DNA from: Hyalella azteca
Lineage: Eukaryota; Arthropoda; Malacostraca; Amphipoda; Hyalellidae
Direction of reading: 5' to 3'
Assembly (NCBI RefSeq): GCF_000764305.2
Contig: NW_025937447.1
Coordinates: forward strand, 1-64,000
Length of the DNA stretch: 64,000 bases
Position numbers and translations under genes: made by a program. The number at the start of each line of letters is the position of its first letter. Position 1 is the first letter of the stretch. Shown piece after piece: positions 1-64,000 of this stretch. The notes under the pieces were generated by a model. The model saw only the letters and a list, made by a program, of their open reading frames with translations. It made no database searches and had not been told where the DNA came from.

Positions 1-2050
1 CTATTTAGTTCCTTGCAATTTATCATGATGAATTTAAATTAGATCACAGCTTTTACATTAAATGAACGACATCATTTTGCCACCTTCTAATTTTTTATAC
101 AAGATATTCACAAAATCTTTTAGTTTGAATGAAATTGATTATGAAAATATTTTCTTAATTCGGGTAAAATCTCAAATTAAGTCAGAAATTAAAAGCAGAA
201 AAAATATCTAGTAAATATTTCTTTATGTTTTTATTAGCTTGTTTCTAAGATTACACTTTGAAACCATGTTCTCAGCTCCCTAAACTTGATCCACTGTCGA
301 ATTCATCAATTTTCAGAAAAACGGTAATAAAGTTCTAATGATAACACCGCGAAACTTAAGGTTCTTCCACGTTACATTACTATTGTTTGAGTCCTTGAAT
401 TAATATAGGCATTGTAATGTTTTAATTGACAGTTGCTGCTCCTACGATATACCTTGGTCATATTTCAAATGTTTTGCAAGCATGTCTTTTCGCCTGCTTA
501 AATGCACGAGCTCTTATTTGAAGACATGTTATCATTTTTTTGTTGTGGTTAAGCTTCATGGAAGCGTTATAGTGCACTTATTCAAGGTTTATTTTTTAAA
601 TGAATCACATCCGTCTGTGCCAGCATATTTATCATCGTATAGTAAACCACAAGACTACGTATAAGGATATTTTTTCTTGAAGAACACCCTAAGGAAATCG
701 TGTCAGGTTTCTTCATCGAGTAAAGACTTGAAGTTATTTCATGGAAAAGCGAAGATGCGTTTTATGGAGAGATCGGAGAGACGAGTCTTGCGGTTGTGCT
801 GCTCATGACTGGGGATGCTTGAGGCAGTCATACTTTCAGAAAAATGAGAAAGATTTGTCCTAATAGAGGAGTATTTTTCCGAAAAGGACGTATCAGTGCT
901 ACGAGCTTAAATGTGGCACTATTTGGACAATATGACCCATTCATTTTTCATAGTGTAGCAAGCATGGACTCGTCCTGATGACGCATGCATGACGAGTGAT
1001 GATGTTCACGTGCTTTTTAGAATCTACTTTTATTCAAGAAAATGAATAATTTCAGCTTCAGCATTAGGGGGAATGAAATAAGATAATTTTATGACTGTTC
1101 TCAGAGCCCAATATAGAATATGTGTGAAATGGAACGTAATGCCGGTAAACGGGCAAAATTTTGCAAATGCAGTTCAATTTTTCATGAGATCAACTGAACA
1201 AAAGCCAAACGAGATTAACTGAGGAAAATAAAAAGGATAACAATTAAGCTCTAAATCGTGAAAACATGACCTTTTCTCCCCAGTAATGCACTCAGCAAGA
1301 CATGAAGGCAATTTATTACTGCTCCTTAATCGCTAAAAAAAAACTCCCTAGTATCGCAAAATTTACCCCAAAATCACAGAGGTAAAAAGACTTCGCATGA
1401 GTTAGATTGTTTTTCGATAGGCCTGGAACTGTCAGGTTGTGGAGGCAATATTTCCAGGCGCATTTTCAGACGGCTGCTGGGCCAGCAACATCGTTTGTTT
1501 TCCTCCTCGACGTTTGTGGATAAAAGCAGATTTTAGTGCGGATGAAAATGTTATTTCCCGCAACAAGTATTGCAACGATTGGAAACTGTGAGCCATTGAT
1601 GGATGATCTATGCAGGGTTTGATTGAACAATAAATTTGAAATCAAGTAATTCCATGAGCATGGTATTTTTATTTACCGAAAAAGTATTCATGATATAATT
1701 TGGCTAATCCTTCGCACAAAAAGTTACATCCTAATTAGTGATCAAATATTATATTCATTGTGTAAATTGGACAATTTAAAGCATAACCTTTACCATTAGA
1801 ATATTTTAATCCATTTGGTGAGCCTTCGAAGTAATTTTAGCAATTTGGGATTCTATTTTAATACAGAATAAGTATATTTTAATATATTTAATGTTTATGA
1901 GCGTAATTTTGCCCTTAAGGCAAAATAATGAAACAAAATAAATATTTCGAAAAATCATTTTTCTATTGCATGGAAAATATGATACCCTAATAATGCATCC
2001 TAAAAGTATTTCTGAAGCTAAGAGTCAAATTAATTTTTTTTGTAAAGTAA
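1..2050. other. AT-rich intergenic DNA, no gene seen
   Basis: I see no reading frame with recognisable protein similarity and no clear splice-bounded exon chain. Open frames here are 60 codons or less, as expected by chance. Confidence 0.6.
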
Positions 2051-2059
2051 GGCCGGGCT

Positions 2060-2145
2060 AGCACTTTCTTTTAACTTTTGTGAGTCTCAGCAAAAAAACT
2101 AAGACTCACAAAAACTGAGACTCACTTTTGTGAGTCTCAGCGGTG
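2060..2145. repeat. Hairpin cluster with GTGAGTCTCAG units
   Basis: The motif TTTTGTGAGTCTCAGC occurs twice in direct orientation. A perfect inverted pair, CTGAGACTCAC at 2115-2125 and GTGAGTCTCAG at 2130-2140, can form an 11-bp stem with a 4-base loop. A further AAGACTCACAAAAA segment is a partial complement. No transposon ends are recognised. Confidence 0.7.
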
Positions 2146-2359
2146 CAAAAGTGGGCCAATACCGCCCGACCTCTGCGTTGTTTAACGGAGGTAAGCCCAG
2201 GGTTTGGCCTAATTAAGATTAATGACTTCTTGCCTGCAGCAACGATTTTCTGGGATGTGCCAAAAAAACTTGAACCGTACGTGAGGCATAGGAGAACTTC
2301 TTGGAATTTTTCAGTCTACAAATGAGTCGACAATTATCACATCAAATATATAAAAATAT

Positions 2360-2543
2360 AAACAGTACTCACTGCAGTGAGTGACAGATAGCGCATTTTC
2401 TCGTCAACGAAAACATTAAGTCACGGACGGACAGACAGACAGACTGACAGACGGACGGACAGACGGACGGACAGACGGACGGACAGACGGACATGGCGAG
2501 CACAATAGTGCATTTTTTCATAAATGAGAAAATGCGCTAAAAA
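2360..2543 (+). repeat. Dispersed short element, copy 1 (GGAC-rich)
   Basis: This is the longest of four copies of one family in the window (others at 15661, 20466 and, reversed, 44352). The copy starts around CAGTACTC and contains a perfect 16-bp palindrome ACTCACTGCAGTGAGT (2367-2382). Next comes AGCGCATTTTCTC (2390-2402), a GGAC/GACA simple repeat of variable length, the conserved block ATGGCGAGCACAATAGTGCA, and the inverse partner GAGAAAATGCGCT (2526-2538). There is no coding capacity. It looks like a small non-autonomous, MITE-like element, but I cannot assign a superfamily. Confidence 0.75.
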
Positions 2544-5500
2544 GAAATATGTAACCCGGAAATACTTCATTGATCAAACATACTTGCTACTGGGCAAAAT
2601 TTAATATTCTGATGTACATTATTTGCAGAAAACTTATTTCAGTTCGCTTAACAAGACATTGATTTGCCATCGAAAAATATCTTCTATCAAATTTGAACAG
2701 ATTTATTATTTTTTCAATAATTATTTAGTCTTTCTCTCTCCGATTTTTAGTCTGCTCCAATTTTTTTCCGCTCTCAATCGATCTATTTAAAAATTAATGA
2801 TAAGAATCACCGACTCGATTATTATTTGGTTCGTCCATACACATAAACCTCTCGTAACAAAACTCTGCAGCAAAATTAAGTTCCTGACTAAATTTCGCTT
2901 GAGCTCTGCAGAGAAAGTAATTGAGTGCTGCAAAATTTTGAGGTCCAGATGTTCTGTATAAAGATTTACAGAAGGGATGAAAGCAGCTCTACCAGTTTGT
3001 TTTACTCCCACTGCCTGTAAGATTCAAAAATTGCTTTGTAGATCAAACCAGAATGTTTGTTTTTCTCAAACTTTGCTATTGTCGGTCACCCTTCAACTGT
3101 GTGCACAAGCTGAGGCTGTTCAGAGCCTCTGACATATGAAATCTGGTTTCAGTTCACTGTTCTGAGATTTTAAAACGTTTTGCAATTAAAGTAAAAAGGC
3201 CCTTTGATAGTTCATGTCAGATCTATGAAATCCAACAAAAAATTTTATCTGCTAAATTAAGATGGACAAAAAAATTATTGGTGAGAATTACGCTCTGGTC
3301 AAAATAACTGCTTAAAAAAATCTCGACAACTATTACGAGAGCGTAACGATGTGTTCATTAATTTCTTTTTTTTTATTGATACATTATGATACTCCTGTTT
3401 AATTTGTGAGAGATTCGAAGCATTTCTTCCGTCATTAAAGAATGCTTGAGATCTTGCCGTCAAAGAATCTCAATGAATTTCACGAAAAAGTCGACGGAGC
3501 TTCTAGTCCGGCAAAAAAAGTGCTGAAGGAAGACATTCCCAGACTTTATAGATCCAATAAGGCCCGACCTGAAATATGATTTCAGAAGAGGACATTTTGA
3601 CAGGTCGCCGTATATGAGAGACCCGTTAATATTGCATGAAGCTGACATCCACAGTCGATCTTCTTCAGAAGAACTAAACACCAATCTCCAGGACTCAAGG
3701 AAAAAAGTTCTAGGTAAAAAATGCTCACCAATATCGCATTTTTGGGCCTTTCTTCAACTTTTAAATTCAGGCCTGGACTGCGGATGCAACATCTGTGACC
3801 AAACTGTTAGCTGACTGAGACGATTCCGGAGAATTGTGTAGGAATAACGTCTGGTTTTTGCTGCACTGTGATTTTAATCAAATGAATTTCATTCTACTTA
3901 CGATGGCGTTAATCGAATATGAAAATTGGACGAAATAAACTATGTAAAATTTGATGTATGCAAATAGAGCAAAGCATTTTTTAATTAATCCTAATCAAAA
4001 ACAAGAAATGTGACAAATCTGATTGAGAAATTACGGCTGAAATGAACAGAAAGAATTAGTTAGAAAAAATACTGATTGAATGAACTCAATCTCAGGTGCA
4101 AATATGCATTGCTTGACCAAAATTCTGAAAGGAGATAAAATGCCAATAAAATTCATTATATTTTCATTGAAAACGGTTTGAAGTCCTACTCCAGTTTAAA
4201 TTTGAGAATATACACTCGTTTTATTAATATACATGACCAAATTTAAAAAGAAGATATTAAAAGCAAATTAGGCAGTAAAAAATCCTGCTTACGGATAAAA
4301 TTATAAATAAGAAATTTCAAGTATCGAGTAACTTTAGAAAAACTCGTCGGAACTCCTGGTGTTGCAACCTAAAATTTACTGATTTTTAAATTACTAAAGG
4401 GATTATTATTATTAAAGTAATCATATTAATTAAAGAGATATAAGGCCTATTTTTATTAATAAAGTGATCATTATAATAAAAGTGATATCAAATTGATAAT
4501 ATAATTTCAAATTTAACAATCACTTCTGGAGAAGAATACATCGCAATAAATTATCGTCATGAATGCCCATAGCTGAAAAGATGGAAGGGCAATCATTGGT
4601 AAACATTTGTAAAACCTGTTTTTTCTTTCGGTATTACTATCCTCTTTTTTGTCAAATTGAAAATACCTCACGTTCGCGCAAATAAAGTTATGCACAATAA
4701 TCATCGGCGTACTTCGTATATATCACGCTACTTCTACATCAGGTAGGACGAGCAATCGGGAAGGAGTTATCGTACAAGAAACCGTCTTGCGCATCCACCT
4801 CACTCAACCGTGCATCTTTACGCAGAATGTTGCGAAGTCGCCGTGACCGGAACTTATACAAGAATTTTTTGTTAACACGCTCATCGCTTCCATCTTGAAG
4901 ATTTTTTAATATCTGTAGAATTTCAGATGCTTGCTGGAATAGCCACAATTGCACTTTGTATTAGACTGAAATTATTGTTTTGAGTAGAAATATAGTTTCG
5001 AGCGGAATAGGTTGCAAAAAGAATATGGCTGGATTATATGCGTTAACATAGATCCCCTGAATATAATCAACTTTTATTCTAAGATAGCTATTGTACTTCC
5101 CGATGAAAGATGAATAACGGCCCCTACATTATTTAAGCGCTGAATAACAGTTGAGCTAGGTTCTGAATTTAAACCAAGCGATTCATGGATATGTAAAATT
5201 TTCCTAGGCAAATCGGACAATATATAATCAACCCAGGAAAAAATGCACATGCCATGCAGCCAATTTCTCAATTTTAATTGAGGAAATCGTTTACACTGAA
5301 TCCGTCTCATTTTATAATTATTGAACAGACCTTCTACAACATCTAATTAAAACAACGACAAAAATTCATTACGTCAAAGCTGCAAACGAGGTTCGCACCT
5401 TTGAGCCGAACGATTTGAAGTGAAACTGTTGCGAGCACAAATCCAAACTTTAATTCACTCTTCCCCAAAATTTTGAGGAGTAAAATTTCGGAAATGCGAG

Positions 5501-6880
5501 TTGCCCACGTTAATTGAGCGGTGTAGAAGCCGCCACATGCGCAATATATAGGCTGCACACTGTGCCTGAGTATTCTTTATTACAATGAGCAAGCTTTCCT
5601 AATTACTAATCTTGTCCGCTTTATAAGCGGCCTCCAAAAGCCCGACCTTAATACAGCGGTACTCCATATCTAATTTTCTAGGTGGTAAATGCGGCATCAG
5701 ACAACTTCGGTGAACGAGGCCACCAGCCATGATTATATACATTCATATATTACAGAGTCGCAATAGCATCGTTACTGAACGCTCGACTCGGGTCATGCCT
5801 CGACAAACTTTGGTGCAAAAGTACGTCTAATAATCCGTATCGTATGGCTCGGCTACAGCACCTCTAACTTGAAGAACTTATTGCTGTTAGACACCAGGCT
5901 GCGAGCCACGTGTCATCTTGGGTTCTGTTTTTTTCGCCTTAATATTTGTCTGGCATGCGGCCTTGGACCAAAAACGTTTATGTATTTGCACATTTTTATC
6001 TGTTCATTAATACCGTATTTCAGAAGTTGTAGTTTGTTTGTTTTCTGGTTGCACAAACATGAATTTTAATAAACTGATCTGTATTTTCTGGCCTCTACAT
6101 TCATTTGAAAATGCTAAGGAAAATATAATGAATGAACAATAATTATACGATCGTGCTTTTAAAGAACAGATCATTTCAATTATTCATTGAATTTTCCTAA
6201 TAAAAAGAAGAAACGGGAAATAACATTTCGATTTGTGAAAATTCATTTTAATTTAGTATCAATACAAATGTCTTTAGTTCTAGCACGTGGTTTGCGCTGG
6301 ACTGGGGCGACCGCTCGGACAAGTACTATTATTTTTGAAAGTGGCAATCACAGATTTTTGACACATTTTGGTAGCAGACAGGGTATGCCTAGATAACAGA
6401 TTACAGACCTTTCTGAACACTTGAGGAAGTCTCCATTGCACTGTCGGCTACGTTGCAATTATTAATGAGAGAAAACCATTTGATAATCAAAATTACATAC
6501 CACCAGCAATGGCTAGGTGTGTAATGAACAACGTTATTGCAATGCACCTCTAATTGAGAAAAATTGATAGGTGCATTGAAATTGAAAAAAAAAATATTTC
6601 TCTCCATAGAATTACGGTCCCGAAAATATTTCGCATGAATCACGCAGTATCAATTGAGTTTTGTCAATGCAGAATTAATTCTGAAATATTTTCGCTCATT
6701 GTAATTAGTGTTGTCCACCCACTATTATATATAATGTCCATAAACGCTTTATTTTTATGTTTTATAACTGTCGGCCCGCGGCCGACCCGTAACAACGAAA
6801 AATATTATACCCGGAAAAATTCTTATTTCATTCATTCAAGATTAAGAAATTATCATAAACAAAAAAATAAACTTCGAAAC
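2544..6880. other. Intergenic DNA, no gene seen
   Basis: No exon or gene could be supported. The longest open frame (6554-6886, 110 codons, + strand) has an AT-driven composition and no recognisable domain, so it is not called. Confidence 0.5.
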
Positions 6881-6890
6881 GTATGAGAGA

Positions 6891-7114
6891 GATTACAATT
6901 GGATAACAATTGTAATCACTCTCAATTATTATAAAGATATTTCGGAGGTTAAATGAGTGAGACCGACACAGGCAAGGAACCTGTCAAAACCACGAGACCG
7001 GGTTTTTAGATTCAATTTAGCGACTGAACCAAATTAAGATATCTGAAAATATCTTAATTTGGTTCTGAAATATCTGAAAAATGAACTACTGAAATATCTG
7101 AAAATATTTCAGTA
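6891..7114. repeat. Three short perfect hairpins
   Basis: Three inverted pairs lie close together: GATTACAATTG/CAATTGTAATC (6891-6917, 5-base loop), ACCAAATTAAGATAT/ATATCTTAATTTGGT (7028-7063, 6-base loop) and TACTGAAATAT/ATATTTCAGTA (7087-7114, 6-base loop). Stems are perfect and loops very short. They share no sequence, so they are not copies of one element. Confidence 0.75.
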
Positions 7115-7577
7115 CTTTTGTTTTGACTGCGGTTTTGTGCGCAACTAAAGCTTAGCTTTGATTTTTTTTTGCAGGCGCCCAGTCGTATGGGCGCCCTCTC
7201 GGATATGCGTTCACGACGGGACCACAATCTCACCAGCATGATTGATGTGAAATTCGCTTGGTACACGACATGTTTTCTCAGGAATCATGAGGCTAAAACA
7301 AATTCCTTATTATTTATAATAAATTTAATTGAAGCAGGAACGCTGGCCTCCAAGGTTATGAGCGAAGCCCTTCATTACGTTGTCACGATCATCGTTTCAT
7401 TTTCAAATTGAATGTGAAATAAATTGCAATTTGCATGCCTAGCTGTTTATTTGCCACTACATTTTTTATTTGCTGCCTCGCGGAATTGGTCGAGAAAATA
7501 CGATATCATTCCATTATAAAATACGAATATGTTATGAAAAAGTTTCGAGGTACGTATAATAAATAAATGTATACTAA

Positions 7578-7612
7578 TTATGATATCGTGTCGAGAAGAC
7601 ACGATATCATAA
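7578..7612. repeat. 15-bp perfect hairpin
   Basis: TTATGATATCGTGTC at 7578-7592 pairs exactly with GACACGATATCATAA at 7598-7612 across a 5-base loop. No T-run or gene context suggests a terminator. Confidence 0.8.
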
Positions 7613-10600
7613 GGTTTAGTTGTCTCATTCTATGACATAGAATCGCATTGAAATATAAACTCAAATTAGTTCAAGAACTTTGAGAATTACATTCTGTGGA
7701 GGCACCAACTCTGCGTTATGTACTAATTCTAACATATTGCAGCCAAATGATACAAATTTGTATAAGCTCCATGCCTCAGGTCATTTTTGTCACCATCATT
7801 CCTCTGTAGTTTTCTGGTGATAACTTCACACCATGTCACTTTTGTCTCCGTCATTCCACTGGAATGTCTCAAAATGACTTTCGACCTATGAGGCTGAAAC
7901 CCTATACTTTTAAATGACAAAATTGCTCCAATTTCGATCTAGTAAGACGAAGATTGTTAATATTACTGATGTCTTAATCAGCTAATTTCATGTTATTGCT
8001 GTCGCATTATCTCCACGATGTACAGTTCTGTATTCTTGCCTTCGAAACATTGCGTAATTTATTTTAAAAAACATTTACTCCGTTTCAAGTTTCCACGTGT
8101 TCTGCCATATTTATATTTTAATTTTATTGTTTACATTTACGACCTTCACCCGAAGTTCTTTAGCTCTGCGAAGAATAGAAAGAAGAAATGTGAATGTTTG
8201 TACTAACATTCCAACATTTTAACAGAAAGGAAAAGCTTAAATAATCTGCTACACACTGAATTTCCAAGTTTAACGTAGAATATACATCTTGTTTTTTCAA
8301 CCCAATGTTGGAAAAAACATTTACAAGAAATATTCACTGGAAGTGTAGAATTTAGACTACGAATAAAATTTTTTGTGCCATTTTCCGATAAACTCAAAAT
8401 AGAGTGGATTAAACGAAGTACAGTTTATATGGGAAATTGGTGCACAAAATGTTTATATTTATTATGTACGAAATATACAAGTCAGCTAGCATCCATATTT
8501 ACGCTACGAGTAATACAGAGAACTTCAATAAAATGGAAATAAGCTTTGGATTTCCATCAATTGCAGATGGGGTCGAGACGGCGCTTGAATTTCAGATGAA
8601 GGCAATTCCCTTAAGTCTACGGAAGCCGCTTACCGCATTTAAATTTTGACACTAGGATCAGTATTTAAATATGTTTTATTGCATCTACCGGCAATGAACT
8701 TGGCAGCTATTTACGTTAAGAGTACGAAGAAAGCACGACGTAAAATTTCATCAAACATTTCTATTTTTTAGATTTCAGGATCTAATTTATTGCAATTTTA
8801 CAGCGCCACCTAATAGCTGAAGTTCGATTAGGTCCATGAGTAATTCAACATAGCGCTGTCTAAATACTCTAATTTAAAATTTGACTGAATTTATTCTGAG
8901 ATTTTTTAACTTTTGCCTTGAATTTTAATCGTAGGAGGAACATTCATTGAGCAAGATGTGGCCGCTCTACTAGGTAATGAATAAGGAGGAATTATTAGAA
9001 CAATGTCGTTAAAGATCCGTAAAATTTCATAGACAATTCTCCATATTATTATTATTAACCTAAATTGGTTTTAACAATTATTCATTTTGGTATGTCGTTA
9101 TGTACACCCTATGGAGGTATGAGATAAATTTTTGGAATTATAATCAATATCTGAAAATCGTACAATGAGAAATGCTCAAGCGGAGTCACTTATAATTTTA
9201 TTTATTTTGTTGAAAACCTAAGATATAAAATTAGTTATGAGATTCTGTGTTAAAAATATTAGCAAGGCCATTTACTAAATTTTATCAACAGAATTCGGAA
9301 TAAATTGAAGAGAATATATAGTATCTAATCAATATTATGGGAATCTTGTATAAGTTTTCTTGATTTTTGCGTACCAACATGCAAATAATTTTGCCATGAA
9401 ATACGTGTTCGTGATCAAAGATTTTAGTAAGGATATGAGTGTGAATTTACAAGGGATCTAAGAGTGGATTTGCAAGGGATCCGAGAGTGGATTTACGAAG
9501 GATTTTTGTAAGGCATGTGCTGGGGCAAGGGATCGGTCCTGATACATGGCGCGCGCGTGATGACTCACATAAAGTATGTAATTTGCACCACCGTGTTTTA
9601 TGAGTGAATTAACTTCGAATTTCAGCTTCTTACTCAGGAAATGTAGGAAGAGATTCATGTTTGCGGATACTAATGGGATGTTATATTAGACTCACCGTGC
9701 TAATTAGGTTACGGCTTATAGCTCCTTACTTATATAGCTATTATGTTACATGTAAGGTTCCATATTCTTAGAACTAATGTAATTCAACATTTCTTCACTT
9801 ATGAATAAAGATAGAGTTTTACTTCTTTTCTCGTGATATCAGAGATTCTACAGTCAAGATAATAGATTGTTTTTGTAGGAGATAATTATTTTTTATTCAG
9901 ATATTTAAATACTAATTGTTGTAATAAATAATTGTAAAGAAGAATTTTTGTACTGAGATACTTTATGTTAAACTAATAACGGCGGATATTAACTTGAACA
10001 TTAGTAATATTTATAAAAATGGTGATCCCATATGCATGGGGCAAGTCACCCGATTACCATAGCAAAAGGCCAAAATAATGTAAATCTAATAAATAATCAA
10101 ATCGGCCACATCCGAAAGCAAAGTTTTAGCATGCAATAAATTTTCGGATCGTTATCAACTTTCAGATGACAGAAGCCGAGTCAGGACGAACATTGATGAT
10201 GCTGGCAACTGTCTGAATTGAAATTGGTCAGTTGACAGGATGTTGACAAGTCTTTAAAGGTCGTGTTTGATAAACACTCTGATGCCCGATGACATCGCTA
10301 AATTACGCAGCAAAACTTTTTTCTTGCAGTCCTGTTGTTTAATTATAGAACTATATTTCTCATCAATAAAACGGTTAAATCATATATCCAGTTTATTAAA
10401 AGTTAAAAAAAAAGTTTTTTAAAGTTAAAAGTTAAGTTTTATCCAATAAAAGTTATTATCTTCTGTCGACGATCAATACATGTTTTGCTTACGCGTAGAC
10501 GAGCACGCTGAAACGCATACCATTACGTAAGGTTAATGGTTACCGCGAAATTTACGAAAAATTTGTTACCACGGAATAATCGAGGACAATTGAAACTAAC

Positions 10601-11480
10601 AATATGAATAAAGAATGAAAATCGCGGAAGTCATTGCTACCGTAAGCAATGAATTTTCTATTTTGCTATCACGACTCGTTTCAGAAGCAGTCAGTTGGTA
10701 CAAAAAATAATGGACCTTTGTAATGACATATTTGATTGGAATTTGATAAAAAAGAAGGTAGAAATTGAATTCATCATATATTCATCAAAGACGATACGGT
10801 GAATCGACTTTCGTGTAAAGTTTTTAGCTCCTTCCTTAGTTGGTGCACTTTACAGTTCTCCGATACAAGTTTAAATTCTAGGTGAGAAGCTTGAATCTGC
10901 TGCTGAAAGTTGTTCAAAAGTTGTTGTTCATTTCTCTTGCAAATTTTGCTCACAGACGAGAGATATTGTCAGAAATGATCAGTCACCTTTATACATTCAG
11001 GTTATTTTACATGGTGCCTTCATATATTTAATGTTTAATTCTCTAACCAGCATGTTCTGCCATCAAAAACGAATTTTTTTCGTTGTACTGGAAAATTGAT
11101 TTAGTGCGATGGGTACATATAAACATCAACGGTATAACTTCATAGCTTTGACACTGTGATAACTGAGTAACTTTCCCGCACTGGAAAAATTCTCCCCCAA
11201 GGAGACTAATGGAGCTTCGTTTAAGAGAATCCAAAATAAATCAAGAAAGGTTTACTTCAAACACGAGTCATCCATCAACGTCTCTTAATCGGCGACTTGT
11301 GTAAGTTCTTATCAGAGAATTAGATCTCCTAGGAGCTTGTGGCTTGGCTATCACACTCACCATTACCCAAGCTCTGTCTTTGCTCACCATTTTTTTCTTT
11401 TGAATTTATTTCTAAAACTCGAGAGGCAAAATGAAATGTCAATTATTTAAGCGATTCTAATATCATAAGCAAAAAAAGCT
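7613..11480. other. Intergenic DNA, no gene seen
   Basis: No supported gene. There is a local imperfect duplication of about 26 bp near 7780-7860 (around TTTGTCTCCGTCATTCCACT) and a two-copy 27-bp repeat near 9440-9500 (around AGAGTGGATTTGCAAGGGAT). Confidence 0.5.
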
Positions 11481-11485
11481 GTTGA

Positions 11486-11695
11486 CACTTTTTGAGCGAT
11501 TACGCAACTCTGTCCATCTATTCCATCAATTTGTAAAGAATAAGCAGTAATAAAGTGGCTAACAATTGCTGAAACTTCTGAGTGATAACGCTACAAGCGC
11601 TTCATTACTAAAACTTCTGAGAAATAATGCAATAAAAGCAACTTTGCAGGAACTTTTGAGTAGAAACGCAACTGAAGACATCCATTACTTGCGTT
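11486..11695 (+). repeat. 39-bp tandem repeat, open in one frame
   Basis: Three adjacent 39-bp units lie in about 11569-11685. The unit starts around AAACTTCTGAG and ends near the AACGC/ACT segment. A more diverged unit lies near 11486-11515. Because 39 is a multiple of three, the array is open and reads as three 13-residue repeats of the type LLKLLSDNATSAS. The open frame starting at 11566 runs 77 codons with no recognisable family. It could be a minisatellite or a decayed coding repeat. Confidence 0.55.
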
Positions 11696-11699
11696 CTCA

Positions 11700-14600
11700 G
11701 AAGCGATGTAAATCCACTATTTCATTGCGAATACCCCGAGCACATTTATATTTATTTTCCCGTAAAATTGCAAATTCGAAAAACTTAAGTATTTTTTAGT
11801 TTAATGTTATTTCAACGAACACAATTCTTAAAAAATTCAAATTTAATTGCGTATTTAAAATCAGATTGTTTTATAATTGGTACGTTTATCAATCAAAACA
11901 TACACCATAGAGAATACGTGCGTTTTCATATAAATATATTTTTAATCATCGTGAAATGAGACAAAACATACATATGAAAATTTGTATATAAAATTTATTC
12001 GATATTTTTCACAAAATTATTTCAAAATTATTCGGCATTTTTCACTTTTTTTATCAACGAACTTGATCGGCCGAAATATTTCCCTGGACTACAGGGAAAT
12101 ATTTCGAACATCAGACGACAACCATGTCTTATATATAAGTGGGAACAAATTCAACGTTGTCGGCAGGGAATTATAGTAAAAGTTCACATATGGTCTTTCA
12201 GCCAATTACACAGTGACGGTCAATAATACGGCGTCGTTCGCTAAACGTTGAAACTTTGCGCTAAACCCAGCATAAGCATTGCACACGCGCGTTTGCAAAG
12301 AAAGTTTTCAATTTTTTAAAGTTGTGTCGTTGACGGCTTTGATGTGAAGACGTGTGCCTGTCATTGCTATACGATCCCATTGAATTTTCTGATTGCTTTG
12401 TTAGCTGCAAAGCAGCGCGATCATCCTGAAGAATTGTAAAGCGAGATTTGCGAAATATTTCAAAGAGAATGTGAGCATCGGAAAATGCAGCAGCTCTTCG
12501 TAGCAGAAGGCAAGCGAGGCTCTGTGGCTTCCCAGACTTGGCAGGAATTCAATTAAAGAAGCCTAGGGGATCTGCAATCGAATTCTCGAGGATGGGAACA
12601 ATGGAGAAAACTTGAATCCTTGCTGTCGGTGTTTTCTTTCCGGAGACATGAGGTGCCAAATTGAAGTGACGTCAAGGATCAGGACTCACGCGTCCTTGAA
12701 TCCTACTACATTAAGTAGGAAAAATTATAAACGACATGGAAGCAACTATTCAAATAATTAGCTTCAAATTAGTGTCGAGTGGCCATATTCAAACAAAACA
12801 TTTCGTATTTTCACCGACTTCTGAACAGATAGTACGACGTCTACCTGCTGAATGAAAGTTATAATAAATATTATTTTAACAATATTCGTGCGCATCAGTA
12901 TTGCAAGCTTACTACAAGAGTAAAATAATGAACACCTTAAATTAACTAAAACAGAGATAACCTATACCGAACATTTGCCAAAAAAATAGAAGCCTATTTG
13001 TCATAGTTAAATTATTTATATTAAACAAGATGATTTGTTATCTCTAAAATAGTTTTTCTCTGAGTTCAAATATACTAAAATTATAACCGGTTGAAACATT
13101 TTGAAAGGAACACACATTAGAGACAAATAGAACCGATTTATCGTTGAAGATGAGACGAGTGCAATAGAGTTCAGAATCAATTTCTGGCTCGCTTGGAGCG
13201 CCTTCTTGAAATAATGATTTGCTTTGATGAAATCATCTCCCGGTTCAATGATATTCGTTCGGCATTGCGAATATCACTCACATAATTGGTTGGATTAATT
13301 CATTTCGTGTGCAGCGAGGCGGTATTTCAAAATTCATGCGCTGAAAAGCAGTGAATGTCGAACGAAAGCATCTCTCACACGAAAAGTAAAATGTGGGAAA
13401 ACTTTGAGTTTTTAACTTTCATCCCGTGATTCCGCAAGCTAGGTTCTATTTCCAAATTTCAATTGGTGTTTTTCCGCTAGCCCACAGGTTGAGATTGCAG
13501 CGGTTAAATACAATTTTAAAGGCTGTATCGGTCGTTGTTTAGGTATTTCCAAGGCACTTTGGCGCGATAACGACCCAGGCTTTCATCAGCGGATTTTAGA
13601 CGCAGAGTTTTGCGGAGATTGGAGGGGAAAGTTTGATGTGTTTCCGATGAGTTTAGAAGGAATCAGCGCCCTGAGCGATGTACGAGACCCAAGAAAGCCC
13701 TGTGATCGAACGGATTTCTGCGTTAATTGTCGGATAAATCGCGGCGCTCATGATGAGCGATGACCGTCCACCCAAACTGATGTTCGTTGCACATACCGTG
13801 TAGGGAAAACAAGGACAATGATATCGATGAGCTGGATCGATCATTGTTAGATCGATCCGATCATTGCGCGATCAGTGTTAGATAATCATGATTGCAAATT
13901 CAAAACTGACTGTAAGTTAAATATAATGATGTTCGTGAAGTAGCTTCTTAAACATTAATGAATTTCGAAAGCTCTGGTGTATGGTGAATTACTATTTTTC
14001 TTCCTCAGAGCGATCTGCTGCAATTGTGACCATCAGATGGTAGCGGTTGCTTAGACATGTAAATTATAACTCCTAAATTCAATCATTGTATTGTAGCATC
14101 ATATGTTCACAAACCATCGCTAATTTGTGCTATAGGAATTATTGACTTATTGAGCCGCGCTCCAGAGCACTCACCAGTACAACGATACATAAGATTCCCT
14201 CCCTTCTTCCCCAGATAGATCATATTTTGTCATCAAATATTAAAGTTATCGCAATTTAAAATTCAAATAAAATAGTTTGTAATTTTTAGATAAAATGGAA
14301 GAAGCAAACATTAGAAAATAAAAGAATATTTTGCTTGCATGTGGAATCTGAATTGAGGTCTGAATTGAGGTTTTGTTTATCGGCAGAACTTTTACAAGGC
14401 AGAACTTTTCAAAAAAATCGAAGACTCTTCATGAGGAATCTTAATCTCAAAATAAACGTTTCATTAAAATAAATTACCACAACATAAAAAAGATTTAGGA
14501 TATTGTGTTTTGTGTAGCCAACGTTTGTAGCGTTTCGCTATGTTTGTATCGCATGAATGCTTGTACAAAAGCTGTATCTCATGATTCTGTTCCCTTGAGT

Positions 14601-15660
14601 CAGTGTTCCGTGATTCTCTATAAATAATCTCTATAGGCTATATTCACTTTTCATTATGCTGGTATTGCGCGTGTCATAAAAAAATGTTGTTGCTGTCATA
14701 CTATTTTCAATTTGGTGAGTATTGCATGAATGCTTATAAAGTAATCCTTTCTGCCACAATCTTCTTTTCATTGTGTTCTCCTTTCAAACAAAACCTTTTA
14801 TTTTTCAATTGATTCATATGAAACAGTTTCGCTAAGTGTGCACATCAAACTAACCGTTTAAATACACTCCCAAAATTTACTACCGGGCTGGTCTAGCTCT
14901 GCTTACAATTTTATTTGTAATTTGGCTTCTTTTAAACACTGGTGTGTTTGTCATAAATTAATTATTTCATTTTACGAAAAAACTGAAACTTCAAGCTGAT
15001 TTTTCTTCAACTATCTTAATTGTGTTTTAGAACGCTGTAGTGTTTGTTATTCGAGAATCCTTGTAATTAACATTAATTTGGAATTCACAAAAATTCTCAC
15101 ATATATCCCGAATTTTGGAGGCTAACACCTCAAGCTCTAGATCAGGAAATTCATATGATTATATATTATGTCCCGAAGCATACGCAGGCGCATATTTTTA
15201 TATATTTTGATCTAAAGGCCAGAGCCTTTAAAGGCCCGAGCCTGAGATCAAAAATATAATGCTAACTGAAATGCCTGAGCATTACGTATTGAAGAAAACA
15301 TGCATAATTATGATGAGGAGTGCAATCCAGCTTGTGGTGACATTTGTTGCGATCACCAAGCTCCTATTTTCAATTCCGCAAGCTGAAAGGGCGACATGAA
15401 TCACACACGTACGTAATCAAGAAACTATACATTCGAAATTCAAATATCGATAAACAAGTATTAATCAAACGGATAACACTTAATGTGTGTTGAAATGTAG
15501 GTAAAAACGGACATCACGATAGAAAATAATTTTGAAGGTAGAAGCGGTGGGAGGTAGAAACAGTCATCATCTACTCTCAAATGATTCGCACAGGCTAATA
15601 TCCACGGAGAAGACAATAACATGCTAATAACTCGAATAAACAAATTATATATTAATAAAA
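11700..15660. other. Intergenic DNA, no gene seen
   Basis: No supported gene. The stretch contains a 15-bp perfect hairpin at 12072-12106 (CGAAATATTTCCCTG and its complement, 5-base loop) and a 9-bp hairpin at 13834-13858 (GGATCGATC/GATCGATCC). A locally GC-richer patch at about 13550-13830 has no convincing reading frame. Confidence 0.5.
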
Positions 15661-15827
15661 AATATAACTCAGTACTCACTGCAGTGAGTGACAGAGAGCG
15701 CATTTTTTCGTCAACGAAAATTTGAGGTCACGAACAGACGGACGGACAGACAGACAGACAGACGGACGGACGGACATGGCGAGCACAATAGTGCATTTTT
15801 CCATAAATGAGAAAATGCGCTAAAAAG
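15661..15827 (+). repeat. Dispersed short element, copy 2
   Basis: Same family and order as the copy at 2360: AATATAACTCAG, the 16-bp ACTCACTGCAGTGAGT palindrome, AGCGCATTTT, a GGAC/GACA run, ATGGCGAGCACAATAGTGCA, then GAGAAAATGCGCTAAAAAG. Confidence 0.8.
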
Positions 15828-15900
15828 ACACATAATTTCATATTATAATTATTTCTTCCGTGAAAGTAGCCAGAGATATACTTAATAATGCACTTGCCTT

Positions 15901-16020
15901 TTTGTGTGAACAGTAAAACTCGTGTGAACAGTAAAACTCGTGTGAACAGTAAAACTTGTGTGAACAGTAAAACTCGTGTGAACAGTAAAACTCGTGTGAA
16001 CAGTGAAACTCGTGTGAAGT
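15901..16020. repeat. 18-bp minisatellite
   Basis: About six near-perfect copies of an 18-bp unit, GTGAACAGTAAAACTCGT, run in tandem. The multiple-of-three period makes the minus strand open (a CSHEFY-type peptide repeat). That frame is a by-product, not a gene. Confidence 0.85.
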
Positions 16021-17208
16021 AAAGTTCACGTATACATTAAGGTACATGATGCCAGTATTCGGGGAAACAGAACACTTGGTAGTGAGCACTCAGCAAGGCA
16101 AGGCCATAGTCGTATAGAAGACAACAACATTTGGTCTGTGAACGATGTCGTAGCGCCTCTTGATGTTCACTTAATCAAGTCAATGGAGCGAAACTGACTC
16201 ACTGGAGCGCCCAACTCCAATAGGAAAACAGCGACCTGCAACGTGAAATAAACATTGTTGAGACTGCCAGTATTTTGGAACAAAGTTGAGAAAACAACGA
16301 CGGCCGGTGATATGATTAAGTTCAAATTACCGTCAATATTATACTAAATTACTAAATTGCGTTTTAAACAATTTTTAATTTTTTTGATTGTGACATCAAT
16401 TTTTCAATTATTAAAGGATATATTTCGTTCATAAGTTTTTACCATCGTATATATTGGCCAGTTAAGAATAATTATAAAAATAATTGACCGAATGCAAAAA
16501 ATTTTTAAGCATGTAAACAAAAAATTATGTTCACTTTCTCCAACGCAGTATGAAAAATTGTTAAAAAATTTTCTGTTGCTAGGTAATTCTTGAAATGGTG
16601 CAACTTTTTTTTAAATTCAATAACCAAATCTTTCATAATCATTAAACTATTCCTCGTGCCGACTTTTTTTTATTTTTTCCACCTCAAATCCTTAATTCAG
16701 CCGCATAGGAATAAAAAATATTTAATTAATAAAAAATATTTAAGTAAAGTGTTTTCATTTTACGGCCAAAAATAACCAACACACAAATGAAGGACATTGA
16801 AGCTAATCAGTTTTCGTAGATTGCAGCTCATTAATCGTCTACCCTTCCATTCTTCTTTCAATCACGAATACAATATTCTAATTTTTCAATCAGTAAGATT
16901 TATTCTCATTAAACCCTTAGCACGTTGCTCACGCCAGAATCAAACTAAAGTTCACGTTACCCTTTCAATGTGTGGATGGTGACTGAAATTTAAATATGAA
17001 CACGTTTCTAGAATTGTTCGCTCGTATACCTTCAAGAAAATGAGGCGACAACCTTTTTTATTTCCTATTCTTTGGGTGAGGAATATACATAAATTGGTGT
17101 TAAAATAAATAGGGGTTAACGACACATTATCCGACGAGCTTGCAAAGTAATGCTTAAGAAATTTAGAGGAATTCGTTGCAGGGAATTGTCCATCGAATTA
17201 GATTTCTT
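16021..17208. other. Intergenic DNA, no gene seen
   Basis: AT-rich DNA with no supported exon or RNA gene. Confidence 0.5.
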
Positions 17209-17424
17209 GCTCATCCCCTTGTTGTACGTTAATGTTCGTGAATGTTCTCGAATAATTTTGTTCATCAAAAGTTATATTTATCTATAATGTTCAAATAAGT
17301 CTACGCAAAAAATAAANGCTCATCCCTTAGTTGTACGTTAATGTTCGTGAATGTTCTCGAATAATTTTGTTCATCAAAAGTTATATTTATCTATAATGTT
17401 CAAATAAGTCTACGCAAAAAAAAA
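17209..17424. repeat. False tandem duplication at a contig join
   Basis: About 107 bases at 17209-17316 are repeated almost exactly at 17318-17424, separated by a single N at 17317. Two overlapping contig ends placed side by side without merging would look like this, so the duplication is probably an assembly artefact. Confidence 0.8.
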
Positions 17425-20400
17425 TAAATTTTCGTAACTTAATCTTTTATGTTTTGCTATCGAAGCTTCTGAAAATATTCCTTTTAAAATTTAAATGATG
17501 GTAAAACTTTCATTTGGTTGCGATCGTTTTATCGTTAGTACCTGGTTCGTCCGTCAATAATCCGTTACAAAATAATGAAAATATGATCCAACTTTTTCGT
17601 GATAAACATTACTGAAGGATATTTACTGCAATTTCATGAAAATTAGTTATTACATAAATATGCAATAAAGGAGAAATTACTGAAGTACTAATTACTGTAA
17701 AATTACTGTTAAATTACTGTCAAATTCATCTAAAAATTCTAATAATTAATAATTATTGTTAAATTTATCTAAATTCTTATTAATTGTTGCTAATTTAAAA
17801 ATTCTGAGGTAAAATTATATTTGACTGTAAAAAAAGCATCTGTAATCGTAATGACCAGTGAGCGAATAAAAAATCGTGTTAACTATTTATATTGGGTTAA
17901 TTAGGATTCATGCTACCGGTACTAGAGGTAATTTTCAGTGAATGATTCGAATATTTTTTCATAATAAGCTATAAGAATTTTGGAAGTTGGGTGTTACGGG
18001 AATGAAAAGTGATCGGTATTTAAATCACATCTATACTTTTTTTAGAAATATGTAATGAACCAAATTTTATTTATTATTTTGACTTGAAAAAGTTAAATTG
18101 CATGAAAAAATGTGATGCGAAGAACAATTATTCTGGAAAATTCCCAGTACAGTTATTTCAAGTCTATGATTTACTACTTTCTTGTGAATATAAGTTAATT
18201 TAGTTGCGGAATTGAAGCATGGGAAAGTATATTAATTTTTATTACTTAAAATGAACCATTCCTCTAGTTGTGCAAACATTAAACAACGTGATTTGTGAGT
18301 TGTGACTTACTTAAGGGTAAACTGCGTGGAAACACTAAATAATTTATTCACACTTATCCGAATTTGTTGTCGATTCTCAGGAATATCAAGCATTGCACGA
18401 ATAATAAACTGAAATAACTGAAATAATTTAACTCAAATACGTGAGGAATCAGAAGGCACGAATACAAAGATTTTTTCATTATAGTTTCCTTCATATTTCC
18501 TGGTACTGACACGTGTGCCGGCACTGCCGCTGTTCATTTCCTCAAACAAACCAACGCGTCCGACCAGAAGCCGAAAAAACGACAAACCTCGAACTTCTTC
18601 AGTGGCGCTCTTTGGGATATGATTTAAGGACTTTCTTTAAAGGATTAGTTTGAGAAAAGTTAGGAGGTAGCAGGAGTTATCTATGGCTCAATTTTGAAAG
18701 CTCTCTCCCAAATGTCGTGGGAAAATCTTTTGTCGCTTTCATAAGGGCGAACTTTCGGTTAGCTTTCGCGGGACATTTCTGACCGCAGCATCAGTTAGAG
18801 TCCCATTTGTTTCTTCCGGACCAAGTCGGTTTTTGACTTTTGAAGTGCATTTATGGCATTTCAATGACAGTAAACTCGTAGGAATTCTTTAGTTCATAAA
18901 AAGCATTTAAAATATTTTTGAAATTTTATTAATACTAGATACCATACATTTGCACAGGTAATAAGTATTTAAATAAATAAATTTAAATATACACCAAATA
19001 CTTATATAACTGTTCACTAAAAAGTATTCAGTTAACAAAATTTCTGTAGCTAAATTCAAGTGCGATGACTTTTTCCTACCTAGATTTAATTAATAACACA
19101 ATTCAAACATAACAATTTGGAAAAATTATTTACGGGTAAGTCACTGAATAATTGAGCTGATACACTCACATATTGTCATTCAATTTCGATACATTTATTT
19201 TTAATTTAGTTAATTTTTTAATCTTCCTCCGAAGCACCTGACTTAGAATATTTCCGTGCAATTTCATAACTTTAAAAACGTTTACGAAACATTTGTATCA
19301 CATTTATGTTGATATTATTGTTATAATAGACACCTCGAGAAGCATCGTATTTTTAGTCGCCCAGCAATCCCACCAGCGAAATATTCTTGCACATCTTCTT
19401 ATATTCTTATAAGGAGCTCCCAGAGCCCTACTCTTGCCCTAGACTTAGTGGAATTTCTGGCTTATTACACAAAGTTAGGGGAAAGTTGGTGCGAGGCGTC
19501 GCACCTCGTGTCAAATGAAACTAATTTTTCCCTGAGTTTTGGGGTAACTGAAAAGAAGAGGTGTCTCGATGCACTCTCCTCAACGACGATTCGACCACAG
19601 CTGGGTCTCGGCGAACAAGTTTTCGACTTTATTTTTAATAAATTCTTATGATATATTTTATCCTAGCTCCTCTTCACTGGAGTCATGATTTTGTTTAGTT
19701 TTAACAGAATAATGAACTCTATTCCTCAGCTGAAACACACGTTGGGGATTTTCTATGGCAAAAATAGTTGAAATTTTAGGATGAAATAATCTAGGGATGT
19801 GATGCGTCTATGGTCTCGAGTTTAGAAGTCCCTGGGTTGCAATGTCGACCATAATTTCCATGTTTCCTTTCAAATTCCAGCGTTAGAAAATGTATACAAA
19901 AAATCCTAGCAGTTGAATTACACGTTGGAACTTGGAGAAATTTACAGAATAAATATTTCTAATTTCAATGAATGAATGAATGCGGACCGTTTCTTCTGCG
20001 AACCTAATGCATTACTTCATATTTTTTAAATTATGCCATAGTTTGATTTTTACACAAAAAAATTCTGATAAGATGACTAAACAGATCGCATAACTCAATG
20101 AAATTATTTATTGCTGCATTCGTTGGTCACAATCGAGTTGCTTAGTTATTTCTTATGTCTGAAATTCATCTCATGGCAGTTGCTGCGACCGATGCATTCT
20201 ACTTGTGCTCGAATAATTGTAATGAATAATTAATCAAATGATTCCAATCACTCGCAACGTACGCAAATCTATATGAAACTTCAACCATAGTTTGCAATAA
20301 AAATTACACAACATTATTACACATTTGGAACCAATGTCGTCAATAACATTTAAGTTATCACATTGCGATGGCCCTGATAATCCCACTCGAGGCTTAGATG

Positions 20401-20440
20401 AAGCTCTAAGTCGAACTATGACGGCTTTTGCTATTTGTAT
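17425..20440. other. Intergenic DNA, no gene seen
   Basis: No supported gene. A 67-codon frame at 19448-19651 is slightly GC-richer than its surroundings but shows no family I recognise. Confidence 0.5.
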
Positions 20441-20865
20441 GAAGCACGGCTGTTATTAGCAGGCAAAAAATATAACTCAGTACTCACTGCAGTGAGTGAC
20501 AGAGAGCGCATTTTCTCGACGACGAGAACATGAAGTCACGGACGGACAGACGGACGGACAGACGGACATGGCGAGCACAATAGTGCATTTTTTCATGAAT
20601 GAGAAAATGCGCTAAAAGCAGCATTTATTACAGGTAGGTCCAGAAGTAGTGTTGTTTGCGGATTTAAATAGCAGCTGTTATTAAAGGCACATGCCTTTTA
20701 TTAGCAGACACAAATAGCTGCTGTTATTAGAGTTATTTCCTCGCAACTGTTACTAGCAGACGTACGTAGCTGCTGTTATTAGCAGAAATGCTTATTAGAT
20801 GCAGGGCCTCATGACTTTAATGAGCAGACATACATAGAAGCTGTTGTTAATTAGAGGCACTGTAA
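20441..20865. repeat. Degenerate tandem repeat, interrupted
   Basis: The phrase AGCTGCTGTTATTAGCAGAC recurs in degenerate form about five times with a spacing of roughly 55-65 bases (near 20450, 20670, 20710, 20765 and 20830). The first unit is separated from the rest by insertion of the dispersed short element at 20466-20618. Confidence 0.65.
20466..20618 (+). repeat. Dispersed short element, copy 3
   Basis: Same family as at 2360 and 15661: AAATATAACTCAG, 16-bp palindrome, AGCGCATTTTCTC, short GGAC run, ATGGCGAGCACAATAGTGCA, GAGAAAATGCGCTAAAAG. It sits inside a unit of the surrounding tandem repeat. AGCAG occurs at both flanks and may be a target duplication. Confidence 0.8.
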
Positions 20866-21239
20866 TAAGACTTGTAAGAGAATGCCAATAATTAGTCTTA
20901 TATTCGAAGCAATAACTTCAAAATGTTCGACCTATAAATTTAATCTGACAACTGCCCTCATATGAACATAACAGCGATCTCTTCCATTATCTATTTCCAG
21001 TTTTGGCATTTATCTGCAGGCTTTTAGGGTAAAATTATTTTAACAGAGAAATTTTCATACATGTTAATTTTTAAACGAATTTTTGTGATAGACGCTGCAC
21101 GGACAAAAGCTGTGCTGCAGTCAGTTGTCTGGGCCACAAAGACTCGATCATATTAGCGGGCGTCTGATGAAGCGAACCTAATGCAATGTAATGACAGTAA
21201 AAAAACTTTTGCAATGTAATGACAGTAAAAAAAATCTTT

Positions 21240-21340
21240 CGTCTTTACAAAAGCTGCAGGATTAGAACTCACGGACCTCCATTCCAAGTCATTTGGATTA
21301 CAAGCTTAGACTCTCGCACTCTATCGCTCGAAGATTGAAA
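21240..21340 (-). repeat. tRNA-like sequence, probably SINE head or relic
   Basis: Read on the minus strand, the segment resembles a tRNA. GATAGAGTGCGAGAGTC is D-arm/A-box-like, CTTGTAATCC resembles an anticodon region (possible TGT), and GTGAGTTCTAATCC is close to a T-arm/B box. About ten extra bases follow the anticodon stem, and I cannot pair the acceptor stem well. A tRNA-derived SINE or tRNA relic is more likely than a working tRNA. Confidence 0.4.
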
Positions 21341-21941
21341 ATTACTTTGCCCTCAAAATAAACTTATACGATTTTTGAAAGTCGGATTTTGCTCAAATTA
21401 TGCTGAAGCTGGTCCAATTATGGTTGAAGATCATTTTTAACGTCGTCAATTAGAAGTAAAACGGTATCCCAAGACTTGAAGATTCTTTTGACACAGAATT
21501 TGTTTCTTCAGCCAAAAATTTAAAATTATATAATTTCTGTAACGTCTTTTGGATATATAAGGTTGTGTTTGAACAACGATGAATCAATGCCTTTAATGCA
21601 GTCGAAATTAAATACCTCTGATAGGATTGGCAATCAATTAAAAACATATGCCAAAAGATGGCTCCTGCAGTACTAAGGTATTACAGAATTACGAGCTCTC
21701 AAATCCCGCGGCTTACGTAGTAAATCGATGTACAGAAAAAAGAAAGCTTCTTCAAATAAACATTCAACATAATTCTGAATAAATTCATTACACTCAGCTT
21801 GCATATTCAAGACACAATACCTACATAAGATGTGAAGAGATCTTGAGATAAGATTGTTTATTCACATTTTTAAAGTTTACAGCAAACGAAATGATACAAA
21901 GGAAAATATAATAGAAAATCCATAAATTTAAAAAACTATCT

Positions 21942-22385
21942 ATGGAAATTCTTCTCTATTTCCTCCTGCGCTATCATATAATGTCTGCGACCAGCGATGA
22001 TCATCAATATTTTAATCAAAAGCGATTGGGTCGCTTGCGCAGCCTTCTCAAAATTTCAAAATTAACGCTATTTTTAGGCGCCAAGCCTTTCAGAAATAAT
22101 GTGCGTGAAATATTCATTTGTGAAAGCTGTTCTCAGAAACTAAAAAGGTATTCAGTATACGTGCATAACGCTGAATTAATTTCTAGGCTAAATGTTTTCT
22201 CAAAAGACATTCGAGTTTATTCCAAGACGTTACAAGCTTCAAAATTTTCAACCACGATTATTTTTTGGAAGGTTTACGAAGGGCGTTCACCACTGCGTGG
22301 CAAATTGACAAGTGAAGCTAAATCACTGAAAAGTCCGTTGATATCATGTGGGAAGACAAGATACAATCTTAGGCTGAATCTGTGA
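21942..22385 (+). CDS. Unrecognised 147-codon open frame upstream of the Kelch frame
   Basis: This frame is open in the standard code for 147 codons in AT-rich DNA, unlikely by chance but not decisive. A second ATG with the start MSATSDDHQYF lies 16 codons in. The product is basic and rich in K, R, S and L, with no signal peptide, membrane segment or domain I recognise. It ends in TGA, 262 bases before the Kelch frame begins. If TAA/TAG are read as sense, it extends upstream to an ATG at 21891. It could be part of the same foreign insert, a host relic, or chance. Confidence 0.25.
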   Translation: MEILLYFLLRYHIMSATSDDHQYFNQKRLGRLRSLLKISKLTLFLGAKPFRNNVREIFICESCSQKLKRYSVYVHNAELISRLNVFSKDIRVYSKTLQASKFSTTIIFWKVYEGRSPLRGKLTSEAKSLKSPLISCGKTRYNLRLNL

Positions 22386-22647
22386 CTATTTATTATTAAA
22401 AAATGTGTTAAACTTCTTCGAGAATTGTATTCATGATACAAGCTATGCAGGTAATGCGCGAGAGTTGATAAATTCTTTCAGCGTTTCAAAAAAGGAAATC
22501 AGTTCTTCAGGAGGATTTTTACTTCCATCCCGGACGACATCCCCTGTTGGCGATTAAAAGCTTTTAGCTTTCCATTTTATTAAGCAAAATTTAATATTCG
22601 CTCTCAAAGAACTTCGCAATTGCAAACAAGCAACAAAGTCAATAGTA

Positions 22648-24570
22648 ATGGAATCCGTGGGCGAGGCTCCTTCAACGGGGAACCTGTTCCTGCAGATGAG
22701 GACCTCTACGGTAACTGCGGCCTTCAAGCATTTCCTGAAATGTCCTGCAGTCGACCAGTCAGAAAAAGATAAGCTTTTCAACCGAGAAAACATTACGTCA
22801 GCTGAAGAAAATATGTAAAATCGGCCCAAGGTTCATTCAAAATCATTAGCAAATGATTGGAAATTATAGATCCCGCCTAGGAACGATCATCCGACGACTA
22901 ACATTCTTTAGATATCGACAGAGGATGAAGCAGAACAAGAATCTTTTGGGACGTTGGCGAAGTGGAAGAACCGGGAGAAAATTTTGTAGAAAATTAACGA
23001 AATTCACTAGTCCTACCAAACACAAGTCTTAGATAGCATTCTGGCTTGTGTGCGAACTGATAGCTTCGATTACCCGGAGGATAAAGAATACTTCGATGAA
23101 TACGTAATGAACTAAATTGTTGCGCATCAAAATTATGGGCTCCATCTCATTATCTACGAGCTACTTCTTGCTTGGGGACTTTGGAAACAGGAATCAGAGG
23201 AAGAAATTGATGGAAACCTGGAAAATATTGAAAACTACGCTGCGGAACTGCTCCAAGAAAAGATAGCGGAGGCTTAAATAGAAAACGACTCAATATTGGC
23301 AATAAGGAACGCTCTAAGAAGGCAGTCTGCGATCGAAACAGATGTCACTCGGTCCCTGGCCATTACGAAGCTCCAGCGTTCACTGCACTCCAAGTTCACG
23401 TCAAAGTCTCAAGAAAACAGGACGAAGCTGAGACCCGATTTCATGTTGTAAGTCGGAGGAGTCAACCTGAATCTCATGAACGAAAACTTTCATAGCTTAG
23501 GTCGCACCATCCAAGTAATAGATATTAGAGCCAAAAAAAGTGAGAGGCTAACATGGGAAGCAATGCTACCCCAATCAACAATATTTTTGGGACTCGCTGT
23601 TTTCGGAAATAAAGTATATATGAGCGGAGGACGAAAGGCGTTTGGAGGCTCGCTTCTTGGCGAAGAAAGTCCTAATGTCAGCAAGGATTTATATCTCTTG
23701 AACGTTAAAACCCAGACCCTAACTGAACTGAACAACATGTCTCAAGCGAGAAGTTATCATGGCTTTGTCAAGCATATGGGAGAACTGTGGGCAGTGGGTG
23801 GCTCTGATGGATAAAGTCCCATCGATACAGTAGAAAGTTTTGATCCACTTGAATAAACTTGGACGAGACGACCTAGTCTGACGACTTCGAGGTCTTGTGC
23901 AATGACTGTGGTTTACCAAAACGAAATTTGGACAATTGGAGGGAAAGACAGGATGGGTGTATTGCTGAGAAGCGTGGAAAGCTACGGGAAAGCAGGAGAA
24001 TGGAGATAACGGCCCAGTCTACCATAGGAAGTGATGCTCGGTGCTGCGGTCGTTGTAGATGACGAAATATATGTCATCGGTGGAATTACTGGCAATAAAA
24101 AAAATTATCAAGCTCTTGACACAATATACTAGTACAATAACGAGCAAAATTCCTGGAAACTGTGGACTAACATGAATCAACCAAGGCTGAACCATGCAGC
24201 AGTGAACTATGGTTCGTACATCATTGTCGTTGGTGGTCACAATTTGATAAAGCATGTCCCGTTGCAAGTACCAGAAGCCATCGGCTTCAATATCAAAGAA
24301 CCTTCAAAGGAGATATAACTTCCCTCACTAGGTAGCAGCAAAATTGGTTTAGGTGTTGTCCTCGTCAGTGATATGTAAAAGATCCTGGAAATTTACGGGC
24401 CGACGTTGAAAAGCCGCAGTACAGATGTCTACGATTCACCTGGAAAAAGTACTGAGCGAAACGACATTGCCACATTTCCCTCCGTTCCTTATAAGAAGTA
24501 GGTTTCTTCTTCTCAACCCCACAGCAAAGTCTCGTCTAGATGGAGTTCCGCAAAATCCTCCAAGAAATGA
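22648..24570 (+). pseudogene. Kelch-repeat protein in a TAA/TAG-sense code
   Basis: One frame runs from ATG 22648 to TGA 24568-24570 (640 codons) without a frameshift. It contains nine TAA (22816, 23113, 23275, 23449, 23812, 23854, 24007, 24316, 24376) and seven TAG (22867, 22909, 22987, 23008, 24025, 24130, 24499), and no TGA. Read with TAA/TAG as Gln, the C-terminal half is a six-blade Kelch propeller: double-glycine strands at about residues 270, 327, 384, 431, 478 and 529 (VGGVN, SGGRK, VGGSDG, IGGKD, IGGIT, VGGHN) with downstream W/Y positions. The N-terminal 260 residues are charged and helical-looking; I see no BTB domain. About 21 CAA/CAG, 12 TGG and 5 CGA codons are intact, which argues against random C-to-T decay. 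In the host's standard code this cannot make a protein. Donor-type codes exist in many ciliates. The start is inferred; the frame is TGA-free from 22378. Confidence 0.8.
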
Positions 24571-25201
24571 AATCGTTATTAATATCCACTGGAAATCATT
24601 ATTAACATTCATTGGAGAGTATCCTTTGCAAACGCAGGGGTAACTTAAAAATCAGGTTTTAGTGACCACGACCTGTAGATCTTCATGTATTAGTTACGCT
24701 ACATAACGTCTTCGATAGCTTCGATAAAAATGGAATATTGAGCACGATTAACCTTGTGCATTGCCTTTATGCGCAGTTATAATTTGTCATAAGAATTTTG
24801 ATAGAGTGGTTTTCTATATGTGCTGATATGCAAGATAATTAGCGTGCCCTCTGCGTCACTGAACTTGCATCCTTGTGAAAGTTTTTTTTTTTAAGACCAA
24901 GCCGCTTAAAATTACGTAGTGGAGCCTGCCAGCTGCACATGCAGGCAATAAATAATCAAAATGAAGATTTTCGTCATAAACTTGTGCACAATATAATCAC
25001 AATCAGTTTAAATATCATTTTCAATAGAAGAAATTAACGTTTTTTGAAAACTGGAAACCGTATTTTCACCTAAATTTATGTTGTTAATTTCCTGAAAAAG
25101 GTAAAACAACTTCTTCTGATTTGTAATACTTACGCTTAGTTGGCATTCGATCAACTGAAACTTATAAATTTTTAGAGAACATTTGGAAAAATTCATTTAA
25201 C
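24571..25201. other. Intergenic DNA between the Kelch frame and the duplicated block
   Basis: AT-rich sequence with no supported gene and no obvious terminal repeats that would mark the edge of an inserted segment. Confidence 0.5.
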
Positions 25202-26701
25202 CAGTAAAAAGTATTTAAATCATTAGAAGGGATGACAAATAAACGTTGGACAGTATAGAGTGTTTTCTCACCTTAGAAAATGTAAATGGACAGCTTTTTG
25301 AAGTAAACTCAGTAGTTTTATCTTAAACAGTTCCTCCGGTAGTAATATTTGGTAACTTTTATTTCTGGTAACATCAAAATGACTAACATTATTAAACGAA
25401 ATTGAATTAAACTTTTTGCGGTTTTTCCCTCTGCAATAAAGAATTGCCAAAATCGAAATGAACGTGTCAGGCGACAATGGAAGCCATTCAATTTTATTAT
25501 TATTTTGTATATTTTCTATTTCTTGCTCTCAACCCGGCCTCTTTTTCTCGATTACCATCAAATGTCAAATTATGGAAGCCATTCAATATAACAAGGTTAT
25601 TCCACCAGAACAACCCGGCCATTCGTCCTAGGCTGTTTAATGATCGACTAAGCACGAGTTATTCTTGCCAGAGTAATTCTGTCAGTAGCTGGTATGGGCT
25701 TGATCAAATTATGATCATATTATCGCTCGAAGTTATTATAATTAATCAAATTAAGGCATTCGTTGGCCTAATTTAAAATTCGCGTAGATGCTTTGCTATC
25801 CAAAACCAAGTTGAGGTTGCCAAAGGGTTTCTATGCTAGACAAGCACAGTTTTGAGAAAAAAATATTTTATTTTGTCATTCTTCAGTCAAAGTTTCTGTT
25901 TCGGTGCACGACCTCCATTAACAAACGCTTTTTGGACGCTCTAAAATAAATTCAGTATAAGCTCAATACCATGTAGCCACTTTTTTCGATTGCAAAAGTC
26001 GGCTGTATGTAATTGGGATGAACTTTGTCAGAAGTTTTGGCGATCTAAAGTAACTTGTATATTCTAAATTTACTGAAAATTAACGCTATTAAAATGAGTC
26101 TTACGAGTCCTGAGGCATCACACTTTTATTCGCATTTCAAAGTTTCTTCTAAATAATACCTGACGCTGAACAATTTTTTCACAAATTTCCGCAACAGGCA
26201 CTATGAATTGTTTAAAAACGATGTACAAATAATAGGAGTTAATACACTTCAATAATAATAATAATAACAATAATGAAAAGGATTCAATCAAAAATAAATA
26301 ATTAAAAGCACGAAGCACAATATATATCTTTGTCTATGGATGAAATCTTCCTGGGTTTTTTAGACTGGTTGAATCATGGTTGAATTATTAATTCAACCAT
26401 GGGTTGAATAGCGTCATTAAGCTTCAGTTAGGGATTTTTTAACTGTGATTGAATAATAATAATACAAAATATCAATCGAATTAAATAAAGCAAAAGAATT
26501 AAAATGAGTTCTTTGATCAAACAGATAAAATTTTCGCTAGGTCCAACAACAAAATATAACATTATTATAACCAGATGCGTGAGTTCTCAGCAATATATTG
26601 TTTGAGCCGAGCTTGTTTCTTCGAGATACAAGACAATTGCAGCAACAACAGCTTGATTTGCTTGCGCTGTGTCCTGCTGTTGGACTTGCAGCCGCCATGT
26701 T
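25202..26701. repeat. Segmental duplication, block 1 of copy 1
   Basis: This block matches 32749-34243 at very high identity, with a few substitutions and small indels. Both copies contain the same 99-codon + frame (25477-25776; 33024-33323) and the same 69-codon minus frame. The short spacing and AT-rich content give no protein family, so I do not call these genes. It is the upstream flank of a duplicated calaxin 5' end, or an unmerged second haplotype. Confidence 0.9.
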
Positions 26702-28455
26702 AGCAGTGGTGAGTAATATTAGCTTAATATTTTACGTTCTTTGTTCTGTAAATAATTACTTTACGAGCAAGTATTACTGAGGAAATCTTTCATGTATATC
26801 TTACGATAATGGTAAGTAAAATCATATTTTAAAGACAAAATTCGACCTAATTTCCAAAATTTGAAAAAAAAGTTTGTTATTCGTGCAGAAGTTATTTCTT
26901 ACCATAGTTTGTGCTGTGGGATATGTTACTTAAATATTGGTTGTAGACTCCGAAGACTTTTTCGATAATATAGATGACTGAGTAAGTTAACATTTTTCAA
27001 ATGCTTTGCCAAACTTATTTTATTTAATAATTCCATAATATGAATGTTCATTCTAACTTTATTTAAGGACTATCAATTTTCATAGTCCTTTATTTATTCA
27101 GTGCATTTAGGTTAAAAAATTTATAGAGTCCAAATTTAACATTGTTCCCAATGAAGGCGTTGAAATCGCGCTATTGATGATCCTAAATATCCTGTATAAC
27201 GTAGCAGAATTTGAAATAATCCCGTGAAATAAGCCCATTTTAAGAATATATAGCATTCAAATATATTTTTATTATCTTCAATAATATATTATCCGTCTAT
27301 ATACAGACGAATAAATCTGACAATATTCGCAAAAATCTTTCAACGTAATTGTTTGAAGTAAAACACAGATCATAATAATAATCATAATCATATACAGATT
27401 CAGCTTCATAATCATATTACAGATTTTCCCCTAATTTACGGAACCGGAATATTCCAACTGCTGGGATTTATGTTTCAAATGCATGAATCAGACGGGCCGC
27501 AACTTTCAGGTTGCCATGGATACGGAGTCCCGGTCATGCAGTCAACATAAACTCGTGCTTTACATTTCTCGAACGAAAATTTCAGGCGCATGTTCGTATC
27601 AGTTTCTTTGAACTTCTGCAGTTTATTTTCGTAGCCAAGTGTTTATCTGGAATATAAATGTGTTATTTTTCGATTTCAGGTACAAATTATTTCCAGTCAT
27701 GTTCTAGTTAGAAATAGTCTAAATTTTCATCAGTTCGGGGAACCATATTCATTTTCGCGGAAAAAATGTTGACCTTCGAGTTATATTTAACTTATAATAA
27801 CGCTAATTATGAAGAAATTATAATAGGTATTGGTGAACTCATTTAAACAACAGTCTCGTCGCGAGTCTCTAATCTCGTGAATCTTTAAATCTTATTCCTG
27901 CATTCTTAAAGTTTGTGTATAAATATTTGTAAAGAGACAAGAATTTCAAAATAGCATTTAAAAATCTGAATGAAATCATTTACTGATAACATTCAGCCCT
28001 CAACTTTGACTCTTGTAAACTAAGAACATTTACGATATTTTACTTTAAAAGCGTTTTCGTTGCCGATTAAAGAAATCTCATAAGTATGGTGTTTGATACA
28101 TTTTTAATAGCAACACCTTCACTTTAAATACATAATGTATCGTGCAAAATTCAAATGTTACCTCAGATATTCTTCAATATTATTTATGCTGCATGAGGAA
28201 TTTAACCGTTGAATGCTATTATTTTTTCAACAGAGACGAAAATTTTTCTTCACGTACTTATAGTCCAGAACGATCGTGCGCTCAAAACGAAACATCAAAA
28301 ACTCCTTAGTAAAGCTTTTGCAATCTTCGATGCCAGGCGCTCCCAAGCCGAAAAAATGCATATGCAGTGCCAGTAAACTTTCTCCCACTCTTCGGTTAGT
28401 AGTCAGCTCTGGTGAAAGTTAAGGAATGTTTAACTTTCTTGAGGGGCCGCCACTT
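26702..28455. other. Unique spacer within duplication copy 1
   Basis: About 1.75 kb lies between the two duplicated blocks, with no counterpart in copy 2, where a 60-bp tandem array and a single-N join occupy the same place. No gene is seen. A 12-bp perfect hairpin (CATGGTTGAATT, 3-base loop) lies just upstream, in block 1 at 26375-26401. Confidence 0.5.
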
Positions 28456-28513
28456 GGTATCTAATGCATGTGAAGCCTCGACTGAATATTCAAAGAAACA
28501 AGTCAGATTCAAG

Positions 28514-29251
28514 ATGGCCGCTACGTACAAGGGTTACTCGAAGCTCGCCGAAAAACTTGCGCGAGTGACTCACTGTAAGTCATTAAACAAATTATTAATA
28601 TCAATATAATAGGATCAAATAATATAATTTACACTGAATCATTCTTTCAGTTACAATTTGACTTTAATCCTGTCAAATTAAAATTAATTTATTAGACTTC
28701 TAATTAATCTTTAATTAATTAGAGCTATTAATTTATTTCCTTCTGATATTTTCTTATTTGAATATAGTTAGAAAGTATATTTGTTTTTTTTCAGCCATGA
28801 AGCTTTGACATTTATTGAATCTAAATCCTTTTTCTCAGTCATCGCCTACAAAACAGTTGACAAAATAACAAACTAAAGTTGAAATTGCTCTGCAAAAACG
28901 GTATAGTCATTTGAGCATTTTTTATTTCATTCACTAAATATTCAATTGCTGTGAATTATATATTCAATTAATATTATATATTCAATAATAAATATTCAGT
29001 TATATGTGAATTAACTGTATCTGGGTCGACGGTAATTGCAAAAAGTTATTTTTTGAACTCCCATGTCAAAATTTTCATTATATTTCATAGACCGATTATT
29101 AAGCAGATACAAATTTATTAATAAATACCCTAGCCATAATCATTTATTATGTTTTTAAAGTAATATTATAATCTGCCAGTTACATGCGAGGAGACAGACT
29201 GTCTGCTCAACATGTACGACAACGTTGCGGGTGGTTGCCGGCTTGTTTATC
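28514..29251 (+). pseudogene. Partial duplicate of calaxin exons 1 and 2
   Basis: Exon 1 (28514-28574) has ATG in a good context (AAGATGG), 20 codons reading MAATYKGYSKLAEKLARVTH and a GTAAGT donor, identical in protein to the main gene's exon 1. Exon 2 starts at 29180 after CTGCCAG and reads TCEETDCLLNMYDNVAGGCR. Homology to the main copy then stops near 29251, inside exon 2, and the sequence runs into unrelated DNA ending GTGTAG/GTACGA. No exon 3 or later exon follows in the next 3 kb. It is therefore a truncated copy, unless it is a misplaced alternative haplotype. Divergence from the main copy is higher here than in the upstream block. Confidence 0.8.
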
Positions 29252-31483
29252 AGAGTGTAGGTACGATGTAACTTGAAAATCCTTAATACAATTTTATTAT
29301 CGTCGAAATTCGTCAGAAAAAAAATGGAAGAAGAGTTTTTAGTGAAACACAGACGAGTTATTTGTTGGAGACGCTGCAGTCGGTCTCACGAATTCAGACC
29401 TTTGGATACTTTAAATAATTTGTATGTTTTATGAATAGGAATGAAGCTGGCTTGCAAATTAGAATTCATATTTTTTAGTTCGGAACGTTGATTGCACAGA
29501 AGCCCGCATTATTATCATGACATAAACTAATTGGGCATTCAAGCCACGTTTGCATTGCAATTAACGTTTAGTTAATTTATGACTGGCAATTAGAATGGTC
29601 GGTTTCACCATAATAATTTCAGAATTTTAACAAAGGAAGCCAATTAATGATTTTCTGCCTCTTTTAAATTTTCCAGCTTTGTATATTTTTCCCTCTATGA
29701 TGTATCAGTATGACAAATCATTCATTTGATTTTGAAACCTTTTTTTCACTTTTCCATAAATGGAGAAGAATCTATATTATATAGTCTAAACGTTAAACTA
29801 GCGGACACTCTTCTGGATTGTACAACAATTTTTATAAAGACTCACAATTCTTGGAAAAATCTTTCTGCAAATAAAACCGGCTTCTTTTTTCGTAATGATC
29901 TTGATGGAAAGTGAGGAAGAAACTTTCGTATAATCATTGGCTCTGTTGAATTTTGATAATTTTCGAAAAAGACTGAAAAAATAATCAAATAAAATATTTC
30001 CATGCTCTCCTGTGAACCGTGTGAAATCCTAATATTACATGTGAAAATTCTCTTAAATTGATTTTGACGTAATTTTTCTATATTTTTAATAGAATTTTCA
30101 CATCAGGGATATTCTTCTTCATAATTTGCCCTTATTTACGTCGTGTGTATAATCGCTGTAATTCAGCAGTGGCCTCGATCGACTGGCATATCGAACAGGC
30201 TTGTAAAGGTTGAACATAACGAAGCGAGGCACAAATGTCAGGCATATACCACGACATTTACACAACACACCTCCAGCAAGATGAATGATGAAGAACGCCA
30301 GGTATATTGGTATCATAATCTACTATGTTGTTCATAAATCTTCAATAAAACGAATTGTGTTCGACAATTCGATGAATTTTCTTAAACTCATACGTTTTGT
30401 AGACGAAACAATTGTTTTTTAGATCAATATTGTGAAATACTTGACCGATCGGCGATCACAAGTTCTTAATCGTTAATATTAAACAACGTTTGAAATTAAA
30501 CAATGTATTTTTATTAGTGAAAAATTACAAGCATGACAGTCTCCAGGTAATAATTTAAAAAATATTTACAATCATTTTATCGCAAAAACGTAAAGAAACT
30601 TTCGAAATTTATAGTTAGACGTTTATTTGTACTCAAAACCGGGTTTTTTTGTTCCAAGGAAGTTAAGATCACGTTATTTCAATGCTACTAAATCAACATC
30701 AAAATTTTTTTACCAGTAAATCTAAATCAAATCATTTCGTTTTCACAAGTTATTGAATATTTTTGTGTCCATGAAACCTCATAAATGAAAATAAGGTTTA
30801 CATCTGCTTTCATATTGAGAAATATTAAATATATAAATTCGTTTAAAGACTAATTTACACCTCAAATATCAGTTATTCACAAAAAAATATATCACGATTT
30901 TCGAGAACAGTCTCTGGCACAGCGAACATATCAGCAATGACCGCATTGCATGCCCAGGCTCATCTGAAGCACTTATGACATTCCGGCGCTCGGAAATTAC
31001 TTGATGTTCTCTTGCCTATCCTGCACTATACTTCAGTAGAGCAGAAGGATTGAGTTGCACGCGTTATGCTTTGCAATAAATGCAGCTGTATCAAGCAAAG
31101 GAAAAGGCAATATATTTGAAACTTGGAGGTGGCGAAAAATTTTATAGTTGCCTAGCTTAGTGACTGCTCTAGGTTTCTCACGTAAATTTGTTACCATCTA
31201 AGATAATTTAATTTAAAGAGGAAAATCGGACGTAAATGAATTCAAATTATGTTATAACTGGGAGTTAAAAAAATCCTCGCAGTCCTGTAAAGTCTTGCTA
31301 GTCCGGGAGTAAGTGCAATGCTACTTTTCAACGATGTTGCTAATATTATGTATCGCCTAATCCATAACCTGCGTGTCCACGAGTACTTTAGGATTCGTAT
31401 ATTCATGAAATATTCATATTTCGTAACCAAACTTATTGATGAAAACATTTCACTCATAGAAAGTGAAATTTACATATCGTAAT

Positions 31484-31580
31484 AGAATAGAATAGAAGTG
31501 TCGGCACTGAAGAAATAGGCCCATGGCCTGTTGCCGATTCTTGAACTTTTCGTGACTTGATTCACAAGGGATCCGTCGAG
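31484..31580. repeat. Dispersed repeat, inverse copy at 57511-57606
   Basis: About 95 bases, from TAGAATAGAATAGAAGTGTC to the ACAAGGGATCCG segment, match the reverse complement of 57511-57606 closely. The end carries an (AGAAT)n simple run, like the 3' tail of a non-LTR retrotransposon or SINE. No reverse transcriptase is seen nearby. Confidence 0.7.
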
Positions 31581-31803
31581 ACGGTAGCGTCGGTCCTGAA
31601 GAATTCGTGTGCAAGATGTCAGTCTTTCTCAGAGGAACCTTACCTGAGCTGGTGGACTGTGAGTGATGAGTTTCTGGATGAATTCGACGAATTTTGAAAG
31701 TTTTTCTGCACAACTTTTGTACGTAGTGGATGAATAAAATAAAGTGACGGACATCACGGAAATTCTTGAATCGAGCAATTACTTTCGTAATTGATAATCA
31801 CTT

Positions 31804-31865
31804 GTCTACCAACTAGTGTTGGTAGACCAGTCTAATTTTGGTCTACCAACTAATGTTTGGTAGAC
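31804..31865. repeat. Tandem hairpins of GTCTACCAAC
   Basis: GTCTACCAAC/GTTGGTAGAC form a perfect 10-bp stem with a TAGT loop at 31804-31827. A second, one-base-imperfect copy follows at 31841-31865. It is a locally duplicated hairpin of unknown role. Confidence 0.75.
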
Positions 31866-32219
31866 TCTACCAAACTAGAGTGTATAAACTGCAGCGAATC
31901 TCACAATATATCACCGGATATTTCTCAATATGAAAGTCTTTTTCAATCAAGACCAAGATATTGCGCCGCAATAACCCATTTTGTTTGATTTATTCCAACG
32001 ACTCAAGGGTGTATTTTGATGTAGGAATCGACAGTCGGTTTACTGTTGCTATGAAGTTTTTTTAACTGCTATGGAGCGTGTGAATTTTCACAGACTACAA
32101 CAGTGTAGACACCTGTTATTATGTTTACAGACTAAAGGGCGTCGATTAAAGCCGATATACATTGCACATACTTGCATACTGTTATAACGTAGACAGTATT
32201 TCAGTGCAAACTGCCACTA

Positions 32220-32747
32220 CATGTCCTTTATATTAACACTGTGCGGACTGCTAGAATGCGGGCAATATGCCCCTATATTGCAGACTTCTAGTGTCTGCAA
32301 TAATACCTTATATTACAGAAGGCTGGTTCCTGCAATATGCCTCTATATTGCAGACTACTAGAATGTGGGAATATTACGGACTGTTATTGTCTGCAATACG
32401 CCACTGTATTACAGACTGACAGCGTCCGAAATAAGCCACTGTATTGCAGACTGCTAGTGTCTGCAGTATGCCAACATATTACAGACACCTAGTGTAAGCA
32501 ATATGCCCCTATATTACAAACTGCCAGCGTCAGCAATATAATCCTATATTACAGACTGCTAGTATCTGCAATACGCTCCTATATTACAGACTGCTAGTGT
32601 CTGCAATACGCCCCTATATTACAGACTGCTAGTATCTGCAATACGCCCCTATATTACAGACTGCTAGTGTCTGCAACACGCCCCTATATTACAGACTGCT
32701 AGTATCTGCAATACGCCCCTATATTACAGACTGCTAGTGTCTGCAAT
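32220..32747. repeat. 35-bp minisatellite, array A
   Basis: About 15 units of a 35-bp repeat lie here: the half TATTACAGACTGCTAGTGTC is followed by TGCAATACGCCCC. Units are degenerate at the left edge and become homogeneous towards 32747, where the contig stops at a single N. Each unit contains the inverted pair CAGAC/GTCTG. The same family forms array B at 39480-40119 beside calaxin exon 5. Confidence 0.9.
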
Positions 32748-32748
32748 N

Positions 32749-34243
32749 CAGTAAAAAGTATTTAAATCATTAGAAGGGATGACAAATAAACGTTGGACAG
32801 TATAGAGTGTTTTCTCACCTTAGAAAATGTAAATGGACAGCTTTTTGAAGTAAACTCAGTAGTTTTATCTTAAACAGTTCCTCCGGTAGTAATATTTGGT
32901 AACTTTTATTTCTGGTAACATCAAAATGACTAACATTATTAAACGAAATTGAATTAAACTTTTTGCGGTTTTTCCCTCTGCAATAAAGAATTGCCAAAAT
33001 CGAAATGAACGTGTCAGGCGACAATGGAAGCCATTCAATTTTATTATTATTTTGTATATTTTCTATTTCTTGCTCTCAACCCGGCCTCTTTTTCTCGATT
33101 ACCATCAAATGTCAAATTATGGAAGCCATTCAATATAACAAGGTTATTCCACCAGAACAACCCGGCCATTCGTCCTAGGCTGTTTAATGATCGACTAAGC
33201 ACGAGTTATTCCTACCAGAGTAATTCTGTCATTAGCTGGTATGGGCTTGATCAAATTATGACCATATTATCGCTCAAAGTTATTATAATTAATCAAATTA
33301 AGGCATTCCTCAGCCTAATTTGAAATTCGCGTAGATGCTTCGCTATCCAAAACCAAGTTGAGGTTGCCAAAGGGTTTCTATGCTAGACAAGCACAGTTTT
33401 GAGAAAAAAATATTTTATTTTGTCATTCTTCAGTCAAAGTTCCTGTTTCGGTGCACGACCTCCATTAACAAACGCTTTTTGGATGCTCTAAAATAAATTC
33501 AGTATAAGCTCAATGCCATGTAGCCACTTTTTTCGATTGCAAAAGTCGGCTGTATGTAATTGGGATGAACTTTGTCAGAAGTTTTGGCGATCTAAAGTAA
33601 CTTGTATATTCTAAATTTACTGAAAATTAACGCTATTAAAATGAGTCTTACGAATCCTGAGGCATCACACTTTTATTCGTATTTCAAAGTTTCTTCTAAA
33701 TAATACCTGAAGCTGAACAATTTTTTCACAAATTTCCGCAACAGGCACTGTGAATTCTTTAAAAAAACGATGTACAAATAATAGAAGTTAATAAACTTCA
33801 ATAATAATAATAATACAATAATAATAACAATAGTGAAAATGATTCAATCAAAAATAAATAATTAAAAGCTGGAAGCACAATATATATTTTTGTATATGAA
33901 TGAAATCTTCCTGGGTTTTTAGACTGGTTGAATTAGCGTCATTAAGCTCCAGTTTGGGATTTTTTCATTCAACTGTGATTGAATATTAATAATAAAAAAT
34001 ATCGATCGAATTAAATATAGCTAAAGAATTAAAACAAGTTCTTTGATAAAACGGATAAAATTTTAATGATTTCCAACGCGGTCGAACTATAAAATATAAC
34101 ATTATTATAACAAGATGCGAGAGTTCTCCGCAATATATTGTTTGAGCCGAGCTTGTTTCTTCGAGATACAAGACAATAGCTGCAACAACAGCTTGATTTG
34201 CTGGCGCTGTGTCCTGCTATTTGACTTGCAGCAGCCATGTTGG
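32749..34243. repeat. Segmental duplication, block 1 of copy 2
   Basis: Near-identical counterpart of 25202-26701. It starts immediately after the single N at 32748, so the contig boundary coincides with the duplication boundary. The end passes into the 60-bp tandem array. Confidence 0.9.
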
Positions 34244-34898
34244 ACTTTCAGCAGCCATGTTTGACTTGCAGCAGCCATGTTTGACTTGCAGCAGCCATGT
34301 TGGACTTTCAGCAGCCATGTTTGACTTGCAGCAGCCATGTTTGACTTGCAGCAGCCATGTTGGACTTTCAGCAGCCATGTTTGACTTGCAGCAGCCATGT
34401 TTGACTTGCAGCAGCCATGTTGGACTTTCAGCAGCCATGTTTGACTTGCAGCAGCCATGTTTGACTTGCAGCAGCCATGTTGGACTTTCAGCAGCCATGT
34501 TTGACTTGCAGCAGCCATGTTTGACTTGCAGCAGCCATGTTGGACTTTCAGCAGCCATGTTTGACTTGCAGCAGCCATGTTTGACTTGCAGCAGCCATGT
34601 TGGACTTTCAGCAGCCATGTTTGACTTGCAGCAGCCATGTTTGACTTGCAGCAGCCATGTTGGACTTTCAGCAGCCATGTTTGACTTGCAGCAGCCATGT
34701 TTGACTTGCAGCAGCCATGTTGGACTTTCAGCAGCCATGTTTGACTTGCAGCAGCCATGTTTGACTTGCAGCAGCCATGTTGGACTTTCAGCAGCCATGT
34801 TTGACTTGCAGCAGCCATGTTTGACTTGCAGCAGCCATGTTGGACTTTCAGCAGCCATGTTTGACTTGCAGCAGCCATGTTTGACTTGCAGCAGCCAT
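34219..34898. repeat. 60-bp (3 x 20) tandem array
   Basis: About eleven copies of a 60-bp higher-order unit run in tandem. Each is made of three related 20-mers of the type GCAGCCATGTTTGACTTGCA, one of three carrying GGACTTTC instead of TGACTTGC. The period is a multiple of three and stop-free, giving long repetitive frames on both strands (up to 257 codons) that are artefacts. Copy 1 of the segmental duplication has a single unit at the matching place (near 26685), so the array grew from one unit. It ends at a single N (34899). Confidence 0.92.
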
Positions 34899-34951
34899 NG
34901 GCATTTAATGCATGTGAAGCTTTGACTGAATATTCAAAGAAACAAGTCAGA

Positions 34952-35112
34952 TCACGGCATTCGTGGCCGCATTGGAGAAATTCTTCAATTTTTGTGAATT
35001 CTTGTAGATGTTTTGATTTAATTAAAAAAATTCTACTAATTTTTTGCCCTTTACAATGATGTTTTAGAAGACTGTGACTTAAACAAACATTTCAACCCAC
35101 TGATGTTGAATT
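34952..35112. other. Insertion in the calaxin 5' leader of copy 2
   Basis: Compared with copy 1, where AACAAGTCAG is followed directly by ATTCAAGATGG, copy 2 has about 155 extra bases just upstream of the ATG. They carry no terminal repeats or target duplication that I can define. The two copies therefore differ in leader sequence or promoter spacing. Confidence 0.6.
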
Positions 35113-35116
35113 CAAG

Positions 35117-38100
35117 ATGGCCGCTACGTACAAGGGTTACTCGAAGCTCGCCGAAAAACTTGCGCGAGTGACTCACTGTAAGTCGTTAAACAAATTATTA
35201 ATATCAATACAATAGGATCAAATGATATAATTTGCACTGAACCATTTTTTCGATTACAATTTGGCTTTAATCGTACATCAATATTATAGAACTATTAATT
35301 TATTTCCTTTAGATATTGTCTTCATTGAATATAGTTAAAAAGTATATTCGTTTTTATCAGTCATGAAACTTTGACATTTGTTGAATCTAACTACTTTTTC
35401 TTGGTCATCACCTTCAAACAGCTGCTTAAGTTGACAAAATAATAAACTAAAATTTTAGTTGCGCAGCGAAAACAGTAGGTATACTCATTTATGTATTTCT
35501 TATTTTATTCACTAAATATTCAATTGCAATATTATATGTGAATTAACTGTATCTAGGTCAACGGTTTTTGCAAAAAAAAATATTTTTTTAACTCCCATGT
35601 CAAAATTTTTATTATATCTCATAGACCGATTAATAGGTATATATAAATTTATTATTAAATACCCTTTCTATAATCATTTATTAGGTTTTTAAAAGTAATA
35701 TTATAATCTGCCAGTTACGTGCGAGGAGACAGACTGTCTGCTCAATATGTACGACACCGTTGCGGGCGGTTGCCGGCTCGACGCCAACCGGTAAATATAT
35801 GTAAATCTTCAAAGTTAAGTTAATTCTTAAAGTCAAGTCTTATCTTTAAGTTATTACCTAATTCTTAAAGTCAAGTCTTTTCTTTAAATTACTTTAAAAT
35901 ACAAACTTAAACTATTTAGAAATTTCACGCCTGTCATAGAAGAATTTCCACCTTTTGTGAACATTTTTTTAGAGCAAATGATGCTGATAAGCTCTACCGT
36001 ATTGGTTAGAATATAAAGTAATAAATTTATTTACTTACAGTCTTTTACAGTAGAAGAATAGAATAGAATAGTTAGACGGTAATTTTGCCAATTTATTATT
36101 TGATGCGAAAAATATTAGAATCTGTTTGTTCAAGGCTATAAATTCGAAAATTTATCTAGACAACGTAGAAAATTTTAAAATTATCACATGAGATAAATTC
36201 GTCAAACTTTCCTATAAAATTCTACACATATTTCCAAGTATGAGGTTAAAGATTTCAAAATGAAAAATTCATCGAACAAATTTAAATTAACAAAATTTAT
36301 CATCACTATAAGATAAACGTGTAATAATAATTTATAACCTCTACAAATGAAATAAAAGTCCCAGAATATTTTAATTTCTAACTATGGCCGCAACAGGTTT
36401 CGTGACGTCATGCATGCAGTGTTTGGCATGACTGATGACGTCATGCTCGAGTACATCTTCCAGGTGATTTTTTTTCAAGGCGGAACGCTTTTTTTTAAGT
36501 GAACCTCTAATCTTAGATTTCCACTCTGTACCTATGTACAATTTGTAGAGGATAGGAACTGAATGCAGCATTTAAACTTGGTTTCTGTTTGAAAATATAC
36601 AATGATTCTAAAATTTGTAAGGCCTAGGTCAGAAACACTGGGTGTGGAGGCTAAAATTCTAAAATCACTATTGGACACAGGGACGTTGCACTGCTTGGCA
36701 TACGCATGAATACGTACGGCTGAATGGTGAATGAGGGGGATGCGCAAGTATGTTCCCTGTTCTATAACTCCTGCCCCTGCCCCATAATGATATTATAGTT
36801 TAGAGTTGACAGAGGGCTTGGGGGCCAGTGTAGAATTCTGTATAGGTAATATATTCTCATGTCAATATAAGAAAACGTATCAAAATACCAACCCTACCAC
36901 TGCATTACACCACCTTCCACTGCAATGAAAATTTATGAACTGAGCACATTTGAAACGGCTGTACTTCCGAAATCCCGCGTGGTTTGAAGTTCAATCCCGT
37001 GTTGCCAACGACTAATCAAGTTAACTAGTCATTTATCTGTAGGCTAGCGGACACATTTTTGCAATTAATACGTTCTAAAATAAAAAAAAAACATCCAGCT
37101 TCATAAAAAATTCTCACGATTGGACAACACTCACAAAGTTTTCGATTTCACATAAAATTATGAGATAAACTTCGACTCTTTCACTGCATACATTCACATG
37201 GTGTTTTCTGTTTACTTCTCACAAGACGGTGTCACACACTTATGTTTTGGTTGTGTCTAGTTTGATTTCACAATAAATAGACTTGATTCACATTCCATTA
37301 TGAGATTTAAATGATTGAAAGTTTTTTTTAAATTATAAAAACCTATTTATACGTTCCAGATTTGAATTTTTTGCCCTATTATGTTGAATTTATCTTGATA
37401 AATTGACTTCAAATTCTGAATGATTTCGTCTGCCATCCCGCGTTTTCGAACGTTTTGTGTCTTTTAGAAAATTTTCGTTGTTTAATATGGGAAACTATTT
37501 CATTATAGAAAACANNNNNNNNNNNNNNNNNNNNNNNNNNNNNNNNNNNNNNNNNNNNNNNNNNNNNNNNNNNNNNNNNNNNNNNNNNNNNNNNNNNNNN
37601 NNNNNNNNNNNNNNNNNNNNNNNNNNNNNNNNNNNNNNNNNNNNNNNNNNNNNNNNNNNNNNNNNNNNNNNNNNNNNNNNNNNNNNNNNNNNNNNNNNNN
37701 NNNNNNNNNNNNNNNNNNNNNNNNNNNNNNNNNNNNNNNNNNNNNNNNNNNNNNNNNNNNNNNNNNNNNNNNNNNNNNNNNNNNNNNNNNNNNNNNNNNN
37801 NNNNNNNNNNNNNNNNNNNNNNNNNNNNNNNNNNNNNNNNNNNNNNNNNNNNNNNNNNNNNNNNNNNNNNNNGACGGAATATAGGGATTTGGTAGGTTTC
37901 CATTCTAAAGGCTTTTTAATAAATATGGCAACATTTTGTGACGTTTCATTGTTGCTGACGCGTAGTGAAGTGTTTTGAGAGTCATGTGAAGGCAACAGAA
38001 CTTACGTAACGCTTACGGTTTTTTTTTTTGTAGTTTTTCATTTCTGGATGCGTCCTTAATGTGTCGGAATATACCACGTTTACCCTAGGTACTTGTTTAG

Positions 38101-41100
38101 GCTATTAACTTGGAGTTTTCTCTTTGACGTGTGGCTGAACTAAGGCAAATATTACTGCGTTCAGCTAAGGTTGAGGATGTCATTTTATTGAGATGATTAC
38201 CTGCCATTTCTAACTCATGGCGGCACATGGCCCTTGGGCCTTGCCCCATGGTAATAATGGTATTGATACCTACTTGGTAGGCTAACTGGTGATGGTGCCA
38301 ATCCATCTTGCCATAATGCCCATAAAAACTCTTATGTATGGCCTTTTAAACATTCTTTAAATTGAGGCCATTAGTCAGCCAAAATGAACTTAATTTTATT
38401 TAGTTAAGCTGCATTAATTAAATTGCTGATTCAGTAATTGCAAATGGTAATACTAATAATGGTTATTGGTATGATATGGATACCATCAATTAGCATCAAA
38501 TGGGATAATGAGGGATGTGCAGAGACGAGTAATGAGGGACAATCCTACAACATTTCATAGAAATGTTGCAGCAGCTGAACTAATTTAAATATTGCAAAAC
38601 TAAAAATAGTAATGTAAATTTCAATATTTTTCCTATCTATGTAGCATAAAACAAGTTGAGAAATTGTATATTTACTACCTCTAAAAAATCCCTGAAAAAA
38701 GTGAAAAGTGAGATTTTGGAAAAGTATCTGCTAAGGTCGGTAGCAAAAAAATATTTGCCATATTAAAAAGATTCACTTCCATAAAAGTTACACACTGACA
38801 CAGGTGTTGGCTTAAAAACGTGATTGACAGAATGCGTAGCTCATTCCAAAAATATGGCAGCCATTTCCACAAGACAAGACTGGGTAATAAGGCCTAAGGG
38901 ACACCTGTAAAAACATTTACCATAGAACCTTGGTTAGCAAAGGCTCCAGTTAACAAAAAATCAATTAACAACTAAGAAAAATCATGATTACATTTACCTT
39001 GCTCAGCAAAAAAATTTACTTAACCCTTTCACAGGTAAGTTACCATATATGATCACTTGAAATTGCGTCACAAAAAGCCTCACCACGGCTTCCTGTTTGT
39101 TTTTGAGGCATCCTTATAATGCCTCAGTCAATCACTATTATCTGACCATCGTTCTATCTATAGCATCACCAGCTGCAAAGTCCACAAATTGAAATATGAG
39201 CATTTAAATGAAGGTTTTGACTCGGACAATGGAATTGATGCTCTTTCCGCATTTTCTTCATAAGGTGGAAGTATCAATATATATATTTATTTGTTTTGGC
39301 ATTTTGATTAAATTTAATTAAATTAAATTTTTATGTTTCTAATTTTTCATTTGCATAAACTGAATTTTGATTATAAAGAAAAATTTTGTGTACTGATCGC
39401 ATTTATTGAATTCTTCAAGTGCGATTTAAACCTTCAATAGGCAAAATTTGCAAAAATTCATAGAAATAAATATATTGTTTTACAGACACCTAGTGTCTGC
39501 AACACGCCCCTATATTACAGACTCCTAGTGTCTGCAACACGCCCCTATATTACAGACTGCTAGTGTCTGCAATACGCCCCTATATTACAGACACCTAGTG
39601 TCTGCAATGCGCCCCTATATTACAGACACCTAGTGACTGCAATACGCCCCTATATCACAGACTGGTAGTGTCTGCAATACGCCCCTATATTACAGACACC
39701 TAGTGTCTGCAATACGCCCCCATATTACAGACTGCCAGTGTCTGAAATATGCCACTGCTAGTGTCTGCAACATATCCTTTTTTTACAGACACCTAGAGTC
39801 TGCAACACGCCCCTATATTACAGACTGCTAGTGTCTGCAATACGCCCCTATATTACAGACACCTAGTGACTGCAATACGCCCCTATATCACAGACTGGTA
39901 GTGTCTGCAATACGCCCCTATATTACAGACTGCCAGTGTCTGCAATACGCCCCTATATTACAGACTGCTAGTGTCTGCAATACGCCCCCATATTACAGAC
40001 TGCTAGTGTCTGCAACACGCCCCAATATTACAGACTGCTAGTGTCTGCAATACGCCCCTATATTACAGACTGCTAGTGTCTGCAATACGCCCCTATATTA
40101 CAGACTGCTAGTTTTACAGACTGCTACAGCGTGTATGACCACAACCGTGACGGGGGCGTGTCGCGAGAAGAGATGATGCAGCTGCTGAGGCCACACGTAG
40201 TGACGCTGCCGCCCGGCGAAGAGAGGGATGAAGTTGCTAAAGATTTGCTGGGTTCGTTGCTATGCAGACGAATAGAGCCTCCATATATTATTTCTCTAAC
40301 TTAATTAGTAATATTATGACTTCCAAATAAATTAACTACATTATGAATCTGACTTAATTAATAATAGTAATATTTCAAATTTAATTATACATCTACATTA
40401 ATTATGATGACTAACTATATTATTCTTAAGTATGATTATATTAATTATTAACTATAATTATTATAATTTTTAATTATATTATGACTCTGACTTAAGTAAT
40501 GCTATTATTACTTCTACGTGAAGTTTTCAAGACATTGATATATCGTTTCCAAGTCCACTTCTTACTAAACTTGTGTGAACCCGGGAAAAAATACCGTTCT
40601 GACTGATAGCAGGCCTGTAAAAGTCTATTACAGTTCAGTTTATATAAAAGTTATATACAAATAACTTGATAGACTTGGCGGTTAAGAAATTGGATGAAGA
40701 CCACGACGGCCGTGTGAGTCGTGAAGACTACACGGCTGCCGTCACACGGGAGCCCCTCTTGCTCGAGGCCTTAGGGGCTTGTCTTCCAGAAACCAGGGTA
40801 AGGATAAGTTTAATAAACACCAAGCATTATAAGTTTTATATACAAATATCAACTACGTGTGTGAATTTTTTGCTGATTTTTTAGAACTTCAGCAATAATC
40901 AGTTTAATTTCAATTAATAAATAATGTTATCACCAGTTAAATTGATGTGGTAAAAAATCTGTATCCACACCGAATTCTGTCAGCGCCGATATACGGCGCC
41001 TATGCACTGAGGAGAAACGACATTATTAAACAGATACTTTAAAGTTCAATAATGCCTGTAGTCCACCAACACTATAGAATTAATTGCAAAGTAATATTTA

Positions 41101-41410
41101 AATAGGGTAATAATTATATCTGTTATAATTAAATTAATATCGCTTGCACTGCAGCAGGATGACATACATCGCTTGTAATTTCGATTTCAATGAATGAAAG
41201 GTAATAACTTTATTTCTCTGCCTGCGGGAGCTCTTATAAACGCGTAGAACATTGATGGACTGTACATGCAAAGTAATCAAGTTTTCTTTAATTTGAATGT
41301 GAATAACCCATCTACAAAAATTAATTTGTTCTTTTATTCCCTAGGCTCGGGATGAATTTCTCGCAACGTTTATGGAAAAATACGGAAGAAAACTACAGCA
41401 ACCGATTTAA
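35117..41410 (+). CDS. CLXN: Calaxin (EF-hand outer dynein arm calcium sensor), one exon missing
   Basis: Calaxin (EFCAB1) is a neuronal calcium sensor-type protein that binds axonemal outer dynein arms and couples Ca2+ to ciliary or flagellar beating. Exons: 35117-35177 (MAATYKGYSKLAEKLARVTH), 35715-35790 (TCEETDCLLNMYDTVAGGCR), 36397-36463 (FRDVMHAVFGMTDDVM), then 40120-40251, 40673-40797 and 41345-41410 (TAA). All visible junctions are GT-AG and phases join correctly. Exon 40120 carries a canonical EF loop, DHNRDGGVSREE. Exon 40673 carries DEDHDGRVSRED, with Asp at loop position 12 as in the vertebrate protein. The exon for the first EF-hand and the FLRG segment (about 34 codons, phase 0 to 1) is absent from readable sequence and may lie in the N run 37515-37872. 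With it the protein would be about 210 residues, the vertebrate length. Possible poly(A) signals lie at 41762 and 42105. The 5' end is duplicated at 28514-29251. Confidence 0.9.
37515..37872. other. Assembly gap (358 N)
   Basis: Unknown sequence inside the calaxin gene, between exon 36397-36463 and exon 40120-40251. Frames that run through it are meaningless. It is the likeliest place for the missing first EF-hand exon. Confidence 0.95.
37988..38095. repeat. Repeat with inverted copy at 45500-45594
   Basis: About 95 bases, including GGCAACAGAACTTACGTAAC and ATTCCGACA-type sequence on the other strand, match 45500-45594 in inverse orientation with few mismatches. The partner ends exactly at a single-N join (45595). 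It may be the two ends or two copies of one transposable element. No coding sequence is attached. Confidence 0.75.
39480..40119. repeat. 35-bp minisatellite, array B, ending at a calaxin splice acceptor
   Basis: About 18 units of the same 35-bp repeat as array A lie here. Many units carry a perfect 7-bp inverted pair, CAGACAC/GTGTCTG. Each full unit contains TATTACAGACTGCTAG. The true exon boundary reads TTTTACAG followed by ACTGCTAC, so the last partial unit is the 3' splice site of the exon at 40120. The array therefore holds a row of acceptor look-alikes next to a real one. Confidence 0.9.
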
Positions 41411-43484
41411 TTCCGATTAAACTCTCCTTGTCATCTTCTGATCACCATCCTTTGATACGGCCTTCAGGTAGCGAGGCATGGCTGCACTCGTCTATCGGTC
41501 ATAATCTTTAGCACTAACTGCCTGAACCAATGCTTCACACAAAATTGTTTGGTCTATCATTGGGTTACCCAGTGGTTACAGTTCAGAGTACCGAGATTGG
41601 AGGCTAAAAAATTTATTGGCATCCAGTAACTCATTGTATGGAAAAGGTGCGAAAATCCTGCAAGAAGTGTGACTTCAAACTATGACGTTCTACTGCCCGT
41701 TTGGGTTAATTCATTCTATGCATCACAAGAATTCTGATTCAGTAATGCATGGTCATCCCAAAATAAAAAAAAATTCTACATGGCAGTGCAAAACTTGCCT
41801 TCTTGTTAACATTTTAGGTTTGGAGTTCTCATACTTTATTGTAACTACCGCAGTTTAAGAATTAAGAGATGAAATAACATTCAAATTTACATACTATTAT
41901 CTCATTTACCAGTGTAGTTAAAGCGAACAGAATGTGCGAAGATGTCGCATAGAAGACAACTCGGCCTGTAACATGTTTACAGAAGTTTTTACAGTAAATT
42001 TTTCAAATTTACTTTAAAATTATACGTTAACGCGTGCATAAAAGAGAAACGAGTCTGCCGAAGTGGATGAAATTATTATTAGTGTTCAATCGTACTATAC
42101 TGTAAATAAAACCTAGCTGATAAACTGTAAGAAATCTATCTTACAGCAGCATTGGAAGAGTGTCGCCGCTATGTGCAACACCCACACGATTCCCACGAGT
42201 TTGCCTCGTATCAATAATTAACTGACGGCTCTTGATCGGCTGGGGCACCAAAATCAGTAAGCACGGAACTTGCAATTTCATCCTTATCCCAATACAAAGT
42301 AAGGCACCTTGATCCCTGCCACCCAATCGTTGCAACCGAACTTTATGGATTCCTCCAAGCCATGAAATACTTATCGGTAAATAACACAGTCACCCGTTAT
42401 CTGCACGGCCAGCCTATCATCTCTACAACTCCTGCAACCATTCTCCACCAGCCATACTCACCCTGTGCTCTATATTCACACACACATACACATTCTTTAG
42501 CAACCAACAGGAGCAGTACATTTTTAGTGGATCCCAATTCACTCAGGCCTGCATGAAATGAGGCAACTGACAGAATCGCTAAGCAATAGCAACGCCTGTT
42601 GACAGCTGCATTACTTTTTTATTCCTATGAAATGAACTCTATTGTATATCGTAGTGCCTGGAAATTTTGGCAAGCGAAGTGTACGTTAATCCTCAGCCAG
42701 TTTGTTTGTCCGGAGAATGATCAATCCATCCGTTCTTCCACGGGCTCTTCGCACGAGGCAGCCTCGCTGATCCGAGACCCTCTTCACCCGTTTTCAGCTC
42801 GGCACAGTGGTCCTCTTCCAAATTAGTCAAGCCTCATACATACTCTGCGTTTGTGTCAAGTTCCAGAAATAGTACGATATTATCTCATTTCTTGCACCAC
42901 GAATAATGAAGTCCGTGTAGCGGATCTTCCTGACACCTCGTCATCGCCACGTGCTCCTGACACCTCGTCATCGCCATATGCGCCTGACACCTCGTCATCA
43001 CCACGTGCCCTTGTCTCCTAGTTCGTCCAGTTGCCACCATTATCGAGCAGGTCGCGTAAGCTACGAATAAACTGGCAATTGTCAATTTACTGTCATTAAC
43101 CAGCCAATTTCAGCAAGCCGCCCTAGTTAATTTCAACCTGTTATTATTTGCATAGCTCTTGTTACCCTGGCCTTGAAAATCCCTGAAAAAGAGTCTAACG
43201 ATTTAAAATTAATGTTGTCGGGTGCTTGCCTCTACATCCGCTTTAAACTGCGCCGTCAGTAAACTACCTGGGGATTCCGTTACTGTATCGCTACACAGGA
43301 GGTACTGCTAGCTACCCTACCTAGCCTCAGACCTGTAGAAAACTATTTCAGTACAACTCGCCACTTCAATAGTCGAGCACAAAAAAATAACAGCTCCGGA
43401 GTGTATCGCACGAGGTGCAGCACTCCGTCGACCCAATGAAGAAAAAGAACAATTTAGTGTCTCCGCAGCGTTGCTTGTAACGTA
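41411..43484. other. 3' flank of calaxin and intergenic DNA
   Basis: The segment begins as the probable calaxin 3' UTR, with AATAAA at 41762 and 42105. A tRNA-SINE-like phrase, CCCAGTGGTTACAGTTC, occurs near 41570 and also at 62165. No further gene is supported. Confidence 0.5.
42928..43012. repeat. 27-bp tandem repeat, three copies
   Basis: Three units built on CTGACACCTCGTCATCGCCA run in tandem with small differences. The minus-strand frame across them is a repeat by-product. Confidence 0.8.
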
Positions 43485-44220
43485 GTGACTAGCAGCGTTG
43501 CCAGATGGTATATTTCTATACCAGATTTCACAAATCTGGTATTTTCAGAAGGTGTCTGGTATGAATATTTTAGATCTGGTATATATGCCTAAATCTGGTA
43601 TTTTTCTGGTATTTTCTGACTTACTACAAATTTACTGCATTAAAGTTCCACTTCTGAAGTTTGAACTTCCTCCAGCGTAGGCGTGGATTATATAGATTGC
43701 CTTCAGAGTGGCGCGATTAGAGCTTTCCCGCCATTTTTGGAACCGCAAGTTTACCGCTTGATGAAATAACCCTAATCTAATTGTTAACATTTAACTAAAG
43801 TGCTTAATGCAATATGAACACGAGAGTGATGATCCTTGATTGATTACTGATCAGTGATGATCTGGCCTAGGACGAGTGAGGTTGTCGAACCGATCTCTGC
43901 GACGCAAGCTCCACCATTTTTGTTTGGTGGTTTGATCGAATTATAGAGTGCCACTGAATTTGGGGGTGCTATACAATATTTCACTGATCTTGAAAATCAT
44001 CATCCATTCATAGAACTGGCTGCCTACTGCACCACGTGTCTACTTTGACCAGGTCTCCAATGCATTCGTGGAGTGAATGTTTTCACAAGTCATCTATGTG
44101 AAAAACAAGTAACGAAATAAAATTTCAACTAAGGTACTGCAGTCCCTTATTCGGACCAAAAGCTATCTGCTCAGCCGTAACAAGTGATCAAACCCGAAAT
44201 GTTAGATTAATGCAATATGC

Positions 44221-44280
44221 AAGCATGTATGAAAATGGAAGATGACCTGTAAGCATGTATGAAAATGGAAGATGACCTGT
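44221..44280. repeat. Perfect 30-bp tandem duplication
   Basis: Two exact adjacent copies of a 30-bp unit starting AAGCATGTATGAAAATGG. It lies inside the hAT-like element. Confidence 0.95.
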
Positions 44281-44351
44281 TTCCGGAGCTTGCTCATGTT
44301 GAGCGAAGGGGAAGAAGTGCCACACTGATAAATGCACAGTGCATAAAATAC

Positions 44352-44495
44352 TTTTTAGCGCATTTTCTCATTTACGATAAAAATGCACTATTGTCCTCGC
44401 CATGTCCGTCCGTCTATCCGTCCGTGACCACGTTCCCGTCGACGAGACAATGCACTCTCTGTCAGTCACTGCAGTGAGTACTGAGTTATATATAT
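44352..44495 (-). repeat. Dispersed short element, copy 4, nested
   Basis: Reverse-orientation copy of the family at 2360. It shows TTTTAGCGCATTTTCTCATT, a CCGT-type run (complement of the GGAC run), then the 16-bp ACTCACTGCAGTGAGT-type palindrome region and AGTACTGAGTTATAT. It has lost one base pair of the palindrome arm context. It is nested in the hAT-like element, so it inserted later. Confidence 0.8.
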
Positions 44496-44654
44496 TTTTT
44501 CTTTTTCTAACTAACGTTTCTGACGAATAGTTTCATTAAATTTGGAGGTATTAGTCAGTTTTCGTACAATAGAATTTCTGGTATATTTCTGGTATTTTGA
44601 GCTAGGCAATCTGGTATTCTCGCAGAGAAAAAAACTGGCAACACTGGTGACTAG

Positions 44655-45999
44655 CGACTTCCAGTTTTGTAATTGTATCAGTACCAGTTTGGCCGGCCGG
44701 CGTTGCACAAAATATTCATGTTATTTTACCTCTGCAGCTGGCCCCCAAACGTTGCTACTGCCTACTGGTAAGCACCAAAGTAAAGTATTGAGATTTTAAA
44801 ATTAGTGTTCCCGTCGTGTCGTTTGAAATATTATTTTCTTAGCCATAAATAAGACTTGAAGTTGATGTAGGGATGAAATAGCATGGATATGCAGCTGAGC
44901 AGCAGCTCTATCGCCTCTATGCTATAGTCATTACTCATTAGTCATACTATACTAGTTAAGTATGCTAGTATAGTGAGTATAGTATAGACAGTAGTAGTTT
45001 ACCAGGAATTTAAAAGTAAAGAAAATAGCCAAAAAGTTCACCATTTCTTATAGGTAACTTATAAGAGAAAATGTTTCGGAGTCCAGCTCCATCGTCAGTT
45101 CAAAACCTAGAACACCGGAACAAACAATTAGTAGCCTAAAATTACATTCAAACAATTCACCTAATGATCTAAACTTGAGGACATTAGAACTAAAATCAAA
45201 GATAACAGGAATAAAAATGAGATAACAGACATCATAAGTCATAACACATAGGTAACATGTAGAGTTACTACTTACTAGTTAGTAGTTACTACCATAGTGG
45301 CAAAGCAGAGAGTTTTTTAGATTCTCCCTCAAGTTCATTTTTGAGTCCTATAAGTAGACCAGCAAAGTATCATGGATACCAGCATTATCATTCATAAGAA
45401 ACTGGTTTAAATCTTGAATAAATGAGGAAATTAAAAATAAACTGATTCTAAAAAATCTTTGGTTTGCCACTATTGACTATGGTTACTACCAGCCTCAGGT
45501 AGGGTAAACGCGGTATATTCCGACACTTTAAGGACGCATCGAGAAATGAAAAACTCTAAAGAAAAAACCGTATGCGTTACGTAAGTTCTGTTGCNAGTAA
45601 TTAATCTAAACTATGATTTATTTCTCCAAAAATATGATGTTTGTCACTAAAATATTTTTTTCTTTCAGCTATGTTTTTTATGATCTTTTTTGTTGTAGTG
45701 AATTCATTTGACACAATTAAAATGGTGCTTAATTACAAGCTGTCCTGTAAGCTTACAGATAAAGAAGAAATGCTATACGGCTGCTAATAAGTAATATGAA
45801 GCTTTCAGTGGACAAGGTTGTTGTCACTGCTTGATGACGTGTCCATGGACCATGGATATGGTAATATCATATCAATAATATGGTAATATATGGATAATGT
45901 AGTGTATATCAATAAAGAAAAAACAAGTAAAAATGACCAAAAATGTCATTTATTCTACATCTACAACTTCTACAAAGGAAACAGAGGACTTCAGAGTAC
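44655..45999. other. Intergenic DNA, no gene seen
   Basis: No supported gene. It includes a 10-bp hairpin around 44948-44976 (ACTATACTAG/CTAGTATAGT), the inverted partner of the 37988 repeat at 45500-45594, and a single-N join at 45595. Confidence 0.5.
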
Positions 46000-46149
46000 T
46001 GTTAGTAATGGATGAGTTATGAGAACACTCTGCATGCATCAAACGTTTTAAAATTAAGTTTTCAAGTGTCCCTTATCACCCCATTCCCAGGGGAAATTCA
46101 GGAGGCTTTTATTTTGCATCTGGCTTCTTAAGAATAGCATATAGACATT

Positions 46150-46675
46150 TTTTGAATATGCCAAATGATAGGCCTTGCAAAGACCTTTCAAATGAGCCTA
46201 AATTTGTTTATGAAATGTTTCATGGTAAGAAGTTATTAACAAAAATTCTCAAAACCATCATGTATTACTGGTACCCTGTTTGATGATAGCTTTGTTTTTG
46301 AAAAGGTCAAGCTTGCTTTTGATTATAAAACTTGGCTTATAAAAAATGTTTAAAATTATCCGTTTGTGTGATAGTTAAAATAGCAAATGGAATTTTTTTA
46401 GGAATGCCATACAATAGCCCTCACATAGACCTTTAAAATGGGCCCAAAGTCATTTATGAAATGTTCCCTGATAAGAAGTTTTCAACAAAAAATAAAAAAA
46501 AATTCCTTCATTACCCTGTTTGATGGTTCCATCAAATGTGGCAATATGGGACAATTTTGAGTGTTTTTTGTTAATAACTTCTTATCATGAAATGATTCAT
46601 AAACGAGTTAGGGCTCATTTTAAAAATATTCCTGAGGGCTATCGTTATGGCATTTCCAAAAAAATCCATGTGCTA
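46150..46675. repeat. Repeat block with inverted copies
   Basis: A roughly 110-base unit with TTATGAAATGTTTC and GATAAGAAGT phrases occurs near 46160-46270, again at about 46390-46500, and in inverse orientation at about 46550-46670. The last two can fold back on each other. It is probably a palindromic transposon relic; ends are not defined. Confidence 0.65.
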
Positions 46676-46787
46676 TTCACAAGGTGCTAAACACAGAAGA
46701 ATAGTGTCCCAGATTACCCCTAGGAATAGGGTATTCGGAACACTTGAAATAAAACTTGAGTTTAGAATGTTTGAAGCATGCATAGTG

Positions 46788-47410
46788 TACCGTAAAATGG
46801 GGTAACTTAGACCGGCGGGGTAACTTAGACCACTTTTCGTTTTTTTTACAAAAACCCCCACAACTCAGAAACTATTTGACATAGAAAAATTTTGTCAATG
46901 GGCATTAAAGNCACAGTGCAGCGCCGGCAGCCAAAACAAAAGCAACACACGAGAGCCTGGAGCCGGGCAAACCTGTGCTCTCCGTACCCGTGCAGCATTT
47001 CCTCAACTCTCACGAGGCTCTCCTGGCATACAATAAAGGGTTTACTTCGTTTGTGGGACTTCCTGTGAGTCATAAAATCCTGGGACTTTTCAGCTAAAAA
47101 ATTCAATAAATTCTTACTTTATAAGAGAAGTTCACTAGCAGCATTTATAACTCAACTTAAATGTGATGTTGATGCCTAAAACATTTTATCCACGCACAAG
47201 TGATGCTGTCTCTTATACACATCTAACCTATTAGATATGCAAACTTTTTAAATCTTTCTATTGTGTTACGTAGCCTCAGTATTAGGCCTTTGATGGCCAT
47301 TGACAAAATTTTTCTATGTCGAATAATTTTTGAGTTTTGGGGGTTTTTGTTAAAAAAACGAAAAGTGGTCAAAGTTACCCCGCTGGTCAAAGTTACCCCA
47401 TTTTACGGTA
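46788..47410. mobile_element. TACCGTAAAATGGGG-ended element, chimeric in this assembly
   Basis: Ends are inverted copies starting TACCGTAAAATGGGGTAACT, and the TA at each end could be a TA target duplication, as in Tc1/mariner-type elements. More than 100 bases inward from each end are inverted copies. The middle holds a single N (46911) and an intact Tn5 mosaic end (47206-47224), so the central 300 bases are probably foreign to the element. Bases 47225-47410 match 49127-49313. Confidence 0.7.
47206..47224. other. Tn5/Nextera mosaic-end adapter sequence
   Basis: CTGTCTCTTATACACATCT is an exact match to the 19-bp Tn5 mosaic end used in Nextera libraries. It lies at the boundary between unrelated sequence (46912-47205) and sequence found again at 49127. 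An untrimmed mate-pair junction used in gap filling explains this best. Confidence 0.9.
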
Positions 47411-47860
47411 CAGATCTTAACAGGCCTTAACAGAAGTACTTTTTCAAAATATCACTTTTTAACATTTTTTTGGGGATTTCTTAAGAGCTATTAAATGTAT
47501 GACTTTTTAACTCCCATTATGCTACATAGATAAGAAAAATGTTGTAGTTCATGCACCTATTTTTAGTTTTGCAATATTTCAATTAGTTTAGCTGCTATAA
47601 CATTTTCTGCCATGGTGGAGGACTGTCCCAATTTACCTTGCCCATCCCTTATCCCTGTTTGACGGTACATCAATGAAAAATGTACATGGATACAAATGTG
47701 TGCTGACATGTACGGTACCGTACTGTAAATAATTTTAAACCAGTCGGTGAGTTAATCATTTATAGATAAATTCAAACTTTTTTATCAATTTTGTTGTGTA
47801 TACCGTACTGTACATAAAAATTTATAAAGAAAATAGAAGTTAATTCTACTATAATTTCAG

Positions 47861-50800
47861 AATCTTACAATGGCATTGAGTGGACCCACAACTGATAGCC
47901 AGCTGAATGAGTTCATTGAAGGACAGACTCAGAGACAGAAGTATCAGGCAAGTTTCCAGTGAAAAACAATTAAATTAAATAGCAGTATTTACTGATGTGT
48001 CCAATGATATGTATTTGCAATTAAATAACAGCATTTACTGTAATTATAAAATAAATTCAATTTATGAATTTTTCTTATGGAACTATCATCAAGATATTCT
48101 TGCATGTATATAAGATATATAACTATAACTATATAACAAGATATAACTCTACGCATGTAGAATAACCAGGATTATAATATATATAAAAAGATAAGCATTC
48201 CATTAGAACAATGATGAAGGTGCTAATTTACTGAGAAAAGGAAGCTTTGTAATTATATTTAGTTTTCATACTTTTCAAAATTTTTGTTATTTTATAATAT
48301 GAAACAAATAACCTCAATTATCAGAACTTCAATTATCAGATACCGTAAAATGGGGTAACTTTGACCACTTCTTTTTCAAAATGATGCCATTTTTTAACTA
48401 GATAAATTAAACTTAAATTGAAACATGGAAAATACAGGTCTATACTCTAGCTTCACTCACCATAAATTGCTGGCTCCTGCCTCTCATAGTTTTGATGTAA
48501 TTTCAAAAAAAGTGATGGTCTTTGTTACCCCAGCTCTTGGGGTTACTTAGACCGGGTGGTAAAATCAATTATATTTTTTGGTAAAATAACTCCAAATAAC
48601 TCCAGGTTTTGGTGCATTGTAGTAGAACTCTTCTAGTTACATATGCAAATGACAAACTTGAGGAAAGTGTCATAGTTTGCAAATGGGGGGCGCCGCCCCA
48701 TAATGAGGGAAATGTGACTACCTAATGGCAGCCCTGATGGGGTAATATTGACTGGCTTGGAAATTAAGTTAAAATTACCATATATAAGACTCTGTAGAGT
48801 CTGAAACATAAAGAAAAAACATAAATAGGCTGTCAAACATAAAATATGTTATATATGGTAATTTTATATTAACTTCCAAGCCGGTCTATGTTACCCCGTC
48901 AGGGCTGACATTAGGTGGTCTAAGTTACCCCATTTGGGGGCGGCGCCCCCCATTTGCAAACTATGACACTTTCCTAAAATTTGTCATTTGCATATGTAAC
49001 TAGAAGAGTTCTACTACAATGCATCAAAACCTGGAGTTATTTAACCAAAAAATAAAAAAATTGGAGGGGGTACTCTGACAGGCTTTAAATAATAGCTTTT
49101 TTTCGTGGGTCACATTTTTAATTTTTTAACCTATTAGATATGCAAACTTTTTAAATCTTTCTATTGTGTTACGTAGCCTCAGTATTAGGCCTTTGATGGC
49201 CATTGACAAAATTTTTCTATGTCAAATAGTTTTTGAGTTTGGGGGGTTTTTGTTAAAAAAACGAAAAGTGGTCAAAGTTACCCTGGGAGTCAAAGTAACC
49301 CCATTTTACGGTACCGGTATATGTCTATATTAATGAATATTTGTTATAAATATCAATGGCTAAAAGGCCATAGTGGAAGACTTACTGAGTGTGAGAGATG
49401 TCCTAACTGTCAATCATCCAAACAATTTATGTTAATAGTATATACCCTTTAATAATTACCCATGTTAACCTGATAATTTTTTTAACATTTGCTCCTAGAG
49501 TGAATCTGCAATTAATTTAGTGTAGTGTATGGCTTAGTTTTATTTATTTAGTGTAGTGTAATTTTAGTGTATTAATTATTAATAATTAAGTAATTAGTGT
49601 AATTTTAGTGTATTAATTATTAGTATGGTAATTAAGTAATTAGTGTAATTTTAGTGTATTAATTTTAATTATTAGTAGTTAAGTAAGTAGCGTAGGTAAT
49701 TTTAGTGTATTTATTTAGTGTACGTAGTGTAGGGCTTGTATATATACTTGTGTTTATGTTGCTTTATTGTTTTTAGATGTTCTGGTTCATATATATAGCT
49801 CTGTATTTTTCAAGATTATAAGGTAGTTGTGGTCTTTTTGCTGTCAAATTTATTTATTTATAAATTTATTTCAAATTTATCTTGACTGGAATGAAGATTG
49901 ATAATTTTGTAAGCTAATAAGGAATTGTTAGTGTTAATATCATTTAATTATTTATAATTTTTATTCTGAACCAAGCATAGCATTTCCACATTGAAATCTT
50001 TCAAAAAAATGCATTTTAAAAATCACTGATGCATGAAAATATCATAATTAATTTTTCCCACACAATCATGACCAACAATAAATTATTGCTGTCTTCATGC
50101 TAAGTCTTTTTTATTTTCTCCATTCCAATGATCTAATACTGTTGAGTGATTTGAAATAGATTTTTGTTTTCCCACTGGTTACTTCATTTAAAAAAAAATA
50201 GTTTTAAGAATTTGTGATAATAACCCATAACAAGGTTTACTTAATTATTCATCAAAGGCAGACTGTTGAGCTAATGCCATATTTCTACACTTATTAGGAC
50301 AACTAAGTCTTCGTTTGGCAATTTTGATCCATTAGACTATTAGGTATCACTTTATAATAACATTTGATTTATTATTTCCCATAAAAACTTTCCTTTCTGC
50401 CCAGCAGCTGTGACAGACAACAGTTGTAGCAAGAGCAGCAGCAGCAGCAGTGGTGGTGGTGGTGGTGATTTTCACCTCATTCAAAGTTTGGTCTTTTTCT
50501 AGAGGTTACATCTTAATCTCAAACTGTATCTCAGAAGTTTTGATTTATTGTTACATACTACAATGGGGGACAAGCGAAAACCTACCAGTCCAGTTGAAAA
50601 AGAAGATTTAAAAAAGAACAGAGTTGATGACGAAAGTGTATCAATTTCTACTCTTGGCTCACTTGCTGAAAAACATGTAGTTCCTAATACTTGTGTATCT
50701 GATAAACCGGATGTGATTTCTACACAAGTACCAGAAAGATTTGATGCCAACAATCTTCAGACTAAAAATAAAATATTAGTTGAATGCATTCGTCCAATTC

Positions 50801-53782
50801 AAGAAAATATTCTTATAGCAAATGTTTGTGACCCAATCGAGAAGAATTTATGTAATACTTCAAGGAGAACAGAGGATAACAAAACTGATGAATATGGAGA
50901 GACAAGAAACAAAGAAGATGAAGCAGAGCAGAGCAAAGAAGAGTCTCTAGTTGAGGAAAAATCAAGCAAAGTAGTCAATTTAGAAGAAAATATATTAGAA
51001 ATTGCCCCTGAACATGACGAGACATTAAAGAGACCAAGATCACCTTCACCGCCTTATAATCAACCTCAAAACGATGCTAAGGCTGGCACTATTCCTCCAC
51101 ATGAAGGATCAAGTAAAAAATTCAAACATAATGAAGAAACGTCCATTGATGAGCTAAGAACTGTTGTTGGAAATGAAGCCAGTACTGTGTGTCCTGAAAA
51201 AACTGAAGCTCAAAATGTTTTGCCAATAACCAAACCAACTATAATTTTGACAGAGAACAATGAGAAAACCGCAACTGATTCTTCTGTGACGGCAAAAAGG
51301 CCTGGTGAATTGGGGCTTGCTCCTGAAGATGACGTAAGCCAGCACAAGACTTCCAGAAACTTGAGTGATTCAGCAGACCATTCAGGGTCTCCAGATAATT
51401 CTGATAAGAAGCTTGATGTTATTGAATTTTGTTGCTTAAACTCAGGTGATCAAGCCTTGGAGCTTAATGACAGTGACCAGATATCAGAAAAGTCATCAGT
51501 AAAAGAATCTCCTGTTAATATTTTAGATTTAAATGATAGTTCTAACTGTCCAAGAGACAATGCAGCAAGCTGGGAAGAGAGTAGATGCTTGATGGTTGAT
51601 GATGTGTTTGTTAGAGCTTCTCCAAATGAAGCAGCACTGCAGCCATTCCAGCCACGTAGAAAACGACAAAAACACATAATTAATGCCCTCCAAAAGATAA
51701 TGGAATTTTATTTCAGTCGTGCCAATTTGTCTCAAGATCGATTCTTGCGGTCTAAGATGTCAGACGATTTTTATGTTGACCTGCCTCTTTTCCTCACTTT
51801 TAATAAAGTTAAAAGCTTGACACAGGAGTTGAAATTACTGCAGTATGCTGTAAGGAATTCGCCATTTTTGGGGTTATCTCCAGATGGCCTGCGTGTTAAG
51901 AGAACTCTCTATTACCCCAAGAAAGAAAATGAGTTGGACTGCATTGTCTATGTAGATCATCTTGCACGCAATACAACTGTAGATTGGATCTGGGAATATT
52001 TTGAGCAATTTGGAGTTGTTGAGTTCGTGAGTCTTCCTCGGTACAAAGACAGTCACAGATGCCGAGGATTTGCATTTATTGAATTTGATACACCCGAATC
52101 TGCTGTGAATGCAGTGGAGGCCCACAGCCCTACTGGGAATCCTGACATATCAGCTTGCACCAACTATTCAAATCTTGATTCTTTGGAGCGATCTTTTAAT
52201 GAAGAAGTCCACAATGTGCCTGATAGCAGTTGCCATGTTGATAATGAAAATTCGCCACTTGGCGATAGATTGCACTTACCTCAGGACTCAAATTCCGTTA
52301 GCAATGTCACTACCACCACCGCTGATGCTTCTGCTGTTGTGGCTTCAGAAGCCGAGTGCACTGACGAGTCGCAAAAAGCATCTCCAAAAAACTTGGACCA
52401 TGGAATACCCCGAAATGAAGATCTTGATGTTGCTACGCCTGCTGAGAGACATCAGCTGCAGAGAAGAAATAGCAAGACTAGCCGCCCTCTTGAAAAGAGG
52501 AAACGATCCCTCCTCAAGAGAAAGACCACTGATGCCGACCACACAGATCATCTGCTAGTCTTGCCTAAACGTGTTTGGTTACAACGCCGTGAAGCTTATC
52601 TTGCTGAACAAAAGAAGCGTCTTAGTATGTGCAAAAAGATAATGAAAGCTGATCGTTTACAGCAAGAAGCCCTGAAGATAGACTTTGATGTGCCAAAGCC
52701 TCGCAAACAAATGCCTGTGAAAAATCCAGGGTGTGTTGTGAGAGTCACCCTAGATCAGCCAATTGAAGAAAAGTCTTCCATAATCTCTGGGGTCAAGGCT
52801 TTTTGCGGTTCTGGCGTGGAGTTTGTGGACTGCTCTGTTGGAGAAAAAGTTTTTCACGTTAGATTCGGTTCGCGCGAGGGCGCTCATAGCTTCAGGTATG
52901 GCAGTTCTTGGAAGAACAAAAGTACAATTATTGAAGGAGCTGAAGAGGATGTATTCTGGCAACGAGTCCAGAGCTGTTGGATCGCCAGGATTACGGGACC
53001 CAGAATACGAAAAAAAGTTCGTGGAAAGCAGAAAGTGATCAGCAGATGGCGTGCACGGCAAGAGGCTTTGGAAGGAATCGGCGGAGAAGACGGCTTGCCT
53101 GATCACAATAATGATCAAGAATGATATCTAGGTCCTTGATGATTGCCGCCCCATTAATGATGAGGTATGGAAGTGTAAAAAGAAGAAATTATGAATTGAT
53201 TTGCAAATAACTTTGCTGAAATGTTGAACTGTAATGTAAAATAATGAATCTGAATCGCCATATGGGAAAAAATATTTATCTATTGATTTCAGATTCTCAG
53301 AGACGAGCCAAGAGCTCAATTATACTTTGATTCAGTTAGGATTGTTGAAGTATTCTATGTGTGAATTAAGAGGAAAATCACCACCACCACTGCTGCTTCT
53401 CTGCCGCTGATGTTCAGTAGCGGCCAAGACCAACTTGATACTAAAACTGAAACTCCCTCCAATAATTCCCATCAAGTTTACCATTTCAATTATTGCTCAC
53501 AGAATTTTTTTGTGAATGTTAAGTCGTCATTTATCGTTCGTTTTAACACTTTAATGAAACGTCTTTGTAATCTCACAGGCGCTGGTTCACGAACTCAACA
53601 ACCGCTGCTGGAAGGTGTGTTCAGGGACGGGAAAGCTATCAACGAAGCTAGACTCGCGTCTTGAGACCTGCCTCAGCAACTGTGTTGACCGCTTTATCGA
53701 CACCTCCAACTTTATGGCTAACAGAATAACTTCACTTGCTGCTCAGTCCGCCTCCTCTGACGGCCAGAGCTCATGGGATTAG
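47861..53782 (+). CDS. TIMM8: Tim8 mitochondrial intermembrane-space chaperone, two coding exons
   Basis: Small Tim proteins escort hydrophobic precursors across the mitochondrial intermembrane space; Tim8 pairs with Tim13 in a hexamer. Coding exon 1 is 47870-47947 (exon starts at 47861 after TTTCAG): 26 codons, MALSGPTTDSQLNEFIEG followed by QTQRQKYQ. Coding exon 2 is 53579-53782 after TCTCACAG: ALVHELNNRCWKVC and ETCLSNCVDRFIDTS, ending TAG. The twin CX3C motifs (CWKVC and CLSNC) and DSQL...FIE/VDRFIDTS are Tim8-type. Total length is 93 residues, normal for the family. The intron is 5.6 kb, begins CAG/GCAAGT (a GC-AG intron) and contains the whole LARP7 reading frame on the same strand. The acceptor upstream of the ATG implies a further 5' noncoding exon. 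Confidence 0.95.
48341..49313. mobile_element. Palindromic foldback element with TACCGTAAAATGGGG ends
   Basis: It begins TACCGTAAAATGGGGTAACT and ends with the inverse, ...CCCCATTTTACGGTA. It lies in the TIMM8 intron. Internally it is a large palindrome: about 48598-48790 is the reverse complement of about 48845-49040, centred near 48815. The phrase GGGGTAAC...GACC or its inverse recurs at least eight times across this element and the one at 46788. There is no transposase frame. TA at both ends would fit a TA-targeting MITE. Confidence 0.8.
49500..49740. repeat. AT-rich degenerate tandem repeat
   Basis: TTTTAGTGTATTAATTATTA-type phrases repeat several times with variable spacing inside the TIMM8 intron. 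It is simple-sequence-like. Confidence 0.7.
50434..50477. repeat. AGC/GGT repeat, 5' arm of an inverted pair around LARP7
   Basis: A (AGC)n(GGT)n run followed by GATTTTCACCTC lies 85 bases upstream of the LARP7 ATG. Its reverse complement, with a few changes, lies at 53369-53404, 245 bases beyond the LARP7 stop. The two could pair over about 30 bases and loop out the whole gene. Confidence 0.75.
50563..53124 (+). CDS. LARP7: La-related protein 7, intronless
   Basis: LARP7 binds the 3' end of 7SK RNA (controlling P-TEFb) and guides U6 snRNA modification in the nucleus. The frame is 853 codons with ATG at 50563 (ATGGGG) and TGA at 53122-53124. Domains in order: an acidic, S/E/K-rich N-terminal region (1-360) with few aromatic residues; a La motif at about 364-445 (RRKRQKHIINALQKIMEFYF, then LSQDRFL); RRM1 at about 457-525 (RNP2-like CIVYVDHL, RNP1 RGFAFIEF); a basic linker; and a C-terminal xRRM at about 722-830 (GCVVRVTLDQ, FWQRVQSCW). 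Order and content are diagnostic. Vertebrate LARP7 is near 580 residues with the La motif almost at the N-terminus, so the 360-residue leader is unusual. LARP7 genes are normally multi-exon. This copy is intronless, lies inside the TIMM8 intron and may be a retained retrocopy. An acceptor-like TTTCTGCCCAG ends at 50403. Confidence 0.96.
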   Translation: MGDKRKPTSPVEKEDLKKNRVDDESVSISTLGSLAEKHVVPNTCVSDKPDVISTQVPERFDANNLQTKNKILVECIRPIQENILIANVCDPIEKNLCNTSRRTEDNKTDEYGETRNKEDEAEQSKEESLVEEKSSKVVNLEENILEIAPEHDETLKRPRSPSPPYNQPQNDAKAGTIPPHEGSSKKFKHNEETSIDELRTVVGNEASTVCPEKTEAQNVLPITKPTIILTENNEKTATDSSVTAKRPGELGLAPEDDVSQHKTSRNLSDSADHSGSPDNSDKKLDVIEFCCLNSGDQALELNDSDQISEKSSVKESPVNILDLNDSSNCPRDNAASWEESRCLMVDDVFVRASPNEAALQPFQPRRKRQKHIINALQKIMEFYFSRANLSQDRFLRSKMSDDFYVDLPLFLTFNKVKSLTQELKLLQYAVRNSPFLGLSPDGLRVKRTLYYPKKENELDCIVYVDHLARNTTVDWIWEYFEQFGVVEFVSLPRYKDSHRCRGFAFIEFDTPESAVNAVEAHSPTGNPDISACTNYSNLDSLERSFNEEVHNVPDSSCHVDNENSPLGDRLHLPQDSNSVSNVTTTTADASAVVASEAECTDESQKASPKNLDHGIPRNEDLDVATPAERHQLQRRNSKTSRPLEKRKRSLLKRKTTDADHTDHLLVLPKRVWLQRREAYLAEQKKRLSMCKKIMKADRLQQEALKIDFDVPKPRKQMPVKNPGCVVRVTLDQPIEEKSSIISGVKAFCGSGVEFVDCSVGEKVFHVRFGSREGAHSFRYGSSWKNKSTIIEGAEEDVFWQRVQSCWIARITGPRIRKKVRGKQKVISRWRARQEALEGIGGEDGLPDHNNDQE
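53369..53404. repeat. 3' arm of the inverted pair around LARP7
   Basis: GAGGAAAATCACCACCACCA followed by CTGCTGCTTC is the reverse complement of the AGC/GGT repeat at 50434-50477, with small differences. It lies in the TIMM8 intron just upstream of TIMM8 exon 2. Confidence 0.75.
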
Positions 53783-53835
53783 TTGAGTTTTCGTAGAACA
53801 ACTCTGCATGTAGTGCGAGGATATTGTTAGCTGTG

Positions 53836-53843
53836 TATAAAAG
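53836..53843 (+). promoter_or_regulatory. Possible TATA box for PEX3
   Basis: TATAAAAG lies 54 bases past the TIMM8 stop. About 80 bases downstream a donor-like AAAAAG/GTAATT (53922/53923) and an acceptor-like TTTTAAATTAG (ending 54028) would form a small 5' leader intron before the PEX3 ATG. This supports a separate PEX3 promoter, but it is inferred. Confidence 0.4.
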
Positions 53844-54068
53844 ACTAATGGAATCCTCAATGAGCAGATTGTGAGTTCTATTTCGGTGAAAACAGAGTGA
53901 ATTATTAGTTTATTTCAAAAAGGTAATTTGATATTGGATTACTAAGAAAAAGAACTGTGAACAATTTTTCAAGCTACTGGTCAGGCTGACTCGTTGAAGA
54001 AATTGCTACTTTGTGTATTTTAAATTAGGTTGGACTGTTTTGCACTAGAGAACAAGACGTTCTATAAG

Positions 54069-55355
54069 ATGTTTTCATCACTACGCGGTTTTTTGTACCG
54101 CCACCGGCGAAAGTTCATGTGGGCCGGCGTGACAGTTGGAGGTGCCATATTGGCCAGCAAGTTGGCCGAGTGGAGGCTTCGTCAATGGCAGGAAGACGAG
54201 ACACGTAAGCTTGTCGAACAAAAGCGTCGCAAGCAGCACTACGAGCGCACACTGGATACCACGCGCTTGTCTTTCTACCAATTGCTTCCCAACATAAGAA
54301 AAGTTCTTGACTTGGAGCTAGACTCGGATGTGTTCATTCGCGCCATCAAGAGCAATCCAGAGAGAAAGCGCGAGTATTGGGAACAGCTCAAGCTTGTGGG
54401 ATTTGGTCGGGTTCTCTGCACTGTTGTGTGCTCGGCAATCACTGCCGCCGTGTCCCATGTCCTCTTGACCGTGCTAGCTGCCACCACAATCGATGACGAC
54501 ACTCCTGAAGAAGTCCAGACAAGGTTCCTCGCCACCTTACAAGGGCTTGTTGAGGAAAAGCTTCCAGGCCTTGTTGAGAAAATTATGGCCGTAGCTTCCA
54601 AGACAATCTCACCCTTACCCCTTACGCGGAAACTTACCTTAACGCAGCTTGAAGTCGTCCTGCAAGAGATCTCATTGGCCGTCACTAATGACAGGGAAGC
54701 TAGTGAAGAGAAATCTGATGGAAAAATACCCTTATCCATATTGCCATGGAGTCGATATCTTCCAGAGCCTGACCCTATTCATCATAATCCCGATTACCAA
54801 GAACAGCTCAGGAAAATGTACCTGACAACCGTTGATATCCTGAACACGGATGACTTCAATGACGTCGTCAATGCACTGTCCCAAGTAGGCGTCAGTTTCT
54901 TTCTTGATGAAATCGCGGCTTTTTATTTCTCATCGTGTTTTACTGATTCTGAACAACACAAGCCCGCGGTAGCAATTGTTAATCAGAGCGACGAAGAGGC
55001 TCTGTCTCCAAAAAAGTCCAAAGATGAATTATCGAACTCGCATGAAAAACCGAAGGAAGATTCGTTGACACTCTCAAGCGAACCTGGTGCTTGCTCTCTC
55101 AGTAGCTCCAGTCCAAACCCTGATTTTGTTCGTAATAGAGAAGTGTATACCGACGTACCCAGCTGTGTTGTTGCAAAGCTTGTGCCTGTACTGAGTGGGT
55201 TACTCCATGTTGCTCTTCCCAACCCTCCAGCCAACGGCATATCAGCTGACGTCTGCACCCTTTACCACCGACTCGTCGCATGCAGCCAATTAGAAGCTCT
55301 TGCTTTTAGCGTCTATGATGCGCTCGTGCTCACGGCTGCGCGTCCTGCCACTTGA
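54069..55355 (+). CDS. PEX3: Peroxin-3, intronless coding region
   Basis: PEX3 is the peroxisomal membrane docking factor for PEX19 and is needed to insert peroxisomal membrane proteins. The first ATG in frame (54069) gives 428 residues, ending TGA. The N-terminus MFSSLRGFLYRHRRKF, then WAGVTVGGAILAS, matches the family's basic targeting motif followed by the single membrane segment (about 17-33). REYWEQLK places Trp at residue 104, the position of the PEX19-contact Trp104 in human PEX3. SGLLHVALPN near the C-terminus also fits. Human PEX3 is 373 residues. The extra length is mostly a Ser/Glu/Lys-rich loop at about 305-355. The gene lies 287 bp after TIMM8 on the same strand. AATAAA at 55838 is a likely poly(A) signal. 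Confidence 0.96.
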   Translation: MFSSLRGFLYRHRRKFMWAGVTVGGAILASKLAEWRLRQWQEDETRKLVEQKRRKQHYERTLDTTRLSFYQLLPNIRKVLDLELDSDVFIRAIKSNPERKREYWEQLKLVGFGRVLCTVVCSAITAAVSHVLLTVLAATTIDDDTPEEVQTRFLATLQGLVEEKLPGLVEKIMAVASKTISPLPLTRKLTLTQLEVVLQEISLAVTNDREASEEKSDGKIPLSILPWSRYLPEPDPIHHNPDYQEQLRKMYLTTVDILNTDDFNDVVNALSQVGVSFFLDEIAAFYFSSCFTDSEQHKPAVAIVNQSDEEALSPKKSKDELSNSHEKPKEDSLTLSSEPGACSLSSSSPNPDFVRNREVYTDVPSCVVAKLVPVLSGLLHVALPNPPANGISADVCTLYHRLVACSQLEALAFSVYDALVLTAARPAT

Positions 55356-58300
55356 TCAATGCTATTGTGATATCTATCTTCCTGACATAAATTTCCAACA
55401 AATGTTGAGGAATGAACCACAGAGACTTGGCGATATTTCTTGTGGAAACCACTTATTACTGTGGAAACTTTTTTCGTGCAGAATAGCAAATTTTGCGTCC
55501 AAAATGAGATATAAGGGAACTCGATGTATTTGAAGATTGCGACTATTACTAAGTTGGATTAAATGGTCTGGGTTCGGTTTGACTTAATTTAACTTACGAA
55601 TTTTGTGGAAAGTGTTCAGTACTTTTTTTTTCTTATGATGTAAGGGTGATGAGCTTGAATTTCTATAAATATGCATTATTCTGTTATAAATGGGATTTAC
55701 ACAAAGTTTTTGGTGTTAGCCTAATGAAGTGTTGATTTGGTTCCAGGTAACATTATTTCGGTATAAATCGTAGTTACGTGGACGCCTGGGAATTAGCTAG
55801 AACACATCTATGAACTTTGATCTCTCTAATTGAATTGAATAAAAAAGCTGGTTTTTAATGTTGAACAAGCTTTCACAAAGGTTAGGTAAGAAACCTAAGG
55901 CACTTCTCTTTATGTTATTACCTCTCAGATTGTGGCGGATGGTTGCTTTTCCTGAAGGAAATGCCAAATTACTTCCGGTGCCCCTTCTACTGCCATTGTC
56001 TCAATCATTGCCTGTTCGGTGAAATATTCGCACAACTCTCAATAAATTGCGTAATTTGTAAAGTAAATGCAAATGCTATTAAAATCCATCCTTATTTCTC
56101 CATACATTCGCTATTGAATTTTCTTATGTTCTCCTGAAATATTGACCTGAAAGTCTGAGCTTTATTTGCGCCACTTCTGTGCACTCCTTAATTTTGTATT
56201 TTTACAGTGATAATAATTTTCTCGATAAAAAGCGCCTCACTAAAGTTTTTGAGCAATCTTTTTTCTGTCTGAGGTTTTGTTTACCTGTAAGACGTTGATG
56301 ATGCTAAATTTTACAGAAGAAAATTTTCGTGTTCTGTTTTGTTTTTTTCGCGGGTTTTTCTTCTGCTTTTACCAGCATTGTTACGGTCACTTGTGGGACA
56401 ATATAATTTTTCACAAGAGTTCAGTTGTATGGGTAGAGATTTATAAGCTTGTAGCGAATGATGCTCGGCGTTCTCGATTACTTTCAAACTGTTACTTATT
56501 TGGGGTCTTCGGATTGTAAAATAAAATGATTCCTCTGTTTAAACATCACGGACTGTTTTTTACCCTCGTTTTGCGTATCACGTATGTATAAATGATCGTT
56601 ATTGACCATTCACCCATTTATGGGAGTAGATTTCTCTTTCGAGTGGAATAATATTTGAATAGCCTATCGTTCTAATATTTAAAGAGTCGTTCATCTGCCG
56701 TCATTCTCTTTCCTCTCAGTATGGCTCAATTAGAGTCTTTAATTAAATGCCCCGTTTTTCGAGTCCTGTCCTGTGCAATGTTGTATTGATTCACGTGGAC
56801 TTTAGATAAGGTACAATTGAAAAGTGGTGATTTCAAACCTGGCCAAAATCGTTTCAACCACGAAAAAAATCCTAAACCATATATTCATCCGATTAAATTT
56901 TGACTGCACCTTGTCGACGTCTTTAATTCCTGGTGCCTCCAATGACGTTTGAAGATCGCACTTGTTCTCCGCCGTCCCCGCAGCACTAAGATCGCATAAA
57001 CGCGCTGTTAAAACAATCGTAAGGAAAATTTCCTTCCCTCCCTCCCGAAAATTTCCTTCCCTTGCTCTTGAAAACTCGTCATTTCACTCGGATCTCAGTT
57101 TCCTGCGTTTCCGCTTTGCTGGAATTCCGCGAAAAAGAGTCGTACTCGACTGATGATGCACGATATCGGTGGGCTATAGACCACACTGCAAGGATCTAAA
57201 GCTTTTAATTCGGAGTAGAACAATGCAAAGTTGATAATTTCCAATCCCGGAAAGATGCTTTACTTCTAACTGATATATCGGTTAATGACGAAAATTCATC
57301 AATGCATACGAGCAATTTATGACCCTACTTTCAGCAGCACTTAATTGAACGATAGCTACGAAAATTTCGACCGCCAATTCGCTCTGCAGTCAATAGCTCT
57401 AAAAAAAATTACTTAAAGGCCCTAAATAATATAGTATACGACAAATTACGGAGCAGGCAATAAGTCCAGCTATCTCAATCAATCGTCAGTTATGGAAAGA
57501 TCGGGTTCCAAAGGCCGGATCCCTTGTGAATCAAGTCACGAAAAGTTCAAGAATCGGCAACAGGCCATGGACCTATGTCTTCAACGCCGACACTTCTATT
57601 CTATTCTAAATATCTCATTTGAATAATAATTTCATTCTCAGAGTCCGGCAGCACTCATTGCACGTCACTCGTGTCTACTTAACTCGAGTCATCGCTAGTA
57701 AAGCACAAAGGGAATTGATAATGCGCTTCCTGTGCAGTGAGTGCAACGAGTGACTAAGGCTTACAGTGCCTCACTCAGTACCGATCTGTGGTGATATCTC
57801 CGTGCCCAGGCTCTAGGTCTAATATATGGGATCTTCAGCCTCCTTGAAATATTTACCTCCCTAAATAATTGTATATATCATAAATAAATACATAAAGGAT
57901 CCTCCTCTGTCCATGAATCCTAGTGACGCTCCTGGGAGTGTCGGTGCCTACACACTTTTTAGTCCCCTTTATTCTGGAGAAGTTAGGCACAAGCGATCGT
58001 AGTGTTTATCAATAATTTAAACCATTAAATCTTCAAATGCATCTGAGGAAATTAGGGGCCCGTTCCATTGAGTTTATGTTGAAAGAACCGTTATTCTAAA
58101 ATTTAATATACCATTCGTATTAGGAAATTGAGGCAATTCGACTTTTTTTAACTTCGAGCTTTTCCTCTGCACCGCTTGATGCTGTCGAAATTCAGTTAAT
58201 TTGTGCTCGATGTGTGGATGATCGGCTATATATTGCTTTGTGTGTAGGACCGACTACTGAGTGAGGAAATGAGATCATGTTTCATCATTCAAGATCATAA

Positions 58301-58555
58301 CCTACATTCAAATCGGTGGAAATATCATCACCTTGAGCCTGGCATTTCCTTATTTCTGCAAAATATTATATTTCAAACATTCGCCATAGTCTCGAGTCTA
58401 AATATTAGTGTTGCAAACGAAGCTGTAATTTTCTTACATAACATTCGACGGATCTTTGTGATATGATTTATGCATCAAAAATCTTATAAAATTTGGTTCA
58501 CCTTCAGCGTGACATGTATGTATATCTAGTATAGAGTTCGTGCAATAGTAACGCC
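55356..58555. other. PEX3 3' UTR and intergenic DNA
   Basis: The 3' UTR probably ends after AATAAA at 55838-55843. Beyond it, open frames up to 80 codons show no family. A dispersed repeat at 57511-57606 is listed separately. Confidence 0.55.
57511..57606. repeat. Dispersed repeat, inverse copy of 31484-31580
   Basis: It runs from the GGATCCCTTGTGAATC segment to GACACTTCTATTCTATTCTA. The pentanucleotide run (TTCTA)n at the end resembles a retroposon tail. Confidence 0.7.
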
Positions 58556-61500
58556 ATGGTTAAACACGGAATGGATATTTACCTTCCTTGCTGCGTAATA
58601 TTCTTCTACTGCACCTTACCGGCCGAAAGCGTGAGTAAAATATCAGTACGAAACGCCTAATTAATAACTTTGTAATATGAACTTGCAGCTCGAAAATGTT
58701 CTGTAAATAGAGCATGACTTAATGTAGTAGGTGCATCTTCAACTGACATAAGTTGGCCTCAGCTAAACGTTGCTAATTTACGAAGTTGAGAAAACTCAAT
58801 ACTTGTCGAGAATCCTTATAAGTATTTAAACGGGCCATGAAAATCATTACGAAATAAAACTTGAAGACTACCCTCAAGAATCAAATTTTAGCCGTGAACC
58901 GTCTATAAAATGTACAATTGAATAAAAAATTTTGTAAAAAAAATGCTCTAACAACACTACCACAATTCGTTCGCTTATATTAACAGTGACGGTTGGTAGT
59001 TTTCATCTCTGATTTAATCGTATTATAATTTTATTAGAGAATTGGAATTTTAGCGATAAATTCTGCTAAAAGTCTAACAGCATGTGTACGGTTGTGCATC
59101 ACTTCAGATAAAATAAATCGATAATAATTGTTTTTAGATTTTGACTTGATATTTATTCTTAAATTTATGCTTGGCATTTATTCGCAAATATTGGCCTGAT
59201 AATAATCCTCAAATTCCGTTTCTGTAATAGGTTATTATTTCTGTCAGATTTTGGACCACCGAGTGTCGACCACACGCTCGCCCAAAATAAAGCAGAAGGA
59301 AGACCTGAAGCCCGTGGACGTACACGGCTACGACGACCCCAGTACTCCACGGCCGCCTCTTGTGGTGTACGATGGCCGTGATAGACGAGGTACGGCCGCC
59401 TCTTGTGGTGTACGATGGCCGTGATAGACGAGGCACGGCCGCCTCTTGTGGTGTACGATGGCCGTGATAGACGAGGTACGGCCGCCTCATATTGTTCTAG
59501 TACAGGCGGAGGGAGCGGGGATTGTTGTAAAAATGAGCTATCCTTGAATAAAATGCAATGACTTGATGTGAAATACGAGTATGTGCACTCGACGGCTACT
59601 ACTTTTGGTCTCTACACTACGGCTGCCACTTTTTTTACGATGATCGAGATAGAAAAGGTGATATTATGATAAATAAAGTAGAATATATCTAAATATTGCT
59701 GAATAGAAAATAGCTTCAATGGAAAATTTAGCTTTAGCTATCACCAAATAGGGGATAGGTAGAGAATAGATGTATTTGTATCAGCTGATCGGCAATGACT
59801 GACCGAAAATCAAGAAAGGAACGCTATTAATTTTACAATTGCGCAATGATGGTAAAAAATCTCATGTATGTGGGTTCCGCGAATTTGAATTGGGTAATTA
59901 AAGGAATCTGCTCCTAATAAGTTGGATATCCACCTTACTCGAGAGTTAAACTATTTACAACTGCGCAGTGAAGGTGAAAAGTAAAGTATGTCGGTTTCGC
60001 GAATGTGAATTTGGTAATTAAATGAATCTGATCCAAATGAGTTGGATATGCACCTTACTCGAGAGTTAAACTAATTTTACAACTGCGCAGTGAAGGTGAA
60101 AAAGTAAAGTATGTGGGTTTAGTCGGTTCTGAATCAGGTAAATGGCCGATAGCTACCCCAAATGATCTTGGATCCTGTTTCGCGGTGACTAATAATTTTG
60201 GGTATGTGTGTTAAGTGGATTTTAAGTTAAGTAATTATCAGATAATAACTCAAATGTGTTAAATCTTCACCAAATGCTGGAAATAAATTAATATTACACT
60301 TGCGCAGTGATGTAAAAATGTCAACTTGTCAATTATGTTGGTTTAGTAGTTTCGGAATTAGGTAATTAACCAATAGCTGCGCCATGTATAGAATAGTTCC
60401 CAATCTCAAGAAATAAGTAAATTTAATAAATGCTTAATGATGAATTATGTGGAGAGAGACACATTAGTGTGAACGCAACCAATGCGAATAAAATCAGCAA
60501 GAAAACACGTACGACAGAACCTATATCATATTGGACATAACCAACTGTGCACGATTTCTTATGAAATAAAACATTAAGTGCACATTTATTGCAACCAAGG
60601 ACTAGCATGCTATGTTCCTGCCCCTTCAAATCTTTACGGGGTTATGTTAATTTTTTAGACGCAACGAAAGTCCTTCCTCTGAACATTAGTATCAGCCATA
60701 ATCTTGTGTATTTCCTCGCACTGAAATTTATTCGGGAATTTAAATAAATTTTTTCGGGAATTTTATTCGGGAATTTCGGGAAATTTAAATAAATTGACAT
60801 TATAGTTGAGCATATTGTTTATTTTAATGTCTGCATAGAATGCAATCCCAATAAATGTGAATGAACTATACGTATGTAAATATATTCAGTGGTCAAACTT
60901 TTTATAGACCTGATGCAAACAAAAAAATTTTTTTTCGCGTTGTCATGTAATATAATATGTGAAAATTAACTCGTTTTTTTAATAAACAGGTATGGTGCCG
61001 CGAGAGCAGTTGCATCGCGAAAATATTTTTGGTTTAGACGAGCTCTCATCGGGTCGATCTTCAGGTCCCATTGTCGTGTCCGGGTATAGTCAAGTACATG
61101 GCAGTCTCCTCAACAGAAACTCTACTTTCTCCAGCGTAAATTCTAATCGAAATATGGGTATGTACCCTCAATTGGGGACTGGACAAGAAGAAGCTGTTGC
61201 AAACACAGGCGAGTTCAGTGACACTAATTTACCTCCAACTGATTTGTACGGGAGTTCAAGAGATACGATTATCCATGAGGATAGAAAGTTGAGCAGTGAC
61301 CATGCAGGTGAGACCCAACCTCAAAGAGCTGGAAGTGGACGGAGTTTTGACGACAGCGGTTCAGGGCCAGAGGAAAATTATGCTCAGAATAACGTCTATG
61401 ATAATGATAAACCAAGTGAAGTCGATCGTTTATCTAATAATTATGATAGTGATATTGATGAAAGATTTAGTGGAAATAATCGTATCAATAGAAATGAAAA

Positions 61501-63601
61501 TAGAAACTATGGTGCTGACACACGAGATCGACCATACAGCAGCATTTGGGAAAGAAATCAAGGTCAGTATGGACCTAACCCAAACAAAACTGCATACCGA
61601 AACTTTACAGGATCCTCAATTGTTCAAAACAGCAATGGGTTTCGAACTTCCGGCTCAAACCAGAACGTCAATGTTAATAGAGGTCGTACTTTCCAATACA
61701 ACCCGGATGAATCACGACCTTCAATTGTGTATAACCGTGATCGGAACACGTTTGTAGACATCACATCAGAGGGATACGAACCTTACAATGCTAATTCTGA
61801 ATCAGACTCGAGTATATACCAATCGAATTCTGCATTTGATTCATCGTCGAGTCAAGAAACAGTGGCCCTTGGAGCTGGAGGTAGTCGAAAATCAAATCGA
61901 AAGAGAGTTGACGGATCGATTAGTTCAACACCAGGTCAAAGAGAAGGAAGAGGCCATGGTAGAGGCCAGGATGGAACGAATCGTCAAGAAGTTCCGCCAC
62001 CTCTTGCATGCCCTGCACCCAATGGCCTTTTTCCGCATCCTAAGGTGAGAAGCTAATCTAATCTAACTATACCATAATCAATAATGCCTATCATTAATTA
62101 CTTGTTTTTGCAGGAATTGACATACAAATAAAGAACTTCTAAATATAATTCTTAAAGGGGTGTCCCAGTGGTTACAGTTCCGCGTACCAGGATTCAAGCA
62201 GAGAGGTGCGTGTTCGATCAAAGCTCTGTGCGAGTTCTTGTTAGAATCTGCGATGAGGCCGGGCGGTCAAGCACAGCAAAATTTGAGCAGTGAGTTGTGT
62301 GTTCGAGGCCTCAACAAGCTGTGAATGTTCTACGAAGTTAAGAATCGGCGGCAAGTCTAACGGCTTAATCAACGCTGAAACCGCTATTATTACAAGAACG
62401 TTTCCAGCGGAACGCAACTCCTTAGTTATTTACAATTTAAAACATAAAATACATTTCCCATTTCGTGTACTAAGACCGGTAAGCTACACATCTCATGTTT
62501 AGATTAATTAAACTTTCATTGCGGCGTCTCAAACACTGTTCGTTTTCCTCTCGTACAGGAGTGCAACAAATACCTGCAATGTGCTCATGGTCGATTGTTC
62601 GTTCGAGACTGTGGACCTGGCACGGTTTTCAACCCCATTCTCTCGATATGTGATTGGCCTGCCAACGTCGACTGTAGCAACGCAGCAGCGTCTGCAAACA
62701 ATCCAGCAGTATCTATTGTTAACCCGTCACGAGTGAATTCTGGGGGTAGTGTTTTGTCAAATGCAGTTTCTCCGTCAGCAGGAAATGCGTTTGATTTTTC
62801 TCCAAGACTAAATACGCAAACGCAGCGACCTTCGACGACAGAAGCATATTCCTGGTGGCCGTTCGGGAAGAACTATGACCGGGTTCAGCCGCAAGGACGA
62901 CATGGCAGAGGAGGGAGTACCAGCGTAATTGACTCGATATTTGACAAGGTGAATTTACTGACCTGCTTGAGATTTAGATATATCATCGTCCTAATCTTTA
63001 TGCAGAGAAGACATTGGAGTGCGTTTAACTTGGAAATCTTGCTGACCTGGTCCAAGCGATGCATTCTAGAGTGTTTCAGAACTTATTTGAAATCTTACTT
63101 CCATTAAAATCTACCAATTTTAATGCCGGTTGACATTTGCTTTTTATGCTAACTCCTAACTGTAACCGCTATAACACAGCCTAATATTGGTTACTAACCA
63201 CCAACGATGGTATTTATGTTTGCAATGATTTTCAGGAGGGTTGGTAATAAGTTTGAAATTGATATGAAAATCAAAATTTAACTGTAATAAGGATTGCTTC
63301 ATAGTAAAAAAACAATAGTATAGAATTAAAGGTCTATCTATTCGCAACGCCAGAACGAAAGGCGAAATGATTATGAATCACAAGCGGTAGTTGAGTGATG
63401 CTAACTAAATCATTATGACACGAATTATTGTGTAAAACGTACAATTTCCAGCTCCACTATTATTTGCACCGCAGTTCGAAGATTTCAAATAAATTTTTGA
63501 AAATTGTTGTACAGGCGAGTGATGCCACTTCTTCAGCTGTGAACGTTCTGCTGGAGACGGCAGGGTCTATAGCTAACTCCGTCACTGATGTCGTCGATGA
63601 G
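58556..63601 (+). CDS. Secreted chitin-binding (CBM14) protein, 5' five exons, continues off window
   Basis: Exons: 58556-58630, 59248-59389, 60990-62044, 62559-62948, 63515-63601. All introns are GT-AG and phases are consistent (0, 1, 0, 0). Exon 1 encodes a hydrophobic signal peptide (YLPCCVIFFYCTLPAES). Residues 26-412 are hydrophilic, rich in N, S, R, D and G, and look disordered. A single peritrophin-A/CBM14 domain spans about 413-463 with six cysteines (413, 426, 432, 442, 455, 463); it starts CPAPNGLFPHPK, continues ECNKYLQC, has aromatic F448 and ends ICDWPANVDC. It is split by the 62044/62559 intron. After it comes a Ser/Asn/Thr-rich tail, then an amphipathic segment with IDSIFDK and VNVLLETAGSIANSVTDVVD. 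It is probably a cuticle, tracheal or gut-lining matrix protein, of which one-domain peritrophin-like proteins are examples. The final exon or exons lie beyond 64000. Confidence 0.9.
59351..59490. repeat. 43-bp tandem repeat across a splice donor
   Basis: The GC-rich unit starts GGCCGCCTCTTGTGGTGTAC and ends GACGAGGTAC. The first copy is the last 39 bases of the CBM14-gene exon (59351-59389) plus the GTAC of its donor. Two further full copies (59394, 59437) and a partial one (59480) lie in the intron. The second copy has GAG/GCAC at the donor position; the third restores GAG/GTAC at 59475/59476. Because 43 is not a multiple of three, use of a later donor shifts frame and meets a TGA. Confidence 0.9.
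59837..60400. repeat. ~122-bp degenerate tandem repeat
   Basis: Three to four copies, marked by AACTGCGCAGTGAAGGTGAA at about 59960 and 60082 and relatives near 59840 and 60302. They share TTGGTAATTAAATGAATCTG and ACCTTACTCGAGAGTTAAAC blocks. It lies in an intron of the CBM14 gene. Confidence 0.8.
62155..62290 (+). repeat. tRNA-derived SINE fragment
   Basis: CCCAGTGGTTACAGTTC looks like a tRNA D-arm/A box. About 45 bases on, GCGTGTTCGATCAAAGC resembles the T-arm/B box. The D-arm phrase recurs near 41570. It lies in the intron that splits the CBM14 domain. No functional tRNA fold is proposed. Confidence 0.5.
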
Positions 63602-64000
63602 GTAAATTAAGAACCAAGAGAAAACTCGTAGTTTTAATAATTCTTGGTAATTGAAGGTTCAGCCAGTATTTTTGGTGTTCTTTGTCGTTGTTGTTGTTGT
63701 TGGTGCACCTAAATAATTGTTAAACTAGATTGCATTGAACACGTTATGGAATTGCCACTATGACCCTAACATTTTATTCATCGCGTTTTTGGCAGACGTA
63801 GCCTTAACAAATCCCGTAAAACTACCGGTTTTGTGGCAGAAGTGATGGCTGACTGGGAGGGTATGAAAAATATTCGCGCAATTAGAGATACTGTGCAAAT
63901 TTTAGTTCTATAATGACTATAAATCACATGCCTCAAAAGGCGTGACCTGTCACCTTAAATAATCGTCGGAATGTTGTTTCTAGCAACCAGGCTTGTATTA
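63602..64000. other. Intron or flank of the CBM14 gene
   Basis: This follows the GTAAAT donor at 63602. An acceptor-like TTTTTGGCAG near 63794 would be followed in phase 0 by an immediate TAG after one codon. It is therefore either a terminal mini-exon or, more likely, a decoy with the next exon outside the window. Confidence 0.5.

Follow-up and report, generated by a model that had tools for sequence, protein, structure and literature searches.

The window, by which we mean the whole 64,000-nucleotide stretch analysed here, carries a Kelch-family gene that runs through many in-frame TAA and TAG codons and terminates at TGA (Table 1). Translated with NCBI table 6, positions 22648-24570 extend from ATG to TGA over 640 residues, with 16 in-frame TAA/TAG (nine TAA and seven TAG), no in-frame TGA and no frameshift, which reproduces the frame count of 640 sense codons given in a preliminary description of this DNA. 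A recount of other codons likewise agreed with that description (21 CAA and CAG combined, 12 TGG and five CGA) and upholds its argument that the gene does not show C-to-T decay. In 200 dinucleotide-Markov sequences of 64 kb, each scored for its longest TGA-free frame, the mean was 399 codons and the maximum 578, compared to 730 for the frame that encloses the gene, and a chance origin of this frame was therefore rejected. The window also contains a longer TGA-free frame, of 918 codons at 50368-53124, which includes the standard-code La/RRM open frame. Neither Rfam nor ARAGORN detected an RNA gene in the 64-kb window.

Table 1. Features of the window that bear on the Kelch-family gene and its genomic setting.
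Feature	Position	Strand	Basis or remark
SINE-like host repeat	20466..20617	.	recurs on four of five further contigs, absent from the 10 kb of C2320
TGA-to-TGA open frame	22378..24570	+	730 codons, 17 TAA/TAG
CATGATAC motif	22432..22439	+	upstream of the ATG of the window copy
Kelch-family gene	22648..24570	+	640 aa and TGA stop, TAA/TAG read as Gln; translation, Pfam, AlphaFold2 model
N-terminal region	22648..23439	+	helical in the AlphaFold2 model, at low confidence
Kelch beta-propeller	23440..24366	+	residues about 265-573; Pfam, AlphaFold2 model, structure comparison
TGA stop codon	24568..24570	+	TGA also terminates the three other open copies
La/RRM protein open frame, host marker	50503..53124	+	standard code, TGA stop
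PEX3 gene, host marker	54069..55355	+	standard code, TGA stop

Pfam identified Kelch repeats in the window protein (Kelch_1, E 8.7e-31). The AlphaFold2 model, obtained from a 13-sequence alignment with TAA/TAG read as Gln, shows a confident propeller at about residues 262-583 that resembles solved Kelch domains (KLHL17, target TM 0.91); prediction from the single sequence reached a mean pLDDT of only 33. With Kelch repeats that form a propeller in the model, the predicted protein is a member of the Kelch propeller class, and the propeller suggests protein binding as its role. The N-terminal region yielded no Pfam match above the cut-off, neither BTB nor BACK, and hhalign of this part against two KLHL proteins gave a probability of 0.1; on these grounds, descent of the N-terminal part from the KLHL (BTB-BACK-Kelch) architecture was rejected.

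The host genes around the Kelch gene use the standard code, as the preliminary description had maintained. The La/RRM and PEX3 open frames contain no in-frame TAA or TAG and both end at TGA, and a host open frame at 60986-62056, which has no Pfam match, is terminated by TAA. The top hit of the PEX3 protein, out of 11, was Peroxin-3 from the amphipod Trinorchestia longiramus, with 65% identity, in agreement with the earlier assignment of the contig to an arthropod; the host is a talitroid-like amphipod. When KLHL20 was used as a query against the host genome, 48 of the 60 matches were free of internal stops, and the other 12 together held 12 TGA and eight TAA/TAG, so that ordinary host Kelch/BTB genes use the standard code as well. 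Together with La/RRM and PEX3, these KLHL20-like matches speak against a genome-wide use of TAA/TAG as Gln. One weak KLHL20-like match (C4834:100253-100552) contains one TAG, two TAA and no TGA, and may represent either intron sequence or another recoded gene. Elsewhere in the window, a 60-bp unit is repeated 11.3 times with 100% matches at 34220-34898, with several frames open and a single N adjoining its end, and an open frame at 62508-63107 encodes a chitin-binding Peritrophin-A (CBM_14) domain.

The Kelch gene of the window has relatives elsewhere in the host assembly (519 Mb in 4890 contigs). The window protein matched nine places, namely the window itself (contig C1975), C3694 (55% identity), C188 (two pieces), C4532 (35%), C3672 (one piece), C2320 (two pieces) and C455, where the match is weak and was also hit by the KLHL20 query; the C4532 protein matched six places and newly added a piece on C722. 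The family is therefore carried by seven host contigs, with open copies on C1975, C3694, C188 and C4532 and decayed copies on C2320, C3672 and C722. The TGA-free frames of the other three open copies comprise 648 codons with 19 TAA/TAG (C3694), 617 with 26 (C188) and 650 with 16 (C4532). In the four genes pooled, there are 73 TAA/TAG and no TGA, as expected under the original reading of TAA/TAG as sense codons and TGA as stop, and the remaining five frames of each gene hold 4-24 TGA. In a neutral simulation of one lineage with 0.24 substitutions per site, the probability that no TGA would appear was 0.006-0.016.

The substitution patterns, estimated with TAA/TAG as Gln, indicate coding constraint and differ among the pairs of copies. 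Between C1975 and C3694, dN is 0.36 and dS is near saturation. For the Kelch part of C3694 and C188, dN is 0.16 and dS is 0.41, with dN/dS of 0.38, rising to 0.50 overall and to 0.66 in the N-terminal part. Of the five pairs that include C1975 or C4532, the four with an estimable dS have dN/dS between 0.12 and 0.33, with dS near saturation. Because the C188 copy lacks one conserved stretch and carries the largest number of TAA/TAG, it may be in the process of losing its function. The C2320 and C3672 copies contain frameshifts and inserts, with an in-frame TGA in C2320 as well, and the C722 piece contains one TGA. The 8-mer CATGATAC, with a chance expectation of 0.007 per 300 bp of single strand, is located upstream of the C3694 (position 780), C3672 and C4532 copies as well as the window copy.

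Several lines of evidence place these genes in host DNA. The window copy lies within 17318-32747, a stretch free of N as originally stated, and the repeat at 20466 that had been called host-like indeed recurs: of the six copy-bearing contigs compared, five carry it. It is absent from the 10 kb of C2320, where other repeats are shared with the compared contigs, and on C3672 it interrupts the decayed Kelch copy. Furthermore, about 600 bp of downstream sequence is common to C188 and C3694, with pieces of the same flanks in C2320 and C3672, and the C722 and C4532 copies are alike (about 86% identity) over the 3' end of the gene and roughly 1.0 kb beyond it. A Sulfotransfer_2 gene is located 3.4 kb from the C4532 copy. 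Given that noncoding flanks are common to the copies and that a host repeat splits one decayed copy, the Kelch family is old in the host genome, and we conclude from these comparisons that it is a family that was duplicated and decayed within that genome. A lone recent insert was rejected in view of the open to decayed copies on seven host contigs, the common noncoding flanks and the host repeats. Accordingly, the preliminary interpretation holds with respect to sense TAA/TAG, TGA as stop, the arthropod contig and the lack of C-to-T decay in the window gene, and is not supported with respect to a single recent insertion from a ciliate or a chimeric contig; the genes may still derive ultimately from a protist. 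A minisatellite is found near the C4532, C722 and C2320 copies (2851-3225 of stretch L033; 21464-22309 of C4532), on differing sides of the gene.

As for the amino acid encoded by TAA and TAG, the BLOSUM sum over these sites was highest for Gln (53, followed by 38 for Glu), and the log-likelihood was also best for Gln (-519.9, with Lys next at -527.9). Among the 60 alignment columns with TAA/TAG, at least two copies have TAA/TAG in 16, and another copy has CAA/CAG in nine. The paralogue residues opposite TAA/TAG are widely scattered (Glu 21, Gln 19, Ser 18, Asn 14). Gln is the best fit, by a margin that is moderate because many of the sites are poorly conserved.

Relatives outside the host were few. 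A search with a 120-residue block recovered seven outside proteins, 68-177 aa long, whose sources carry the marks jgi, lgn (taken here as Logan) and ena; that these are fragments is partly built in, because the search is confined to proteins with a length 0.55- to 1.75-fold that of the query. The nearest is 87.6% identical to the C3694 copy and has Gln at both of the TAA/TAG sites that it covers, ending immediately before the next TAG of that copy; the fragments at or below 56% identity have Gln at one of eight covered sites. The full-length search of the protein database returned seven proteins, the best with 28% identity over 38% of the query, and among the 7994 candidates sharing most words that were scored there was no close full-length relative and no ciliate relative, contrary to what the preliminary description had anticipated. 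A viral or prokaryotic source was rejected, given that tblastn revealed no relative among 47 pattern matches in viral_contigs and 66 in genome_contigs.

In addition to the Kelch family, the genome contains candidate components for decoding it. A whole-genome search with a pattern for Gln-type tRNAs with anticodon TTA or CTA, allowing up to three mismatches, gave 17 matches, compared to four for the reversed control: one each with CTA, TTA and TCA on contig C4613, 11 ordinary CTG/TTG sites (ARAGORN called tRNA-Gln at all 10 that were fetched) and three others. A longer pattern with two anticodon bases left free, applied to the 519 Mb, matched without mismatches only at the three C4613 sites and with three mismatches at seven ordinary sites; its reversed control gave none. 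All three C4613 genes were folded by ARAGORN. They are 92-97% alike and, in a comparison set of seven host tRNA types with Glu left out, are closest to host tRNA-Gln (72-78%), with which the TTA and CTA genes agree at every base from 7 to 25. The stem pairs are intact (21/21), and the four that differ from host tRNA-Gln(CTG) are all compensatory, one of these changes also distinguishing the host TTG gene from the host CTG gene. The Rfam scores are 73.5 for TTA, 67.8 for CTA and 60.6 for TCA, with ordinary Gln tRNAs at 67.3-69.3, and a run of four to five T lies 3' of each C4613 gene. By these features, the genome holds predicted Gln-type tRNA genes with both anticodons, UUA and CUA, as in table 6. 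A single repeat in common with the window contig, in the 16 kb read, suggests that C4613 is host DNA. Predictions of suppressor tRNAs prove nothing by themselves, because the annotation of the sponge Oopsacas, in the portion of the source cited here, also lists one and makes no claim of recoding (PMC10280926).

The host further encodes two proteins related to eRF1, detected with human eRF1 as the query. The ordinary one lies on C1960 in nine pieces separated by introns (59-92% identity to human eRF1). The second is a single exon on C4694 with 38% identity to human eRF1 over residues 9-435 of 437, in a frame of 446 codons without TAA, TAG or TGA that ends at TGA and is followed by a further in-frame TGA three codons later. 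It retains GGQ, NIKS and YxCxxxF, the residues beside NIKS are changed, and ARSSNIKSDTNR occupies the place of human GTASNIKSRVNR. Among solved structures, it is most similar to eukaryotic eRF1 (E 4.7e-85), followed by the archaeal factor 4af1 (3e-33). With three eRF1 domains, GGQ and NIKS, the predicted C4694 protein is of the eRF1 class. Ciliate eRF1 of narrowed specificity is likewise known to have changes beside NIKS.

Taken together, these observations make it probable that the nuclear genome of this amphipod contains a small set of genes, the Kelch family, written in a second code with TAA/TAG as Gln and TGA as stop, and that these genes are decoded in the animal. A more specific proposal, to which we give slightly better than an even chance, is that two nuclear codes coexist in one animal, the standard code and a switchable code with UAA/UAG as Gln that is used by the Kelch family and relies on tRNAs and an eRF1 of its own, possibly in one tissue or stage. 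Under this model, the UUA and CUA Gln-type tRNAs would be made, charged with Gln and would read UAA and UAG of the Kelch mRNAs. The second eRF1 would ignore UAA/UAG and terminate at UGA, without competing for these codons, and together the tRNAs and this factor would allow the Kelch mRNAs to be read through to TGA. Because the gene for the second eRF1 is free of in-frame TAA/TAG, the factor could be made in any standard-code cell. Since ordinary genes have to keep TAA/TAG as stops, the decoding kit would presumably be confined to particular cells or times.

The same components could have been acquired together, the Kelch genes and the suppressor tRNAs, and possibly the second eRF1 as well, all coming from a protist with TAA/TAG as Gln and now functioning in the amphipod. 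The identity of the Kelch family code with the common ciliate code, the single exon of the second eRF1 gene and the lack of any closely related full-length protein among the 7994 database candidates scored, those with the most words in common, would suit such an origin. We nevertheless consider it unlikely, given that the TTA and CTA tRNA genes match host tRNA-Gln from base 7 to base 25, that the second eRF1 has only 38% identity to human eRF1 and no known donor, and that the Kelch copies, the tRNAs and the eRF1 reside on separate contigs. Somewhat less likely still is that the Kelch copies are dead protist DNA that the animal cannot read, derived from repeated transfers of one ciliate family, with the open copies recent and the decayed ones old. 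Decayed copies do exist, and a recoded protist is known from an arthropod dataset, namely the rhizarian exLh in Lygus, as far as the cited passages go (PMC5304391). However, this one family would have to have been transferred four times recently and about three times earlier, the common flanks point to duplication at the DNA level, no ciliate relative was found among the candidates sharing most words, and the suppressor tRNAs and second eRF1 would be left unexplained. Another host route of recoding, in which for example U-to-C RNA editing or modification of uridine in stop codons acts and the tRNAs play no part, is very improbable: U-to-C editing would indeed make Gln codons of TAA/TAG, yet it should also allow TGA to become Arg, against the absence of TGA in the four genes, and dedicated Gln-type tRNAs exist. 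Equally poor are the prospects of an assembly artefact or contaminant contigs, for which the gaps elsewhere in the window might be cited, in view of the N-free stretch around the window copy, the repeats common among the six copy-bearing contigs compared, one of which splits a decayed copy, and the Sulfotransfer_2 gene adjoining the C4532 copy.

To our knowledge, no change of the nuclear code is known in animals, and none appeared among the literature matches listed, in a search with most subscription papers and bioRxiv outside its scope. If two codes do coexist in this amphipod, the meaning of a codon would be specific to the gene and perhaps to the cell, the start of a code change could be observed while the old code is still running, and genes in the second code would escape standard gene finders.

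The closest precedent is the ciliate nuclear code (table 6), which relies on Gln tRNAs with anticodons UUA and CUA and on an altered eRF1. The codon meanings are identical, with TAA/TAG as Gln and UGA as stop, but in ciliates the code applies genome-wide, whereas here it was found in only one family and the ordinary genes examined follow the standard code. In Drosophila, stop-codon readthrough, of kelch among other genes, involves one leaky codon. The likeness extends to an animal gene, a Kelch protein and a stop read as sense, in contrast to the 16-26 TAA/TAG per TGA-free frame and the Gln-type tRNAs with stop anticodons observed here; with 16 TAA/TAG, the window gene does not correspond to a single leaky readthrough stop. 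Phages with code 15 employ a suppressor tRNA. In these phages, genes with recoded stops (TAG as Gln) are read in a standard-code host cell, according to the sections cited (PMC9523058), whereas in the present case the proposed second code is in an animal genome, affects TAA as well as TAG and is accompanied by a second release-factor gene. The exLh sequences from the Lygus hesperus dataset resemble our case in that recoded genes occur within an arthropod dataset, but in the cited part of that report they are transcripts of a separate, recoded rhizarian (PMC5304391), whereas the gene copies described here adjoin host genes and repeats.

The third tRNA gene of C4613 (82826-82896), with anticodon TCA, would read UGA. 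An active tRNA of this kind would decode TGA, the stop codon used by the Kelch family, which counts against the proposed second code. Its variable loop is shorter, its Rfam score is the lowest of the three, and the gene may be inactive; inactivity would fit with TGA remaining the stop of the family. The 8-mer CATGATAC also occurs near the anticodon-TTA tRNA gene, at about position 4440 of stretch L045.
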